Below are positions 1-64,000 of a stretch of DNA of 64,000 nt, piece after piece. Both the position numbers and the translations under genes were made by a program. Location of the stretch: contig NZ_CP108513.1 in the NCBI RefSeq assembly GCF_035989285.1, positions 6,696,001 through 6,760,000 of the forward strand, written 5' to 3'. Source of the DNA: Streptomyces sp. NBC_01235 (lineage in GTDB: Bacteria > Actinomycetota > Actinomycetes > Streptomycetales > Streptomycetaceae). The first letter of the stretch is position 1; every line of letters begins with the position of its first letter. The notes below the pieces were generated by a model. The model ran no database searches. It saw only the letters and a list, made by a program, of their open reading frames with translations, and was not told the origin of the DNA.

Positions 1-86
1 TTGCCAGAGTGTTGCGCCACCTGCGGGAGCGTCAGGTAAGGCGCTGACCTGGGGAAACGGTCGGATCTTGAGCAAGTTCCGCCAGC

Positions 87-1025
87 TCAGGACAACGCCG
101 TCAGCCCCGGGGCGAAGGCGATCAGCAGGGGCAGCAGGGGGACCAGCGCGGCCACCGTCGTCGTCAGCGCCCGGTGCCTGCGGAGCAGGCGCGGGGGCGG
201 CTGGAGCAGTCGGTCGACGCGCTCGCCCAGGAGGCGGTGACTGGAGGCACAGGACAGGACGCCCCGGTGTTGGTTCAGCTCGATCAGAGCCAGCGCCGTG
301 GTCAGGTGGCCGCAGCGGCGCGACGCCGTGTCGTCGGCGGCGAGTTCGACCAGGCGGTGGGTCTGGTCGCAGAAGTGGGAGAAGAGCGGAATGCGGGGGA
401 AGCCGGTGGCAAGGGCGGTCGAGAGGTGGAGCAGCCAGTCGTGGTGGGCGCGGGCATGGCCGCGCTCATGGGTGAGGACTGCGTCCAGCTGGTGGGTGGT
501 GAGGCGGTGCAGGGCGCCTGTCGTCACGATCAACTGGGGTGGGTTGCCGGGCATCCACCAGGCGTCGGGGTACTCGTCCTCCAGCACGAGCAGCGGACCG
601 CGGGCGGACGGCAGGCCCGCGGGCAGGTCCGGGGCGCGTTCACGCAGGTGCACCCTGGCCTGGTCCCGGCGTCGGCGCGCCTCGACGAGCTCGCGGGCCA
701 GCATCGCGGTGGTCCAGGCGGCCCCGCAGGCCAGCAGCAGGGTCAGGGCCACGGCCCACAGCGGTGCGGCGGAGAGGTCGTACGCCTCGGTGACCGCAGG
801 CGGCGCGGGGGCGAAGACGCGCGCGCGAACGGTGTGGAACACGGCCGCGGCACCAAGCACCAGGGCTGTCAGGCAACACAGCAGGACCGTGGCGACCAGG
901 CACTGCCACACCCACAGCCCGACCACGGGCTCCCGCTCGGGCCATGCGGAGCGGGTGAGCGCGCGGGGGGCCGGCACGGCGGCCGTCAGCGCGACGACAC
1001 TCAGCAGGAGCAGGCAGAGGGTCAT
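87..1025 (-). CDS. M56 family (BlaR1-like) membrane metallopeptidase
   Basis: A 312-residue polytopic membrane protein with the zinc-protease motif HERGH at residues 186-190 in the context DAVLTHERGHARAHH, followed about 40 residues later by an acidic LVELAADD segment that can supply the third metal ligand. Hydrophobic segments lie near residues 1-20, 35-65, 88-112 and at the C-terminus, which is the M56 layout. M56 proteases usually cleave a BlaI/MecI-type repressor encoded beside them, but no BlaI-like gene is visible within this window. A GGAG ribosome site precedes the ATG. Family assignment is firm; the substrate is unknown. Confidence 0.85.
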   Translation of the reverse strand: MTLCLLLLSVVALTAAVPAPRALTRSAWPEREPVVGLWVWQCLVATVLLCCLTALVLGAAAVFHTVRARVFAPAPPAVTEAYDLSAAPLWAVALTLLLACGAAWTTAMLARELVEARRRRDQARVHLRERAPDLPAGLPSARGPLLVLEDEYPDAWWMPGNPPQLIVTTGALHRLTTHQLDAVLTHERGHARAHHDWLLHLSTALATGFPRIPLFSHFCDQTHRLVELAADDTASRRCGHLTTALALIELNQHRGVLSCASSHRLLGERVDRLLQPPPRLLRRHRALTTTVAALVPLLPLLIAFAPGLTALS

Positions 1026-1272
1026 GCCATGGGCTCCGGATCCTGGTCGGGAAGGGGGCGTGCGCCACGTGCGCGCGGGGTGCGTACCGCGTACCCGCGT
1101 GCGTGCGGCCTGCCACGGGCGGCGGGCTCGGCGTGAGGACCGTGCCCGCCGCCAGTATGACGGCGGTTACCCCGGGAGTCAGCCCACGAAGACGCCCCGA
1201 TTCAGCCCGAGCCGACGCATCCCGTCACCGGTCCCGCTACCCGTCCCGTCACTGACCCTGTTACCGGTCCCG

Positions 1273-2496
1273 TCACCCGTCGCTCGGCCCGGCGACCACC
1301 CGTCCGCTCACCTCTCCCAGTCCCACCCTCACTCCGCCGGGGCCGGGAGCCCACGCCGACAGGGTCACCACGTCGCCGTCCTCCAGGAACGTCCGCTTGC
1401 CGTCAGGGAGTTCGAGCGGATCACGGCCGTTCCAGGTCAGTTCCAGAAGGGAGCCGCGCTCGTGCGGGTTCGGGCCGCTGACCGTGCCCGAGCCGTACAG
1501 GTCGCCGGTACGCAGGGAGGCGCCGTTGACGGTCAGGTGGGCGAGTTGTTGGGCGGCCGTCCAGTACATGGTGGCGAAGGGCGGGTCGGAGACGACGTGA
1601 CCGTTGAGTGCGACGGAGATGCGCAGGTCGTAGCCGGCGGGTTCGGCGGCCGAGTCGTCCAGGTAGGGGAGCAGGGGGTGGGTCCGCTCCGGGGGCGTCA
1701 CCCGGGCGTTCTCCAAGGCCTCCAGCGGGGTGATCCAGGCCGACACCGACGTGGCGAACGACTTGGCGAGGAACGGGCCGAGAGGTACGTACTCCCAGGC
1801 CTGGAGGTCGCGGGCCGACCAGTCGTTGAGCAGGCACAGGCCGAAGACGTGCTCGCGGAAGTCGGCCAGCTCGACGGGGCTGCCCTGGGGCGAGGGCACA
1901 CCGACCACGAAGCCGACCTCGGCCTCGATGTCGAGCCGCACGGACGGGCCGAAGACAGGAGCCGGGTCGGTCGGCGCCTTGCGCTGGCCCGAGGGGCGGA
2001 CGACGTCCGTGCCGGAGACCACCACCGTGCCGGCGCGGCCGTGGTAGCCGATCGGCAGGTGCTTCCAGTTGGGCAGGAGGACGTCCCCGGCGTCCGGGCG
2101 GAAGATCGCTCCCGCGTTCCGGGCGTGGTGCTCGGAGGAGTAGAAGTCGACGTAGTCGGCGACCTCGAAGGGGAGATGCAGGGTCACTGTGGAGAGGGGG
2201 CGGAAGAGCGGTTCGACGGTAGGGCGGTGGGCTGGGTCGGTCACCCATTCGGTCAGCGTGCGGCGCACCTGCGACCAGGTCGTACGACCTGCCGCGAGCA
2301 GCGGGTTCAGGGTCGGTGCCGCGAGCAGGTCTGCGTGCGGCGAGCCGAGCGCGCGGGCCGCCGCGCCCGCGTCGAGCACGTGGTCGCCGAGCCGGACGCC
2401 GACGGTCCGCTCAGCGGAGCCCGGGAGGGAGAACACACCGTAGGGGAGGTTGTGCGGACCGAAGGGATCGCCCTCGGGAAGGTCGAAGGGGGGCAT
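1273..2496 (-). CDS. fahA: Fumarylacetoacetase
   Basis: A 407-residue enzyme of the last step of tyrosine/homogentisate catabolism, splitting fumarylacetoacetate into fumarate and acetoacetate. Family hallmarks are visible in order: the N-terminal LPYGVFS region, VDFYSSEHHA with the metal and catalytic residues, LPIGYHGRAG, the metal-binding DIEAEVGFVV, LLNDWSARDLQAWEY and PLGPFLAKSFATSVS. The ATG at 2496 was chosen because the protein then opens MPPFDLPEGDPFGPHNLPYG, as in homologues, and a GAGAGG site sits about 9 nt upstream. An upstream in-frame ATG would add 14 residues without a better ribosome site. The next gene (DegT) diverges. The other tyrosine-degradation genes are not in the window. 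Confidence 0.95.
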   Translation of the reverse strand: MPPFDLPEGDPFGPHNLPYGVFSLPGSAERTVGVRLGDHVLDAGAAARALGSPHADLLAAPTLNPLLAAGRTTWSQVRRTLTEWVTDPAHRPTVEPLFRPLSTVTLHLPFEVADYVDFYSSEHHARNAGAIFRPDAGDVLLPNWKHLPIGYHGRAGTVVVSGTDVVRPSGQRKAPTDPAPVFGPSVRLDIEAEVGFVVGVPSPQGSPVELADFREHVFGLCLLNDWSARDLQAWEYVPLGPFLAKSFATSVSAWITPLEALENARVTPPERTHPLLPYLDDSAAEPAGYDLRISVALNGHVVSDPPFATMYWTAAQQLAHLTVNGASLRTGDLYGSGTVSGPNPHERGSLLELTWNGRDPLELPDGKRTFLEDGDVVTLSAWAPGPGGVRVGLGEVSGRVVAGPSDG

Positions 2497-2709
2497 CGGG
2501 TAGTGCCTCTCTTTCCTGCGCTCTTTGGTGTTCGCCATGTTGTGCTCGCCGGACACCGGGCGGGTGCCGCGCGGGTGCGCCGAGCCGAGCCACACGTTAC
2601 GGCTGACCTCGCGGAAGTGACACGGCGGCGGGACCGGCGAGGCCCTTCCGCTGACAGCGCTCCGCGTCCGATTGCTTACCGGAAGTCGTCAACGGGCCAG
2701 TCCGCAATC

Positions 2710-2739
2710 TTGACGGAGCGGTGCGAAAGGGGACACTCT
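2710..2739 (+). promoter_or_regulatory. Candidate sigma-70-like promoter for the polysaccharide locus
   Basis: TTGACG and CACTCT are separated by 18 nt, about 60 nt upstream of the DegT start, in the divergent spacer between fahA and the polysaccharide locus. The -35 is good and the -10 poor. Assigned by eye only. Confidence 0.35.
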
Positions 2740-2797
2740 GAGCGGGTGCTGGAAGGCCTCGGGGAGGGGGCTTTCCCCTGGCACAACTGGGGGGCTA

Positions 2798-4033
2798 ATG
2801 GCCATAGGGGAGGCCGGCCTCGGGTCGGTGCGGCGTGGCTCACGGCCGAAGCGGCTGGAAGCGACGATGCGCGACAGACTCGGCCGGGAATGCGTGTACG
2901 TGCCGTCGTGCAGATTCGGGCTGTTCGTGGCCTTGCGCCACTGGTGCCCGCCCGGCGGGCGCGTGCTGATGTCGCCGGTCAACGACGACGTGATCTTCTT
3001 CGTCGTGCTCGCGGCCGGACTCAGGCCTGTGCAGGCGCCGTTGAACCCGCTGGACGCGTCGATCGACGTCGATGCCGTGCCCGAAGAGGTGTGGGGCTCA
3101 CTGGCCGGCGTGCTCACGACGAATCTGTACGGCAACCCGGACGACACCCCGCGCCTGCGGGAGAAGTGCGACGCACTGGGCATCCCGTTGTTCGAGGACG
3201 GGGCGCACGCGATCGGCAGCGAGGTGGGTGGCCGGCCGGTCGGGGCCTGGGGCGACGCCTCCGTCTTCAGCCTGTCCAAGCATGTCGATGCCAAGGCCGG
3301 TGGCTTCCTGGCCTGTGCCGACCCGGGGCTGCGCGAGGCCCTGGAGAAGACCTGCGAGGACCTGCTGCTGCCGGGGCGGTTCACGGCGGAACTCGCCTAC
3401 GCCGTCCGGCCGTACGCGGAGGCGACCGTGCGCGGGCTGCGGCTGCGGCGGGCCGCCTGGGCCATGATGCGGCTGCTCGGGCTGACGGAGCGGGAGGAGA
3501 TCCGGATGCCGCTGCGGTCGGCCGAGCTGGCCCGCGCCGTCGACGCCGCGCCGGACCTCGCCGCCCACGACTCCTGGGTCCGCGTCGACATGCACGACTA
3601 CCGGTTGCGTTCAGGACCGCTGAGAGCGGGTCGCATCGGCCGCAGGCTCGACCGCCTGGACGAGGTGCTGGCAGCCTGTCGGGCGGGCACCGAGCTGCTG
3701 CTCTCCACACAGTGGGCGCGGCCCGCACCACCCCGCGCCGACCGCGTCCAACCCCTTTTCCGGGTACCCCTGTTCGTCGCGGACCGGGATGCCGCGAGGG
3801 CGGCGCTCGCGCGGCGGGGCATCATCGTCGGGTACCTCTATGACCCGCCCCTGGACGACTACGCGGGTGCCGACTTCACCGACCCGTCGCCCGATCCCGA
3901 GGGGGCACGCTGGTTCGCCCGCCACGCGCTGCCCGTGGATCCGCTGCGGGCCCGGCAGGTCGTCGAGGTGCTTCAGGACTCCGGCGTACGGCCGGCCGAG
4001 GTGCCGGGAGGGCTGGAGCCGACCCGTGGCTGA
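2798..4033 (+). CDS. DegT/DnrJ/EryC1-family PLP-dependent aminotransferase
   Basis: A 411-residue type-I-fold PLP enzyme of the sugar aminotransferase family. Visible landmarks are the PSCRFGLFVAL cofactor-binding start, LTTNLYGNPDDTPRLRE, the FEDGAHAIGSEVGG segment, and FSLSKHVDAKAGGF, in which the lysine is the expected Schiff-base residue. It probably transaminates a nucleotide-linked sugar for the polysaccharide made by the downstream genes. The exact substrate cannot be read from sequence. The ATG has a G-rich ribosome site just upstream, and the 3' end overlaps the flippase gene by 8 nt, implying translational coupling. It opens the apparent operon running to about 9.9 kb. Confidence 0.85.
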   Translation: MAIGEAGLGSVRRGSRPKRLEATMRDRLGRECVYVPSCRFGLFVALRHWCPPGGRVLMSPVNDDVIFFVVLAAGLRPVQAPLNPLDASIDVDAVPEEVWGSLAGVLTTNLYGNPDDTPRLREKCDALGIPLFEDGAHAIGSEVGGRPVGAWGDASVFSLSKHVDAKAGGFLACADPGLREALEKTCEDLLLPGRFTAELAYAVRPYAEATVRGLRLRRAAWAMMRLLGLTEREEIRMPLRSAELARAVDAAPDLAAHDSWVRVDMHDYRLRSGPLRAGRIGRRLDRLDEVLAACRAGTELLLSTQWARPAPPRADRVQPLFRVPLFVADRDAARAALARRGIIVGYLYDPPLDDYAGADFTDPSPDPEGARWFARHALPVDPLRARQVVEVLQDSGVRPAEVPGGLEPTRG

Positions 4034-6368
4034 GACGCAGGCGGAGATCCAGGTGCCCGAGCCCTCGGCGCCGTCCGCCGGAAAGGAGACGACCGGCCCG
4101 ACGCCGGCCGACAGCACCCCAGGCTCCGACTCCCTGTTCAGGAACGCCTACTTCCTGATGCTCAGCACGGGCGTCTCCGCCGTGCTGGGGCTGGGCTTCT
4201 GGCTGGTGGCCGCGCGCTACTACTCGGAGGAGGCCGTCGGGCAGGGCTCGGCGGCCATCGCGGCGATGCGGCTGCTCGCCAGCGTCACGGCGACGACGAT
4301 GATCGGCGCCGTCGTCCGCTTCGTGCCGCGGGCCGGACGGGCGACGGGCTCGCTGGTGTGGCGGGCCTACGCGGCCAGTTCGGTGGTCGTCGCCGTCGCC
4401 GCGTTCGTCTTCCTGCTCACCCTCGATCTGTGGGGGGCGACGTACGCGCCGCTCGGCACGACGGCCGCCGGGGCGGCGTTCGTCGTGGCGTGTGTGGCGT
4501 GGGCCCTGCTCACGCTCCAGGACGGAGTGCTCACCGGGCTGCGCAGGTCGGGATGGGTGCCCATCGGCAACGCGGTGTTCTCGACCGGCAAACTGATCCT
4601 GCTGGTCGTCTTCGCGACCGCGCTCCCGGCGCTCGGCATCTTCGTGTCCTGGGCCGTCGCGATCGCGTTCTCGACCCTGCCGCTGGGCTGGTTGATCTTC
4701 CGCCGGCTGATCCCGCGCCAGGCCGCCGACGACCGCGACCTGGAGCCTCCAGGGCTGCGGGAGATGGGCCGCTTCCTGGCCGGGGACTCGCTCGGCGCGC
4801 TGTTCAGCCTGGCGATGATCAACCTGCTGCCGGTGATGGTCGCGGTCCGCTTCAGCGCGGAGCAGAACGGCTACTTCTACGTGGCGTACACCGTCGGCGG
4901 CACGATGGAGTTCATGGCCATCAACATGGCCTCCTCCCTGACCGCCCACGCCTCGCACGATCCACGCCGTCTCGCCGACGGGGCGCGCGGAGCGCTGCGC
5001 CGTATGACGCTGCTGCTGGTGCCGGTGGTGCTCGTGCTGGTGCTGTTCGCCCCGCAGATCCTGATGCCGTTCAACGAGGACTACGCCGAGCACGGCACCA
5101 CCGTGCTGCGGCTGCTGGCCGCGGGCGCGCTGCCCCGGGTCGTGGTCGAGCTGTACATCGGGGTGCTGCGGGTACAGGGCCGTACCGGGGTGCTCGCCGC
5201 GCTCCAGGGCGCCATGTGCACGCTCGTGCTGGGCAGCGCGGCCGTGCTGTTCGCCCCGGCCGGGATCGCGGGCGCGGGCTGGGCGGTGCTGCTCAGCATG
5301 ACCCTGATCGCCGTCGTCTCGGTGGTGGGACTGCGGGCCGCGCTGCGCGGGACGGGCGGCGTGCCGGCCGTCCCGGCCGACCGGCCCCCGACGCCGGCCG
5401 CAGATGACGCTTCCGCGTACGGCACGAGCGGGGCCAGGCTGAACCCCACCGCCGGGTACGGCACGAGCTGGGCCCGCCGGGCCGCGTACGAGCGCGGGGC
5501 GTCCGACGAGGACACCGTCGCGCTGTTCATAGGGCGCCCGGGCTACGAGCGCGAGGCGCTGGAGGCGGACACCCTCGCGGTGATCGTCCGGCCCCAGAAG
5601 GCCCGCTCGCCGGTCCCGGAGCCTGTCGAGTCACGCGGGACGGCGCCCCCGTACGAGGGGGACGGGGTCTGGTCCGAGCGGTGGCAGCGGCGGCTGCGGA
5701 CCGGACTGTGGGCGCTGATCGGGGTCGCCTCCCTGTGCTTCGGGGCGGCGCTGCGAGACCTGCCGTGGCTCGGCGGACACCTCTCGGGAGACCTCGCGGG
5801 ACCGCTGAACGGGCGGGAGATGCTCGGGTTGCTGCCCCCATCGGCGCTTGCCGCCGGGGGCGCGCTGCTCATGCTGTTCGTCGCCGCGGTGACGTTGTGC
5901 GTGCGGCGCGAGGGGTGGCTGCCCGGTACCGCGCTCGCAGTCGCCGCGCTCGCCCTGCATTCCGTGCCGGTCGCGCTCGGACGGGAACCACGGCCGCTGG
6001 GTGGGACGTTCTATACGCAAACGGCCGGTTTCTTCGCGGAGACTCTGGGCCTGGCCGGGCCCGAACCGCTGCTGCGCTGGGTGCCGCCCGTCTGTCAGTT
6101 GCTGAGTCTTGTACCGCTGTGGCTGCTGCTCGCCCGCCTGGGCGGACGGCTGCCGTGGGCGGCACGCTGGGGGGCCGTCTTCCTCGCCGCCGTGGGGGGC
6201 TGGGCGGGGCGTGCGCCACTCGCTCCGGTCGCGCTGCCGTCGCTCGTCGTGCTGTTCCTACTCGTCCTGCTCCTGTCGCTCCACCGCGCAGAGCCGCCGA
6301 CGGAGCCCGGCCAGGCTCCAGACCGTTTCCTCGTGAACGGCAGATCCGGAGTCCACACCAGCGACTGA
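4026..6368 (+). CDS. Wzx-like polysaccharide flippase with extra C-terminal membrane domain
   Basis: A 780-residue protein starting at a GTG that overlaps the preceding stop. Residues of roughly 40-450 form about twelve hydrophobic segments typical of the MATE/Wzx polysaccharide-exporter superfamily (for example FRNAYFLMLSTGVSAVLGLG near the start). A hydrophilic Pro/Ala-rich linker of about 100 residues follows, and then a second membrane module of about five helices that ordinary flippases do not have. Expected role: moving lipid-linked oligosaccharide across the membrane. The extension resembles the beginning of the next protein only in general layout. A longer in-frame reading runs upstream through the aminotransferase gene but is only a shadow. 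Confidence 0.8.
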   Translation: MAETQAEIQVPEPSAPSAGKETTGPTPADSTPGSDSLFRNAYFLMLSTGVSAVLGLGFWLVAARYYSEEAVGQGSAAIAAMRLLASVTATTMIGAVVRFVPRAGRATGSLVWRAYAASSVVVAVAAFVFLLTLDLWGATYAPLGTTAAGAAFVVACVAWALLTLQDGVLTGLRRSGWVPIGNAVFSTGKLILLVVFATALPALGIFVSWAVAIAFSTLPLGWLIFRRLIPRQAADDRDLEPPGLREMGRFLAGDSLGALFSLAMINLLPVMVAVRFSAEQNGYFYVAYTVGGTMEFMAINMASSLTAHASHDPRRLADGARGALRRMTLLLVPVVLVLVLFAPQILMPFNEDYAEHGTTVLRLLAAGALPRVVVELYIGVLRVQGRTGVLAALQGAMCTLVLGSAAVLFAPAGIAGAGWAVLLSMTLIAVVSVVGLRAALRGTGGVPAVPADRPPTPAADDASAYGTSGARLNPTAGYGTSWARRAAYERGASDEDTVALFIGRPGYEREALEADTLAVIVRPQKARSPVPEPVESRGTAPPYEGDGVWSERWQRRLRTGLWALIGVASLCFGAALRDLPWLGGHLSGDLAGPLNGREMLGLLPPSALAAGGALLMLFVAAVTLCVRREGWLPGTALAVAALALHSVPVALGREPRPLGGTFYTQTAGFFAETLGLAGPEPLLRWVPPVCQLLSLVPLWLLLARLGGRLPWAARWGAVFLAAVGGWAGRAPLAPVALPSLVVLFLLVLLLSLHRAEPPTEPGQAPDRFLVNGRSGVHTSD

Positions 6369-6405
6369 CCAAGCTTCAGAGCCGAAGGCCAGGGGGGGAA
6401 CCGTC

Positions 6406-8340
6406 GTGCGTCCGCCAACCACTCCACGGAAGAGATCAGAACCAGAGCCGCTGCCGGCCGCCTCCGCATCCGGTACGACGTCCGAGCCGCCCCGCGCGAC
6501 CACGGTCACCCAGGAGTCGCACGGCTCGGCAGGCGGTGAGGCCGTGCTCGACCTGTCCGACCTGTCGCCCGCCCGTCCCTGGCGCAACCCCGCGCTGTGG
6601 CCGGCCGCCGCGCTGCTCGTCGCGCTCGCCCTGTGGGGCTACGCGGTGACCCACACCGACGCCTCCGACATCGGCGACTTCGGTCTCGTCGCCGCGCTGC
6701 ACCCCACGTTCTGGGCCGGACTCGCCCTGCTCACGGCCGGGTTCTGGTTCACCCTGCGCGGCCCGCAGCGGCATCCCGCCTGGGCGCCGGCGTTCGTGGT
6801 CGCGCTGCTGGTGATGGAGCGGGCCACCCAGGCCGTGGTGTACCCGACTCCGCTGTACGCGTGGGCGTGGAAGCACGACGCGGTCATCGACCACCTGTTG
6901 ACGGCGGGCCATCTGCAGACCGCGGACGTGCTCGGAGACATGGCCGTCTACGACCAGTGGCCGGGTTTCTTCGCCGCGCAGGCCACGCTCGTGAAGTTGC
7001 TGGGTGTGGACTCCGCCGCGCAGTTCATGGCCTGGTGGCCGCTTGTCTCCAGCCTGATGCTGCTGCTCCCGCTGCTGCTGATCTACCGCACCTTCACCGA
7101 GGACCGGCGCCTGATCTGGAGCGCGGTCTGGCTCTTCTACGTCGCCAACTGGGTGGGCCAGGACTACTTCTCGCCTCAGTCCGTGGCGTTCGCCCTCCAC
7201 CTCGGCGTGCTGGCCGTCGTCCTGCGCAGGTACGCGAGCGGCAGAAGGAGCGAGGCGACGGGCGGGGGAAGGACCGGCGAACAGCGGCAGGCCGTGTGGA
7301 CGATGCTGCTCACCGTGCTGGTCGTGGCCATCGTCATCTCGCACCAACTCACCCCGGGCATGCTCGTCGTGTCCCTGGCAGCCCTGTTCTTCAACCGCCG
7401 CTACCGCGACCGCGTCCCGCTGATCACGACCGCCGTGATCTTCCTGGCCTGGTGCCTCACGGCCGCGCTGCCCTTCCTGTCCGCCACGATGCCGGACATG
7501 CTCCGCTCCATCGGCGACGTCGGGGGCAACGTCTCCACGGGGTACGGGGCGACCCCGACCGGCACGGGAGCGGTGACGACGTCCTGGGCGGCCCGGCTGT
7601 TGTCGGGCGGGACACTGCTGCTCGCGGCGGTCGGCGCGCTGCGCCGGCCGGTCCTGCGTCACCGGGCCCTGCCGCTGCTGCTGCTCGCGGTGGCCCCGCT
7701 GCCGATGTTCGCGGCGAGCAGCTACGGCGCCGAGATGATCTTCCGGGTGCTGATGTTCATGCTGCCCGGAGCCGCCTTCTTCGCCGCGGCGGCCCTGCTG
7801 CCCCAGGTGCGCACGGTGGCGGCCGTCGAGGCGCAGGGCCGCAGGCCCGAGTCCCGCCGGTTCGTCTGGCTGCCCCTGGCCGTACTTCTCGTCGGCACGT
7901 TCGCCTTTGTACCGAGTTACTCCGGCAAGGACCGCATCAGCTACTTCCCGCCGGCCGAGGTCGACCTCGTGCAGCAGGTCTTCGACAAGGCGCCCGACGG
8001 GTCCCTCGTCGTGGCCGCCGACCGCAACTACCCGCTCGCGTTCGCCGACTACTGGCGGGTGGACCACTACTGGTTCCTCGACGACGCCCGCCATCATGTC
8101 GACCTGATCGTGAAGGACCCGGCGGCCACCCTCGCCCGCGACATGGCGACGGTGGAGTCACCGGGCCGCTCCTACCTGCTGCTCACGCAGGGCCAGTTCG
8201 CCGACTCGGAGATGAACGGGCTGCTCACCGAAGCCCAGTTGAACCGTATCGAGAAGTCCGTGGCCGCGTCCCCGCTGTTCGAGCGGGTGGTCGGGAACAG
8301 CGCCGGCACGGCGTACGTACTGAAGGAGAGGGGCCGATGA
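6406..8340 (+). CDS. Polytopic membrane protein, possible Wzy/PMT-like component
   Basis: A 644-residue protein beginning at GTG with a strong AGGGGGGGAA site 6 nt upstream. A basic, Pro-rich N-terminal 60 residues is followed by about a dozen hydrophobic helices, then a C-terminal extracytoplasmic domain of about 150 residues beginning near FVPSYSGKDRISYFP and rich in Tyr/Trp/His (DYWRVDHYWFLDD). This topology, many helices plus one terminal globular domain, fits polysaccharide polymerases or lipid-linked sugar transferases (GT-C type). I see no diagnostic DD/DE motif near the first loop except DASDIGD. Function by context: assembly of the locus polysaccharide. It overlaps the next start by ATGA. 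Confidence 0.6.
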   Translation: MRPPTTPRKRSEPEPLPAASASGTTSEPPRATTVTQESHGSAGGEAVLDLSDLSPARPWRNPALWPAAALLVALALWGYAVTHTDASDIGDFGLVAALHPTFWAGLALLTAGFWFTLRGPQRHPAWAPAFVVALLVMERATQAVVYPTPLYAWAWKHDAVIDHLLTAGHLQTADVLGDMAVYDQWPGFFAAQATLVKLLGVDSAAQFMAWWPLVSSLMLLLPLLLIYRTFTEDRRLIWSAVWLFYVANWVGQDYFSPQSVAFALHLGVLAVVLRRYASGRRSEATGGGRTGEQRQAVWTMLLTVLVVAIVISHQLTPGMLVVSLAALFFNRRYRDRVPLITTAVIFLAWCLTAALPFLSATMPDMLRSIGDVGGNVSTGYGATPTGTGAVTTSWAARLLSGGTLLLAAVGALRRPVLRHRALPLLLLAVAPLPMFAASSYGAEMIFRVLMFMLPGAAFFAAAALLPQVRTVAAVEAQGRRPESRRFVWLPLAVLLVGTFAFVPSYSGKDRISYFPPAEVDLVQQVFDKAPDGSLVVAADRNYPLAFADYWRVDHYWFLDDARHHVDLIVKDPAATLARDMATVESPGRSYLLLTQGQFADSEMNGLLTEAQLNRIEKSVAASPLFERVVGNSAGTAYVLKERGR

Positions 8341-8762
8341 CCCCGCAGGAACTCGTGGTCCGGATACTGCCCCCGTTCGGCGGCTGGCTGGCCCTCTCCG
8401 CGCTCGCGCTGCCCGACGGCTCCGGGCTGCGGGGCGTCGCGATGGTCGTGTTCCTCGCGGCGGGGCCGGGCGCCGCCCTGGTCAGAATCTGCGGGCCCGC
8501 ACTGGGCGTGCGGCCCGCCGAAGGACCCGTCGAGAGCAGGGACCCGGCCTTCGCGCACCACTCCGACCTGCTGGAGCGGCTGATGCTGATCGTGTTCCTG
8601 AGCGTCGCCGTCGTCCTGCTCGCCGCGACGGTCTTCATCGCCACGCACGCCTTCAGCGCGCAGCGCGTCCTGCTGACCCTGACGCTGCTGACCACGATCG
8701 CCGCGTTCTGCCCGCGGCTGCGCGCCTCCCCGCCGAGGACTGGGAAGGGTACTGCTCTGTGA
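8337..8762 (+). CDS. Small membrane protein of the polysaccharide locus
   Basis: A 141-residue protein with ATGA overlap to the upstream gene and GTGA overlap to the downstream one, so it is almost certainly translated from the same mRNA. Hydrophobic segments lie near residues 12-60 and 83-120, giving about four helices with a short hydrophilic loop. No recognised family motif. Its position between a polymerase-like protein and a secreted hydrolase suggests an accessory membrane subunit, but this is inference. Confidence 0.65.
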   Translation: MTPQELVVRILPPFGGWLALSALALPDGSGLRGVAMVVFLAAGPGAALVRICGPALGVRPAEGPVESRDPAFAHHSDLLERLMLIVFLSVAVVLLAATVFIATHAFSAQRVLLTLTLLTTIAAFCPRLRASPPRTGKGTAL

Positions 8763-9928
8763 GGTCGCTCCACCCTTTTCGCCGCCGTATCCGACCTGCA
8801 CACCTCCACCGCCGCCCGACCGGCGTCCGAGCCGACATTCCGGGCCACCCCCGTCACCTGCTGCTGGCGGTCGCCACCGCGCTCTGTGCCGTGCTGACCG
8901 CCGTGCTCCTTGTGCGTGACGGCCCCCTGGGGGACTCCGGGGCCAGGCCGGGGGAGGCCATCGGGTCGCGGCCGTCCGCGCTCGGCGGGAAGTGCGCGCC
9001 GAGCGCGCTGCTCGAACCGCCCTGCGGCGCCTGGTTCGGGGCCTTCGTGCCGCACAGCAAGGGAAACCTGGCGGAGAAGGTCCACGACTACGAGGAGAAG
9101 GTGGGCCGCAAGCTCGACATCGTCTACACGTACCACGACATGTCCCTCGCTCAAGGGACGAGCCTGGAGGGACAGTTGCTCACCACGGAGGAGCAGCGCG
9201 TCGCCGCCGACGGCCATCTGCTGCTGCTCTCCTGGGAGAGCAAGTGGTGGGGCGGCACGAAGGCGCAGCAGCCCACCTGGAAGCAGATGGCGGACGGCGA
9301 CCTGGACGCGTCCGTCATCGACGTCCAGGCCGAACGCGTCAAGCAGTACGGGCGCTCCACCGGGCAGAAGATCTTCCTCTCCTTCGACCTGGAGATGGAC
9401 ACCCGGACGCCGGCCAACGGCACCCCGGAGGACTACGTCAGGGCGTACCGGCACATCCACGATCGGTTCCGGAAGCTGGGCGTCACCAACGTGGTGTGGA
9501 CGTGGATCACCACGGGCTACCTGCCCCACGCCGAACTGATCAAGCGGATGTACCCCGGAGACGACTACGTCGACTGGGTCGCCTACAACCAGTACAACTA
9601 CTACCGGTGCCACAAGGCGAACTGGCTGTCCTTCGCGCAGACCCAGCGGGCCACGCACGACTGGATACGCAAGAACATCTCCGACGACAAACCGCTGATG
9701 CTCTCCGAGTTCGGCACCGCCAACGACCCGTCGCAGCCGGACCGGCAGGCCGAGTGGTACGCGAAGGTGCCGGCGGTGCTGAAGGGCTTGACGGGCGTCA
9801 AGGCCGCGCTCCAGTGGAACTACCGCGACCCCGGGCCGCACTGCGATCTCGCGGTGGCCGGCGACGACGCCTGGGGCAGCCTGCGTAAGGCGGTCTCCGA
9901 CCCCTACCTCAACCAGCCGTTGAGCTGA
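8759..9928 (+). CDS. Membrane-anchored glycoside hydrolase, GH26-like
   Basis: A 389-residue protein starting at GTG inside the previous stop. An Arg/His-rich N-terminus is followed by one hydrophobic anchor (about residues 34-52), then an extracytoplasmic TIM-barrel-like domain. GH26 (endo-mannanase) features seen are GAWFGAFVP, LLLSWESKWWGG, LSFDLEMD with an acidic pair, VDWVAYNQYNYY, and LMLSEFGTAND, where the Glu is the likely nucleophile. A hydrolase tied to a synthesis operon usually trims or releases the polymer. Mannan specificity is not established. A strong convergent terminator follows. Confidence 0.75.
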   Translation: MRSLHPFRRRIRPAHLHRRPTGVRADIPGHPRHLLLAVATALCAVLTAVLLVRDGPLGDSGARPGEAIGSRPSALGGKCAPSALLEPPCGAWFGAFVPHSKGNLAEKVHDYEEKVGRKLDIVYTYHDMSLAQGTSLEGQLLTTEEQRVAADGHLLLLSWESKWWGGTKAQQPTWKQMADGDLDASVIDVQAERVKQYGRSTGQKIFLSFDLEMDTRTPANGTPEDYVRAYRHIHDRFRKLGVTNVVWTWITTGYLPHAELIKRMYPGDDYVDWVAYNQYNYYRCHKANWLSFAQTQRATHDWIRKNISDDKPLMLSEFGTANDPSQPDRQAEWYAKVPAVLKGLTGVKAALQWNYRDPGPHCDLAVAGDDAWGSLRKAVSDPYLNQPLS

Positions 9929-9985
9929 CAGAGGCTGACACTGCCGACAGAACCTGTTGGGGATTGACGGGAACTCACGAAAGCA

Positions 9986-10013
9986 ACCGCCGGAGGCCCC
10001 GGCCTCCGGCGGT
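9986..10013. terminator. Bidirectional hairpin terminator
   Basis: A perfect 13-bp inverted repeat (ACCGCCGGAGGCC and complement) with a 2-nt centre lies between the convergent GH26-like and deacetylase genes. It has no T-tract, as is usual in Streptomyces. Confidence 0.75.
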
Positions 10014-10021
10014 GCGGGAGG

Positions 10022-10897
10022 TCAACCCGCGAAGACGGGCCCGCGCACCACCGCGCGGGCCCGGCGGTACCACCGCCACGCGACCGTCTTCGGGCTGTCG
10101 CGGTACGGCGCGATCCGTGCGCCCCGGCCCGACAGCCAGCCCTCGACGTCGGTGACGGTGTGGCCGCGGCGCACGATGAGCCGGGCGATGCGGTAGTGCT
10201 CGTCGCGGTCCGAACTGAGCGCGTGCCGCACGGCGGTGGCCGTCTCGTAGCCCGTGGCGACGGCCATCCGCCGTACCCGGCCGCTGTTGTAGCCGTGCGG
10301 GTAGGCGAGGTGGCGGACGCCGTGGCCGAGCGTGTCCTCCAACACCGAGCGGGAAGCCCGCAGTTCGTGCGCGAGCGCCCGGGGCGCGAGGGTGTCCAGC
10401 TGGGCGTGGGTGACCGTGTGGCTGCCGATCTCCATCCCGTACTGCTCCAGCCGCGCCGCCTGCTCCAGCGTCATCATCGGCGCGGGCGGCAGCAGACTGC
10501 GCCCGCCCGGGGTGATGGCGCCGGTGGTGAGGTAGGCGGTGGCGGAGAGTCCGCGCCCGGCCAGCGCCTCGGCGGTCGCACCGGGCAGGTCGGCGAAACC
10601 GTCGTCGAAGGTGAGCAGCACCGGCCGGGGAGGCAGCGGCGACCGCCCCGCGAGGTGGTCGGCGAGCACGCTGATCGTGACGGGAGTACGGCCGCTGTCG
10701 ACGACGGCGTCCAGGTGCTCGCCGAACTGCTTCGGGCTGACGGTGAACTCGGCGATCCAGTCGGGCGGATCCTCCATCACGGCGTGGTACAGGAACACAG
10801 GGATGCTGCGGCCTCCGGACACCAGGACATCGCCACTGCCGTTGCCGTTGCCGTTGCCGCTGCCCCGGCCACTGCCTCTGGGGGCGGACGCCGTCAT
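10022..10897 (-). CDS. Polysaccharide deacetylase (CE4/NodB fold)
   Basis: A 291-residue protein with the NodB motifs in order: IPVFLYHAVM, LLTFDDGFAD (catalytic base and metal Asp), GSHTVTHAQLD (metal histidines) and LAYPHGYN. These enzymes remove N-acetyl groups from polymers such as poly-GlcNAc, chitin or peptidoglycan. No obvious signal peptide is visible. The N-terminus has a Gly/Asn repeat from a short GGCAAC-type tandem repeat (about 10838-10865). The ATG overlaps the stop of the GT2 gene (ATGA), so the two are co-translated, and they probably modify the same glycan. Confidence 0.9.
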   Translation of the reverse strand: MTASAPRGSGRGSGNGNGNGSGDVLVSGGRSIPVFLYHAVMEDPPDWIAEFTVSPKQFGEHLDAVVDSGRTPVTISVLADHLAGRSPLPPRPVLLTFDDGFADLPGATAEALAGRGLSATAYLTTGAITPGGRSLLPPAPMMTLEQAARLEQYGMEIGSHTVTHAQLDTLAPRALAHELRASRSVLEDTLGHGVRHLAYPHGYNSGRVRRMAVATGYETATAVRHALSSDRDEHYRIARLIVRRGHTVTDVEGWLSGRGARIAPYRDSPKTVAWRWYRRARAVVRGPVFAG

Positions 10898-12312
10898 CGC
10901 GCGGCCCCCCGCAGCCGCAGCGCGCGCCGGGCCCGCAGATAGCCCACCGGCCCGTAGAGCATGCCGCGCCGCTGGAGCCGGGACAGCCGCCCGGGCCAGG
11001 CATGTGTCCGGTCGTCATGCCCACCGGGCGCGCCCCCCGCCCGCCCGCATACGCCCCCTGCCTGCCCGGACACGTCCCCTGCACGCGTCGCCGCCTCAGC
11101 CCCCGCCCCCGACGCCGTCCCGGCCCCCGCCCCCGAAACTGCCCTCGACGCCGTCCCAGCCTCCGCCTCCCGGCTGGCCGTCAGGGTTCGCGCGTAGGCC
11201 AGTCCCCTGGGCAGCCGGGCCAGGAACGCCGGGAGCAGGCCGGGGCGGTTGACAAGGATCGCCGTGAGGTAGGCGGTGAGGCCGGCGCCGTAGCCGTACG
11301 CCTGGGTCTCCAGGTCCCGCCAGGTCTCCCGGTGGTGGTGCCAGACGAGGGCCTGCGGGGTGTAGTGCAGCCGATGGCCCTCGGCGAGGACGCGGACGAA
11401 CCCGTAGAGGTCGTCGCCGCCCCGCGCGAGCGTGCCCGCACCCGTCGCCGGGTCGAAGCCGCCGACCGCCCGCAGCACCTCCGTACGGAAGGCCATGCTG
11501 GCGCCGGAGCCGAAGCGGCCCGCGGTGAAGGGGAACAGCGGCTCGTCGGCCGGCGGGTCCTGCGGGTCGTACGTGCGTGCCGTGAAGCCCTTGGCGAAGC
11601 CACCGTGGCTCTCCAGGAGGACCTGCGCGGGCGTGCGCAGCCGGGCCGGGAGGATCAGGCCGGTGGCGCAGCCGAGGCGGGGGTCGGCGGTGAAGGGCGC
11701 GGTGAGTTCCGTGAGCCAGCGGGGGTCCGCCACGACGTCGTCGTCCGTGAAGGCGGTCACCTCGCCGTGCGCGGCTTCGACACCCTTGTTGTGCGCGACG
11801 GCGAGACCGGGCACCGGCTCGGTCACGTACCGCACTCGCTCGGCATACTTGTGTTCGATCAGGTCCCGGGTCGCGTCCGTCACCGGCGCGTTGTCGACGA
11901 CGACGATCTCGAAGTCCGGGTGGTCCTGGGCGAGGAGCGAGTCGAGGGCGTGGGCGAGCTTCTCGACGCGTTCGCGGGTGGCGACGACAACCGTGGTGGA
12001 CGGCACGGGCACCGGGCCGGGCAGGCGGGCGGGCCCCGCCGAGAAGGCTTCCTCGCGAGCGGCCAGACCCCGCAGGACCGCTTTCGGATCCGCGCCTTCC
12101 GGTACGTGTCCGAGGAGCGTCCCGACTGGTCTGCCACCCATTCTGACCAGCACGAACACCTCGCCGTGCGTGACGGGCGGGCTCCCCGGACCGGGTCTGA
12201 GCACGCCCCCCTCGTCCAGTTCGAGCTCGGCGATCTGCACCGGCCGGATGTCGAGGAACCTCTCGATCTCCTGCTGCACGATCTCCTGCCGCACACCTCT
12301 TGCGCGGGACAT
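10894..12312 (-). CDS. Glycosyltransferase family 2
   Basis: A 472-residue protein with a GT-A core at about residues 120-330: TTVVVATRERVEKLAHALDS, FEIVVVDNAP, the DxD-like AFTDDDVVADPRW, and ASMAFRTEVLRAVGGFD. Upstream is a distinct N-terminal region of about 100 residues (FLDIRPVQIAELELDE), and downstream an Ala/Gly-rich low-complexity stretch before the tail. It probably transfers a sugar from a nucleotide donor onto the locus glycan. The ATG at 12312 was chosen for its AAGGGGGG site. An earlier in-frame ATG lies inside the degenerate repeat and lacks one. Confidence 0.88.
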   Translation of the reverse strand: MSRARGVRQEIVQQEIERFLDIRPVQIAELELDEGGVLRPGPGSPPVTHGEVFVLVRMGGRPVGTLLGHVPEGADPKAVLRGLAAREEAFSAGPARLPGPVPVPSTTVVVATRERVEKLAHALDSLLAQDHPDFEIVVVDNAPVTDATRDLIEHKYAERVRYVTEPVPGLAVAHNKGVEAAHGEVTAFTDDDVVADPRWLTELTAPFTADPRLGCATGLILPARLRTPAQVLLESHGGFAKGFTARTYDPQDPPADEPLFPFTAGRFGSGASMAFRTEVLRAVGGFDPATGAGTLARGGDDLYGFVRVLAEGHRLHYTPQALVWHHHRETWRDLETQAYGYGAGLTAYLTAILVNRPGLLPAFLARLPRGLAYARTLTASREAEAGTASRAVSGAGAGTASGAGAEAATRAGDVSGQAGGVCGRAGGAPGGHDDRTHAWPGRLSRLQRRGMLYGPVGYLRARRALRLRGAAR

Positions 12313-12320
12313 GAACCCCC

Positions 12321-12416
12321 CTTGTCTCATGACCGCCCTGTCGCAGACCGCCGTGTCCCAGACGGCCGTGTGTCCCAGACAGCCATGTCTCATGGCCGCC
12401 GTGTCTCATGGCCGTG
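12321..12416. repeat. Degenerate 15-17 bp tandem repeats (about six copies)
   Basis: Units resembling CGTGTCTCATGGCCGC repeat about six times in the leader of the GT2 gene, between its ribosome site and the end of the neighbouring acyltransferase gene. Confidence 0.6.
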
Positions 12417-12432
12417 CCGACCGGCGCTCTCG

Positions 12433-13518
12433 TCACGACCGGCGAAGCCGGCCCGCGCCCTTCAAGGTCCGTGCGGCCGCCGCGGCGAGCCGCGGGCGGT
12501 TGCGCACGAAGTGGTGCGCGCGGCGGGACGGTTCACGGCTGAGCCAGTAGAGCGCGGCGCCCGCCCCCGGACGCGTCCACGCTCCCTCGTACACGGGGAT
12601 CTCCCCGGTCTTCAGCGAGTCCTTGTACTCGGCCGCGCCCCGCCCCAGGTCGAGCAGGCCGATGCCCTCGGCGGCGGCCGACTCGGCCATCCGCAGATGC
12701 AGCACCAGGCCGGGCGAGAACTTCGCGAACTCCGGCTCGTACGACGGGAACCAGCAGGCCAGGACGGTCGACGAACGCAGTCCGAAGTGCGCGGCGATCG
12801 GCCGCTCACCGGCGTAGAGCACGGACAGCGTGCCGGAGCACTCCGGCGCGCGCGTCCCGGCGAGCGCGGCCACCAGCCGGGTGATCCACTCCTGGGCGAA
12901 GCGGTCCCGGCGGCCGGTCCTGCGGTACTGCGCGGACTTCCACGCCATGAGCGTGCGCAGCGCGGCCGGGTCGCGTTCGTCGAACACGAACCGCAGCTCC
13001 CCGACCTGACGGCCGAGTTTGCGCTCCTTGGCGAGCGTCGTCTTCAGGAACTTCGGCGACTGCGCCCGCAGTACGGACTCGTAGGTCTCGTAACCCTTTT
13101 CGACGTCGATGACATAGGCGGCGTACTCCTCGGCCGCGTGCGCGACGAACAGCCCTTGCTCCGCCTCCAGGTTGTCGAAGGCGAAGCTCGACAGGGAGCA
13201 CGCCCGCATCAGTTCGGCGCCGTTCAGCCCGAGACCCGGCGTCAGCACCGCGCCCTGCGCGTCCGAGACGCCGTACGCGAGGGCCTGGCCCTGGCCGAGC
13301 CGGCCCCGCTCGTGGGGCAGGAAACCGACCGGCTCACGCCCCTCGTACACCACCGCCACCCGCGCGCGTGGCCGCACGAGGCCCGCGGCGTCGGTGAACT
13401 CCGGTTCCATGAAGGGGTTTCGCGGAAGCGTCGACGCGGCACGCAGCGCGCGCCACCGCTCCTTCTCCCCCTCGCCGAGGTCTTCCGGCCTCAGCACACG
13501 AATGCGCCCACTGCTCAA
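12433..13518 (-). CDS. FemAB/CelD-like GNAT acyltransferase
   Basis: A 361-residue protein with the double-GNAT style C-terminus seen in cellulose-biosynthesis (BcsL/CelD) and FemAB-like enzymes: IAAHFGLRSSTVLACWFPSY, FSPGLVLHLRMAESAAAEG, LLDLGRGAAEYKDSLKTGE. It presumably acylates a sugar or a lipid-linked precursor of the polysaccharide locus. The start is uncertain. The TTG at 13518 is preferred because it gives a sensible N-terminus (LSSGRIRVLRPEDLGEG) just after a GGGGGG site. The longer ATG reading adds 30 residues with no good site. It precedes the GT2 gene by about 120 nt on the same strand. Confidence 0.75.
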   Translation of the reverse strand: MSSGRIRVLRPEDLGEGEKERWRALRAASTLPRNPFMEPEFTDAAGLVRPRARVAVVYEGREPVGFLPHERGRLGQGQALAYGVSDAQGAVLTPGLGLNGAELMRACSLSSFAFDNLEAEQGLFVAHAAEEYAAYVIDVEKGYETYESVLRAQSPKFLKTTLAKERKLGRQVGELRFVFDERDPAALRTLMAWKSAQYRRTGRRDRFAQEWITRLVAALAGTRAPECSGTLSVLYAGERPIAAHFGLRSSTVLACWFPSYEPEFAKFSPGLVLHLRMAESAAAEGIGLLDLGRGAAEYKDSLKTGEIPVYEGAWTRPGAGAALYWLSREPSRRAHHFVRNRPRLAAAAARTLKGAGRLRRS

Positions 13519-13776
13519 CCTGACCCCCCGATCAAGTCCCCCCTGGACACCTGGACGGTACCGCTCCACCCGGGCGTCGCGGTAGGTAGCGTCACATGTT
13601 GTTGCCAACCGGTGCAGAGGCCTTTAACCGTCCGCTACCCGGCGATGTGCCAGAAAGCCAATTCTTTGAGCCAGTCCCGAGCCTGTTGTGCACCAGTCGG
13701 CAAAGGGGAGTTGGCAGAACCGGACAGGACCTGGTCGTCGTTCGGTTCGCGTCGAACCCGGGGGGTGCGGGATCCG

Positions 13777-13788
13777 TATTCTCTGATC
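13777..13788 (+). promoter_or_regulatory. Possible -10 element of a leaderless transcript
   Basis: TATTCT is followed by 6 nt and then the ATG of the HAD phosphatase gene, with no ribosome site. This spacing fits leaderless mRNA. The rest of the divergent spacer (13519-13776) shows no gene. Confidence 0.35.
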
Positions 13789-14613
13789 ATGGCCGCACCC
13801 ACCGCATATGCCGCGCGCAGCGCGTACTCCCTCATCGCCACCGACCTGGACGGAACGCTGCTCCGCGGCGACGACACCTTCTCCGACCGGTCGCTCGACG
13901 CGCTCGCGCGGGTGGCCGCCGCCGGTGCACGTCACCTGGTGGTCACGGGACGCCCCGCGCCCCGGGTGCGGCCGCTGCTCGACCGGCTGCACAGCAGAGG
14001 GCTCGCGGTGTGCGGACAGGGCGCGCAGTTGTACGACGCCGGCGCGGACCGTCTGCTGTGGTCGGTCACCCTGGACCGGGAGCTGGCCGAGACCGCGCTC
14101 GGCAAGATCGAGGCGGAGGTGGGGCAGCTGTACGCGGCCGTCGACCAGGACGGCGTCGACGGGCTGACGCTCATCGAGCCGGGCTACCGGATGCCGCACC
14201 CGACCCTGCCCGCCCTGCGCGTCGGCCGGCGCGACGACCTGTGGTGCGAGCCGATCAGCAAGGTGCTGCTGCGCCATCCCACCCTGTCCGACGACGAGTT
14301 GGCGGCGACGGCCCGCTCGGCGGTCGGCTCGCTCGCCACGGTCACCATGTCGGGGCCCGGCACGGTCGAGCTACAGCCCTGCGGGATCACCAAGGCGACG
14401 GGCCTGGCCCTGGCCGCCGAACGTCTGGGCCTGCGGCCCGAGGACACCATCGCCTTCGGGGACATGCCCAACGACATCCCGATGTTCGACTGGGCCGCGC
14501 GCGGAGTCGCGATGGCCAACGCCCATCCCGAACTCAAGGCGGTGGCCGACGAGGTGACGACGTCGAACGAGGACGACGGCGTGGCCGTCGTCCTCGAAAG
14601 ACTGTTTCCGTGA
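13789..14613 (+). CDS. HAD-superfamily (Cof-type) phosphatase
   Basis: A 274-residue HAD hydrolase of the Cof/IIB subfamily. Motif I is ATDLDGTLL (nucleophile D19, acid D21), motif II VVTGRPAPR, and the C-terminal motif IV FGDMPNDIPMFDWA. The cap domain lies between. Members dephosphorylate small sugar phosphates or nucleotide cofactors; specificity is not predictable here. It stands alone, convergent with the transglycosylase gene only 19 nt away. Confidence 0.9.
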   Translation: MAAPTAYAARSAYSLIATDLDGTLLRGDDTFSDRSLDALARVAAAGARHLVVTGRPAPRVRPLLDRLHSRGLAVCGQGAQLYDAGADRLLWSVTLDRELAETALGKIEAEVGQLYAAVDQDGVDGLTLIEPGYRMPHPTLPALRVGRRDDLWCEPISKVLLRHPTLSDDELAATARSAVGSLATVTMSGPGTVELQPCGITKATGLALAAERLGLRPEDTIAFGDMPNDIPMFDWAARGVAMANAHPELKAVADEVTTSNEDDGVAVVLERLFP

Positions 14614-14632
14614 ACGGAGTCACACGGGTCTG

Positions 14633-15115
14633 TCAGTACGCGCCGAACACGTTGTCGATGGAGCCGTACCGGGCGGCCGCGTAGTTGCAGGCCGCGGTGA
14701 TGTTCGCGACCGGGTCGTACGAGTTCCACGAGGTACCGGCGACGTGGTAGGCGCGGAAGGTCGGGTCGATGACCTGGAGCAGGCCCTTGGACGGGATGCC
14801 CGCGGCCGCGTTGGAGTCCCAGAGGTTGATGGCGTAGGGGTTGCCGGACGACTCGCGGATGACGTTGCGGTAGATGCCGTTGTACGTGCCCGGGATCCCG
14901 TGCTGCGACATCACCTGGAGGGAGGCGCGGATCCAGCCGTCGAGGTTGTCGGCGTAACCCAGGCTCGTGGCGGTGGCGACGGTCGGGGTCGCCGCGGAGG
15001 CACTGGTGGCGCCGAGGAGCGGGAGGGCGAGCACGGCCGCGCCGGTGGCGGCGACGGTGAGCGTGCGGGCGAGACGGTTACGGCGGGTGCGGCGCGGCTG
15101 AGCGGCAGCGGGCAT
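14633..15115 (-). CDS. Secreted SLT-domain lytic transglycosylase
   Basis: A 160-residue exported protein. The first 42 residues form a Sec signal peptide (basic RRTRRNR region, hydrophobic core, cleavage near ATSASA/ATP). The mature part is a small lysozyme-like domain with the catalytic glutamate in IRESSGNP (E88) and the GLLQVIDPTF and NITAACNYAAARYGS helices of the SLT fold. It cleaves or remodels peptidoglycan outside the cell. A strong GGAGAGG site precedes the ATG. A cyclic di-AMP riboswitch occupies its leader, as in other actinobacterial cell-wall hydrolase genes. The longer reading through the riboswitch is not a protein start. Confidence 0.92.
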   Translation of the reverse strand: MPAAAQPRRTRRNRLARTLTVAATGAAVLALPLLGATSASAATPTVATATSLGYADNLDGWIRASLQVMSQHGIPGTYNGIYRNVIRESSGNPYAINLWDSNAAAGIPSKGLLQVIDPTFRAYHVAGTSWNSYDPVANITAACNYAAARYGSIDNVFGAY

Positions 15116-15129
15116 GACGAAGTTCCTCT

Positions 15130-15290
15130 CCGGCGCCTGCGAGGTGAGCTGTCGGGTTCGGGCGGGAGCTGCCCGGTCGCGTCCTGACGGGCGCGACTTC
15201 ACCCCAAGCCGTACCGATATGTCTGAAACATTCGGTCCGGCGACTTACCTGGTTCCCCCGCTCCTGCCGTGCGTTATCGGTGGGTGTACA
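15130..15290 (-). promoter_or_regulatory. ydaO/yuaA-type cyclic di-AMP riboswitch
   Basis: On the minus strand, the leader of the transglycosylase gene contains, in order, the conserved blocks GGAGCGGGGGAACCAGG (about 15265-15248), CTTGGGGTGAAGTC, CCGAACCCGACAGCTCACCT and CGCAGGCG (ending near 15134). These are the ydaO riboswitch landmarks, with the correct order and spacing. In actinobacteria this class senses c-di-AMP and shuts off resuscitation-factor and transglycosylase genes. The 3' end lies about 15 nt from the start codon, so control could be at termination or translation. Confidence 0.88.
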
Positions 15291-15299
15291 GGCGGCGGC

Positions 15300-15832
15300 A
15301 GGATTCGGCGTTCCGCCCGACAGGCCGGGAACGTATGCGAGAGCACATGTCCGGAACAAGTAGCCAATTCACAGATCAACCCTATTGACCTTGGTCTGTG
15401 ACCTATGGGGTGCTTGATCCTTTGTGGGTGCAAAGCCCCAACTTGCTTGGGGGGTGCGGCGAATCGGTGAATGTCGAGTCGAAACCGGGCAGGCGTGGGG
15501 AGTGAGCCAAGTCACCGGCATTCATAAGGGTGGCGAATCGGACATTGAGCCCAAGTCATTGCCAAAGGAACGCTAAAGATTCGAGCGCGGGAAATGGTGG
15601 ACTCGGGGGGAAGGGGGTGAGTAGATGCCCATTACTTCCCGGTAAGTCTATAAAAGTCAGTTCATATGTCTCGATCGGGAACATATCGGGCGTGATCCGG
15701 TACGGCCTGGCCTGTAACCGTGGGGGCTATCGGTGATCGAAACGTGACCGGATACGCTGACTTGAGTGATGGCAGAGACCTATCGACAAACCGCGTAACC
15801 GCCAGTAGACACCAGCAGACAGGAGACCCCTC
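15300..15832. other. Long divergent regulatory spacer
   Basis: About 530 nt without a convincing gene lie between the riboswitch and the polyprenyl synthase. The sequence is noticeably less GC-rich than its surroundings (for example around 15560-15700) and must contain the promoters for both flanking units. I cannot assign a clear -35/-10 pair. Confidence 0.5.
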
Positions 15833-16843
15833 GTGACCGTCGTCGGGCCGTTCGGGCTGAGCGTGCGGGACCAGGCTCTGGAAGCCGATGTCCAGGCCGG
15901 ATTGGCGGCTGTCGAGGAAGGCTTGCTCGAGGCCACCAAGAGCGAGGTTCCCTTCATCACCGAGGCCGCCCAGCATCTCGTGCGAGCGGGCGGGAAGCGG
16001 TTCCGGCCCCTGCTCGTGGTGCTCGCGTCGCAGTTCGGGGACCCGTACGCGCCGGGCATCGTGCCGTCGGCCGTGGTCGTGGAGCTGACCCATCTGGCCA
16101 CGCTGTACCACGACGACGTGATGGACGAGGCCGCCGTGCGCCGCGGGGTGCCCAGCGCCAACGCCCGCTGGGGGAACTCCGTCGCCGTCCTCACGGGTGA
16201 CTTCCTCTTCGCGCGCGCCTCCCACATCCTGGCCGACCTCGGGCCGGAGGCGGTGCGGGTGCAGGCGGAGGCGTTCGAGCGGCTGGTCACCGGGCAGATC
16301 CTGGAGACGGCCGGGCCGACGGACGGACGGGACCCGGTCGAGCACTACCTCGACGTGCTCGGTGGCAAGACGGGCTCGCTGGTGGCGGTGGCCTGCCGGT
16401 TCGGGGCGATGATGTCGGGCGCCGACGAGACGGTCGTCGACGTGCTGACGCAGTACGGCGAGCGGCTGGGCGTCGCCTTCCAGCTGGCGGACGACGTCCT
16501 GGACATCGCGTCCGACTCGCGCGAATCGGGCAAGACGCCGGGGACGGATCTTCGCGAGGGCGTTCCCACGCTGCCCGTGCTGCGGCTGCGGGAGCGGGCG
16601 GCGCGGTTGTCGCTGCCCGAGGACATCGCCCTGTGCGAGCTGCTGGACTCCGACCTGAGCGACGACGCCCGGCTCGCCGAGGCCCTGGAGGCGCTCCGGG
16701 TCCACCCGGCGCTGGAGCAGGCCCGCCGGGACACCGTGCGGTACGCGAAGGACGCGCGAGCCGCGCTGGCGCCGTTGCGGGAGTGCGACGCCAAGGCGGC
16801 GCTGATGGAACTCTGCGACGCGGTGGTCCACCGGGCCGGCTGA
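15833..16843 (+). CDS. Long-chain polyprenyl diphosphate synthase
   Basis: A 336-residue all-trans prenyl transferase. It has GGKRFRP (IPP binding), the first Asp-rich motif LYHDDVMDEA (D94, D95, D98) with small residues upstream, which fits a long product, GKTGSLVAVACR, and the second Asp-rich motif QLADDVLDIASD. It condenses IPP with an allylic diphosphate. In Streptomyces the probable use is the menaquinone side chain, which would serve the NADH/complex-I type respiration encoded further on; chain length is inferred. It begins at GTG after an AGGAG site. Confidence 0.92.
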   Translation: MTVVGPFGLSVRDQALEADVQAGLAAVEEGLLEATKSEVPFITEAAQHLVRAGGKRFRPLLVVLASQFGDPYAPGIVPSAVVVELTHLATLYHDDVMDEAAVRRGVPSANARWGNSVAVLTGDFLFARASHILADLGPEAVRVQAEAFERLVTGQILETAGPTDGRDPVEHYLDVLGGKTGSLVAVACRFGAMMSGADETVVDVLTQYGERLGVAFQLADDVLDIASDSRESGKTPGTDLREGVPTLPVLRLRERAARLSLPEDIALCELLDSDLSDDARLAEALEALRVHPALEQARRDTVRYAKDARAALAPLRECDAKAALMELCDAVVHRAG

Positions 16844-16855
16844 CCCCCGTCCGAC

Positions 16856-17040
16856 CCCGGTCCCAGTCCGTCCCGGCCCCGTCCGCCCCCGGTCCCGATC
16901 CGCCCCGGCCCCGTCCGGTCCTGGTCTCAGTCCGGTCCCGGTCTCAGTCCGTCCCGGCCTCCGCCGGTCCCGGCCCCGTCCGGTCCTGGTCTCAGTCCGT
17001 CCCGGCCTCCGCCGGTCCGGGCCCCGTCCGTCCCGGTCCT
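16856..17040. repeat. C-rich imperfect direct repeats
   Basis: Blocks such as GGTCTCAGTCCGTCCCGG recur at about 16940 and 16988, and CCCCGTCCGGTCCTGGTCTC at about 16910 and 16974, in the noncoding stretch 16844-17298. No gene is seen there. Confidence 0.7.
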
Positions 17041-17298
17041 CTCTGGCCGCTCACGCCCTCGCCCCCTCGCCCTCCCCCGGTACCCCTACGGGTCGGCCGC
17101 TCTCTTCTCGCTCTCGTGTCATACCGCAGGCGTATGTGGAGTTGAGCCCTCGGGCTGACGCTTCGCGGCGGCCGATTTGGTCAGATGGGGACTACGGGAA
17201 AACACCACTCCTCACCGATTCGGGTGAGAATGGCGGCTTGGGGTGGGGCGTTCAGCGTGAGATGACCAGCCGCCGCCGACGACGGAGGTAAGGCACAC

Positions 17299-18555
17299 AT
17301 GGCACCGAAGGCATCCGACGACACCATGACCGGCGCGGAGCCGAACGGCGGGGAGGCCGACGACCTGCGCGCCGGGCGGCGCAAGGCCGTGCGGTACGTC
17401 GTCCCGGTCACCGTGATCGGTGTCGCGGCGGCGACGATCGGGCTGGTCCCGGCGCTCGCCGACTCCGGCGACCCCGACCTGCCGAAGATCACCGCACAGC
17501 AACTCCTCGACAAGATCGCCGCTTCGGACGTACAGCAGCTGTCCGGAACGGTGAAGATCAGCACCGATCTCGGGCTGCCCGACCTCGGCGGGCTGGAGAG
17601 CGGTCTCCTTTCCGGGGCCGCACAGCAGGGTGGTGACGGTTCGTCCGCCGATCCGTCCACCAAGCTGACCGAACTCGCGTCCGGCACGCACACCCTGCGC
17701 GTCGCCGCCGACGGCCCGGACCGGCAGAAGCTCTCGCTGCTGGAGAACGCCGCCGAGTACAGCGTCATCCACAACGGCAAGGACGTGTGGGGGTACGACA
17801 GCGCCTCCAACGAGGTCTACCACTCCACCGTCGACGAGAGCTCCGACAAGGCGGAGACACCTGTTCCGGCCACGCCCAAGGACCTCACCGAGGACGCCCT
17901 GAAGGCGGTCGACGACACGACCTCCGTGACCGTCGACGGCACCGTCCAGGTCGCCGGCCGTGACGCCTACAAGCTGCTGGTCAAGCCGAAGCAGTCCGGC
18001 TCCACGGTCGGCGCGATCAGCGTGGCCGTGGACGCGAAGACGGGCCTGCCGCTGAAGTTCACGCTGACCCCGGCGAGCGGCGGCGCCGCCGTCGTGGACG
18101 CGGGCTTCACCCAGGTCAGCTTCGCCAAGCCCGCCGCCTCCACCTTCGACTTCACCGCCCCCAAGGGCGCGAAGGTCACCGAGGGCGAGAAGGGCGAAGA
18201 GGCCGGCAAGTGGGACGAGGGAGGCGCGCCGGAGACGGCGCCGGGGCACTCCGGCTCCGACGACGACCTCGCGCAGGACCTCGGCGGTCCGGCCGGTCTC
18301 AACGTCATCGGCGAGGGCTGGACCTCCGTCGCCACCTTCGACACCGGCGGCGAGGGCATGCCCTCGGACTCCGCGGCCGGCGGCGACCTCGGCGGCTTCC
18401 TCGGCTCCTTCGGCGACAAGGTGAGCGGTAAGTTCGGTTCCGGCACGGTCTTCTCCACCCGCCTGATCAACGCCCTGATGACGGACGACGGCAAGGTCTA
18501 CGTCGGCGCGGTCACCAAGGACGCCCTGGTGAAGGCGGCGAACGCGGGGAAGTAA
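17299..18555 (+). CDS. LolA-like anchored envelope protein
   Basis: A 418-residue protein. A hydrophilic N-terminus is followed by one hydrophobic anchor (about residues 32-55, VVPVTVIGVAAATIGLVPAL). The extracytoplasmic part resembles the LolA/LppX-type half-barrel: KITAQQLLDKIAASDVQQLSGTV, DVWGYDSASNEVYHSTVDE, and AISVAVDAKTGLPLKFTL. LolA-fold proteins carry or sense lipids in the envelope. There is no lipobox cysteine, so it is anchored rather than lipidated. The ABC transporter genes start 26 nt downstream on the same strand, suggesting one transcription unit. Confidence 0.72.
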   Translation: MAPKASDDTMTGAEPNGGEADDLRAGRRKAVRYVVPVTVIGVAAATIGLVPALADSGDPDLPKITAQQLLDKIAASDVQQLSGTVKISTDLGLPDLGGLESGLLSGAAQQGGDGSSADPSTKLTELASGTHTLRVAADGPDRQKLSLLENAAEYSVIHNGKDVWGYDSASNEVYHSTVDESSDKAETPVPATPKDLTEDALKAVDDTTSVTVDGTVQVAGRDAYKLLVKPKQSGSTVGAISVAVDAKTGLPLKFTLTPASGGAAVVDAGFTQVSFAKPAASTFDFTAPKGAKVTEGEKGEEAGKWDEGGAPETAPGHSGSDDDLAQDLGGPAGLNVIGEGWTSVATFDTGGEGMPSDSAAGGDLGGFLGSFGDKVSGKFGSGTVFSTRLINALMTDDGKVYVGAVTKDALVKAANAGK

Positions 18556-18581
18556 GCAGCAACCTAGGGTCTGGGGAGCCG

Positions 18582-19541
18582 ATGAGGGATTCCAAGGGCG
18601 ACGGCGACGCCGTCATCCACACCCGCGCCCTCACCAAGCGCTACCGCGGCGGGCAACTCGCCGTGGACGGCCTCGACCTGACCGTCCCGGCGGGCAGCGT
18701 CTTCGGCTTCCTCGGGCCCAACGGCTCCGGCAAGACCACCACCATCCGCATGCTGATGGGGCTCATCGAGCCCACGGCCGGCTCGGCCCGCGTACTGGGG
18801 CAACCCATGCCGCGGGCCGCGCGCGCCGTCCTGCCCCACGTCGGGGCCCTCATCGAGGGCCCCGCCCTGTACGGCTTCCTCTCCGGCCGCGACAACCTGC
18901 TCCGCTACGACGCCGCCGACCCGACCGCCGACCCGCGCACCCGGCGTACTCGGGTCGCGGCGACGCTGGAACGGGTGGGGCTGACGGCCGCAGCCGGCAA
19001 GAAGGCGAAAGCGTACTCGCTGGGCATGAAGCAGCGCCTGGGCCTCGCCGCCGCGCTTCTCCAGCCCCGCCGCCTGCTCGTCCTCGACGAGCCGACCAAC
19101 GGCCTGGACCCCCAGGGCATGCGGGAAATCCGTTCGTTGATTCGGGAGTTGGCGGCGGAGGGCACGACCGTGTTCCTCTCCTCCCATCTGCTCGACGAGA
19201 TCGAGCAGGTGTGCACGCACGCGGCGGTGATGGCGCAGGGCCGGCTGATCGCACAGGGTTCGGTCGCGGACCTCGCGGCGGGGACACGTGGCCGGCTGGT
19301 CGTCACGACCCCGGACCCGGCGGACGCGGCCCGGGTGCTGAAGGAGCAGGGCGCCGGCGATGTCGTCGTCGCCGAGGACCGGGTGAGCGCGGAGGCTCCG
19401 CCTCCGGAGCGCGATCTCGCCGACCTGAACGCCGCGTTGGTGGCGGCGGGTGTCCGCGTCCGCGGCTTCGCCGTCGAACGGGCCTCCCTGGAGGACGCGT
19501 TCGTGGCGCTCACGGGGGAGGGATTCGATGTCGCAGGCTGA
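18582..19541 (+). CDS. ABC transporter ATP-binding subunit
   Basis: A 319-residue ATPase. Walker A is GPNGSGKT (residues 45-52), the signature is YSLGMKQRLGLA, Walker B is LLVLDEPTNGLDPQG, and the switch is FLSSHLLDEIEQ. The C-terminal 90 residues form the extension typical of DrrA/CcmA-like exporters. It pairs with the permease that overlaps its 3' end by 14 nt. Substrate unknown; the LolA-like neighbour points to an envelope component. Confidence 0.93.
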   Translation: MRDSKGDGDAVIHTRALTKRYRGGQLAVDGLDLTVPAGSVFGFLGPNGSGKTTTIRMLMGLIEPTAGSARVLGQPMPRAARAVLPHVGALIEGPALYGFLSGRDNLLRYDAADPTADPRTRRTRVAATLERVGLTAAAGKKAKAYSLGMKQRLGLAAALLQPRRLLVLDEPTNGLDPQGMREIRSLIRELAAEGTTVFLSSHLLDEIEQVCTHAAVMAQGRLIAQGSVADLAAGTRGRLVVTTPDPADAARVLKEQGAGDVVVAEDRVSAEAPPPERDLADLNAALVAAGVRVRGFAVERASLEDAFVALTGEGFDVAG

Positions 19542-20514
19542 GACGGAGAGGGCGGCGGAGGCGGAGGCCGAGGTTGAAGCTGAGGCTGAAGCTGAAACTG
19601 GGGCGGAATCCGTGGGCAGCCCGCTTCCGCGCGCGGCCTCCCCACGGCCCCGGTCCCGGTCCTGGACCTGGACTTTCGGACTTCTGCGCAGCGAACTGCT
19701 GACCACCTTCCGGCGCTGGCGCACCCTCGCGCTGCTGGGCGTGCTGGCGGCCGTGCCGGTCCTGGTCGGGATCGCCGTGAAGATCGAGACGAGCGAAGGC
19801 TCGTCCGCCGGTCGCGGTGGTGGCGGGGGAGGGGGTGGTGGCGGTCCGGCGTTCATCTCGCAGGTCACCAACAACGGCCTGTTCCTGGTCTTCACCGCGC
19901 TGGCCGTGACGCTGCCGTTCTTCCTGCCGATGGCGATCGGTGTGATCGCGGGCGACGCGATCGCCGGCGAGGCGAACGCGGGCACGCTCCGCTACCTCCT
20001 GGTCGCCCCCGCCGGCCGCACCCGCCTCCTCCTGGCCAAGTACGCGACCGTCCTGACCTTCTGCCTGGCGGCCACGCTCGTGGTCGCGCTCTCGGCGCTG
20101 ACGGTCGGGGCGTTGCTCTTCCCTCTCGGTGACCTGACGACGATCTCCGGCACCCGGATCGGCTTCGCCGACGGGCTGCTGAGGGCCCTGCTGATCGCCC
20201 TGGTAGTCGCCGCGTCACTGATCGGCGTGGCGGCGCTCGGTCTGTTCGTCTCCACGCTCACGAGCAGCGGCATCGCGGCGATGGCGACGACGGTGGGCCT
20301 GCTGATCACGATCCAGATCCTCGACCAGATCCCCCAGCTCCACGCGTTCCAGCCGTACTTCTTCTCGCACTACTGGCTGTCCTTCGCCGACCTCATGCGC
20401 GAGCCGGTCTACTGGGACGACCTCCAGAAGAACCTCGGCCTCCAGGCCCTGTACGCGGCGGTCTTCGGCTCGGCGGCCTGGGCGCGCTTCACGACGAAGG
20501 ACGTCACGGCCTAG
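19528..20514 (+). CDS. ABC-2 type transporter permease
   Basis: A 328-residue membrane subunit with about six helices and the ABC-2 signature region AGDAIAGEANAGTLRYLLV. It opens with an unusual acidic Glu/Ala repeat (residues about 5-28), and a run of ten glycines occurs in the first extracytoplasmic loop; both come from short DNA repeats. The ATG at 19528 is taken because it overlaps the ATPase gene and gives MSQAETERA. Partner of the upstream ATPase. Confidence 0.88.
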   Translation: MSQAETERAAEAEAEVEAEAEAETGAESVGSPLPRAASPRPRSRSWTWTFGLLRSELLTTFRRWRTLALLGVLAAVPVLVGIAVKIETSEGSSAGRGGGGGGGGGGPAFISQVTNNGLFLVFTALAVTLPFFLPMAIGVIAGDAIAGEANAGTLRYLLVAPAGRTRLLLAKYATVLTFCLAATLVVALSALTVGALLFPLGDLTTISGTRIGFADGLLRALLIALVVAASLIGVAALGLFVSTLTSSGIAAMATTVGLLITIQILDQIPQLHAFQPYFFSHYWLSFADLMREPVYWDDLQKNLGLQALYAAVFGSAAWARFTTKDVTA

Positions 20515-20532
20515 CCGGAGCCTGGCCGAGGC

Positions 20533-21123
20533 CTAGCCGGCCGTCTCGTAGGCGAACCGGGCGAGGGGCGCCTCCTGGGCGAAGAACGTCTTCGCGCGCG
20601 TCAGCGCCTCGGTGTCCTTCAGGACGTCGCCGGGCTTGCTGCCGTTGCCGAGCAGCACCCCGCCGAAGCGCATCCCCAGGTACGCGGCCGAGTTGTTGAG
20701 CGTGCCGACGAGCGGGTCGGCGACCACGGGCTGGGCGTCCGCGAGCGCGGTGACGCCCCAGAGGGTGCGCCCGGCGAGCGTCGCCTTGAAGTCGACACCG
20801 GGGGTGCGCAGCCAGCCCGACCAGTGGTCCAGGTAGCGCTTGGTCTGGCCGGAGACCGAGTACCAGTACAGCGGGGACGCGATCACGATGTCCGTCGCGG
20901 TGAGCGTGGCGTCGAACAGCAGCGCCGTGCTGCCCTCGGTGGGGCGGACGCGGTCGGCGTCGTGCCGCAGGTCCTCGAAGTCGGGCAGGGGGTGTTGGAC
21001 GAGGCTGATCCACGTCTGCTCGACGTCGGAGGGCAACTGCTCGGCGGCCTCGCGGGCCAGCAGTTCGGTGTTGCCGTCCGGTCGGCTGCTGCCCAGTACG
21101 AACAGGAAGCTGCGGTGCGCCAT
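20533..21123 (-). CDS. NAD(P)H-dependent FMN reductase / flavodoxin-like protein
   Basis: A 196-residue flavodoxin-fold protein. It has FLFVLGSSRPDGNTELLAR (FMN phosphate loop), ATDIVIASPLYWYSVSGQTKRYLDHW (second flavin loop) and GRTLWGVTALADA. It probably reduces FMN or quinones at the expense of NAD(P)H. The ATG at 21123 is supported by a GGGGGATC site; an ATG five codons upstream has none. The upstream spacer contains a consensus TATAAT and a 22-nt palindrome. Confidence 0.85.
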   Translation of the reverse strand: MAHRSFLFVLGSSRPDGNTELLAREAAEQLPSDVEQTWISLVQHPLPDFEDLRHDADRVRPTEGSTALLFDATLTATDIVIASPLYWYSVSGQTKRYLDHWSGWLRTPGVDFKATLAGRTLWGVTALADAQPVVADPLVGTLNNSAAYLGMRFGGVLLGNGSKPGDVLKDTEALTRAKTFFAQEAPLARFAYETAG

Positions 21124-21170
21124 GATCAGATCCCCCAAGTAGTCGGCGTGCGGCGATAGTCTGCCTCTGC

Positions 21171-21192
21171 ATTATATGTGCACGCAAGTAAT
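21171..21192 (-). promoter_or_regulatory. Imperfect palindrome overlapping a TATAAT box
   Basis: ATTA and TAAT arms flank a TG-rich and CA-rich centre, and the reverse strand carries TATAAT about 50 nt before the FMN reductase start. The layout resembles a MarR-type operator covering a promoter. No MarR gene is adjacent. Confidence 0.35.
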
Positions 21193-22514
21193 TATCGATA
21201 GGGCTTCGTGCCCCGGGCGGCCGCCAGCAGCGACCTCTCCCCGCCGTGGGCCGCGACCACCTGCAACCCCACCGGGCAGCCGTCCGTGCCGATTCCCGCC
21301 GGGAGACTGATCGCCGGGTGACCGCTGAGGTTGAAAGCCCAGGTGAGGGCGGTCGAGTAACGGTCGCCCGGACCTTCGTGACCATGCGCGGCATTCGGGG
21401 TCGTGGGCGTCAGCAGCAGGTCGGCATGGGAGAAGAGGTCGGCCAGCAGCCGGTCGTTCACCTCGCGGATCCGTGCGGCCGCGCGGAGGTCCGAGCCCGG
21501 GGTGCGCAGTGCGAGCCAGGCCGGGGCGGGGTCCTCCAGACGCAGGAGCGCGTCAGAGGTGGGCAGCCGTACGACACCGGCCTCGGCGAGGCGTTCGGCG
21601 GCGGCACGGGCGAGGGCCAGCGGCTCGGGGTCGGGGTCGGCGAAGCCCAGATCCGGAGAGAAGACGGCGAGGGGCGGGGCCGGGGGCGGGACGGAAACCG
21701 TGGTCCCCGTCCCCTCACACGCCTCGGCCCCCGTCACGCGCGCGTGCGCTTCCGAGCCCGTCCCCCACAGTCGCGTTCCCGGCGCCGACGCCGACGGCCG
21801 CCGCGGGGACGCCGCCTCCGGAGCCCTGACACGCAAGTACGCCTCGGCGTCCACCGCGTACCGCACGAGCACACCGGGCGCCGCCAGACCCGCACGGTCT
21901 GAGGATGTCGACCCCCTACGGCCCTTGGGCACCAATCCCCCACGGTCCCTGGGCGCCGGCCCCCTACGGTCCCCCTGCGGTGGTCGCTCGTTCGTGGTCT
22001 TCAGGCCGATCACGCCGCACCACGCGGCCGGGATCCGTACCGAGCCCGCGCCGTCGCTGCCGGTGGCCAGGGGGACCAGGCCGGCGGCCACCGCCGCCGC
22101 GGAGCCGGCCGAGGAGCCGCCCGGCGTGCGGTCGGCGCGCCAGGGGTTGACGGTGCGGCCGTGGGTTCCGAGGCCCCAGGTCTGCCAGGGGGTGCCGGGC
22201 CCGGGGACGGCGGTCGCCCCCACGGGCACGCATCCGGCGGCGATGAGCGGGGCCGCCGTACGCAGCCCGTGCCGCCCCTTCACGCCGATCGGCACCCCGG
22301 CCAGCGGCAACCACTCGCCCGCGGCGACCCGCACGTCGACCTCACGCGCCCACGCGCGCGCCCGCTCCTCCCACACCTCGGCGAAGGCGCACAGGGCACG
22401 GTCGACCCGGGAGATCCGTCCGAGTGCCTCGCCGACGACGTCCACGGCCCGCAGCCGACCCGTCCGCACGGCCGCGGCGATCTCCACGGCCGGGGGCCAC
22501 TCCAGGGGCGTCAT
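21192..22514 (-). CDS. Amidase-signature family hydrolase
   Basis: A 440-residue amidase. It shows the Ser-cisSer-Lys triad context: GVPIGVKG (Lys), [17 protein letters not shown] (cis-Ser) and [23 protein letters not shown] (nucleophile Ser). The C-terminal part has [16 protein letters not shown] and [14 protein letters not shown]. Between residues about 215 and 330 it carries a Pro/Ala-rich divergent insert. It hydrolyses a carboxamide of unknown identity. The ATG at 22514 is preferred for its GGGGGTGG site. Confidence 0.88.
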
Positions 22515-22559
22515 CCCGGACCACCCCCTACCCACGCCCCCACCGCTGCCCCTACCTCC

Positions 22560-22610
22560 TCGACTACCTCCCTCAACTACCTCCCTCAACTACCTCCCTC
22601 AGCTACCTCC
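22560..22610. repeat. 13-bp tandem repeats (about four copies)
   Basis: CTCAACTACCTCC repeats with a 13-nt period and ends exactly at the stop codon of the following minus-strand gene, in the spacer before the amidase gene. Confidence 0.75.
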
Positions 22611-23132
22611 TCAACGAACCGCCCTTCCGCTCCCGCCTCCGGTGAGCCGGGACAACGCTTCCGTCTCCCGTGGCGGGCTTCCGCCCAGGTCGCCGAGGCG
22701 CCAGTTCGTCACCCAGGGGACGCGGTACACGTCGATCACCGATTCGATCACCCGCACCCGCTGGACGAGCGGCCGTGGCAGCCGGCCCGGTGCGTCCGCG
22801 ACGAGAACCACCGCGTCCAGGTCGAGCCCCTGCGGAGCCTCCCCGCGCCGGAAGACGTCCACCGCCCGCAGAACGGACTCCAGCCCGGCCGCATGCGTGC
22901 GCGCGACCAGCAGTACGGACGGGGGATCGCCGGCGCCGGGCCACTCGCGCCCGCAGTCCTGGCCGCCGTAGACCGCGGCGAGCGTGGAGCAGCCGGCCCC
23001 GCCGTGCGTGGCGACCCAGGAGAAGCGCCGGGGCGTGGCGGTGGAGGCGTACGGCATCGGTACCGGATCCGGTGCGGCCACCGGCCCCCGGATCCAGATC
23101 TCCGGCCCCCGTTGCCCGTCCGTCGTCCGCAT
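22611..23132 (-). CDS. Unknown protein with a P-loop-like start (DUF6668-like)
   Basis: A 173-residue soluble protein. Its N-terminal half has FSWVATHGGAGCSTLAAVYGG, which resembles the deviant Walker loop of MinD/ParA-like ATPases (GGxGxST) but lacks the usual lysine, then VLLVARTHAAGLESVLRAVD and LDAVVLVADAPGRLP, which fits a SIMIBI-type fold. I take it for a Streptomyces DUF6668-like protein from memory of the family. The ATG at 23132 has a GGGAGGG site. It is divergent from the gene at 23349. Confidence 0.6.
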   Translation of the reverse strand: MRTTDGQRGPEIWIRGPVAAPDPVPMPYASTATPRRFSWVATHGGAGCSTLAAVYGGQDCGREWPGAGDPPSVLLVARTHAAGLESVLRAVDVFRRGEAPQGLDLDAVVLVADAPGRLPRPLVQRVRVIESVIDVYRVPWVTNWRLGDLGGSPPRETEALSRLTGGGSGRAVR

Positions 23133-23348
23133 GACCCGTGTCCCTCCCAGTCGTCGCCGTCCTCCGGGACGCCCCTGATCCTGGTGGTCCCCGGTGCGGC
23201 CCCGGGAGCGGGGCGTGGTTTCCTGGAACGAGGCTGTGACGTCGTGGTGACGTGAGGATCGGGAGCGCTCGGAGAGACTCAACAGTACGTGTATACGTAC
23301 ACGGACCTGGACGACCGGATCGTGACGACGCATCCGAGTGAGGAACCG

Positions 23349-24872
23349 ATGTCTCGACTCAGCCGTGAGAAGAAGCGGGAACAGAAGCACGCCGGCCGGC
23401 AGGCTGCCGTGGTGGCACCGCTCGACGTCCATGTCCGCGGGGGTGGGACGGCGACGATAGGCGGCGTACCGGTCGTGGCGGTCGACGGCGAGGAGATCCA
23501 GCGCGCCGTACTGAGCCACCTCCACCGCATCGCCCTCGCCACCGGACACCCGGTCCTCGCCACGGTCCACGACGAACGCATCAGCTACGTCGTCCCCCTG
23601 CGCGTGGACCCGGACGGCTCCAGTCACTTCACGGCAGAGCCCCTACGGACGACGGCGACGCGGGAAGCGGTACGGGAGACGGCACCCGGGGCGGTACGGG
23701 AGGAGGCACCGGACGCGCAGAGCGCCGAACCCACCACCGCGCCCGAATCCCGCAGCGCGCCCAGCACTGTGCCCGCGCCCGCCGACACGCCCGCCGCCGC
23801 CCCTGCTTTCGCGCCCGTCGAGGACGAACAACCTGCTCAGCCGCGAAGCGACAAGGCCACGCACTTCCTGCGCCCGGTGCCCGAGCCGGTACGGGATGCG
23901 GCGCCGACGTTCCCGTTGCGCGCGGTCCCCGAGTCGGAGGCCGAGCGGGGACCTCAGTCGGCACCGGCGCCCGAGACGGCACCCACGTACGCGCTCCGGG
24001 CCGTACCGGAACCCCAGGACGACGTCCCCGCCCCCGGCACGGTCATCGCCCCGACGGGCGTGTTCGGCCCGCCCCCGACGATGGACGAGCCGTCGAACCC
24101 GAACCCGAACCCGAACCCGAACCCGAACCCGGACCCGGACGCCGGCCCCAACGCGACCCCGGCCCCGGTCCCCACCCTGTCCTCGCCCCTCACCCCGGCC
24201 CCGGTCCCCACCTCGGCCCCGATCCCGCTCCCGCTGCCGACCCCCACCTCAACCCCTACACCCCCGGCCCCCACCCCCCTCTTCCCCAACGACCTCATCT
24301 CCGACTCGGCCTCCGACCCCGACCCCAAGCCCACCCCCGCTCGTGGCTTCGACGCCGTGGCGGAGGCGGTGCTCGGGGACGACCCCCGTACCCTCCAGGG
24401 CGACGGCGGGGGGCCCGCCCTCCTCGGGGAACCGATCGCGCAGATCAACGAGGCCGTGCGGGCGGGCCGTATAGACGCGGCGGCCGACCTCGCGGAGCGG
24501 ACCGTGCTGGAGGCGTCCGGGACGCTGGGGCCGGAGCACCCCGAAGTGCTCCGGCTGCGCGAACTCACCGCGTACATCGCCTACTTGGCGGGGGACCCGC
24601 TGCGTTCCTTCCACGTCTCCCTGGACCTGGCCCGCATCCGCCGCCGGGCCCGGGACGCGGAGGCCGCGTACGGCAACGTCCAGAGCGCGGCGGCGGCCTG
24701 GCGTGCCGTACGCGACCCCCTGCAGGGACTGAACCTGGGGACCGAACTCCTCGGCCTGTGGACGGAGCTCACCACCGAGGAGGGTCCGGCTGCCGACGAC
24801 GTCGAGCAGCTGGAGTCCGCCCGCGCGCGCATGCTCCGCCTGGCCGACCGCGCCCGCAAGTCAGGCGCGTAG
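23349..24872 (+). CDS. Unknown Pro-rich protein with helical-repeat C-terminus
   Basis: A 507-residue protein with three parts. A basic start (MSRLSREKKREQKHAGRQ) leads a small domain of about 95 residues (VPVVAVDGEEIQRAVLSHLH). A long Pro/Ala/Glu-rich linker follows (about residues 105-340), including an Asn-Pro dipeptide run from a CCGAAC DNA repeat. The C-terminal 150 residues resemble a TPR array (AVRAGRIDAAADLAERTVLEAS, LGPEHPEVLRLRELTAYIAYLAGD). It lacks a signal peptide or membrane helix. It is divergent from the P-loop-like gene, so the two may be co-regulated. Function unknown. Confidence 0.65.
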   Translation: MSRLSREKKREQKHAGRQAAVVAPLDVHVRGGGTATIGGVPVVAVDGEEIQRAVLSHLHRIALATGHPVLATVHDERISYVVPLRVDPDGSSHFTAEPLRTTATREAVRETAPGAVREEAPDAQSAEPTTAPESRSAPSTVPAPADTPAAAPAFAPVEDEQPAQPRSDKATHFLRPVPEPVRDAAPTFPLRAVPESEAERGPQSAPAPETAPTYALRAVPEPQDDVPAPGTVIAPTGVFGPPPTMDEPSNPNPNPNPNPNPDPDAGPNATPAPVPTLSSPLTPAPVPTSAPIPLPLPTPTSTPTPPAPTPLFPNDLISDSASDPDPKPTPARGFDAVAEAVLGDDPRTLQGDGGGPALLGEPIAQINEAVRAGRIDAAADLAERTVLEASGTLGPEHPEVLRLRELTAYIAYLAGDPLRSFHVSLDLARIRRRARDAEAAYGNVQSAAAAWRAVRDPLQGLNLGTELLGLWTELTTEEGPAADDVEQLESARARMLRLADRARKSGA

Positions 24873-24882
24873 CAGCCCGGTC

Positions 24883-26039
<1,157 letters not shown>

Positions 26040-26098
26040 TCAAGAGCGTTATCAGGACACAGGATTCACATACCGGACATCGAGAGCCCCCGAGTGGG

Positions 26099-26614
26099 CT
26101 AATGCACGCAGAACTCGTTCCCCTCCGGATCCGCCATGACCACCCATGCCCCGGAAGGCTCCTCCACCTCCCGCAGCACGCTCGCCCCCAGCGCCGTCAG
26201 CCGCTCGACCTCTCCGGCCCGCAGCCCCGCACCGGGATGCAGATCGAGGTGGAGCCGGTTCTTGACCGTCTTCGGTTCCGGCACCCGCTGGAACAGCAGC
26301 CGCCGCCCGAGACCGGTCCCGCTGTCGGGGTCGTACGGGTCGTCGGGGTGGCGTACGGCGATCAGATCCCGGAAGGCGGGGCGGCCGTGAAACTCCGGCG
26401 TCGCCGCGCCCGGCAGCGCGCCGAGCTCCAGCAGCCGCTCGATGAGCGCGCTGTTGTCCTCGATCGCGTAGTGCAGCGCGGCGGCCCAGAAATCGGCCTG
26501 CGCGTGCGGGTCGGCGGAGTCGACGACTAGCTTCCAGTGCACGGGCGTGGGCTTGGGCGTGGGCGCTGCGTCGGATGCTGACGATGTCTCGGATACCGCG
26601 GGCGTCTCAGTCAT
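26099..26614 (-). CDS. VOC-family (glyoxalase-like) protein
   Basis: A 171-residue protein with two beta-alpha-beta-beta-beta halves: HWKLVVDSADPHAQADFWAAAL and, at the end, NRLHLDLHPG ... VMADPEGNEFCVH, the classic VOC closing motif. The first 22 residues are Ser/Ala/Thr/Pro-rich. The family includes dioxygenases, lyases and drug-binding proteins, and the actual role is unknown. The start is a weakly supported ATG without a clear ribosome site. Confidence 0.85.
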   Translation of the reverse strand: MTETPAVSETSSASDAAPTPKPTPVHWKLVVDSADPHAQADFWAAALHYAIEDNSALIERLLELGALPGAATPEFHGRPAFRDLIAVRHPDDPYDPDSGTGLGRRLLFQRVPEPKTVKNRLHLDLHPGAGLRAGEVERLTALGASVLREVEEPSGAWVVMADPEGNEFCVH

Positions 26615-26689
26615 GCAGCCACATGTAGCAGGCCTGGAGCCTGTCCGGCGGGTCATACCGGAGACGCGGGGCCTGGCACGCTCACCTGT

Positions 26690-26880
26690 GTTGATTCGGT
26701 GCCCTAACCATCCTCCGACCCGCCGGAGCATCCGCCGGCTCACCCGTCGATCTCCCGTCGAGGTATCCGCCGGCTCACCCCGCCGATCGCCCGCCGCAGC
26801 TCGGTGAAGCGCAGCCGGCAGTTGTCGAGCAGTGCGATGACGAGCGGCGACCACTTGTCGGCGACCCGGTCCAGGATCTA
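26690..26880 (-). pseudogene. Remnant of an HxlR-family regulator
   Basis: The minus strand from a TAG at 26880 reads ILDRVADKWSPLVIALL, then RFTELRRAIGGVSRR, the helix-turn-helix core of HxlR regulators, before losing the frame and hitting a stop at 26740. A second frame then repeats GVSRRML. No start codon, effector half or ribosome site is present, and the 5' end is a 30-bp tandem duplication that repeats ILDRVAD. I read it as a decayed fragment. Confidence 0.6.
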
Positions 26881-26917
26881 CGGCTCGTCGGCGACCCGGT
26901 CCAGGATCTACGGCTCG
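26858..26917. repeat. 30-bp perfect tandem duplication
   Basis: Two identical 30-nt copies (starting TCGGCGACCCGGTCCAGGAT) lie head to tail. The second contains the stop codon of rarD and the first the 5' edge of the HxlR remnant. Confidence 0.9.
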
Positions 26918-28026
26918 GCGAGGGGAGGCACGCCCGCCTCCGGAACGGCTACAGCGGGGGCACCGGACGCTGCGGAGGCGGCGGACGTGGCAGCCATGGC
27001 AGGCGTGGTGGAGGCGGCGGACGTGGCAGGCGTGGTGGAAGCCACCCTCTCCGCCTTCAGGACGGCGCCGGCGGTGCCCGTCGTGATGGTCGTGCTGGGC
27101 AACCTCGCGTCGCTGATCTCGGTGGCGAGGGCGCGGGACGCCCGGCGCGAGGTGCGCAGCGCGTCCCCGGTGAGCAGCACCAGGGCCAGCCACACCAGCG
27201 CGAACCCGGCCCAGCGCTCGGGCGGCATGGCCTCGCCGAAGTAGAGGACGCCGAGCATGAACTGGAGGACCGGCGCCATGTACTGCAGCAGGCCCAGCGT
27301 GGACAGCGGCACGCGGATCGCCGCCGCGCCGAAGCAGACGAGGGGGAGCGCGGTGACGATGCCGGTGGAGGCGAGCAGGGCCGCGTGTCCGACGCCCTCG
27401 GTCGTGAAGGTGGCGTCGCCGTGCGCGGACAGCCACAGCAGGTAGCCCAGAGCGGGCAGGAACTGGACGGCGGTCTCGGCGGTCAGCGACTCGACCCCGC
27501 CCAGATTCACCTTCTTCTTCACCAGCCCGTAGGTGGCGAAGGAGAAGGCGAGGACGAGGGAGATCCATGGCGGGCGGCCGTAGCCGACGGTCAGGACCAG
27601 CACCGCGCTGAAGCCGACGCCGACTGCGGCCCACTGCACGGGCCGCAGCCGCTCCTTGAGGATCAGCACGCCCATCGCGATGGTGACCAGCGGGTTGATG
27701 AAGTACCCGAGGGACGCCTCGACGACATGGCCGCTGTTCACGGCCCAGATGTAGACGCCCCAGTTCACGGTGATGACGGCCGCGGCGATCACGACGAGAC
27801 AGAGTCGGCGCGGCTGTCGCAGCAGCTCACCGGCCCACGCCCAGCGCCGCACGACGAGCAGTGCGGCGGCGACGAAGGCGAGGGACCACACCATGCGGTG
27901 GGCGAGTATCTCGGTCGCCCCGGCGGGCTTGAGCAGGGGCCAGAAGAGGGGCACCAGCCCCCACATCCCGTACGCCGCGAAGCCGTTCAGCAGACCGGTC
28001 CGGCCCTCACTCCTCGTCCCGGCCAC
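26908..28026 (-). CDS. rarD: RarD-type EamA transporter
   Basis: A 372-residue, ten-helix drug/metabolite-superfamily permease. The start GLLNGFAAYGMWGLVPLFWPLLKP is diagnostic of RarD, and GYFINPLVTIAMGVLILKERLRP is another family landmark. The substrate is unknown. The last 65 residues are an unusual Ala/Thr/Ser-rich tail made by short DNA repeats and ending in the 30-bp duplication. The GTG at 28026 has a GGGAGGGG site 8 nt upstream; an ATG ten codons earlier lacks one. Confidence 0.88.
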   Translation of the reverse strand: MAGTRSEGRTGLLNGFAAYGMWGLVPLFWPLLKPAGATEILAHRMVWSLAFVAAALLVVRRWAWAGELLRQPRRLCLVVIAAAVITVNWGVYIWAVNSGHVVEASLGYFINPLVTIAMGVLILKERLRPVQWAAVGVGFSAVLVLTVGYGRPPWISLVLAFSFATYGLVKKKVNLGGVESLTAETAVQFLPALGYLLWLSAHGDATFTTEGVGHAALLASTGIVTALPLVCFGAAAIRVPLSTLGLLQYMAPVLQFMLGVLYFGEAMPPERWAGFALVWLALVLLTGDALRTSRRASRALATEISDARLPSTTITTGTAGAVLKAERVASTTPATSAASTTPAMAATSAASAASGAPAVAVPEAGVPPLAEP

Positions 28027-28079
28027 GGGGCGCCCCTCCCTCTCGCGTTCTGGCATGCGTGGACGAAGGTAACGCCGAG

Positions 28080-28131
28080 CACCCCCGTCTGTCATGTCCG
28101 TATCGCTATACGGTCATGACAGGCGGGGGTG
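28080..28131. terminator. Long hairpin terminator
   Basis: 24-nt arms matching at 22 positions (CACCCCCG...GTAT with complement) around a 4-nt loop lie between the quinone-reductase-like gene and rarD, which run in the same direction. Confidence 0.8.
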
Positions 28132-28159
28132 GGTGGCTCAAGGGCCCGCAGGGGGAGTG

Positions 28160-29014
28160 TCAGCCCTTGAGCGCCGCCGTTATCGCCTCGGCGAGCGGAG
28201 TGGTCGGGCGGCCGGCGAGGCGGGACAGGTCGCCGCTGGAGACGACCAGTTCGCCCTGCTCGATCGACGCGTCCACGCCGGCCAGGATCGCGGCGAGCGG
28301 CTCGGGCAGGCCGGCTCCGGTCAGGATGCCGGTGAGCACCTCGACGGGTACGGCGTTGTAGGCGATCTCCTTGCCGGTCTGCTTGGTCAGCTCGGCCGCG
28401 TACTCGGCGAAGCTCCACGCCTCGTCGCCGCCCAGCTCGTACGTCTTGTTCTCGTGGCCCTCGCCGGTCAGCACGGCGACGGCGGCGGCCGCGTAGTCGG
28501 CGCGGGAGGCGGAGGAGACCCGGCCCTCACCCGCGGCGGCGACGACGGCGTTGTGCTCCAGCACCGGGGCGAGGTTCTCGGTGTAGTTCTCGTGGTACCA
28601 GCCGTTGCGCAGCAGCGCGTACGGCAGGCCGGAGGCGAGCAGCGCCTTCTCAGTGGCGCGGTGGTCGTCCGCCAGTGCCGCGCTCAGGGTGCCCGGGGCG
28701 CTGGTGTACGCGAGGAGGGCGACCCCGGCCGCCTTCGCGGCGTCGATGACGACCTGGTGCTGTGCGGGGCGGCCCTTGTCGAACTCGTTGCCCGAGATCA
28801 GCAGCACCTTGTCGCCGGAGGCGAAGAGGCTGCCGAAGGTCTCGGGGGCGTTGTAGTCGGCGACGGCGAGCTTGACGCCGCGGGCCGCGAAGTCGGCGCC
28901 CTTGGCCTCGTCGCGGACGACGGCCGTGATCTGCTCGGCCGGGACCTTCTCCAGCAACTGCTCGACTACGTGGCGGCCGAGGTGTCCGGTGGCTCCGGTG
29001 ACGACGATGCTCAT
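28160..29014 (-). CDS. NAD(P)H-binding quinone reductase-like protein (QorB/NmrA type)
   Basis: A 284-residue atypical short-chain dehydrogenase with the N-terminal nucleotide loop VVTGATGHLGRHVVEQLL, LLAYTSAPGTL, YALLRNGWYHENYTENL and YELGGDEAWSF, as in QorB-like NAD(P)H:quinone oxidoreductases. It probably reduces quinones or reactive electrophiles. In many bacteria this gene sits opposite an HxlR regulator. Here the upstream operator-like palindrome survives but the facing gene is missing. Confidence 0.87.
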   Translation of the reverse strand: MSIVVTGATGHLGRHVVEQLLEKVPAEQITAVVRDEAKGADFAARGVKLAVADYNAPETFGSLFASGDKVLLISGNEFDKGRPAQHQVVIDAAKAAGVALLAYTSAPGTLSAALADDHRATEKALLASGLPYALLRNGWYHENYTENLAPVLEHNAVVAAAGEGRVSSASRADYAAAAVAVLTGEGHENKTYELGGDEAWSFAEYAAELTKQTGKEIAYNAVPVEVLTGILTGAGLPEPLAAILAGVDASIEQGELVVSSGDLSRLAGRPTTPLAEAITAALKG

Positions 29015-29083
29015 GGGTCAGGAACTCCTAGTGGGGGTGTGCGGGTCTGTCGCTAACCCTAGGAGATGCGCTAACTCTGGGAA

Positions 29084-29108
29084 AGTACCCACTTTGAAGT
29101 AAGGTACT
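29084..29108. promoter_or_regulatory. Palindromic operator (HxlR-like)
   Basis: AGTACC and GGTACT arms flank a 13-nt centre holding TT-G-AA, about 70 nt upstream of the quinone-reductase-like start. The form matches known redox-sensing HxlR sites (GTAC arms). Confidence 0.55.
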
Positions 29109-29147
29109 AACGTGCTGGTAAGTGTCACGGACAGTGCCAGGCCGCAC

Positions 29148-29220
29148 GGCGCGGGCACTCATGGCATACGGCGCGGGCAGCCAGGCATACGGCGCGGGCT
29201 TACGGCGCGGGCATACGGCG
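29148..29220. repeat. Short GGCGCGGGC/CATAC repeats
   Basis: CATACGGCGCGGGC-like units recur about four times in the noncoding spacer 29109-29220. No regulator gene is seen in this spacer. Confidence 0.7.
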
Positions 29221-29252
29221 AGGCCCGGAACTGGAACTCCAGTCCCGGGCCT
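29221..29252. terminator. Hairpin terminator downstream of korB
   Basis: 15-nt arms matching at 14 positions (AGGCCCGGAACTGGA and partner) enclose a 2-nt loop about 60 nt beyond the korB stop. Confidence 0.72.
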
Positions 29253-29270
29253 CGCCGCCGGTCATCACAT

Positions 29271-29320
29271 GCTTCACCACATGCTTCAGCCGACTTGGTT
29301 CACCACATGGTTCAGCCGAC
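29271..29320. repeat. 26-bp duplication of the korB 3' end
   Basis: TTCACCACATG-TTCAGCCGAC occurs twice in tandem. The second copy contains the stop and last codons of korB. Confidence 0.75.
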
Positions 29321-30427
29321 GACCGTCCAGGTGTCCCCACCCGCCAGCAGCGCCGCCAGATCGCCCTTGCCGTGCTGTTCGATCGCCGTGTCCAACTGGT
29401 CCGCCAGCTGTGTGTCGTAGACCGGCCGCTCGACCGAGCGCAGCACACCGATCGGCGTGTGGTGCAGGGTGTCCGGGTCGGCCAGCCGGGACAGGGCGAA
29501 GGCGGTGGTCGGGGACGCGGCGTGCGCGTCGTGGACCAGCACGTCCGCCGCGTTCTCCGGGGTCACCGTGACGACCTTCAGATCGCCGGTCGCCCTGTCG
29601 CGCACGACCCCCCGCGCGCCTCCCCCACCCTCGGCTTCGCTCGAGCGGGAGGTGCCCCCAGCTCCGAACCTGATCGGCTGCCCGTGCTCCAGTCGGATCA
29701 CCGCTTCCTCGGCCGACTGCCGGTCCTTCAGCGCCTCGAACGCGCCGTCGTTGAAGATGTTGCAGTTCTGGTAGATCTCGACCAGCGCCGTGCCCGGGTG
29801 GGCGGCGGCCTGGCGCAGCACCTCCGTCAGGTGCTTGCGGTCGGAGTCGATGGTCCGCGCCACGAACGACGCCTCCGCGCCGAGCGCCAGCGACACCGGG
29901 TTGAAGGGCGCGTCGAGCGAGCCCATCGGCGTCGACTTGGTGATCTTGCCGACCTCGGAGGTGGGCGAGTACTGGCCCTTGGTGAGCCCGTAGATCCGGT
30001 TGTTGAACAGCAGGATCTTCAGGTTCACGTTCCGCCGCAGCGCGTGGATCAGATGGTTGCCGCCGATGGACAGCGCGTCCCCGTCGCCGGTCACCACCCA
30101 CACGCTCAGGTCGCGCCGGCTGGCGGCGAGCCCGGTCGCGATCGCCGGGGCCCGCCCGTGAATCGAATGCATCCCGTAGGTGTTCATGTAGTACGGGAAG
30201 CGCGACGAGCAGCCGATGCCCGAGACGAAGACGATGTTCTCCTTGGCGAGCCCCAGCTCCGGCATGAAGCCCTGGACGGCCGCCAGGATCGCGTAGTCAC
30301 CGCAGCCGGGGCACCAGCGCACTTCCTGATCGGACTTGAAGTCCTTCATGGACTGCCTGGCCTCGGCCTTGGGGACGAGCGAGAGCGCCTCGATCGTGCC
30401 CGTGCCTTCCGCTCCGGTCTCAGCCAT
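29312..30427 (-). CDS. korB: 2-oxoacid:ferredoxin oxidoreductase, beta subunit
   Basis: A 371-residue thiamine-diphosphate subunit. It has RWCPGCGDYAILAAVQ (conserved Cys pair), FVSGIGCSSRFPYYM, and the TPP-binding GDGDALSIGGNHLIHALRR...NNRIYGLTKGQYSPTS, in which the GDGD and NN residues bind Mg-diphosphate. Together with korA it decarboxylates a 2-oxoacid (2-oxoglutarate or pyruvate) and reduces ferredoxin. Its ATG overlaps the korA stop by 8 nt. The last 100 residues are specific to the actinobacterial form. Confidence 0.95.
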   Translation of the reverse strand: MAETGAEGTGTIEALSLVPKAEARQSMKDFKSDQEVRWCPGCGDYAILAAVQGFMPELGLAKENIVFVSGIGCSSRFPYYMNTYGMHSIHGRAPAIATGLAASRRDLSVWVVTGDGDALSIGGNHLIHALRRNVNLKILLFNNRIYGLTKGQYSPTSEVGKITKSTPMGSLDAPFNPVSLALGAEASFVARTIDSDRKHLTEVLRQAAAHPGTALVEIYQNCNIFNDGAFEALKDRQSAEEAVIRLEHGQPIRFGAGGTSRSSEAEGGGGARGVVRDRATGDLKVVTVTPENAADVLVHDAHAASPTTAFALSRLADPDTLHHTPIGVLRSVERPVYDTQLADQLDTAIEQHGKGDLAALLAGGDTWTVVG

Positions 30428-32366
30428 CGATGGCCTCCTTGAGCGCCGCGGCGAGCTGCTCCGCCTTGAACGGCATACCGTTGACCTGGTTGTACGAGTG
30501 GGCGTCGACCAGGTACTTCGCCCGTACGAGGGTGGCGAGCTGGCCGAGGTTCATCTCGGGGACGACGACCTTGTCGTAGTGCTTCAGCACCGCGCCGAGG
30601 TTGCGCGGGAACGGGTTGAGGTGCCGCAGATGCGCCTGCGCGATGGCCTCGCCCGCCGTGCGCAGCCGCCGTACGGCCGCCGTGATGGGCCCGTAGGTGG
30701 AACCCCAGCCCAGCACCAGGGTTCTCGCCCCGTGCGGGTCGTCGACCTCGAGGTCCGGGACGTCGATGCCGTCGATCTTGGCCTGGCGGGTGCGCACCAT
30801 GAAGTCGTGGTTGGCGGGGGCGTAGGAGATGTTCCCGGTCCCGTCCTCCTTCTCGATCCCGCCGATACGGTGCTCCAGCCCCGGCGTGCCCGGGATCGCC
30901 CACGGCCGGGCGAGGGTCTGCGGGTCACGTTTGTACGGCCAGAAGACCTCGGTGCCGTCGTCCAGCGTGTGGTTCGGCCCCTGCGCGAACTGCACCCGCA
31001 GATCCGGCAGCTCGTCCAGCTCCGGGATGCGCCAGGGTTCGGAGCCGTTGGCCAGGTAGCCGTCGGACAGGAGCATCACCGGGGTCCGGTAGGTGAGCGC
31101 GATCCGCGCCGCCTCCAGGGCCGCGTCGAAACAGTCGGCGGGCGTGCGGGGCGCCACGATCGGCACCGGGGCCTCGCCGTTGCGCCCGAACATGGCCTGC
31201 AACAGGTCGGCCTGCTCGGTCTTGGTCGGCAGACCCGTCGACGGCCCGCCCCGCTGGATGTCCACGACCAGCAGCGGCAGCTCCAGCGAGACGGCGAGTC
31301 CGATGGTCTCGGACTTCAGCGCCACACCGGGCCCGGAGGTGGTGGTGACGGCGAGGGACCCGCCGAAGGCCGCCCCCAGCGCCGCGCCGATCCCCGCGAT
31401 CTCGTCCTCCGCCTGGAAGGTCCGTACGCCGAAGTTCTTGTGCCGGCTGAGCTCGTGCAGGATGTCGGAGGCCGGCGTGATCGGGTACGACCCCAGGAAC
31501 AGCGGCAGATCGGCCTGCCGGGAGGCGGCGATCAGGCCGTACGCCAGAGCCAGGTTGCCGGAGATGTTGCGGTAGGTGCCGACGGGGAACGCCTTCGCCG
31601 CCGGAGCGACCTCGTAACTGACCGCGAAGTCCTCGGTCGTCTCGCCGAAGTTCCACCCCGCACGGAAGGCGGCGATGTTCGCGGCCGCGATGTCGGGCTT
31701 CTTCGCGAACTTCGATCTCAGGAACTTCTCGGTGCCCTCGGTCGGCCGGTGGTACATCCACGACAAGAGGCCGAGCGCGAACATGTTCTTGCTGCGCTCG
31801 GCCTCTTTGCGGGTGAGGTCGAATTCCTTCAGTGCCTCGACGGTCAGGGTGGTCAGGGGGACCGGGTGGAGCTGGTAACCGTCGAGGGAGCCGTCCTCCA
31901 GCGGCGAGGCCGCGTACCCCACCTTCTGCATCGCGCGTTTGGTGAACTCGTCCGTGTTGACGATGATCTCCGCGCCGCGCGGTACGTCACCGATGTTCGC
32001 TTTCAGCGCCGCAGGATTCATGGCGACCAGCACATTGGGCGCGTCACCAGGGGTGAGGATGTCGTGGTCGGCGAAGTGCAGCTGGAACGAGGAGACACCG
32101 GGGAGGGTGCCGGCGGGCGCGCGGATCTCGGCGGGGAAGTTCGGCAGGGTGGAGAGGTCGTTGCCGAACGACGCCGTCTCCGAGGTGAAGCGGTCACCGG
32201 TGAGCTGCATACCGTCACCCGAGTCACCCGCGAACCTGATGATCACCCGGTCGAGACGGCGTACGTCCTTCGTCCCGTCCGGTTTGCGCTGCTCTCCCAC
32301 GACGGCCGCGTCCGCTCCGCCGGTTCCGTCGGCCTGTTCCGCTGGGCTGCTGACCTGACTGGTCAC
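30420..32366 (-). CDS. korA: 2-oxoacid:ferredoxin oxidoreductase, alpha subunit (gamma-alpha fusion)
   Basis: A 648-residue subunit with a fused gamma domain at the N-terminus (IIRFAGDSGDGMQLTGDRF, about residues 35-220) followed by the alpha domain (FLGSYPITPASDILHELSR, TFQAEDEIAGIGAALGAAFG, TTTSGPGVALKSE, IQRGGPSTGLPTKTEQADL). This is the KorA form that works with the short KorB and no separate ferredoxin-domain subunit. The GTG at 32366 follows a GGGAGGTCC site. It produces acyl-CoA, CO2 and reduced ferredoxin. The divergent end carries the sensor system. Confidence 0.95.
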   Translation of the reverse strand: MTSQVSSPAEQADGTGGADAAVVGEQRKPDGTKDVRRLDRVIIRFAGDSGDGMQLTGDRFTSETASFGNDLSTLPNFPAEIRAPAGTLPGVSSFQLHFADHDILTPGDAPNVLVAMNPAALKANIGDVPRGAEIIVNTDEFTKRAMQKVGYAASPLEDGSLDGYQLHPVPLTTLTVEALKEFDLTRKEAERSKNMFALGLLSWMYHRPTEGTEKFLRSKFAKKPDIAAANIAAFRAGWNFGETTEDFAVSYEVAPAAKAFPVGTYRNISGNLALAYGLIAASRQADLPLFLGSYPITPASDILHELSRHKNFGVRTFQAEDEIAGIGAALGAAFGGSLAVTTTSGPGVALKSETIGLAVSLELPLLVVDIQRGGPSTGLPTKTEQADLLQAMFGRNGEAPVPIVAPRTPADCFDAALEAARIALTYRTPVMLLSDGYLANGSEPWRIPELDELPDLRVQFAQGPNHTLDDGTEVFWPYKRDPQTLARPWAIPGTPGLEHRIGGIEKEDGTGNISYAPANHDFMVRTRQAKIDGIDVPDLEVDDPHGARTLVLGWGSTYGPITAAVRRLRTAGEAIAQAHLRHLNPFPRNLGAVLKHYDKVVVPEMNLGQLATLVRAKYLVDAHSYNQVNGMPFKAEQLAAALKEAIDG

Positions 32367-32617
32367 TGAACTGGACCTCCCTCGAGGTGGCTGTCCCGCA
32401 GAGGTCTTCCTGAAGACCCTCCATGGATCAACCCTACGTCTGTAAGGGTCGCCTTCCCTCGGCCATTTCGTATGACAGTCGATGTCCCGACACGGCCCGG
32501 CACCCCCGCTGCCATGATTTCCCGCCCCCCGGCGTCGTCGCGGTAGACGCACCGGCCAGTGAGACGTGGTCACCTTTGGCGCGCGGTCACCTCGACGACT
32601 GGCACAGTGCCACCGAG

Positions 32618-33289
32618 TCAAGAATTGAGGTAGGTGAGAACCGCGAGAACGCGGCGGTGATCCCCGTCACTGGGGGACAGGCCGAGCTTCAGGAAGATGT
32701 TGCTGACGTGCTTCTCCACGGCCCCGTCGCTGACGACCAGCTGCCGGGCGATCGCCGAGTTCGTCCGCCCCTCGGCCATCAGCCCGAGGACCTCCCGCTC
32801 CCGCGGGGTCAGCCCCGCCAGCACGTCCTGCTTCCGGCTGCGGCCGAGCAGCTGCGCGACGACCTCCGGGTCGAGGGCCGTCCCGCCCTGGGCGACCCGC
32901 ACCACGGCGTCCACGAACTCCCGCACCTCGGCCACACGGTCCTTGAGCAGATACCCGACCCCGCGACTGGAACCGGCCAACAGCTCGGTGGCGTACCGCT
33001 CCTCCACGTACTGCGACAACACCAGCACCCCGAGCCCGGGATGCGCTTTGCGCAGCTGTACGGCGGCCCGCACCCCTTCGTCGGTGTGGGTGGGCGGCAT
33101 CCGCACGTCCGCGACGACGACGTCGGGCAGCGAGCCCTCGTCGTCCAGCTCGGTAATCGTCTTGACCAGCGCCTCGGCGTCCCCGACCCCGGCGACGACG
33201 TCATGCCCCCGGTCGGTCAGCAACCGGGTCAGCCCCTCCCGCAACAGCACCGAATCCTCGGCGATGACCACCCGCACCCTGTCCTCCAC
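32618..33289 (-). CDS. NarL/LuxR-family response regulator
   Basis: A 223-residue two-component regulator. The receiver domain has the acidic pocket AEDS at residues 10-13 and the phospho-acceptor D61 in VVVADVRMPP, with the switch Ser and Lys in VLSQYV and YLLKDRV. The C-terminal LuxR helix-turn-helix is LTPREREVLGLMAEGRTNSAIARQL. It is the last gene of a unit led by two histidine kinases. The GTG at 33289 is preferred; another GTG four codons in, following GGAGGA, is possible. Targets unknown. Confidence 0.92.
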   Translation of the reverse strand: MEDRVRVVIAEDSVLLREGLTRLLTDRGHDVVAGVGDAEALVKTITELDDEGSLPDVVVADVRMPPTHTDEGVRAAVQLRKAHPGLGVLVLSQYVEERYATELLAGSSRGVGYLLKDRVAEVREFVDAVVRVAQGGTALDPEVVAQLLGRSRKQDVLAGLTPREREVLGLMAEGRTNSAIARQLVVSDGAVEKHVSNIFLKLGLSPSDGDHRRVLAVLTYLNS

Positions 33290-33515
33290 GCTCCTCGGCC
33301 CCCCAGCCGTCCACCCGTCGGTCGAACCAGTCAAGCATTCCAGCTTCTGGCACCTCTGCACCCGACAACGGTCGGGCCGGGGTCGAGGACGGCGGGAATA
33401 CGGCGACGACACGCTCGATTTCGGCCTTCCGGCCCACGTGACGTGTCGTCGGGGTACGGCATGTCGTCGGAGTACGGGAGTGTTCAGCCCGTGCGGCGTT
33501 CGAGGACGATGCCTT

Positions 33516-34913
33516 TCAGACCCCTTCCGCCCGCCAGGGCAACTCCGCGGTGATCCGTGTGGGCCCGCCCACCGGCGAATCCACCACCAGAATCCCGTCC
33601 ACCGCGTCCAACCGCCCCGCCAGCCCGGCCAGCCCCGACCCCCCGCCGGAGGCATTTGCCCCGCCCACGCCGTCGTCCACGACCTGCAACATCAACCGGT
33701 CCTCCACCCGCCACACATCCACCGAGGCCGACCGGGCCCCGCTGTGCTTGCTGATGTTCTGCAGCAGCTCCGAGACCGTGAAGTACGCGATCCCCTCGAT
33801 CGCCGGAGCCGGCCGCTCCACCAGATCCACCTCCACGCGCACCGGCACCGGGCACCGCGACGCCACCGCCGACAACGCCGCGTCCAGCCCCCGGTCCGTC
33901 AGCACCGCCGGATGAATCCCGCGCGCCAGATCCCGCAGCTCCTGCAGTGCCGTCTTCACCTCGCCGTGCGCGTCGTCCACCATCCGCGCCGCCGCCCGCG
34001 GATCCTCCCGCAGCTTCTCTTTCGCCAGCCCCAGATCCATCGCCAGCGCCACCAGCCGCGCCTGCGCCCCGTCGTGCAGATCGCGCTCGATGCGCCGCAG
34101 GTCGGCGGCCGCCGTGTCCACCACGACCCCGCGGTCCGACTCCAGCTCCACCACCCGCGCGCCCAGCGACGACGGCCCCAGCAGCCCGTGCACCAGCAGC
34201 CGGTCCACCGTCGTCAGCGCCCGCACGATCCACGGCGTGGCCAGCGTGATCAACAGGCCCACCAGCGCCGTCACGGTGATCTCGAACGGGTTGTCGAGGT
34301 AGACGCTGTGCTGCTCGTCGCCGTACAGCTGAAGCCCGCCCTGGCCGCCGTACATCGGGAAGACCCAGAACCACAGCGGATACGTCAGCATGCTCCAGCC
34401 GAACGACCACACGGTCACGGCGACGCCGAAGGAGAAGACCGCCCACGGGAACTGGAGCACCGCGTACAGCGCGTTCCGCCACGACGTGCCGCTCTTGAGG
34501 ACGGCGCCCATCCACGCCATCGGGCCGTTGCCGCGCGGCCGCAGCGGCTCGGGGGAGGCGACCTCCAGACCGAGCAGCCCGCGCGCCCGCGCCCGCTCCA
34601 GCGCCCCGAAGCCCCGGCACGCGGCCAGCCCCGCCGCCAGCACCGGGATGCCGAGGAACGTCACCAGCAGTCCCGCGCCCAGCGACAACATGGAGACCGC
34701 GAAGGTGAACAGCACGACGCCGATCGGCAGACCGAGCAGGACGTAGAGGAGTTCACTCCAGTGGCGCGCCGTGAGCGGCTCACGCAGCCCCGACGGCAAC
34801 AGATGCCGGCGCTCCCCGCCCCGGTGCCCGTCCTGAGATCCGTACTCGTCGTACCGGTCGTACTGGTCGTACTCGTCGTAGTACTGCCCGTACTGCCCGT
34901 ACTGAGTGGCCAT
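33516..34913 (-). CDS. Sensor histidine kinase (HisKA_3 type), copy 1
   Basis: A 465-residue membrane kinase. An odd cytoplasmic leader, residues 2-26, is almost only Tyr, Asp, Gln, Glu and Gly (QYGQYGQYYDEYDQYDRYDE). About four to six hydrophobic segments follow, then the H-box [16 protein letters not shown] with phospho-acceptor H270, the N-box [11 protein letters not shown], and G-boxes DDGVGG and GSGLAGLAGRLD. This is the NarX/DesK-like class that pairs with LuxR-type regulators, so the response regulator about 230 nt downstream is the likely partner. AAAGGAC precedes the ATG. Confidence 0.93.
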   Translation of the reverse strand: MATQYGQYGQYYDEYDQYDRYDEYGSQDGHRGGERRHLLPSGLREPLTARHWSELLYVLLGLPIGVVLFTFAVSMLSLGAGLLVTFLGIPVLAAGLAACRGFGALERARARGLLGLEVASPEPLRPRGNGPMAWMGAVLKSGTSWRNALYAVLQFPWAVFSFGVAVTVWSFGWSMLTYPLWFWVFPMYGGQGGLQLYGDEQHSVYLDNPFEITVTALVGLLITLATPWIVRALTTVDRLLVHGLLGPSSLGARVVELESDRGVVVDTAAADLRRIERDLHDGAQARLVALAMDLGLAKEKLREDPRAAARMVDDAHGEVKTALQELRDLARGIHPAVLTDRGLDAALSAVASRCPVPVRVEVDLVERPAPAIEGIAYFTVSELLQNISKHSGARSASVDVWRVEDRLMLQVVDDGVGGANASGGGSGLAGLAGRLDAVDGILVVDSPVGGPTRITAELPWRAEGV

Positions 34914-35067
34914 CGGCGGCGTCCTTTCTACTCGTTCGTCCCTGCTCGTCGCGCAGCTGTCGATCCGTACCTCCAACCCTCGTCGGCGGCGGGCGCGCGG
35001 ACCATGGAGTCCGTCGGCCTCTTGGACGGGGGGTTTTCCCTACCCCCCACGGTCACCGGCCCGAGGG

Positions 35068-36291
35068 TCACCGGCCCCCACGGTCCCCGGCGCCCCGGTT
35101 CCGCCAGGGCAGTTCCGCGGTCACCGTCGTCGGACCCCCCACCGGCGACTCCACGACGAAGATCCCGTCGACGGCGTCCAGCCGCTCGGCCAGCCCCCGC
35201 ATCCCCGACCCGCCGTCGAGCCGCGCCCCGCCCCGGCCGTCGTCCCACACCTGGATGAGCAGCCGGTCGTCCGCCCGCCACACGTCGACCGACGCCGACC
35301 GGGCCCCGCTGTGCTTGCTGATGTTCTGCAGCAGTTCCGAGACGGTGAAGTAGGCGATGCCCTCGATGGCCTGCGCCGGTCTGGACGTCAGGTCCGCGGT
35401 CACCTTCACCGGCACCGTGCAGCGCGAGGCCACCGAGGACAGCGCCGCGTCCAGGCCCCGGTCGGTCAGGACGGCCGGGTGGATCCCGCGGGCGAGGTCG
35501 CGCAGCTCCTGAAGCGCGAGCTTCACCTCGCCGTGCGCCTCCTCCACCATCGCGGCGACGGCGTCGTCGGCCTGCCCCTCCAGCAGCTTCTCCTTCGCCA
35601 GGCCCAGCCCCATCGCCAGATTCACCAGCCGGGCCTGCGCTCCGTCGTGCAGGTCGCGCTCGATGCGCCGCATGTCGGCCGCCGCCGTGTCGACCACGAC
35701 GCCGCGGTCCGACTCCAGCTCCGCGATCCGCCGCTCCAGCTCGTCGGAGGGGGACAGCAGCCCCCGCACCATCGCCCGGTCGGCGTTGGTCAGACCGCGC
35801 GCCAGAAACGGCAGCACCGGCCACAGCACGAACAACGAGGGCACGACCACGCTGAACGTCAGAATCCCCCAGGGCAGCCGGACGAAGTCGTACAGCACCG
35901 TGCGCCAGGCCACCGGATCCTTCAGCGCCAGCCACATCCGCTGGAAGAAGCCGCCCGCCCTGCGCAGCGGCAGCGGGCTCGGCTCGTCGATCCGCACCCC
36001 GAGCAGCCGACGCGCCCGAGCCCGCTCGAACCGGCCCATCAGCCGGGCCCCGGCCAGCCCCAGCGCCAGCAAGGGGAACCCGACCACCGTGAGGGTCATC
36101 GCGGCGCCGGTGACGATCACCGTCATTACATACGTGAACCCGATCAACGACATCGGCAGGTTCGTCAGAAGGTGCGTGATCTCCTTCCACGTCTGCGGGT
36201 CGTAGGCGAAGCGGGCCGGGGGCGGACGATCGTCGTCATGGTCTGTTCCACCCTGGTGGGAGGAGAATGAGGAGGAATGGGAAGCGGTCAT
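35068..36291 (-). CDS. Sensor histidine kinase (HisKA_3 type), copy 2
   Basis: A 407-residue paralogue of the neighbouring kinase. The kinase halves are nearly identical in places ([13 protein letters not shown] with H215, [39 protein letters not shown]). The sensor halves differ: here a Ser/His/Asp-rich leader, a shorter membrane region and no Tyr/Asp repeat. It is the promoter-proximal gene of the three-gene signalling unit. The ATG has no good ribosome site, so the start is less sure. It is divergent from nuoA, with about 180 nt between. Confidence 0.9.
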
Positions 36292-36393
36292 ATGGGCTAG
36301 CGTGCCGCGCCGCGCGCCGCCGCGCCATGAGGTCACCCGCCTCCGTCGCCTGGGGAAAACCCCCGTCCCGCATCCCAAGGCATGACGGGCTGC

Positions 36394-36421
36394 TTACCGT
36401 CCCTTTATCAGGGCCTAGACT
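36394..36421 (+). promoter_or_regulatory. Candidate promoter of the nuo operon
   Basis: TTACCG and TAGACT are 16 nt apart, about 55 nt upstream of the nuoA start and in the divergent spacer shared with the histidine kinase unit. Confidence 0.45.
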
Positions 36422-36474
36422 CCCGTCCGTACAGATCGTCGAAGACGCTGAGGTCAGGGAGCGAGGGGGCGGAC

Positions 36475-36870
36475 GTGCGGGAACCGACCGTCGAAGTCGC
36501 GGCGGACTACTTCCAGTCCTATTCCGTCGTCGGACTGCTCGCCGTCGTGGGCGTGCTGTTCGTCGCCGTCGCCTTCGGCGCGGGACGCCTGCTGCGCCCG
36601 GTGGTCCCCACCCCCGAGAAGCTCCTGACGTACGAGTGCGGCGTCGACCCGGTCGGCGAGGGCTGGGCCCACACCCAGGTCCGCTACTACGTCTACGCCT
36701 TCCTCTACGTGATCTTCGCGGTCGACTCGATCTTCCTCTTCCCCTGGGCGACGGTGTTCGCCGCAGACGGGTACGGCGCGACGACGCTCGTCGAGATGTT
36801 CATCTTCCTCGGCTTCCTCGCCGTGGGCCTGCTGTACGCATACAAGAAGGGCGTCCTGACATGGACGTGA
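36475..36870 (+). CDS. nuoA: NADH-quinone oxidoreductase subunit A-like protein
   Basis: A 131-residue three-helix subunit. It contains the family sequence [15 protein letters not shown] (quinone-site loop Cys) and [23 protein letters not shown]. It starts at GTG after GGAGCGAGGGGG. It is the first gene of a complex-I operon that has no NADH module. Each following gene overlaps or nearly touches the one before, so translation is coupled. It anchors the peripheral arm to the membrane. Confidence 0.93.
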
Positions 36871-37523
36871 CCCCGGAAGCGATGTCCTCCGAGCCGGTGC
36901 CGGTGCTGCTGCCCGAGCCGAAGCGCCTGGGCGCCCTGGCCCGCCTCGCTCCCGAGCCGATGAAGGTGGTCCTGAACTGGGGCCGCCGCTACTCGCTCTG
37001 GGTCTTCAACTTCGGCCTCGCCTGCTGCGCGATCGAGTTCATCGCCGCGTCGATGGCCCGCCACGACTTCATCCGCCTCGGCGTCATCCCCTTCGCACCC
37101 GGCCCGCGCCAGGCCGACCTGATGGTCGTCTCCGGCACGGTCACGGACAAGATGGCCCCGGCCGTGAAGCGCCTCTACGAGCAGATGCCCGAACCGAAGT
37201 ACGTCATCTCCTTCGGCGCGTGCAGCAACTGCGGCGGCCCCTACTGGGACTCCTACTCCGTGACGAAGGGCGTCGACCAGATCATCCCGGTGGACGTCTA
37301 CGTGCCGGGCTGCCCCCCGCGCCCGGAGGCACTGCTCCAGGGCATCCTCAAACTCCAGGAAAAGATCGCGCGAGAGTCCCTGGACGAGCGCTACGGCCCG
37401 TCGGTCTCCCGCCCGAGCACGTCCCACCCGACCGGCTCCCGCCCGTCGACGGCGGCCCTGCAGAGCGGCCTGGTGCAGCCGCCCCCGGCCGAGTCCCCTT
37501 CGGCGCCGGGGGAGGGGCGATGA
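36861..37523 (+). CDS. nuoB: NADH-quinone oxidoreductase subunit B-like protein
   Basis: A 220-residue subunit that should hold the N2 [4Fe-4S] cluster. Its cysteines are at 55-56 (LACCAIEF), 121 (FGACSNCGG, with an extra Cys at 124) and 151 (VPGCPPRPE), matching the ligand pattern. NuoB and NuoD normally form the quinone site together. No nuoD is encoded here. The last 45 residues are a Pro/Ser-rich tail. It overlaps nuoA by 10 nt and nuoC by 4 nt. Confidence 0.94.
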
Positions 37524-39082
37524 GCACGGTCGGCTGGCTCCCCGCCCCCGCCGAGGAACTCTTCGGCCCGCAGGCCACGGCAGAGGAGTCGTACGACGTC
37601 CTGACGGTGGACGTTCCGCCGGCCTCCTGGACCGCTGCCCTGCGCGTCGCCCGCGACCGCCTGTCCTGCACCTACTTCGACTGGCTGAGCGCGGTCGACG
37701 AACCCGGCACCGGCTTCCGGGTCTCGGCCCACGTGGTGGCCCTGTCCCCGGTCCGCCGCCTCCTCGTGCGCACGACGATCCCTCACGAGGCGCCGACCCT
37801 CTCCTCCGCCGTCGATGTCTACGCCGGCGCCGCCTGGCACGAACGCGAGACGCACGAAATGTTCGGCGTCACCTTCGAGGGTCACCCCGCCCTGAACCAC
37901 CTCCTCCTCCCGGAGACCTTCGAAGGCCACCCCCTGCGCAAGGACTTCGTCCTGGCAGCCCGCGTCGCCAAGGCCTGGCCCGGCGCCAAAGAACCCGGCG
38001 AGTCCGAGCACGGCGGCCCCAAGCGCCGCCAGATGCTCCCCCCAGGCGTCCCCGACCCCAACGAATGGGGCCCCCTGAAAGGCCAACTCCCGCCCGCCCC
38101 GGCCCGCCCGACCCGAGCAGCGGCAGGACGCCCGGCCGGCGACCGCCCGGCCCGCCGCGCCCGCACGACAACAGAGGGCTCAACAAGCCAGACACCACCG
38201 GCGACACCGACCCCGACCGAGGCGACACCGACCGAGGCGACTGCAACAACCCCGTCGGCTTCCTCGACAACTCCCGGCACTCCGGCAGCCCCGGCCGGCC
38301 CCCGCCGCGCCCGGAGCGCGAGCGCGGGCTCGGCGTCCCAGCGGCCGACGGAGGCCACGGACCCGACGGCTGCCGCGGACCCGACGTCCTCGGAATCCGC
38401 GGCACCGCCGAAGCTTCCCGCCGGCCGCCGTGCCCGGAGCGCGGGCTCGGGCTCGGGCTCGGCGTCCCAGCGGCCGGACGGCACGGAACAGCCCGCAGGT
38501 GCTGAGGGAGCCGCGGAATCCGCAAAGACCGAGAGCGCCGCGGAGGCGGAGCCCACGGTTCCCGAGCCGACTCCGCAGCCCCCCGCGGGCCCGCGCCGCG
38601 CGCGTAGCGCCTCCCAGGGCTCGGCCTCCCAGCGCACCCAGCCCCCGACGCCCACTCCCGGCACCCCCACCCGCCCCGCCGCGGCCCCCCGCAGCTCCGA
38701 CGCCCCGTGGCACCACGCCCGCCCGGCGTTCGAAGAGCCGGAGCCGAAGCCGGAGCGGCGGACGGAACCGGAGCCGAAGACGCAGCCGGACTCGGGACAG
38801 AAGCCGGAGTCGGAGTTGAAGCCGGACGCCGGACAGAAGCCGGAGTCGGAGTCGAAGCCGGACGCCGGACAGAAGCCGGAGTCGGAGTCGAAGCCGGACG
38901 CCGGACAGAAGCCTGAGCCGAAGACGGAGTCCGAGTCGCAGTCTGAGGCTGGGCAGGGAACTGAACCCGAGCAGGGTCCGGAGCGGATCAGCGCCGAGCG
39001 GTCGGCCCCGGTCGAGAAGCCGTCGCCCGCCGAAGACACCGAACGCCCCGCCCCCGACGACCCCGCAGGAGGCCCGCAGTGA
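37520..39082 (+). CDS. nuoC: NuoC with long repetitive C-terminal tail
   Basis: A 520-residue protein, about three times the length of NuoC alone. Residues about 1-180 are the 30-kDa subunit domain ([36 protein letters not shown]). The remaining 340 residues are low-complexity Pro/Ala/Thr/Glu/Ser sequence. It holds four copies of a basic motif like RRARSASxGSASQR and about three copies of a 12-residue unit [12 protein letters not shown]. The tail is hydrophilic, with no helix or signal. It is in frame through to a stop that overlaps nuoH, so it is not a missing nuoD. A separate role for the tail is unknown. Confidence 0.9.
38778..38911 (+). repeat. 36-bp in-frame tandem repeat in the nuoC tail
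   Basis: Three near-perfect 36-nt units (38801-38836, 38837-38872, 38873-38908) encode [12 protein letters not shown], preceded by a partial copy. Confidence 0.9.
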
Positions 39083-40047
39083 ACGACGCTCTCGACGTCA
39101 CCCTGCGACTCCTGGTCGTCTTCGTCGTCTTCCTCACCTTCCCCCTGATCATCGGTCAGACCGAGCACAAGGTGATGGCCCACATGCAGGGCCGCCTGGG
39201 TCCGATGTACGCGGGTGGCTTCCACGGCTGGGCCCAGCTCGTCGCGGACGGTGTGAAGTTCGCGCAGAAGGAGGACATCGTCCCCGCGGGCGCCGACCGC
39301 CGTATCTTCCAGCTCGCCCCTGCCGTAGCCCTCCTCCCGTATCTCCTCGTCCTTCTCGCCATCCCCATCGGGCCGGGCGAGGGCGCCGTCGGCCAGGTCC
39401 TGGACGCGGGCATCTTCTTCGTGCTCGCCGTGATGGGCGTCGGTGTCCTCGGCTCGCTCATGGCCGGCTGGGCCAGTGCCAACAAGTTCTCCCTCCTCGG
39501 CGGCCTGCGCACCGCCGCTCAGCTCCTCGCCTACGAACTTCCGATGCTGCTCACCGCCGCCTCGGTGGCGATGGCGGCCGGCACGGTCTCCCTGCCCGGC
39601 ATCGTCGACGCCTTCGAGTGGTGGTGGCTGCCCTGGCAGATCACCGGCGCGATCGTCTTCTTCGTCGCCGGCCTCGCCGAACTCCAACGGCCCCCCTTCG
39701 ACATGCCGGTCGCCGACTCGGAGATCATCTTCGGCGCGTACACCGAGTACACCGGTCTGCGTTTCGCTCTCTTCCTCCTCGCCGAGTACGCCGGAATCGT
39801 CGTCCTGTGCGGCCTGACCACCGTCCTCTTCCTGGGCGGCTGGCACGGCCCTTGGGGCGCCGACGGCCTCGGCTGGGCCTGGACCCTCCTCAAGTCGGCC
39901 GTCCTCGCCTTCGTCGTGATCTGGCTCCGCGTCACCTATCCCCGCCTGCGTGAGGACCAGCTCCAGAAGCTCTCCTGGACCCTCTTCGTCCCCCTCTCCC
40001 TCGCCCAGATCGCCCTCACCGGCGTCGTCAAGGTGGTGATCCAGTAG
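39079..40047 (+). CDS. nuoH: NADH-quinone oxidoreductase subunit H-like protein
   Basis: A 322-residue eight-helix subunit. It has [20 protein letters not shown], the acidic loop [21 protein letters not shown] and [14 protein letters not shown], which are NuoH hallmarks around the quinone entry. It starts at GTG inside the nuoC stop. It connects the peripheral and membrane arms and normally contacts NuoD. Confidence 0.95.
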
Positions 40048-40049
40048 CC

Positions 40050-40610
40050 ATGGCCCCCCTTCCCGGTAGTGGCCTCGCCAAAGGCCTGGCCGTCACCCTC
40101 CGCACGATGACGCGCAAGACCGTCACCGAGCAGTACCCGGACGCCCAGCCCGACCTCCCGCCCCGCACCCGAGGCGTGATCGGCCTGTTCGAGGAGAACT
40201 GCACCGTCTGCATGCTGTGTGCCCGTGAGTGCCCCGACTGGTGCATCTACATCGACTCCCACAAGGAGACGGTCCCGCCCGCCGCCCCCGGCGGTCGAGA
40301 GCGCAGCCGCAACGTCCTCGACCGGTTCGCCATCGACTTCTCCCTGTGCATGTACTGCGGTATCTGCATCGAGGTGTGTCCTTTCGACGCCCTGTTCTGG
40401 TCCCCGGAGTTCGAGTACGCCGAGACCGACATCCACGAACTCACCCACGAACGCGACAAGCTCCGTGAGTGGATGTGGACCGTGCCGGCCCCGCCCGCCC
40501 TCGACCCCGCCGCCGAGGAGCCGAAGGAGATCGCGGCCGCCCGCAAGACGGCCGAGAAGCTGGCGGCGGCCAAGGCCGAGCCGAACGAAGCCCAGGGAGG
40601 GGCATCGTGA
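40050..40610 (+). CDS. nuoI: NADH-quinone oxidoreductase subunit I-like ferredoxin
   Basis: A 186-residue protein with two [4Fe-4S] motifs, [12 protein letters not shown] and [12 protein letters not shown], plus an Ala/Lys/Glu-rich C-terminal helix (about 40 residues). In standard complex I it passes electrons from NuoG to NuoB. NuoG is absent here, so NuoI is the likely entry point from a soluble donor, by inference. The start is 3 nt after the nuoH stop. Confidence 0.94.
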
Positions 40611-41284
40611 CCCTCGCTCAGGCACCCCACGGCTTCCTCTCCCCGACCGGCGTGGAGATCGCCTTCCTCCTCGTCGGCCTGGTCACCTTCGGCGCCGCCC
40701 TCGTCACCGTCACCACCAAGCAGCTGGTGCACGCCGCCCTGTGGCTCGTGGTGACCCTCGGCGGCCTCGCCGTCGAATACCTCCTGCTCACCGCCGAGTT
40801 CATCGCCTGGGTGCAGGTCCTCATCTATGTCGGTTCCGTCGTCGTGCTCCTCCTCTTCGGTCTGATGCTCACCAAGGCCCCCATCGGCCGCTCCCCGGAC
40901 GCGGACTCCGGCAACCGCTGGGCCGCCCTCACAGTCGCCGTCGCCGCGGCAGCCGCCCTGATCTGGGTGGTCGTCGACGCCTTCCGAGCCACCTGGATCG
41001 ACCTGGGCGGCGCGGCCGCCGGCTCGACCGCGGTCACCGGCGCGAGCCTCTTCCAGAACTGGATCCTTCCCTTCGAGGCCCTCTCCGTGCTTCTCCTCGC
41101 GGCACTGGTCGGCGCGATCGTCCTGTCCCGCAAGGCGAAGGCGGAGTCGAGCTCTCCCCCTGTGAACTCCCGAACCATCACCAAGAGTTCCCCACCCGTC
41201 ACGGAGAGTTCCCAAAAATCCGAGGCCTCGTCATCCGCCCGGGACGTCAGGGAAAACCCGGCCGAGCAGGAAGGCGCCCGCTGA
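40607..41284 (+). CDS. nuoJ: NADH-quinone oxidoreductase subunit J-like protein
   Basis: A 225-residue membrane subunit, five helices, with [18 protein letters not shown], the usual NuoJ pi-bulge helix. The C-terminal 45 residues are Ser/Pro-rich and hydrophilic, from a short repeat (SSPPV). It starts at GTG overlapping nuoI and ends in an ATGA overlap with nuoK. Confidence 0.92.
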
Positions 41285-41685
41285 TGCACCTCGCCTATCC
41301 CGCCGTCCTCTCCGCCCTCCTCTTCTGCACCGGCCTGTACGGCGTCCTCGCCCGCCGCAACGCGATCCTGGTCCTGATGTCCGTCGAGCTGATGCTCAAC
41401 GCGGTCAACCTCAACCTGGTCGCCTTCGACGTCTGGCTCAGCAAGGCCGCCGAGGAGACCCTGCACTCCGGCCAGGCCCTGACCCTGTTCACCATCGCCA
41501 TCGCCGCCGCGGAGATCGGCATCGGCCTGGCGATCGTCCTCGCCGTCCACCGCAATCGCGGCACCGCGGACATCGACCGGCTCCGCGACACCGCCGAGGG
41601 CCACGAGAGCCCCGCGGCCGACAGCACCGACAGCGACGCCCCCGCGACCGGAACGGCCGCCGAGAAGGCTGAGGCCACCGCGTGA
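41284..41685 (+). CDS. nuoK: NADH-quinone oxidoreductase subunit K-like protein
   Basis: A 133-residue three-helix antiporter-like subunit. The helix-2 Glu ([19 protein letters not shown]) and helix-3 Glu ([17 protein letters not shown]) needed for proton transfer are both present. The extra 30 residues at the end are hydrophilic ([13 protein letters not shown]). It is coupled to nuoJ and nuoL by overlapping stops and starts. Confidence 0.94.
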
Positions 41686-43676
41686 CCACGACCACCCTCG
41701 CCGTCCTCGTCCCCCTCCTTCCCTTCCTGGGCGCCGCCGCCGGACTGCTCCTGGGCCGCACCGCGCCCGGATTCGTCCGCCCCCTCGCCGTCCTGCCGAC
41801 CCTCGCCGCCCTTGCGCTGGCGGCGGTCGTCGCCGTACGCCAGGGCGGGGACGCCTCCGTCGACGCGGCCACCGAACTGACCCCCACCGGGTCCGTCCCG
41901 GTCGAACTCGCCCTGCACATCGACGGCTTCGCCGCCCTCGTCGCCGTCCTGGTCGGCCTGGTCGCCACCTGCGTGCAGATCTACTCGACCGGCTACCTGC
42001 GCGAGGACCCGCGTTACCCCTCCTACGCCGCGCTCGTCTCCCTCTTCACCTCCGCGATGCTCCTGGTCGTCTACTCCGGCGACCTGATCGTGCTGCTGGT
42101 CGGCTGGGAAGTCATGGGCATCTGCTCCTACTTCCTCGTCGGCCACTACTGGGAGACCCCGGAGGCCCGAGCCGCCTCCATCAAGGCCTTCCTGGTCACC
42201 AAACTCGGCGACGTCCCCTTCCTCATCGGCCTGTTCGCCCTCGCCACCGACGCCGGCTCCTTCGAGATCACGAAGGTCCTCAGCACCGTCGCCCACGGCG
42301 GACTCGACCACCCGACCGTCATCGCCCTGCTGCTCCTGGCGGGCGTGGCCGGCAAGTCGGCGCAGTTCCCGCTGCACACCTGGCTCCCCGACGCGATGGC
42401 AGGCCCGACCCCTGTCTCCGCACTGATCCACGCCGCGACGATGGTCGCCGCCGGTGTCTACTTCATCGCCCGGCTCCTCCCGGTCTTCGAGGCCTCCCAG
42501 GCCGCGATGGTCGTCCTCGCCGTGATGGCCGCCGTCACGATGGTCGGCTCGGGCCTCGCGGCGCTCGCGCAGGACGACATCAAGCGCGTCCTCGCCTACT
42601 CGACGATCGGCCAGCTCGGCTACATGACCGGCGCCCTCGCCGTCGGCGACCGAGGTGCCGCCGTCTTCCACCTCCTCTCGCACGGCGCCTTCAAGGCCCT
42701 GCTGTTCCTCGCGGCCGGCGTGATCATCCACGCCGCCGGCACCAACTCGCTCGCCGCCATGTCCCGGATGAGCCACCTGCGCGACCGCATCCCCGACGCC
42801 TACTGGACGATGACCGTGGCACTCCTCGCCCTCGCCGCGATCCCGCCGTTCAGCGGCTTCTTCTCCAAGGAGTCCGTCCTCGGCGCCGCCGAGCACGTCA
42901 CCACCGGCCACACCGAGCACGCCCCCGGCGCAGCCGGCTGGCTCGTCCTGGTCGCCGGACTGATCACCGCCCTCCTCACCGCCGCCTACGCGATGCGTCT
43001 GTGGCTGCTGGCCTTCCGCGGCCGGGGCGCCGAGGCCCCCGACCACGGCCGCCAGCCCCTGACCATGACCGTGGTGCTGTGGGTCCTGGCCGTGCCGTCC
43101 CTCGCCCTCGGCGGGTTCGCCTACCGCACACTCCCCGACTGGTTCGACGGCAACGACCTCGCGCCGGCCCTCACCACCTCCGTCCTCGGCACGGGCGTGG
43201 CCCTCGCCGGCGGGCTCCTCACGTACGCCGCCTGGCGCCACCTCTCCGGGCCGGCCGCCCGCGTCCCGATCGGTGCGGTCGCCGCCCACCCCGAGGGCGA
43301 CGCGGCCCAAGTCGAGGCCGAGGCCATCGCGACGCACGCGCCCGCCTACGGAGACGTGGCCTCCGCCCCCGACCCGGCGGACCCCGGACGGCTCCTGCTC
43401 GGCCCGCTGCACCGCCACGCCGCCGTCGGCTTCCACCTCGACGCCCTCTACCAGGTGCTGTTCGTCCGCCCCGTCCAGGCCGGTGCGAGCCTCGTACGGT
43501 TCCTCGACCGCGAGGTCGTCGACACCTACGTACGCGGCGCGGGCGCCCTGCCCCGCTGGCTGGGGGCCGCCGTACGGCGCGCCCAGACCGGCAATGTCCA
43601 GACCTATGTGAGCGCGCTGCTCGCCGGCACCGTCGTCCTGGCGGTCGCCGCCCTTCTCGTCGCCTCGGGAGCGTGA
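41682..43676 (+). CDS. nuoL: NADH-quinone oxidoreductase subunit L-like protein
   Basis: A 664-residue antiporter-like subunit with about 15-16 helices. It has [15 protein letters not shown] at the front, [18 protein letters not shown] (key Glu), [14 protein letters not shown] (key Lys), [29 protein letters not shown] and [17 protein letters not shown]. The C-terminal lateral helix region is present. It translocates protons. It starts at GTG overlapping nuoK. Confidence 0.95.
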
Positions 43677-43682
43677 GCAGGC

Positions 43683-45281
43683 GTGATCGATATCAACGAG
43701 TCCGTGATGCAGTTCCTTCTGGCGTTCATCGTGGTCGGCCCGCTCCTCGGCGCCGTAGCCGCTCTCCTGCCGGCCCCGCCCGGACTGAAGGGGAAGTCAC
43801 CCGAGCAGGCCGTGCTGCGGCACGGAGTGACCGTGACCGGGGTGATCCTCATCGCCGCGATCGTCCTCGCCCTCGGCTTCGACCATGACCATCCGTCGAA
43901 GATGCAGGCCAGCACGGACATCAGCTGGATCCCCGCACTCGATGTGCGCATCCACCTCGGCATCGACGGCATTTCCCTCCCCCTGCTGGTCCTGACCGCG
44001 CTCCTGACCTTCCTCTGCGCCCTCTACTCCTACTTCAGGCAGCAACACCAGCCGCTGAAGCCGCAGACCGCGAGCCCGTCCCCGAAGGCCTTCGTCGCGC
44101 TCGTGCTCGCCCTCGAGTCCGGCACCCTCGCGACCTTCGCCGTCCTCGACCTGCTGCTGTTCTTCCTCGCCTTCGAGATGGTCCTCATCCCGATGTACTT
44201 CCTCATCGCCCGCTGGGGCGGCGAGGGCCGGACCCAGGCGGCCTGGAAGTTCATCCTCTTCACACTGCTCGGATCCGTGGTCATGCTGCTAGGCCTGCTC
44301 CTGATCGGAATCAAGGCGGGCACCTTCGACATGGTGGCACTCGCCACTGACAACGGCCGGTCGCTGACCACATCCGTGCAGGTCATCGCCGTTCTGGCGA
44401 TCGGGATCGGGCTCGCGGTCAAGACCCCGATGTGGCCGCTGCACAGCTGGCTGCCCGACGCCCACACCGCCGCCCCGACCGTCGGCTCGGTCCTGCTGGC
44501 AGGCGTCCTGCTGAAGATGGGTACGTACGGGTTCGTTCGGATTCTGCTCCCGGTCGCCCCCGACGGCTTCCGCACCTTCGCGCCCTACCTCGCCGCCTTC
44601 GCCGTCGTCGGGATCATCTACGGATCCCTGGCCTGCCTGGCCCTCGCCAAGCTGGGCGCGAAGGGCGACCTCAAGCGCCTGATCGCCTACTCCTCCGTCG
44701 GCCACATGGGCTTCGTCCTGCTCGGTATCGCGACCATGACCCCGACCGGAGTCAACGGCGCCCTGTTCGCCAACATCGCCCACGGCCTCATCACCGGCCT
44801 CCTCTTCTTCCTGGTCGGAGCCCTGAAGGACCGAACCGGCACGACCGACCTGGACACCCTCGCCGAGCAGACCGGCGCCGCGCTGTACGGCAGGACCCCC
44901 CGCCTCGGCGGCCTCCTCGCCTTCGCCGCCGTCGCCTCGCTCGGACTGCCGGGCCTGGCCGGGTTCTGGGGCGAGATGCTGGCCCTCTTCGGGGCCTTCG
45001 ACCCCGCCGACGACCTCAGCCGCCCCACCTTCCTCACCTTCATGGCGATCGCCGCGTTCGGCACTCTGCTGACGGCCGCCTACCTCCTCGTCGTGGTCCG
45101 CCGCGTCTGCATGGGCACCGTCCCGCAGGACGCCCCACACCTCGCCGACGTGCAGACCTACGAGTTCGCGGCCTGGACCCCGCTCGTCGCCCTCACCGTC
45201 GTCGCCGGCCTCTGGCCGAAGGCCCTCCTCGGCCTGACCGACCCGGCCGTGCAGCAGCTCCTCGCAGGAGGCACCCGATGA
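43683..45281 (+). CDS. nuoM: NADH-quinone oxidoreductase subunit M-like protein
   Basis: A 532-residue antiporter-like subunit. It has GIDGISLPLLVLTALLT, FFLAFEMVLIPMYFLIARWG (key Glu), HSWLPDAHTAAPTVGSVLLAGVLLKMGTYG and SSVGHMGFVLLGI. All NuoM landmarks are intact, so the membrane pump should be functional. The start is GTG, 6 nt after nuoL. Confidence 0.95.
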   Translation: MIDINESVMQFLLAFIVVGPLLGAVAALLPAPPGLKGKSPEQAVLRHGVTVTGVILIAAIVLALGFDHDHPSKMQASTDISWIPALDVRIHLGIDGISLPLLVLTALLTFLCALYSYFRQQHQPLKPQTASPSPKAFVALVLALESGTLATFAVLDLLLFFLAFEMVLIPMYFLIARWGGEGRTQAAWKFILFTLLGSVVMLLGLLLIGIKAGTFDMVALATDNGRSLTTSVQVIAVLAIGIGLAVKTPMWPLHSWLPDAHTAAPTVGSVLLAGVLLKMGTYGFVRILLPVAPDGFRTFAPYLAAFAVVGIIYGSLACLALAKLGAKGDLKRLIAYSSVGHMGFVLLGIATMTPTGVNGALFANIAHGLITGLLFFLVGALKDRTGTTDLDTLAEQTGAALYGRTPRLGGLLAFAAVASLGLPGLAGFWGEMLALFGAFDPADDLSRPTFLTFMAIAAFGTLLTAAYLLVVVRRVCMGTVPQDAPHLADVQTYEFAAWTPLVALTVVAGLWPKALLGLTDPAVQQLLAGGTR

Positions 45282-46816
45282 GCTCCCTGACCCAGCCTTC
45301 GGCCGCCCAGCCCCTGGCCGAGTCGGTGGTCCAGTCCGTCGACTGGCCGGCCATCGCGCCGCCCACCCTCGCGGCGGTCGTCGCACTCGTCGTCCTCGTC
45401 GCCGACCTCTTCGTCGGCGACGACCGCAAGCCGCTCCTCGGCTGGCTCTCCGTCGCGGGCCTCACGGCCTCCACGGCCCTCCTCCTGCCGCTCCTGGACG
45501 GCGACCGCTCCACCTTCTGCCTCACCGGCGACCCGAGCGCGTGCAGCTACACCGCCGACCGCTTCACCCTCGTCATCCAGTTCCTGGTGTTCGGAGGAGC
45601 GCTGCTGGCGGCCCTTCTGTCGGTCACCGCCCTGAAGGACGCGCGCGGGAGACTCCCCGAAGGGGAGTTCTGGTTCCTGCTGTTGTCCTCCGCCGCCGGT
45701 GCCGCCCTGCTGCCCGCCTCCCGCGACCTCGCCACCCTCGTCGTCGCCCTGGAGGTCGCCTCCCTGCCCGCCTTCGCCCTCGTCGGTATCCGACACGGCG
45801 ACCGCAGGTCCTCCGAGGCGGCCCTGAAGTTCTTCCTGTCGTCCGTCACCGCGACCACCGTCAGCCTCCTGGGCATCAGCTTCGTGTACGCGACGACCGG
45901 AACCCTCTACCTCACCCAGGTGGCCGACCGGATCCAGCACGTCGACGGCCAGCTCCACACCCTGGCCCAGACCGGCGTGGTCCTCACCCTCATCGGCTTC
46001 GCCTTCAAGACGGCCGCCGTCCCCTTCCACTTCTGGGTCCCCGACACCTACGTCGGCGCCCCCCTGCCCATCGCCGCCTATCTGTCGGTCGTCGGCAAGG
46101 CCGTCGGCTTCTCCGGCCTCATCCTCGTCACCGTCATCGGCTTCCCCTCGTACGCCGACGTCTGGGGCCCCGCCCTCGCCGCGCTGGCCGCCCTCACCAT
46201 GACCGTCGGCAACGTCGGCGCCCTCCGCCAGCAGGCCACGCGCGCGTACAGCGCCGTACGTCTCCTCGCCTGGTCCTCCGTCGGCCAGGCCGGCTACCTC
46301 CTCGTACCGATCGCCGCCGCCGCGTACTCCGACGACGCCGAGCGCGCGATCGGCTCCACCGTCGCGTACGCCCTCATGTACGCCGCCGTGAACCTCGGCG
46401 CCTTCGCGGTGGCCGCCCTGGTGGGGCGTACGAGCACGACGAACCGGATCACGGACTACCGAGGCCTCTACACCAGAAACCCCCTGGCAGCCCTCATCCT
46501 GGCCTTTTTCCTGCTCTGCCTCGCAGGACTGCCCCCCGGCATCATCGGCCTCTTCGCGAAAGTCACCGTCTTCTCGGCGGCCGTCGACGCGGGCCTCGGC
46601 TGGCTCGCCGTCGTCATGGCCGTCAACGTGGTGATCGCCCTGTACTACTACCTCCAGTGGACGGCCCTGCTCTTCCGCGCCCCCGAGGGCGAGACGGAGA
46701 AGCACCGCGTTCCGGCCCCCCTCACGGCCGCGATCGCCCTCACCGCGGCCCTCGGCGTCGCCCTGTCCGGAGCACCCCAACTGGTCCTGCGCTTCGCCGA
46801 CACCGTCCTCTTCTGA
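45278..46816 (+). CDS. nuoN: NADH-quinone oxidoreductase subunit N-like protein
   Basis: A 512-residue antiporter-like subunit, the last gene of the operon. It has LVVALEVASLPAFALVGIR (key Glu), FAFKTAAVPFHFWVPDTYVGAPLPIAAYLSVVGKAVGF, YSAVRLLAWSSVGQAGYLLVP and a NuoN-like end. It overlaps nuoM by 4 nt. A hairpin terminator follows at 46893. Confidence 0.95.
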   Translation: MSSLTQPSAAQPLAESVVQSVDWPAIAPPTLAAVVALVVLVADLFVGDDRKPLLGWLSVAGLTASTALLLPLLDGDRSTFCLTGDPSACSYTADRFTLVIQFLVFGGALLAALLSVTALKDARGRLPEGEFWFLLLSSAAGAALLPASRDLATLVVALEVASLPAFALVGIRHGDRRSSEAALKFFLSSVTATTVSLLGISFVYATTGTLYLTQVADRIQHVDGQLHTLAQTGVVLTLIGFAFKTAAVPFHFWVPDTYVGAPLPIAAYLSVVGKAVGFSGLILVTVIGFPSYADVWGPALAALAALTMTVGNVGALRQQATRAYSAVRLLAWSSVGQAGYLLVPIAAAAYSDDAERAIGSTVAYALMYAAVNLGAFAVAALVGRTSTTNRITDYRGLYTRNPLAALILAFFLLCLAGLPPGIIGLFAKVTVFSAAVDAGLGWLAVVMAVNVVIALYYYLQWTALLFRAPEGETEKHRVPAPLTAAIALTAALGVALSGAPQLVLRFADTVLF

Positions 46817-46892
46817 GTCCGCACGCGCGCGTACGCCCCCGTCCTCACCCGGACGGCCCCCGCCCCTGCCCGCAGGCACAAGGGAACTAGTG

Positions 46893-46923
46893 CCTCCCGC
46901 CTGGCGTTGACCAGTACGGGAGG
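46893..46923 (+). terminator. Hairpin downstream of nuoN
   Basis: CCTCCCG and CGGGAGG arms plus an inner CTGG/CCAG stem enclose a 6-nt loop about 75 nt after the nuoN stop. Confidence 0.55.
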
Positions 46924-47019
46924 GTGCACTGGATGTGACACGACGGCACCAGTGGCACCGGAGATCAGCAAGATCCGCAAGCAAAGGGTTCCCCTGCTGC
47001 ACGACTTGGAGGGCGTACC

Positions 47020-47883
47020 GTGCACCGCCGGCACAACGGGCTCAGGACCGCAGTACTCCTCGGGGGACTGTCCGCACTCATCATCGTCATCGGCAGCTTC
47101 TTCGGGCGTGCGGGGCTCGTCGTCGCGGTCCTGATCGCCCTCGGCACCAACGCGTACGCGTACTGGAACAGCGACAAGCTCGCGCTACGCGCGATGCGTG
47201 CCCGCCCGGTGAGCGAGTTCGAGGCCCCCGCCCTCTACCGGATGGTCCGCGAGCTCTCCACCCAGGCCCGCCAGCCCATGCCCCGCCTGTACATCTCCCC
47301 GACCGAGGCACCCAACGCCTTCGCGACCGGCCGCAACCCGCGCAACGCCGCCGTGTGCTGCACGGACGGCATCCTGCGCCTCCTCGACGAGCGCGAACTG
47401 CGCGGCGTCATCGGCCACGAGCTCAGCCACGTCTACAACCGGGACATCCTCATCTCCTCGGTCGCCGGCGCGCTCGCCTCCGTGATCATGTTCCTGGTCA
47501 ACTTCGCCTGGCTGATCCCGATCGGACGCTCCGACGACGATGACGGCCCCGGCATCCTCGGCATGCTCCTGATCATGATCCTGGGCCCGCTCGCCGCAAG
47601 CGTCATCCAGCTCGCCATCAGCCGCTCCCGGGAGTACGAGGCGGACGCCTCCGGTGCCCAGCTCACCGGCGACCCGCTGGCCCTCGCGAGCGCCTTGCAT
47701 AAACTGGAGGCGGGCACCAAACAGCTTCCGCTGCCCCCGGAGCCCCGCATCGAGACCGCGAGCCACATGATGATCGCGAACCCCTTCCGCCCGGGCCAGG
47801 GGCTCTCCAAGATGTTCTCGACACACCCGCCGATGGCGGACCGTATCGCCCGGCTCGAGAAAATGGCAGGTCGCCACCAGTGA
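47020..47883 (+). CDS. htpX: HtpX-like M48 zinc metalloprotease
   Basis: A 287-residue membrane protease. It has two N-terminal helices (about 10-50), the zinc site [10 protein letters not shown], two more helices, and the third ligand in [15 protein letters not shown]. It degrades damaged or surplus membrane proteins. The GTG at 47020 has TTGGAGG upstream. It overlaps the YccF-type gene by 4 nt, so they form a pair. Confidence 0.95.
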
Positions 47884-48272
47884 AGACCATCCTGAACGTC
47901 ATCTGGCTGATCCTGAGCGGCTTCTGGCTGTTCCTCGGCTACGTGCTCGCGGGCGCGCTGCTCTGCATCACGATCATCGGCATTCCATTTGGCATTGCCG
48001 CATTTCGTATCGGAGTCTTCGCCCTCTGGCCCTTCGGCTACACGACGGTCGAGCGCCGCGACGCGGGCGCGCCCTCCTGCCTGGGCAACGTGCTCTGGCT
48101 GGTCCTCGCTGGCTGGTGGCTGGCCATCGGCCACATCGTCACCGGTTTCCTCCTCTGCCTGACCATCATCGGCATCCCGTTCGGCATCGCGAACTTCAAA
48201 CTGATCCCGGTCTCGCTGTTCCCGCTGGGCCGCGAAATCGTGCGCACCGACCAGCCGTTCGCAGCGCGCTGA
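47880..48272 (+). CDS. YccF-domain membrane protein
   Basis: A 130-residue protein with two near-identical hydrophobic modules, each ending LC(I/L)[10 protein letters not shown] (about residues 28-42 and 89-104). This is the duplicated YccF (DUF307) domain. Its molecular role is not known. It is translationally coupled to htpX, which suggests a shared envelope-stress role. Confidence 0.88.
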
Positions 48273-48396
48273 CGGCGCGAGCCCGACCTGCTCGTCGTCC
48301 ACGACCAGCCCGTGTTTCGCGGCGGCCGGTTGTCCACAACGGGCGAGTTGTCCACAGGCCGGCCCGACTGTCAGTGGCGGCTTGCATCATGAACGC

Positions 48397-48969
48397 ATGA
48401 CCGAGAACGAGCAGTTGCTGGCAAGGGTGGCGGCCAAGGCGGCCACCACCCGCCCATGGGGCTGGCCTTCGCTTCCCGACCCCGTGGACGAGGCCACCCT
48501 GTCCCGCGCCGAGGCCGCCCTCGGCTTCCGCCTGCCTGCACTGCTCGCCGACCTCTACCTGCGTATAGGAGACGGCGGATTCGGCCCGGAGTACGGCCTG
48601 CTGCCCCTGTTCGACAGTCCTGCGGCCGCCGAACCCGCCGCCGTCACCCAGTACCTTGCCAACCGCGAGGGCGGTCGTCAGGACCCCGACTGGCCCTGGC
48701 CCGAGGGCGTCCTGCCGATATCCCACTGGGGCTGTGCCATGTACGCGTGCGTGGACTGCCACTCCCCACAGGCGACGGTCCTGCTCTTCGAACCGAACCC
48801 GGGCGACCCCGACCACGCCTGGTTCGTCGACGCCCCCAGCCTCACAGACTGGCTGCACGCCTGGCTCGACGGCACCGGCTGGTACGACGTCATGGGTGAG
48901 GAGCTGAGTCCGACCCCCTGGACCGAGTTCCGCACACGCGCGTCGGCGGCTCAGGGGCCGACTCTGTAG
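48397..48969 (+). CDS. SMI1/KNR4 (SUKH) family protein
   Basis: A 190-residue soluble protein with the SUKH fold signature: VDEATLSRAEAALGFRLPALLADLYLRIGDGGFGPEYGLLPL, then LPISHWGCAMYACVD. SUKH proteins are often immunity proteins to nuclease toxins but also occur as solo house-keeping proteins. No toxin gene or polymorphic-toxin cassette is adjacent, so a solo role is likely. The second ATG (48397) gives the better N-terminus. Confidence 0.85.
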   Translation: MTENEQLLARVAAKAATTRPWGWPSLPDPVDEATLSRAEAALGFRLPALLADLYLRIGDGGFGPEYGLLPLFDSPAAAEPAAVTQYLANREGGRQDPDWPWPEGVLPISHWGCAMYACVDCHSPQATVLLFEPNPGDPDHAWFVDAPSLTDWLHAWLDGTGWYDVMGEELSPTPWTEFRTRASAAQGPTL

Positions 48970-49149
48970 AGGGCGCAGAGGGATTGGACACCCTGGGCGC
49001 GGTATCAGGCGGCTGCCCCGCACGCGTTGTTCGGAGGCCTCTTGCCGTCGTACGGGCCACCGCGCGTCCGCCGAGCGCCCCTGGGCCGCGCAGCCCCGAC
49101 CCCCTCCCCTTCAAGTCCCGACGCTCTCCCCGTTCGCCGCGCCGTACGG

Positions 49150-50415
49150 CTATCGCGCGCCCGCCCACCGCCGCCGTACTCCGTACGCGACCACTCCCGC
49201 AGCCAGCACACCCGCCCCCACGACGACCGAAGTCCCCGGCAGCGCGAACGCGAGGACGGCGCAGCCCAGGAGCCCCATCGCGGGCAGCACTCGCTGGGCC
49301 GGGGCCGAATCCAGCGTCCAGGCCGACGCGTTGGCCACCGCGTAGTACGCCAGCACACCGAAGGAGGAGAACCCGATCGCGCCCCGGACATCCACCGTGG
49401 CGGCCAGGACCGCGACCACCGCGCCCACAGCGAGCTCGGCCCGGTGCGGTACCTGGAAGCGCGGATGGACGGCCGACAGGGCTCCGGGCAGGTGCCCGTC
49501 CCGTGCCATCGCCAGCGTCGTGCGCGAGACGCCCAGGATGAGGGCGAGCAGTGACCCCAGCGCGGCCACGGCGGCCCCGGCCCGCACCACCGGCACCAGC
49601 CCGGGCACTCCAGCCGCCCGCACCGCGTCGGCCAACGGCGCGCCCGCCCGCCCGAGACCGTCCGCCCCCAGTACAGAGAGGACAGCGACCGCAACGCACG
49701 CGTACACGGCCAGCGTGATGCCCAGGGCCAGTGGGATCGCGCGGGGGATGGTGCGGGCCGGGTCCCGCACCTCCTCACCGAGGGTCGCGATGCGCGCGTA
49801 CCCGGCGAAGGCGAAGAACAGCAGACCGGCGGCCTGCAGCACCCCGCCGAGACCCTCGGAGACCCCGATGCCCAGGCGCCCCGCGTCGGAGGCGTCGGAC
49901 CCCAGGCACACGACCACCACGCAAGCGAGGACCGCCAGGACCACCGTCACGATCGCACGCGTCAGCCAGGCCGACTTCTGGATGCCGCCGTAGTTCACCG
50001 CGGTCAGGGCCACCACCGCCGTGACCGCCACCGCGTGCGCCTGCCCCGGCCAGACGTACGCCCCGACCGTCAGCGCCATCGCCGCACAGGAGGCCGTCTT
50101 CCCGACCACGAACGACCAGCCCGCCAGATACCCCCAGAACGCGCCGAGTCGCTCGCGCCCGTACACGTATGTGCCGCCCGAAGCCGGATACAGCGCGGCG
50201 AGTCGCGCCGACGACATGGCGTTGCAGTAGGCGACCAGTGCGGCGAGCGCGAGTCCGAGCAACAGCCCGGAGCCCGCGGCGTGCGCGGCGGGAGCGAGCG
50301 CGGCGAAAACGCCGGCACCGATCATCGAGCCCAGCCCGACGACCACGGCGTCGCCCACGCCCAGCGTCCGCCTCAGCTCGGCGGGCGATCCGGCAGACGA
50401 TTCGGACTGTGTCAT
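49150..50415 (-). CDS. APC-superfamily amino acid/polyamine permease
   Basis: A 421-residue, twelve-helix transporter. The helix-1 substrate motif VVVGLGSMIGAGVFAAL and helix-6 FFAFAGYARIATLGEEVRDPARTIPRAIPLAL are typical of APC transporters. It probably imports an amino acid or exchanges one for a product. The start ATG has only a weak ribosome site. The 180-nt spacer at its 3' end (48970-49149) shows no gene. Confidence 0.9.
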   Translation of the reverse strand: MTQSESSAGSPAELRRTLGVGDAVVVGLGSMIGAGVFAALAPAAHAAGSGLLLGLALAALVAYCNAMSSARLAALYPASGGTYVYGRERLGAFWGYLAGWSFVVGKTASCAAMALTVGAYVWPGQAHAVAVTAVVALTAVNYGGIQKSAWLTRAIVTVVLAVLACVVVVCLGSDASDAGRLGIGVSEGLGGVLQAAGLLFFAFAGYARIATLGEEVRDPARTIPRAIPLALGITLAVYACVAVAVLSVLGADGLGRAGAPLADAVRAAGVPGLVPVVRAGAAVAALGSLLALILGVSRTTLAMARDGHLPGALSAVHPRFQVPHRAELAVGAVVAVLAATVDVRGAIGFSSFGVLAYYAVANASAWTLDSAPAQRVLPAMGLLGCAVLAFALPGTSVVVGAGVLAAGVVAYGVRRRWAGAR

Positions 50416-50609
50416 GAGCCGCACCCTACTGATCGACGGAACCGCCGAGTGCCGTCGGGACGTCGTCCTCACCAACACGGCACGAACCCGCGTGCGACGA
50501 AGGACGCGGGGTGCGCGGGGCGCGTCGAAACGAGCACGGTCCGTCCGGAGCGAGCGACATCACAGTGCCCGGACAGCACGGGCACAGCACGGAAGGGCAG
50601 GTTCAGGAC

Positions 50610-50876
50610 ATGAGCATCATCAGCTGGATCATCCTGGGGCTGTTGGCCGGAGTCATCGCCAAGGTCCTGCTGCCGGGTCGTGACCCGGGCGGCTTCATCG
50701 GTACGACCCTCATCGGCATCGCGGGCGCGTTCATCGGCGGCTGGATATCGGCCCGCTGGCTGGACCACCCCATCACCAAGGACTTCTACGACGGCGCCAC
50801 CTGGGCCGCGGCGATCGGCGGTTCGCTCGTGCTCCTGATCGTCTACCGCCTGCTGTTCGGCAACTCACGCGACTGA
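50610..50876 (+). CDS. GlsB/YeaQ/YmgE-type small stress membrane protein
   Basis: An 88-residue protein of three helices with the family core SWIILGLLAGVIAKVLLPGRDPGG and GIAGAFIGGWI. Family members are stress-induced, but the old transglycosylase-associated label is not a function. It ends at the bidirectional terminator 50921. Confidence 0.92.
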   Translation: MSIISWIILGLLAGVIAKVLLPGRDPGGFIGTTLIGIAGAFIGGWISARWLDHPITKDFYDGATWAAAIGGSLVLLIVYRLLFGNSRD

Positions 50877-50920
50877 GCGCAGCCCATGCGGGGCCCTGAT
50901 AGCGGCAGGGAGGACCAGAA

Positions 50921-50947
50921 GGGTGGGCGCCCGACGGGCGCCCACCC
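50921..50947. terminator. Bidirectional terminator
   Basis: Perfect 12-bp arms (GGGTGGGCGCCC and complement) with a 3-nt loop lie between convergent genes. Confidence 0.85.
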
Positions 50948-50953
50948 GGCCGC

Positions 50954-51442
50954 CTACCGGTAGTTCACGAACTGCAGCGCGAAGTCGAAGTCCTGGCCCT
51001 TGAGCAGGGTGATGATGGCCTGCAGGTCGTCGCGGCTCTTGGAGCTGACACGCAGTTCCTCGCCCTGCACCTGGGCCTTCACGCCCTTGGGGCCCTCATC
51101 GCGGATGAGCTTCGCGACCTTCTTCGCGTCCTCCTGGGAGATGCCCTCCTTGATCTCCGCGAAGAGCTTGTACTCCTTGCCGGAGAGCTGGGGCTCGCCC
51201 GCGTCCAGCGCCTTCAGCGAGATCCCGCGCTTGATCAGCTTGGACTGGAAGACGTCGAGGACAGCGTTGACCCGGTCCTCGGAGTTCGCCTCCATCAGGA
51301 TCTTGTCACCGGACCACGAGATCGAGGCGCCGACGCCCTTGAAGTCGTAGCGCTGCGAGATCTCCTTGGCGGCCTGGTTGAGGGCGTTGTCGACCTCCTG
51401 CCGCTCGACCTTCGAGACGATGTCGAAACTGGAGTCGGCCAT
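50954..51442 (-). CDS. YajQ-family nucleotide-binding protein
   Basis: A 162-residue protein that matches YajQ over its whole length ([62 protein letters not shown]). Homologues bind c-di-GMP or GTP and act as regulators or co-factors, but activity of the streptomycete form is unproven. A GGAGCCACAGGAC leader precedes the ATG. Confidence 0.95.
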
Positions 51443-51667
51443 GTCCTGTGGCTCCTTGTATCGGTGTGCGTGTCGGGTGCGTATCGGCGTACGTGGGGCC
51501 GGCCGCCGAGCCCGGCGTGATCCCGGGCCGCATCCGGACAAGCCTAGCCACCCCGCTCCCTCCGGGCGGCGAGGAATCAGGTGGCGAAGCACCCCTGTGC
51601 ATCGGGTATCGTTTACGTCGTTGCCAGGGAGCACCGCCGAAAAGCGGTTCGAATGGGCAGCAACCCC

Positions 51668-51749
51668 GGCGGTGTGCCCGAGCGGCCAAAGGGAGCAGAC
51701 TGTAAATCTGCCGGCTCAGCCTTCCCAGGTTCGAATCCTGGCGCCGCCA
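51668..51749 (+). tRNA. tRNA-Tyr (GTA)
   Basis: An 82-nt class-II tRNA with acceptor pair GGCGGTG/CGCCGCC, long variable arm, T-arm GGTTCGAATCC and anticodon GTA at 51702-51704. No CCA is encoded. Confidence 0.95.
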
Positions 51750-51762
51750 CGCTGAGAGAGGG

Positions 51763-51800
51763 AACCCCTCCGAACTGCGGAAACGCAGAGCGGAGGGGTT
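51763..51800 (+). terminator. Terminator of tRNA-Tyr
   Basis: AACCCCTCCG pairs with CGGAGGGGTT, with an inner CTGCG-GAAA-CGCAG tetraloop stem, followed by TTTCTT. Confidence 0.85.
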
Positions 51801-51840
51801 TCTTCGTGTATGCAGAGGAAGCACGCCACGGCGACGCGCT

Positions 51841-52152
51841 TCATCCTCCCTCGGGAGCCCCTTCCGAACCTCCCGGTGTCTCCGCCGAGCGGGTCTTCGC
51901 CGCCCTTTTCACCTCCGCCTCGACGTCGTTGCGCGGTTTCTTCTCGTCCTTGGCGTGCTCGGTCACCGCGGCCTGCACGTCGCGGGCGAGGTCGCGCCAG
52001 GCACGCCAGGCGGTTTCGTAGGTGTTGGTCTGGATCTCCGACCAGGGGGTGGCCGTGGGCGCGCCGTACGCGTCCCGCAGCTCTTCGACCCTCGCGTGTG
52101 CCTCGTCGGCCGCGCGTTGCTTCTCCACGAGTTCTTCGAAGGTATGTGCCAC
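51841..52152 (-). CDS. Small helical hypothetical protein
   Basis: A 103-residue hydrophilic protein: AHTFEELVEKQRAADEAHARVEELRDAYG then AWRDLARDVQAAVTEHAKDE and a Lys/Glu-rich tail. It is predicted to be mostly helical with a coiled coil. No family recognised. The GTG start at 52152 has no clear ribosome site. Confidence 0.6.
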   Translation of the reverse strand: MAHTFEELVEKQRAADEAHARVEELRDAYGAPTATPWSEIQTNTYETAWRAWRDLARDVQAAVTEHAKDEKKPRNDVEAEVKRAAKTRSAETPGGSEGAPEGG

Positions 52153-52250
52153 GTGTACGGATGCTAAGGAGGAGAGCGCACTTCCGCGCGGCGAGCGGGG
52201 CGCGTCCCGCCACGGGGTACCCGCGTGGCCCACTGGGGCACACTGGCCCC

Positions 52251-52472
52251 ATGCCCAGCGCGTCCAGCCGTCGTAGAACCTGCCCCGAGTGCCGTCGCGA
52301 GATCGCCGTCGTCGCCGGACGGTTCGCCCGGCACGACCCACCGGGGGCGCGGGGGAGCGCGGGGCTCGTCTCCTGCCCCGGCTCCCGCAGGGCGGCGCAA
52401 CTGGGCGCCGCCCAGCCGTCGTTGGACGGGTACGTGATCCCGGAGTTCCCCGGACAGCTACCCCTCTTCTAG
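52251..52472 (+). CDS. Small Cys-containing hypothetical protein
   Basis: A 73-residue protein with RRRTCPECRREIAVVAGRFARHD and a later Cys in LVSCPGSR, giving CxxC-x(n)-H-x(n)-C that could bind zinc. It ends YVIPEFPGQLPLF. No ribosome site is seen; CACACT lies 6 nt before the ATG, so the mRNA may be leaderless. Function unknown. Confidence 0.6.
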   Translation: MPSASSRRRTCPECRREIAVVAGRFARHDPPGARGSAGLVSCPGSRRAAQLGAAQPSLDGYVIPEFPGQLPLF

Positions 52473-52495
52473 CGCTTCCGGGCGCGCGGCCGCCC

Positions 52496-53152
52496 TCAGT
52501 TCCCCGCCACCGCCTTCACCGCCACCGCCACCGGCGCCGAGCCGCTGATCAGCTCGAGGGTGAGGCCGGATGTCGCCGGGGTGTCCAGCAGCTCCGCCAG
52601 TACGGCGGCCACGTCGTCGCGCGGGACGGGACCGCGGCCTGTACGGGCCTCCAGGCGGACCAGACCGGTGCCCGCGTCGTCCGTCAGCGCGCCGGGGCGC
52701 AGGATCGTCCAGTCGAGGGAGTCCAGGCCCCGCACGTACGCGTCCGCCTCGCCCTTGGCGCGCTGGTAGACGTCGAAGACCTCGTCGCCCTGGTGAGCGG
52801 CGTCCGCGCCCATGGACGACACGACCACGAAGCGCCGTACGCCCGCCCGGACCGCTGCGTCCGCGAACAGCACCGCCGCGCCCCTGTCCACCGTGTCCTT
52901 GCGCGCCGTCCCGCTGCCTGGGCCCGCGCCCGCAGCGAACACCGCCGCGTCCGCGCCGCGCAGCCGCTCCGCGACCTCCTCCACGGACGCCGACTCCAGG
53001 TCCAGGACGACCGGTTCGGCACCGGCCGCCCGCAGGTCGTCGCTCTGTTCGGCCTTGCGGATGATCCCCGCGACCTCGTCTCCGCGCGCGGCGAGCAGAC
53101 GCTCCAGCCGCAGCGCGATCTGACCATGACCACCAGCGATGACAATGCGCAT
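52496..53152 (-). CDS. NAD(P)-binding SDR-like protein
   Basis: A 218-residue Rossmann protein with IVIAGGHGQIALRLERLLAARGDEV, VVVSSMGADAA, and the YQRAKGEAD segment near the active Tyr/Lys position. Homologues are called NAD(P)H-binding or flavin-reductase-like. Substrate unknown. Confidence 0.85.
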   Translation of the reverse strand: MRIVIAGGHGQIALRLERLLAARGDEVAGIIRKAEQSDDLRAAGAEPVVLDLESASVEEVAERLRGADAAVFAAGAGPGSGTARKDTVDRGAAVLFADAAVRAGVRRFVVVSSMGADAAHQGDEVFDVYQRAKGEADAYVRGLDSLDWTILRPGALTDDAGTGLVRLEARTGRGPVPRDDVAAVLAELLDTPATSGLTLELISGSAPVAVAVKAVAGN

Positions 53153-53385
53153 GCCTTCGACCGTACGCCCGGACGGCCGCATCCGCCGCACGGCTTCGGC
53201 CAGACCCCGACCCGCACCCTCGACCCGTGTCCCCCACCCCGCAGCCCGCAAGCTGCGTCCCGCAGCCGCACCCCCGACCGCACCTGAGGCCCTACGCCCC
53301 GCCTCTTTGGGCAGCGACCCCAACTCCCCGCCCCCGCTGCCGCAGCAGGGCACCGTGCTCCTGTACGGCGCCGGTGGGGGACGTC

Positions 53386-54693
53386 CTACGAGAGCTCCCC
53401 CCGCCCCTGCCTCGGCAGGCCCAACTCCGCTGAGGTCGTCGAGTTGCAGTACTCGCGGACCGCGCTCGTACGCGCCACCACGCGCCCCCGGTGGATCACG
53501 ATCCGGCTGTACGCCAACGACAGGGCGCCCGCCAGCCGGTCGCCGCGCACGGCCAGCAGGTCGGCCGGGAAACCCGCCTCCACGCGGACCTCGGGGAGCC
53601 CCAGAGCGGCACGTGCGGACGTGCTCACTGCGTCGTAGGCGTCCTCGGGGCGCAGGCCGTGAAGGGAGGCGAGCTGGTAGGCCGCTTCCAAGGGGTCGCC
53701 GCGGCCGACCGGGTTGGTGACGTCCCGCAACGCCCCGCTGCCGGCCGCCACTCGCACGCCGGCGGCGCGCAACAGCCGTACGGGCGCCGCGCCCCGGTGT
53801 TCGACGGCACCGCAGCCGCCCTGGGGGAGGCAGACCACCGTCACGCCGGCGGCGGCCAGTTGCTCGGCGGTGCGGCCGGCCGTTTCGGCGGGGAGGCGGT
53901 CGAGGCCGCCGCAGGGGCTGAGGGTGACGCCGGGGCGCAGGCCGCCGGCCATCGCGGCGAGGCGGGCGAGACGGGCCGGATCGGCGGCGTCGGTGTGCAG
54001 GTCGACGGGGCAGCCCTGCTCGGAGGCGACCTCCAGGACGGCCTCCACATAGCCCGTCGGATCGGGGTCCAGGTCCGGGCAGCCGCCCACCACCGAGGCG
54101 CCCATCTTCACCGCGTCGCGCAGCACCGCGAGCCCGTCCGCCCCGGCCGCGCCGGTCAGCACCCGGGGCACCGCCACCGCCGTCAGCTCGACGAGTCCGC
54201 GCAGCGAACGCCCGGCCTGCAGGACGGCGGCCAGCGCGCCGAGGCCTTGGACGTCGCCCACGCGCACGTGCGCGCGCAGCGCCGTCGCGCCGTGGCCGAG
54301 TTGCAGCAGCGCGGCCTCCGTGGCGCGGCGCTGGACGTCCTGGAGGGCGTACGAGACGGGGCCGTCGGCGTCGGCCGTGAGCGCGGTGTCGGCGTGCGCG
54401 TGCGGCTCGGCGGGGGCGGGGAGCAGGAGGTAGCCGTCGAGGTCCATGCGCGTGCCGGCGCGGGCTGTGCCGGTCACCGGGCCGGTGGTCAGGCTGCCGG
54501 CCGTGCCGACCGCCTCGATACGTCCGCGGCCCAGCCGTACGTCCACGGTCCGGCCGTCCGTCAGGCGCGCCCCGCACAACAGGAGGGCGGCCGGGTCCGG
54601 CGAGCCTCCCGAGGCGCCGTACGCGGACGAGGCGGACGAGGCGGACGACGAGGACGACCACGAGGGGGGCGGCTGCGGCTGACTGTCGGGCAT
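53386..54693 (-). CDS. Amidohydrolase, cytosine-deaminase-like, with altered active site
   Basis: A 435-residue protein. A Ser-rich low-complexity leader (about residues 11-32) is followed by the amidohydrolase beta-sandwich (LLLCGARLTDGRTVDVRLG) and barrel. The HxH metal pair is present (EPHAHAD, H98 and H100) and H233 (DLHTDA). The glutamate expected three residues after H233 is Ala (A236). The next metal His is replaced (VTLSPCGG). The metal Asp near residue 320 is Gly (AAGSGALRD). The fold is clear but catalysis is doubtful. The ATG at 54693 is preferred over a longer reading that only repeats low-complexity sequence. Confidence 0.8.
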   Translation of the reverse strand: MPDSQPQPPPSWSSSSSASSASSAYGASGGSPDPAALLLCGARLTDGRTVDVRLGRGRIEAVGTAGSLTTGPVTGTARAGTRMDLDGYLLLPAPAEPHAHADTALTADADGPVSYALQDVQRRATEAALLQLGHGATALRAHVRVGDVQGLGALAAVLQAGRSLRGLVELTAVAVPRVLTGAAGADGLAVLRDAVKMGASVVGGCPDLDPDPTGYVEAVLEVASEQGCPVDLHTDAADPARLARLAAMAGGLRPGVTLSPCGGLDRLPAETAGRTAEQLAAAGVTVVCLPQGGCGAVEHRGAAPVRLLRAAGVRVAAGSGALRDVTNPVGRGDPLEAAYQLASLHGLRPEDAYDAVSTSARAALGLPEVRVEAGFPADLLAVRGDRLAGALSLAYSRIVIHRGRVVARTSAVREYCNSTTSAELGLPRQGRGELS

Positions 54694-54745
54694 CGCGCTC
54701 CAGGGGCTCGGCTCGGGACTGCGCTGGGGACGCAGTGGGGAAGGG

Positions 54746-54787
54746 GGTGCAAGGGATGCGGAGGATGCAAGGGATGCAAGGGATGGC
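54746..54787. repeat. Short AAGGGATGC tandem repeats
   Basis: GATGCAAGG-like units repeat about four times in the 334-nt spacer 54694-55027, upstream of the amidohydrolase gene. Confidence 0.7.
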
Positions 54788-54986
54788 GGAATCAGGGCAT
54801 GTGGGGTCGCGGGGGGACTCAAGATCACGCAGAGTGAGTCGAGCCTAGGACGGCGGTTCGGCGCGGGCGGGGAGGAGCGCAATAGTCGTACTGGTGTGGT
54901 CCGCCGTGCCGGAGGGGCTCAGGAGACCGCCGGGACCTTGGGGAAACGGCCCTCCGGGCGGCCCCGAAGGGCCTCGCGAAACGGAT

Positions 54987-55016
54987 TTGGGTGAACGGCT
55001 GCGGACCGTGTAATGT
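54987..55016 (+). promoter_or_regulatory. Promoter of tRNA-Thr
   Basis: TTGGGT and TAATGT are 18 nt apart, and the tRNA begins 11 nt beyond the -10. Confidence 0.6.
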
Positions 55017-55027
55017 CTTCATCGCTC

Positions 55028-55100
55028 GCCCCAATAGCTCAGTCGGTAGAGCGTCTCCATGGTAAGGAGAAGGTCTACGGTTCGATTCCGTATTGGGGCT
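55028..55100 (+). tRNA. tRNA-Thr (GGT)
   Basis: 73 nt, acceptor GCCCCAA/TTGGGGC, D-arm AGCTCAGTCGGTAGAGC, anticodon loop ATGGTAA (GGT), T-arm GGTTCGATTCC. Confidence 0.95.
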
Positions 55101-55146
55101 CTGGTGGGTGAGGTTCCCGTCGCAAGGCGGGACCTGATCCCATCAA

Positions 55147-55219
55147 AGCGGTGTAGCTCAGTCGGTAGAGCAAGCGGCTCATAATCGCTGTGTCACCGGT
55201 TCAAGTCCGGTCACCGCTA
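55147..55219 (+). tRNA. tRNA-Met (CAT), elongator
   Basis: 73 nt, acceptor AGCGGTG/CACCGCT, anticodon loop CTCATAA (CAT), T-arm GGTTCAAGTCC. The first base pair (A-T) is normal, so it is not an initiator tRNA. Confidence 0.93.
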
Positions 55220-55308
55220 CTGACAGTAGCCGATTGTGGGGTCGGTCCTTCGATCGGCTACTCTTTTATGCGTTATATCGTCCCATCCGTTCGTCAAGGA
55301 GCACTCCT

Positions 55309-55473
55309 GTGGCTGCCACCGACGTCCGCCCGAAGATCACGCTGGCCTGCGTGGAGTGCAAGGAGCGGAACTACATCACCAAGAAGAACCGGCGTAACAA
55401 CCCGGACCGACTGGAGATGAAGAAGCACTGCCCGCGTTGCAACGCGCACACCGCGCACCGCGAAACGCGATAA
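55309..55473 (+). CDS. rpmG: Ribosomal protein bL33
   Basis: A 54-residue protein of the 50S subunit with two CxxC pairs (ACVECKE and HCPRCN) forming a zinc ribbon, so it is the zinc-binding form. GTG start after AAGGAG. It sits directly downstream of tRNA-Met, as is usual in actinobacteria. Confidence 0.97.
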
Positions 55474-55487
55474 AAAAGGCTCGTATG

Positions 55488-55521
55488 CGAGGCCGTCCCC
55501 GAGTGATCGGGGGCGGCCTCG
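55488..55521 (+). terminator. Terminator of rpmG
   Basis: CGAGGCCG-CCCCG pairs with CGGGGGCGGCCTCG around a short loop after the rpmG stop. Confidence 0.8.
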
Positions 55522-55565
55522 TGTCGTTGAGCGACCCGTACCGGCCGGTAGAGCCGGTCATTGAA

Positions 55566-55620
55566 GCAACGCAGAGCAACGCGCAGAGCAACAACGCAGC
55601 GTGACCACGCAGAGCAACGG
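55566..55620. repeat. GCAGAGCAAC short repeats
   Basis: GCAGAGCAAC occurs three times (with a GCAGCGTGAC variant) in the leader of the MaoC-like gene. Confidence 0.7.
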
Positions 55621-55644
55621 AACAACCAGGAGGTGCCGAGGCCC

Positions 55645-56142
55645 ATGGCGCTCGATCAGTCCTTCGTCGGGCGGACCTACCCGCCCACCGATCCCTATGA
55701 GGTCGGCCGGGAGAAGATCCGCGAGTTCGCCGAGGCCGTGGGGGACGCCAACCCTGCGTACACCGACCCGGACGCCGCCAAGGCGCTCGGATACGCCGAT
55801 GTGATCGCGCCGCCGACCTTCGTGTTCTCGATCACCTTCAAGGCGGCGGGCCAGGTCGTCCAGGACCCGCAGCTGGGCCTGGACTACGGCCGCGTGGTGC
55901 ACGGCGACCAGAAGTTCGCCTACAAGCGGCCGGTGCGCGCCGGGGACCGGCTCACGGTCACATCGACCATCGAGGCCGTCAAGTCGATGGCCGGCAACGA
56001 CATCCTGGACGTCCGGGGCGAGGTCCACGACGAGGCCGGCGAGCACGTCGTGACCGCCTGGACCAAGCTCGTCGCCCGCGCGGCGGAGCCCGCGGCAGCA
56101 GCGAAACCCGCGGAAGCCGCGGCAGCAGACGGGGAGGCGTGA
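55645..56142 (+). CDS. MaoC-like dehydratase subunit, N-terminal half (HadA/C type)
   Basis: A 165-residue hot-dog protein (FVGRTYPPTDPYEVGREKIREFAEAVGDANPAY, VVHGDQKFAYKRPVRAGD) homologous to the accessory subunit of the mycobacterial (3R)-hydroxyacyl-ACP dehydratase. It lacks the hydratase active-site dyad, so it should act with the next protein. The last 20 residues are an Ala-rich tail. RBS CCAGGAGG. The operon order rpmG-hadA-hadB matches mycobacteria. Confidence 0.85.
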   Translation: MALDQSFVGRTYPPTDPYEVGREKIREFAEAVGDANPAYTDPDAAKALGYADVIAPPTFVFSITFKAAGQVVQDPQLGLDYGRVVHGDQKFAYKRPVRAGDRLTVTSTIEAVKSMAGNDILDVRGEVHDEAGEHVVTAWTKLVARAAEPAAAAKPAEAAAADGEA

Positions 56143-56149
56143 GGAACCG

Positions 56150-56578
56150 ATGACGGCGAAGATCGCTTACGACGACGTCGAGGTCGGCACCGAACTGCCG
56201 GCCCAGTCGTTCCCTGTGAACCGCGCCACGCTCGTGCAGTACGCGGGTGCCTCAGGGGACTTCAACCCCATCCACTGGAACGAGAAGTTCGCCAGGGAGG
56301 TGGGCCTGCCGGACGTCATCGCGCATGGCATGTTCACCATGGCCGAGGCGATCCGCGTCGTCACCGACTGGACCGGCGACCCGGGCGCGCTGGTCGACTA
56401 CGGCGTCCGTTTCACCAGGCCGGTCGTGGTCCCGAACGACGACCAGGGCGCCGTGATCGAGGTCACCGGCAAGGTGGGCGCCAAGCTCGACGACAACACC
56501 GTGCGGGTCGACCTGACCGTGACCAGTGGCGGACAGAAGGTGCTCGGGATGTCCCGGGCCGTCGTACGGCTGGGCTGA
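56150..56578 (+). CDS. MaoC-like dehydratase, catalytic subunit (HadB type)
   Basis: A 142-residue hot-dog protein carrying the R-hydratase signature YAGASGDFNPIHWNEKFAREVG with the catalytic Asp and His, and DVIAHGMFTMAEA. It is expected to dehydrate (3R)-hydroxyacyl thioesters with the upstream subunit. The gap between the genes is 7 nt. The family's product in Streptomyces is not defined. Confidence 0.9.
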   Translation: MTAKIAYDDVEVGTELPAQSFPVNRATLVQYAGASGDFNPIHWNEKFAREVGLPDVIAHGMFTMAEAIRVVTDWTGDPGALVDYGVRFTRPVVVPNDDQGAVIEVTGKVGAKLDDNTVRVDLTVTSGGQKVLGMSRAVVRLG

Positions 56579-56613
56579 GCCCGGAGCACACACGAAGCAG
56601 ACCCATGGTCGCG

Positions 56614-56648
56614 GTAAGGGGCGCTCTCCATTGCGAGGCGCCCCTTAC
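56614..56648 (+). terminator. Terminator of the MaoC pair
   Basis: Perfect 11-bp arms (GTAAGGGGCGC and complement) with a 13-nt loop. Confidence 0.8.
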
Positions 56649-56756
56649 GCGTAGCAGACGGCCATCAATGGGCCGCGCCGGTACGTATAACGGCGGTCCC
56701 CGTGGGCCGGTGCCCCTTACGTGTAACAGTCGGTCTCCATGGGCCGGTGCGCCTTA
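56641..56756. repeat. Degenerate tandem repeat, three copies
   Basis: Three imperfect units of about 35-46 nt around TTACGTGTAACAGTCGGTC and CCATGGGCCGGTGC lie between the terminator and the end of the GNAT remnant. Confidence 0.6.
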
Positions 56757-57180
56757 CCGGCCCAGTGGGCGCATGAAACACACCCTGTCCTGCCCTGGGC
56801 CGTCGTAGTCGCTGCTCACGGGTACGCCGTCGACCTGCCGGTCTCCTCCCTCGCACGTGAATCCCATCGCACGGTGGAAGGCGATGGAGCCGGCGTTCCC
56901 GGGTGAGGTGATCGCCCGTACCTCCCGGCGGCCCGCCTCGGCCGCGCGGCGGAAGAACTCCCCGTACAGGCGACGGGCCACGCCCGTGCCGCGCAGCTTC
57001 GGATCCACCCCCACGAAGTGGATGTACGCCTCGCGGTCGTTGTCGGCGGGCGTGGAAGCCGACGAGGAAGGCGCGGATGCCTTCGTCGTCGTCCTCCAGT
57101 ACGAGGCTGGTGGCGGAGAAGAACTGCAGGAACAGGCGGGGGAGCAGGAGGGACGGTTCGCGGGGCTGTCGGTGGTGTCT
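56754..57180 (-). pseudogene. GNAT acetyltransferase, truncated and frameshifted
   Basis: The minus strand encodes the C-terminal two thirds of a GNAT. FFSATSLVLEDDDEGIRAFLVGF is in one frame, and AYIHFVGVDPKLRGTGVARR through ITSPGNAGSIAFHRAMGF to a TAA is in the next. The change of frame falls near 57053. Removing one C there gives GFTPADNDREAYIHF, the expected family sequence. The first 40-50 residues of the family are absent and no start codon is seen. The gene abuts murB head to head. A sequencing error could explain the frameshift but not the missing N-terminus. Confidence 0.7.
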
Positions 57181-57195
57181 CGTAGGCTTGGGCGC

Positions 57196-58251
57196 GTGCA
57201 GGAACTCCAGGACGCCCCGCTCGCCCCGCTGACCACCTTCCGGCTGGGCGGTCCCGCCACCAGGCTGGTGACCGCGACGACCGACGCCGAGGTGATCGCC
57301 GCCGTGCGCGACGCCGACGCCGACGGCACACCGCTGCTCATCGTCGGCGGCGGCTCGAACCTCGTCATCGGCGACAAGGGCTTCGAGGGCACCGCCCTGC
57401 GTATCGCCACCCGCGGCTGCGAACTCGTCGGGACACGGCTGGAACTGGCCGCCGGCGAGGTCTGGACCGACGCGGTCGCCCGTACCGTCGAGGCCGGGCT
57501 CGCCGGCATCGAGTGCCTGGCCGGCATCCCGGGCTCTGCGGGCGCCACCCCGATCCAGAACGTCGGGGCGTACGGCCAGGAGGTCTCCTCGACGATCACC
57601 GAGGTCATCGCCTACGACCGTCGCGCGGGTGAGACGGTCACGCTCACCAACGAGGAGTGCGCCTTCTCCTACCGCCACAGCCGCTTCAAGGCCGACCCCG
57701 GGCGGTACGTCGTCCTGCGCGTCCGCTTCGAACTGTCGGACGCGGACGGGCTGTCGGCGCCTCTGAAGTACGCGGAGACGGCACGCGCGCTGGGCGTCGA
57801 GCCGGGGGAGCGGGTGCCGCTCGCCGAGGCCCACGAGACCGTGCTGAAGCTGCGCGCCGGGAAGGGCATGGTCCTCGACCCCGAGGACCACGACACCTGG
57901 TCGGCAGGCTCGTTCTTCACCAACCCGATCCTCACCGACACGGACTTCGCCGTGTTCCACGCACGCGTGCGGGAGCGGCTGGGCGACGGCGTGGAGCCGC
58001 CCGCCTATCCGGCCGGCGAGGGTCACACGAAGACCTCCGCGGCCTGGCTGATCGACAAGGCGGGCTTCACCAAGGGGTTCGGCAACGGGCCCGCCCGCAT
58101 CTCCACCAAGCACACCCTCGCCCTCACCAACCGCGGCACGGCCACCACGGAGGACCTGCTGGCGCTGGCCCGCGAGGTCGTGACCGGGGTGCGCGAGGCC
58201 TTCGGGATCACCCTGGTCAACGAGCCGGTGATGGTGGGCGTCGGGCTGTAG
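57196..58251 (+). CDS. murB: UDP-N-acetylenolpyruvoylglucosamine reductase
   Basis: A 351-residue FAD enzyme of peptidoglycan precursor synthesis. FAD motifs TTFRLGGPA and LLIVGGGSNLVIGD are followed by GIPGSAGATPIQNVGAYGQE, YRHSRFK, and the C-terminal GHTKTSAAWLIDKAGFTKGF (substrate and active-site Ser region). It turns UDP-GlcNAc-enolpyruvate into UDP-MurNAc. GTG 57196 gives VQELQDAPLAPLTTF. It has no ribosome site upstream, so a leaderless mRNA is possible. Confidence 0.95.
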   Translation: MQELQDAPLAPLTTFRLGGPATRLVTATTDAEVIAAVRDADADGTPLLIVGGGSNLVIGDKGFEGTALRIATRGCELVGTRLELAAGEVWTDAVARTVEAGLAGIECLAGIPGSAGATPIQNVGAYGQEVSSTITEVIAYDRRAGETVTLTNEECAFSYRHSRFKADPGRYVVLRVRFELSDADGLSAPLKYAETARALGVEPGERVPLAEAHETVLKLRAGKGMVLDPEDHDTWSAGSFFTNPILTDTDFAVFHARVRERLGDGVEPPAYPAGEGHTKTSAAWLIDKAGFTKGFGNGPARISTKHTLALTNRGTATTEDLLALAREVVTGVREAFGITLVNEPVMVGVGL

Positions 58252-58270
58252 GCCCCCGAGCGGGTCCCCA

Positions 58271-58289
58271 AGGGTCACTCAGTGGCCCT
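58271..58289. terminator. Weak convergent hairpin after murB
   Basis: AGGGTCAC and GTGGCCCT arms (7 of 8 pair) with a 3-nt loop, between murB and the convergent SDR-like gene. Confidence 0.4.
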
Positions 58290-58920
58290 AATAGGCCACC
58301 CCCACGCCCTGCTTCACCGTCCCCGCGTCCTCCACCATCGCCAGCATCGAGTGCGCCACGTCGGCGCGCCCGATGAACCGGCCCTTGAGCGGGAAGCCGC
58401 CCACCACCGTCCGGTACGACCCCGTCACCGGCTTGTCCTGGAGCCGCGGCGGCCGTACGACCGTCCAGTCGGTGGCGCTGCGCGCCAGCTCCGCCTCCAT
58501 CTCCCGCAGATCGGCGTACACGTCCTTCAGGGCCGCCGAGACGAGGCCGCGCACAGTGCGGTCCAGGACTCCGTCGCCCTCCGGCTCGGGGCCGACCGGA
58601 CCCGCGCTCACCACGAGCAGTCGGCGCACGCCCTCCGCCTCCAGGGCCGACAACACCGTGCGTGTGAGCCGGGCGGCGACCCCGGCGTCCTTGCGGCTGC
58701 GCGCGCCGAGCCCGGACAGGACCGCGTCCCGGCCGGTCACGGCGGGCCGCAGCGCCTCCGGGTCGGTGAGGTCCGCGCGGACCACCTCCAGGCGCTCGCC
58801 GGTGACGGCGAGCCGGGCTGGATCCCGTACCACGGCCGTGACCTCGTGGCCCGCGTCCAGGGCCTGGCGGACGACCTCCCGGCCGATGCCTCCGGTGGCG
58901 CCGAAAACGGTGAACTTCAT
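58288..58920 (-). CDS. NAD(P)-binding SDR/NmrA-like protein
   Basis: A 210-residue atypical SDR: FTVFGATGGIGREVVRQALDAGH, DAVLSGLGARS, LLVVSAGPVGPEPEGDGVL, DWTVVRPPRL. It is divergent from the TetR gene, with two operators between, so it is very probably the regulated target. Substrate unknown. GAGGAGC precedes the ATG. Confidence 0.88.
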   Translation of the reverse strand: MKFTVFGATGGIGREVVRQALDAGHEVTAVVRDPARLAVTGERLEVVRADLTDPEALRPAVTGRDAVLSGLGARSRKDAGVAARLTRTVLSALEAEGVRRLLVVSAGPVGPEPEGDGVLDRTVRGLVSAALKDVYADLREMEAELARSATDWTVVRPPRLQDKPVTGSYRTVVGGFPLKGRFIGRADVAHSMLAMVEDAGTVKQGVGVAY

Positions 58921-58945
58921 GGCGTGCTCCTCATCCCCGTCAGGT

Positions 58946-59001
58946 GGGTGAGCATTCACTCACCCCTGCTTCATTTATAGTGGGTAAGTGTTCACTCATC
59001 C
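58946..59001. promoter_or_regulatory. Double TetR operator
   Basis: Two 20-nt palindromes, 58946-58965 (GGGTGAG...CTCACCC) and 58982-59001 (GGGTAAG...CTCATCC), have centres 36 bp apart, in the spacer shared by the SDR and TetR genes. Confidence 0.7.
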
Positions 59002-59019
59002 GTCAAGAGGGGAACCCGC

Positions 59020-59652
59020 ATGGATCGACCGGCCCGCGTGCGCATTCTCGACGCCGCGCACGAGCTGATGCTCACCGTCGGACTGGCCCGCGCCACGACC
59101 AAAGAGATCGCGAAGGCGGCCGGCTGCTCCGAGGCGGCGCTCTACAAGTACTTCGCGAGCAAGGAGGAGCTGTTCATCCGGGTCCTCGGAGAGCGGCTGC
59201 CCCGGCTGACCCCGCTGCTGAGCAGCCTGGCGGCAGAGCCGGGCCGGGGCACGCTGGAAGGGAACCTCACCGAGATCGCCCGCCAGGCGGCCCTCTTCTA
59301 CGAGCAGAGCTTCCCGATCGCGGCCTCCCTGTACGCCGAGACCCAGCTCAAGCGGCGGCACGACGAGGCCATGCGGGACCTGGGCGTGGGCCCCCACGTG
59401 CCGATCGAGCAGCTCGCGGCGTATCTGCGGGCCGAGCAGGGCGTGGGCCGGATCCGGCAGGACACGGACGCGTTCGCCGCCGCCTCGCTGCTGATGGGGG
59501 CCTGTGCGCAGCGGGCTTTCGCCTACGACGCGGCGGGGGAGCGGCCCGAGGCGGACGACTTCGCCGTACGCCTGACCCGCACGCTCCTGGCGGGCATCGC
59601 CGGTACGGAAACCACCGACGCGGGAATCACCGGCACGGGCCCGGCCGGCTGA
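59020..59652 (+). CDS. TetR-family transcriptional repressor
   Basis: A 210-residue regulator. The N-terminal HTH is VRILDAAHELMLTVGLARATTKEIAKAAGCSEAALYKYFASKEELF, and a long helical ligand domain follows. It most likely represses itself and the divergent SDR gene through the two palindromes between them. The ligand is unknown. Confidence 0.93.
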   Translation: MDRPARVRILDAAHELMLTVGLARATTKEIAKAAGCSEAALYKYFASKEELFIRVLGERLPRLTPLLSSLAAEPGRGTLEGNLTEIARQAALFYEQSFPIAASLYAETQLKRRHDEAMRDLGVGPHVPIEQLAAYLRAEQGVGRIRQDTDAFAAASLLMGACAQRAFAYDAAGERPEADDFAVRLTRTLLAGIAGTETTDAGITGTGPAG

Positions 59653-59656
59653 GGGC

Positions 59657-60688
59657 TCACGACGCCAGCCAGTCCTCCACGCCCGCCAGCAGCTTCGCCT
59701 TCACGTCCTCCGACGCCGCCGACCCGCGTACCGACTGCCGGGCGAGCTCCGCCAACTCCTCGTCCGTGAAGGCGTGGTGGCGGCGGGCGATGTCGTACTG
59801 GGCCGCCAGCCGCGAGCCGAACAGCAGCGGGTCGTCGGCGCCCAGGGCCATGGGGACGCCCGCGTCGAACAGCGTCCGCAGCGGAACGTCCTCCGGCTTC
59901 TCGTACACGCCCAGCGCCACGTTGGACGCCGGGCACACCTCGCAGGTCACGCCCCGCTCCGCGAGCTTCTTCAGCAGCCGCGGATCCTCGGCCGCCCGAA
60001 CCCCGTGCCCCAGCCGGTTCGCGTGCAGATCGTCCAGGCAGTCGCGGACGGACGCCGGACCCGTCAACTCGCCGCCGTGCGGGGCGGACAGCAGCCCGCC
60101 GTCCCGCGCGATCGCGAACGCCCGGTCGAAGTCCCGGGCCATGCCCCGGCGTTCGTCGTTCGACAGCCCGAACCCGATCACCCCGCGCTCCGCGTACCGC
60201 ACGGCCAGCCGGGCCAGGGTGCGGGCGTCCAGCGGATGCTTCATCCGGTTCGCAGCCACCAGCACCCGCATGCCGAGCCCGGTGTCGCGCGAGGCCGTCT
60301 CCACCGCGTCCAGGATGACCTCCAGCGCCGGGATCAGCCCGCCCAGCCGGGGCGCGTACGACGTCGGGTCCACCTGGATCTCCAGCCAGCCCGAGCCGTC
60401 CTTCAGGTCCTCCTCGGCGGCCTCCCGCACCAGCCGCTGGATGTCCTCCGGCTCCCTGAGGCACGACCGTGCCGCGTCGTACAGGCGCTGGAAGCGGAAC
60501 CAGCCCCGCTCGTCCGTGGCCCGCAGCTTCGGCGGCTCCCCGCTCGTCAGCGCCTCGGTCAGGGCCTCGGGCAGACGGACGCCGTACTTGTCGGCCAGTT
60601 CCAGCACGGTGGCCGGCCGCATCGAACCGGTGAAGTGCAGGTGCAGATGGGCTTTCGGCAGCTCAGAGACATCACGTACACGCTCCAT
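59657..60688 (-). CDS. Adenosine deaminase-like protein
   Basis: A 343-residue metal-dependent deaminase. It has the metal pair in HLHLHFTGS (residues 14-22), SNDERRG, HGGELTGP, LGHGVRA and LGADDPLLFG, following the adenosine/adenine deaminase order. The usual LDGS after the first histidines is FTGS here, so specificity may differ from classic adenosine deaminase. Purine salvage role is probable. Confidence 0.85.
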   Translation of the reverse strand: MERVRDVSELPKAHLHLHFTGSMRPATVLELADKYGVRLPEALTEALTSGEPPKLRATDERGWFRFQRLYDAARSCLREPEDIQRLVREAAEEDLKDGSGWLEIQVDPTSYAPRLGGLIPALEVILDAVETASRDTGLGMRVLVAANRMKHPLDARTLARLAVRYAERGVIGFGLSNDERRGMARDFDRAFAIARDGGLLSAPHGGELTGPASVRDCLDDLHANRLGHGVRAAEDPRLLKKLAERGVTCEVCPASNVALGVYEKPEDVPLRTLFDAGVPMALGADDPLLFGSRLAAQYDIARRHHAFTDEELAELARQSVRGSAASEDVKAKLLAGVEDWLAS

Positions 60689-60762
60689 CAGGGAATCCTG
60701 CCGCACCTTCCCGCCGTCCTGGTACCACTTTCCACGAACGTGGTCTTGCTCGCACAAACGGC

Positions 60763-60804
60763 AGAGGGGGGCCACCGCTGAACATCCAGCGGTGGCCCCC
60801 CTCT
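60763..60804. terminator. Strong 18-bp hairpin terminator
   Basis: Perfect 18-bp arms (AGAGGGGGGCCACCGCTG and complement) enclose a 6-nt loop between the aspartate aminotransferase and deaminase-like genes. Confidence 0.85.
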
Positions 60805-60812
60805 CGCGGATG

Positions 60813-62039
60813 TCAGTCCCTGGCCTCCGCCAGCAGCTTCTGGATGCGGCTCACGCCCTCGACGAGGTCCTCGTCGCCCAGCGCGTACGACAGACGCAGA
60901 TAGCCCGGGGTGCCGAAGGCCTCACCCGGCACCACCGCGACCTCGGCCTCCTCCAGGATGAGCGCGGCCAGCTCGACCGAGTCCTGCGGGCGCTTGCCCC
61001 GGATCTCCTTGCCGAGCAGCCCCTTGACCGACGGGTACGCGTAGAACGCGCCCTCGGGCTCCGGGCAGAGCACGCCGTCGATCTCGTTGAGCATCCGCAC
61101 GATCGTCCTACGACGCCGGTCGAAGGCCTCACGCATCTTCTCCACCGCCGACAGGTCGCCGGAGACGGCGGCCAGGGCGGCGACCTGCGCCACGTTGGAG
61201 ACGTTCGAAGTGGCGTGCGACTGGAGGTTCGTCGCGGCCTTGACGACGTCCTTCGGGCCGATGATCCAGCCCACCCGCCAGCCGGTCATCGCGTACGTCT
61301 TGGCGACGCCGTTGACGACGATGCACTTGTCGCGCAGCTCGGGGAGGATCGCCGGCAGCGAGGTGAACTTCGCGTCGCCGTAGACGAGGTGCTCGTAGAT
61401 CTCGTCCGTCATCACCCACAGGCCGTGCTCGACGGCCCAACTGCCGATCGCCTCGGCGTCCTGGGCGCTGTAGACCGCGCCGGTCGGGTTGGACGGGGAG
61501 ACGAAGAGCACGACCTTCGTGTTCTCCGTGCGCGCCGCCTCCAGCTGCTCGACGGAGACCCGGTAGCCGGTCGTCTCGTCCGCGACGACCTCCACCGGGA
61601 CACCGCCGGCCAGCCGGATCGACTCCGGGTACGTGGTCCAGTACGGCGCCGGGACGATGACCTCGTCGCCCGGGTCGAGGATCGCGGCGAAGGCCTCGTA
61701 GATCGCCTGCTTGCCGCCGTTGGTCACGAGGATCTGGGACGCGTCGACCTCGTAGCCGGAGTCGCGCAGCGTCTTCGCGGCGATCGCGGCCTTCAGCTCG
61801 GGCAGACCGCCGGCCGGCGTGTACCGGTGGTACTTCGGGTTCTTGCAGGCCTCGATAGCGGCCTCGACGATGTAGTCCGGAGTCGGGAAGTCGGGCTCAC
61901 CGGCGCCGAAGCCGATCACCGGACGCCCGGCGGCCTTCAGGGCCTTGGCCTTGGCGTCCACGGCGAGAGTGGCGGACTCGGAGATCGCGCCGACTCGGGC
62001 GGAGACCCGGCGCTCGGTGGGAGGGGTTGCAGCGCTCAT
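60813..62039 (-). CDS. Aspartate aminotransferase (class I PLP)
   Basis: A 408-residue PLP enzyme. It has [43 protein letters not shown], and the Schiff-base lysine in [16 protein letters not shown], ending [18 protein letters not shown]. It interconverts aspartate and oxaloacetate and is the standard aat of this actinobacterial neighbourhood. The ATG at 62039 is 16 codons inside the longest reading and gives a proper start. Confidence 0.93.
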
Positions 62040-62255
62040 GGGGTCCATGGTTTCAGACCGGAAACCGGCCCGGCACATGGGTTTCACGGACTGGTCAGCC
62101 GACAGAACATCAGAGTGAATCCGATCAAGAGCCCTTTCCGTTCGACGAGGGGCTCAAGACCACGTACACTCACACGTCGTTGGCCTTCAACAACCGCGCC
62201 ACAACAGGTGCACACCGAGCACCCGGTCGGATGCGGTACGTTGGGGAACGCACAA

Positions 62256-62328
62256 AGGGTCGTAGCTCAATTGGTAGAGCACTGGTCTCCAAAACCAGCG
62301 GTTGGGGGTTCAAGTCCCTCCGGCCCTG
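62256..62328 (+). tRNA. tRNA-Trp (CCA)
   Basis: 73 nt, acceptor AGGGTCG/CGGCCCT, anticodon CCA, T-arm GGTTCAAGTCC. It lies immediately before secE, as in other actinobacteria. Confidence 0.96.
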
Positions 62329-62444
62329 CTACACACACCATCACCAGGATGTGTGCGCAGCGCATGTACGTACAGCAGCAATGCATCGCCGTGCGGCTCA
62401 GACCGGGCGCGGCACGGCCACGACCCGGGAACAGGTGAGGACGA

Positions 62445-62732
62445 ATGGCGGACGCCGTGGGCTCCATCGACACGCCTGATGCCCAGGACGAGGTGCCTGA
62501 GGCGCAGAAGAAGACCCGCAAGGGCGGCAAGCGCGCCAAGAAGGGCCCGCTGAAGCGTCTCGCGATCTTCTATCGCCAGATCGTCGCGGAGCTCCGCAAG
62601 GTCGTATGGCCCACGCGAAGCCAGCTGACGACGTACACGACCGTGGTGATCGTCTTTGTCGTCATCATGATCGGCCTGGTGACCGTGATTGACTATGGAC
62701 TCAGCCACGCCGCCAAGTACGTCTTCGGCTGA
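62445..62732 (+). CDS. secE: Preprotein translocase subunit SecE
   Basis: A 95-residue subunit of the SecYEG channel: a charged N-terminus rich in Lys, then [22 protein letters not shown], and one C-terminal membrane helix. It is upstream of nusG, the standard order. Confidence 0.97.
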
Positions 62733-62744
62733 TCCGAGAGCGAA

Positions 62745-62767
62745 GGGCGCCGAGGTATCCGGCGCCC
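62745..62767 (+). terminator. Hairpin between secE and nusG
   Basis: GGGCGCC and GGCGCCC arms around a 9-nt loop, followed by CCTTTCG. A weak attenuator is possible. Confidence 0.5.
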
Positions 62768-62812
62768 CTTTCGCATGTTCCACCCCTATGTATCCAGGAA
62801 GAAGCAGCCACC

Positions 62813-63676
62813 GTGTCTGACCAGAACCTGAACGAGGACGTCGAGTCCGTGGACGACGAGCTCGACATCGTCGAGGGCGCGGACGATGACCTGGACGAGT
62901 TCGAGGCTGCCGAGGCCGAGGCGGGCGAGCCCGCTGAGGAAGCCGCGCTCCACGTCGAGGACGAGGAAGCCGACGAGGACGTCGAGGACGAGGATGTCGT
63001 CGCCGAAGAGGATGTCGTCGCCGACGAGGCCGAGGAAGAAGAAGAGCCGGCCGAGCCCGTCGACCCCGTCGTCGCCCTGCGCGAGGAGCTGCGCACCCTC
63101 CCCGGCGAGTGGTACGTGATCCACACGTACGCCGGTTACGAGAACCGCGTGAAGACCAACCTGGAGCAGCGCGCCGTCTCGCTGAACGTCGAGGACTACA
63201 TCTTCCAGGCCGAGGTGCCGCAGGAAGAGGTCGTGCAGATCAAGAACGGCGACCGCAAGACCATCCGTCAGAACAAGCTGCCCGGCTACGTGCTGGTGCG
63301 CATGGACCTGACGAACGAGTCCTGGGGCGTCGTCCGCAACACCCCCGGCGTCACCGGCTTCGTGGGCAACGCCTACGACCCGTACCCGCTGACCCTGGAC
63401 GAGATCGTCAAGATGCTCGCCCCGGAGGCCGAGGAGAAGGCCGCCCGCGAGGCCGCCGAGGCCGAGGGCAAGCCCGCCCCGCAGCGCAAGGTCGAGGTCC
63501 AGGTGCTGGACTTCGAGGTCGGCGACTCGGTCACCGTCACCGACGGCCCGTTCGCCACGCTGCAGGCCACGATCAACGAGATCAACGCCGACTCGAAGAA
63601 GGTCAAGGGCCTCGTCGAGATCTTCGGCCGCGAGACCCCGGTCGAGCTCAGCTTCGACCAGATCCAGAAGAACTAG
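62813..63676 (+). CDS. nusG: Transcription termination/antitermination protein NusG
   Basis: A 287-residue protein. The first 90 residues are an acidic Asp/Glu-rich actinobacterial extension. The NGN domain ([22 protein letters not shown]) and a C-terminal KOW domain ([24 protein letters not shown]) follow. It modulates RNA polymerase pausing. GTG start. Confidence 0.97.
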
Positions 63677-63702
63677 CACCTTCTGGAAGACAAGCCTCCG
63701 AC

Positions 63703-63737
63703 CAGGTCAGGTGGCCGCTCGCGCGGTGCCTGACCTG
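63703..63737 (+). terminator. Terminator of the secE-nusG unit
   Basis: CAGGTCAGG pairs with CCTGACCTG, followed by a TTTTT run. Confidence 0.8.
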
Positions 63738-63745
63738 CTCGGTTT

Positions 63746-63773
63746 TTGGCCGCGCATGGATACCCGTTATCGT
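63746..63773 (+). promoter_or_regulatory. Candidate rplK promoter
   Basis: TTGGCC and TATCGT are 16 nt apart, about 75 nt before the rplK start. A hairpin (63784-63813, GCCTCC/GGAGGC) lies in the leader. Confidence 0.5.
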
Positions 63774-63845
63774 TGTGCGGTATGCCTCCATCCGGATCAT
63801 CCGGACCGGAGGCTGAAAAACTCTCACTAGGACCCGGAGAGAGCA

Positions 63846-64000
63846 ATGCCTCCCAAGAAGAAGAAGGTCACGGGGCTCATCAAGCTCCAGATCAACGCCG
63901 GTGCGGCGAACCCGGCCCCGCCGGTCGGCCCCGCGCTCGGCCAGCACGGCGTCAACATCATGGAGTTCTGCAAGGCCTACAACGCCGCGACCGAGTCGCA
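63846..64000 (+). CDS. rplK: Ribosomal protein uL11 (partial)
   Basis: The first 51 codons, cut by the window end: [20 protein letters not shown], then [21 protein letters not shown], the conserved uL11 N-terminus. GGAGAG precedes the ATG. A leader hairpin and a likely promoter lie upstream. Confidence 0.97.

Follow-up and report, generated by a model that had tools for sequence, protein, structure and literature searches.

The stretch of DNA analyzed here (the window; 64,000 nucleotides from Streptomyces sp. NBC_01235) carries, at positions 36475-46816, an intact ten-gene operon, nuoABCHIJKLMN, with all ten open reading frames (ORFs) on the plus strand and all ten products placed in Nuo families by NCBIfam (10/10). 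The operon is a previously described Streptomyces gene cluster, nuo2. It comprises nuoA2 (36475..36870; NuoA families, best E value 7e-35), nuoB2 (36861..37523; also Pfam PF01058), nuoC2 (37520..39082; also Pfam PF00329), nuoH2 (39079..40047), nuoI2 (40050..40610), nuoJ2 (40607..41284), nuoK2 (41284..41685), nuoL2 (41682..43676), nuoM2 (43683..45281), and nuoN2 (45278..46816). Despite this family placement, the genes miss most of the NCBIfam equivalog cut-offs, as expected of a divergent copy. The overlapping gene ends reported in the preliminary description hold at seven junctions (1-10 bases), among them the direct overlap of nuoC2 with nuoH2 (4 bases shared), but tiny gaps separate nuoH2 from nuoI2 (2 bases) and nuoL2 from nuoM2 (6 bases). 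The ORF coordinates bear out that there is no room for nuoD, nuoE, nuoF, or nuoG.

The iron-sulfur ligands of the complex are in place. The N2 cysteines already noticed in NuoB are four (residues 55, 56, 121, and 151), and NuoI2 has the eight cysteines for two 4Fe-4S sites plus one further conserved cysteine; these Fe-S cysteines are conserved in nine of nine full-type sequences, the window included. NuoC2 consists of a NuoC core of ~150 residues, with the PF00329 match confined to residues 30-148, and a low-complexity tail rich in Pro, Ser, and Glu.

Immediately downstream, both here and in some relatives, nuo2 is followed by a gene for an HtpX protease (47020..47883, plus strand; NCBIfam HtpX, above the cut-off). 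On the other side, on the minus strand, lie the genes for the beta (korB, 29312..30427) and alpha (korA, 30420..32621) subunits of a 2-oxoacid:acceptor oxidoreductase, korA being divergent from nuo2. The korB product scores slightly below the TIGR02177 cut-off (248.7 versus 261.9 bits) and the korA product above that of TIGR03710; the korA coordinates run from the first start of the ORF, and the true coding start is probably near 32309. Genes for a response regulator and two sensor kinases, recognized by their Pfam domains (32618..36378, minus strand), sit between korA and nuo2; their names, AbrC3, AbrC2, and AbrC1, are assigned by position from the Streptomyces coelicolor locus as presented in PMC9739823. 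That 2-oxoglutarate is the KorAB substrate is taken from what the literature on SCO4594/SCO4595 reports.

NuoD, previously described as missing, was found by searching the genome, which is a single contig of 11.09 Mb. Two NuoD proteins are encoded: NuoD1 within another nuo operon, which also has NuoF and NuoG and begins ~62 kb upstream of nuo2, and a solitary NuoD2 (C1:6464466-6465614; 49-kDa family by Pfam), which lies ~267 kb from the nuo2 operon, a distance that speaks against a shared transcript. There are five NuoF-like genes in the genome, one of them within the other nuo operon. Beside nuoD2 stands a gene whose product matches PF02636 (70.1 bits, the cut-off being 23.3), which we take to be the NDUFAF7 family, so that NuoD2 has an NDUFAF7/MidA-family methyltransferase as its neighbor.

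The distribution of these genes links NuoD2 to nuo2. Of 196 genomes surveyed in the class, 80 encode NuoD2; 77 of these also have at least two NuoB and 74 also have the methyltransferase, whereas among the class genomes without NuoD2 only four have two NuoB and three have the methyltransferase; these counts are raw and ignore kinship. NuoD2, the second NuoB, and the methyltransferase have therefore been largely gained and lost together, as is seen within one family (f15), where all three are present in 8 of 18 genomes and none in the other 10. Outside the class, a Trp-type NuoD is encoded between nuoC2 and nuoH2 at all 16 operon-type loci (L158-L173), 15 of which have all eleven genes, with no K match in L162. 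The nuoD gene is at a separate locus in the class members examined, and this co-inheritance, together with NuoD2-type genes inside eleven-gene operons, indicates that the D gene has moved away in the class. Finally, one genome listed as 100% complete (G111) has nuoA2-N2, an open methyltransferase frame, and one match each for NuoD (which is NuoD2), NuoB, and NuoH, with no NuoF match; without other NuoB, NuoD, or NuoH matches and without NuoF, nuo2 does not depend on a normal complex I there. The suggestion that NuoD is borrowed from another locus is thus supported on three counts, and it is well supported that the NuoD of nuo2 is a dedicated paralogue and not that of the normal complex I. A dedicated, far-off chromosomal gene probably supplies the core subunit that the nuo2 operon lacks, with ten subunits encoded in the operon and NuoD2 in trans, and so nuo2 can be described as an 11-subunit, N-module-free complex I-like enzyme with a relocated D gene.

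NuoD2 differs from NuoD1 at two positions. All 67 NuoD2 sequences checked have Trp80 at the position of the complex I quinone tyrosine and Arg57 at the NDUFAF7 target site, whereas NuoD1 has Tyr and Thr, respectively, in 23 of 23 readable sequences, and a tree separates W-type NuoD2 (50 rows) from NuoD1 and Tyr-type sequences (26 rows) with split support of 100/100. The earlier idea of a different quinone module served by a soluble donor is hence half right, the part that stands being the altered quinone site (Tyr to Trp). The methyltransferase is found in the flank of nuoD2 (at most 8 kb) at 72 of 80 named loci, these being the best 80 of a list limited in length; in three genomes outside the class (G210, G314, and G224), it follows nuoN2 at a distance of a few hundred bases, and in Kibdelosporangium banguiense, it forms a pair with nuoD2 that faces the nuo2 operon at its end. 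NDUFAF7 is reported to methylate Arg85 of NDUFS2, modelled ~7 Å from N2 (PMC3829151). Judged from sequence, the methyltransferase most likely dimethylates the equivalent Arg57 of NuoD2, beside N2. Against this, Arg57 is retained in seven operon-type genomes (L158-L164) and six arm-less genomes that gave no match to this methyltransferase family.

Taken as a whole, the explanation that we favor, and consider reasonably probable, is that nuo2 and NuoD2 form an N-module-free complex, for which we infer a donor, an acceptor, proton pumping, and methylation as follows. A soluble low-potential donor, most likely reduced ferredoxin, perhaps produced by the neighboring KorAB, would pass electrons to NuoI2, from where two 4Fe-4S clusters would relay them to N2 of NuoB2 before they reach menaquinone, in a pocket of NuoB2, NuoD2, and NuoH2 with Trp in place of the usual tyrosine. 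The J-N arm would act as a proton pump, and Arg57 of NuoD2, next to N2, would be dimethylated by the adjoining methyltransferase. KorAB/ferredoxin as the donor is a guess from gene order: of the 116 genomes that lack NuoD2, 84 also have KorA, and the closeness of KorA to the nuo genes may reflect gene order inherited with a conserved block, which leaves this donor weakly supported. In G111, nuo2 is present with no KorA match at an E value of 1e-50.

Many related bacteria seem, from their gene content, to retain just the four iron-sulfur-arm genes, with the proton pump lost. At 26 fetched nuo2 loci, nuoB2-C2-I2 were the sole members of the set found, and in all 26 of these genomes tested, no second NuoH was found besides a single one. 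The 12 Fe-S cysteines are retained in 26 of 26 while the segments that would contact the membrane arm have decayed, and the quinone Tyr is replaced by Trp in all NuoD2 types, the arm-less included. This Trp could mean an acceptor other than quinone. Tentatively, the Q-module (NuoB, C, D, and I) may survive arm-less in a large actinobacterial clade as a soluble Fe-S enzyme that contains a Trp-type NuoD and in most cases has an arginine methyltransferase of its own, carrying low-potential electrons (perhaps from 2-oxoacid:ferredoxin oxidoreductase) to an acceptor other than the quinone tunnel, with Streptomyces nuo2 as the pump-bearing form. Although the arm-less loci, the retained cysteines, and the Trp speak for it, it is unlikely, in our judgment, that NuoB2/C2/D2/I2 form a separate electron-transfer unit, with a true acceptor outside the quinone pool and the Streptomyces arm an ancestral feature shed elsewhere. 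Lineages that have the arm conserve both the quinone histidine and the stretch of NuoB presumed to face NuoH, a point in favor of quinone chemistry in those lineages, and the Yarrowia Y144W variant is said to retain considerable activity with short quinones (PMC9120487).

Somewhat less likely still is a hybrid, as proposed for S. coelicolor (PMC9239103), in which nuo2 products exchange into the normal complex I with NuoD1 and NuoEFG, NuoD2 being dispensable or belonging to only one among several mixed forms. In favor of a hybrid, both sets do mostly coexist (two or more NuoB in 77 of the 80 genomes above), but G111 and the differences of NuoD1 from NuoD2 at the Arg and Trp sites speak against it. 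We consider it very improbable that nuo2 persists only as a remnant, silent or unassembled, even though its function has been called unclear in the same source and many relatives are without membrane-arm genes, since the frames are intact here, NuoD2 and two NuoB occur in 19 of 19 genomes of the genus, the median dN/dS of nuoD2 is 0.11 (171 pairs, 19 genomes), and Streptomyces data are said to point to one operon (PMC3765725).

The preferred reading, an N-module-free complex with NuoD2, gives a genome-level answer to the source of NuoD for the Streptomyces nuo2 cluster. NuoD2 is also a naturally occurring Tyr-to-Trp variant of a residue to which complex I coupling models give a central role, and the arm-less genomes are a natural set in which the electron-transfer module seems separated from the pump. 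The acceptor of 2-oxoglutarate:ferredoxin oxidoreductase in Mycobacterium tuberculosis was reportedly left unidentified by its discoverers (PMC2773412); nuo2 is a candidate acceptor for the actinobacterial enzyme, M. tuberculosis itself lying outside this comparison.

Among known systems, NuoD2 shares its fold with the group 4 hydrogenases (formate hydrogenlyase and Mbh) and matches their 7z0s and 6cfw chains by sequence. The NiFe site motif of these hydrogenases is two CxxC, a pair that the NuoD2 sequence lacks, which rejects a group 4 NiFe hydrogenase. An F420H2 dehydrogenase (Fpo) was rejected as no PF04432 (FpoF-type subunit) match was found in the genome, and the 14-subunit complex I (NDH-1) as the operon has neither ORFs nor room for NuoE/F/G and nuo2 of G111 goes without NuoF. 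The methyltransferase resembles NDUFAF7/MidA in PF02636 membership and in the presumed target Arg retained in NuoD2, but is linked to a stray NuoD whose paralogue NuoD1 has Thr; its best relative among solved structures reaches only 44 bits. The arm-less genomes recall the Chloroflexi 2M complex I, in which nuoBCDI are split off from the operon and encoded apart from the membrane arm (PMC7117926), but membrane-arm genes are still reported there, whereas no second NuoH is found in the arm-less genomes. The 11-subunit complex I-like enzyme of D. hafniense is reported to have the same 11 subunits and no NuoEFG, its donor being unsettled with ferredoxin as one suggestion (PMC11238625); in the class members examined here, by contrast, nuoD is at another locus, and NuoD2 has Trp against Tyr in NuoD, a comparison that leaves out D. 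hafniense NuoD. Because of Trp80, nuo2 is classed as a variant on the sole grounds of its descent and gene content. The gene set is of the same kind as that of Streptomyces nuo2 (SCO4599-SCO4608), given as nuoA2, B2, D2, and H2-N2, probably one operon, with nuoD2 alone non-contiguous (PMC3765725). In their accessible text, published nuo2 descriptions list no NuoC, and one has NuoCDEFG and L absent, whereas nuoC2 and nuoL2 are present here. Four features go beyond those descriptions as far as that text extends: the Arg/Trp signature, a methyltransferase linked to NuoD2, an operon of 11 genes in genomes outside the class, and a form without the arm. The signature and the arm-less B2-C2-I2 form look new.

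The genome carrying the window is a single contig of 11.09 Mb, and its second complex I gene set (nuo2) lies on the forward strand at 36475-46816 of the window in the order nuoA, B, C, H, I, J, K, L, M and N. The preliminary description of an operon without nuoD, nuoE, nuoF or nuoG was borne out by both the ORFs and the Nuo family matches, which were obtained for 10 of 10 genes and leave no room within this interval for any of the four. Its mention of overlapping ends applies to the junctions with overlaps of 1-10 bases and fails at two, where gaps of 2 and 6 bases occur. The NuoC2 C-terminal tail (window 37970-39079) comprises more than 300 residues, has a high content of Pro, Ser, Glu and Lys, and contains short repeats (a 12-residue example is not shown). 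Another nuo operon, the normal set (nuo1), begins ~62 kb upstream; its NuoD1, NuoF and NuoG were confirmed by family, and its remaining genes were read from ORFs only. Four further NuoF-like proteins are encoded at G000:C1:9161590, 10630682, 7971728 and 4049913 (the same contig), in open frames of 536-742 codons.

A NuoD supplied from another locus had also been suggested, and the genome-wide check for nuoD did find a second copy, NuoD2, at C1:6464466-6465614. It stands alone, has 382 residues, and shares 35% identity with NuoD1 and 95% with a protein of Streptomyces canus. The gene convergent with nuoD2 is a member of PF02636, which we take to be the family of the arginine methyltransferase NDUFAF7/MidA. 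That function of NDUFAF7/MidA is described in PMC3829151.

The class was searched over 196 genomes, and at least 80 of them have a match of the NuoD2 type (hand-sorted alignments reaching the query end without the NuoD1 gap); this is a lower bound, in part because highly divergent copies could not be told from NuoD1 by score. The 196 include 81 genomes with two or more NuoB and 77 with the methyltransferase. Among the matches listed for these genomes, NuoD2 coincided with two NuoB in 77 and with the methyltransferase in 74, while 113 had neither NuoD2 nor methyltransferase. Fisher tests with NuoD2, which ignore kinship, gave p = 1.2e-42 (methyltransferase) and 2.0e-45 (NuoB). Family f15 points the same way, with both states inside one family: 8 of its 18 genomes have all three features and 10 have none. 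The exceptions are NuoD2 with a single NuoB (G029, G111, G169) or without methyltransferase (G100, G110, G120, G138, G156, G182) and, among the matches listed, two NuoB without NuoD2 (G003, G004, G098, G180) and methyltransferase without NuoD2 (G059, G066, G146). Both NuoB of G003 are equally similar to NuoB1, and G004, a 93% complete genome, has a nuoB2-C2-I2 locus. The loci of G098 and G180 (L103, L104) hold sets of divergent NuoB/NuoD and NuoL- or NuoM-like genes, at 24-36% identity, which may represent a further relative of complex I.

From the class, 34 nuoD2 flanks were fetched (L037-L070, some of them short). Apart from weak L/M-like matches in L039, neither nuo2 nor nuo1 genes turned up in the vicinity of nuoD2; in L039, in one genome (G024), NuoL/NuoM-like genes at ~3900-8300 adjoin nuoD2 with 29-40% identity to nuo2. 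The methyltransferase lies within the available flank in 27 of the 34, several times directly upstream, and the surrounding block resembles what we take, by sequence, to be folate, pantothenate and NAD genes. It also lies in the available flank in 72 of the best 80 named GTDB loci, six of the other eight being short or ending at a contig edge; in one of these 80, from Kibdelosporangium banguiense, the methyltransferase-nuoD2 pair faces the nuo2 operon end. Outside the class, 197 phylum genomes were searched and 20 loci fetched. The same NuoD type sits between nuoC2 and nuoH2 in 16 of 16 (L158-L173, operon-type), of which 15 have all eleven genes (L162 lacks a K match) and several adjoin another nuo operon; L174, a short contig, has a NuoD with Trp at the quinone tyrosine site, and L175-L177 have Tyr. 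The simplest reading of these arrangements is that nuoD2 moved out of the operon within this class. Members of the methyltransferase family were detected in 9/9 genomes of L165-L173 (in G210, G314 and G224 the gene follows nuoN2 after a few hundred bases), 0/7 of L158-L164, 1/3 Tyr-type genomes and 0/8 of the class genomes without NuoD2 that were checked.

Independence from normal complex I is illustrated by G111 (listed as 100% complete), which has nuoA2-N2, one NuoB, one NuoH and a methyltransferase frame open over the aligned stretch. Because its single NuoD match is NuoD2 and the genome gave no NuoF match, its nuo2 cannot use another NuoD or NuoF. No KorA match was found there at E 1e-50. 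NuoI2 retains both clusters and the nuo2 operon has no NADH module; judged from the genes, ferredoxin would be a reasonable candidate donor. A ninth Cys of NuoI2 (window 40050-40610; CPDWC) is conserved in all 35 aligned sequences and is absent from NuoI1 of the same genome. The window also encodes the 2-oxoacid:acceptor oxidoreductase subunits KorA, which scores above its family cut-off, and KorB, which falls just short of its own; the S. coelicolor literature gives 2-oxoglutarate as substrate, and according to PMC2773412 the mycobacterial enzyme's acceptor went unidentified. In the window korA is divergent from nuo2, and it lies at most 2.6 kb away in 18 of 35 loci, but KorA is common also in genomes without NuoD2. 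Between korA and nuo2 (32618-36378) are a response regulator and two AbrC-type sensor kinases, and in some relatives korA adjoins nuoB2 in divergent orientation.

Of the nuo2 set, 26 fetched loci yielded nuoB2-C2-I2 and no other gene; sequence extended 2 kb or more past nuoI2 in 19 of the 26, and in some the normal nuo operon ends upstream (weak NuoN matches). A count confined to NuoH gave one copy in each of 26 such arm-less genomes (25 from these loci plus G103) and in G169; it is 37-45% identical to NuoH2, the level to be expected of the normal copy. In a comparison of eight genomes, six full-type ones had two or three NuoH matches and G111 one. In addition to other NuoH matches, G026 has two short fragments of nuoH2 that lie between nuoC2 and nuoI2 (L097, ~2900-3250) and probably mark the loss of the membrane arm. 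All four N2 cysteines and all eight NuoI cysteines are kept in 26 of 26 arm-less loci. Segments whose roles we take from known structures were compared with nine full-type loci (L094 genes spread over >14 kb; no A2 match in L094 or L098): identity to the full-type consensus falls from 0.93 to 0.15 in the NuoB2 segment that probably faces quinone and NuoH, and from 0.59 to 0.07 in the NuoI2 N-terminal helix. For full-type, operon-type and arm-less NuoD2, identity is 0.95, 0.91 and 0.54 in the quinone loop and 0.89, 0.72 and 0.75 in the Arg-Trp segment. Of 24 arm-less NuoD2, 5 no longer have the second histidine and 17 have lost an acidic residue at the Asp139 site; a predicted model of one arm-less NuoD2 retains the fold. 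On a tree rooted on NuoD1, arm-less NuoD2 form one clade (100/98) nested among full-type sequences. The methyltransferase family was not found in six arm-less genomes, and a seventh (G147) gave a weak partial match only.

In the open-access literature searched for such gene sets, for 11-subunit enzymes with NuoD and for nuo together with KorAB, no listed title or abstract opening names the arm-less form or the Trp signature. PMC3765725 already describes Streptomyces nuo2 with a separate nuoD2, PMC9239103 calls its function unclear and proposes a hybrid, and PMC3897704 and PMC9739823 report nuo2 transcripts or proteins in S. coelicolor.

As to the signature itself, all 67 NuoD2 (18 Streptomyces, 9 full-type including this genome, 16 operon-type and 24 arm-less) have Arg at the NDUFS2 Arg85 site and Trp at the Tyr108 site, and each of the 23 readable NuoD1 has Thr and Tyr at these positions (the 24th, L090, was unreadable). 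According to PMC3829151 and PMC8042128, NDUFS2 Arg85, near N2, is dimethylated by NDUFAF7 and is Thr in Thermus; PMC8119997 assigns binding of the quinone head group to the Tyr. Since Yarrowia Y144F/W/H variants reportedly remain considerably active when short quinones are used (PMC9120487), Trp at the Tyr site need not abolish quinone reduction.
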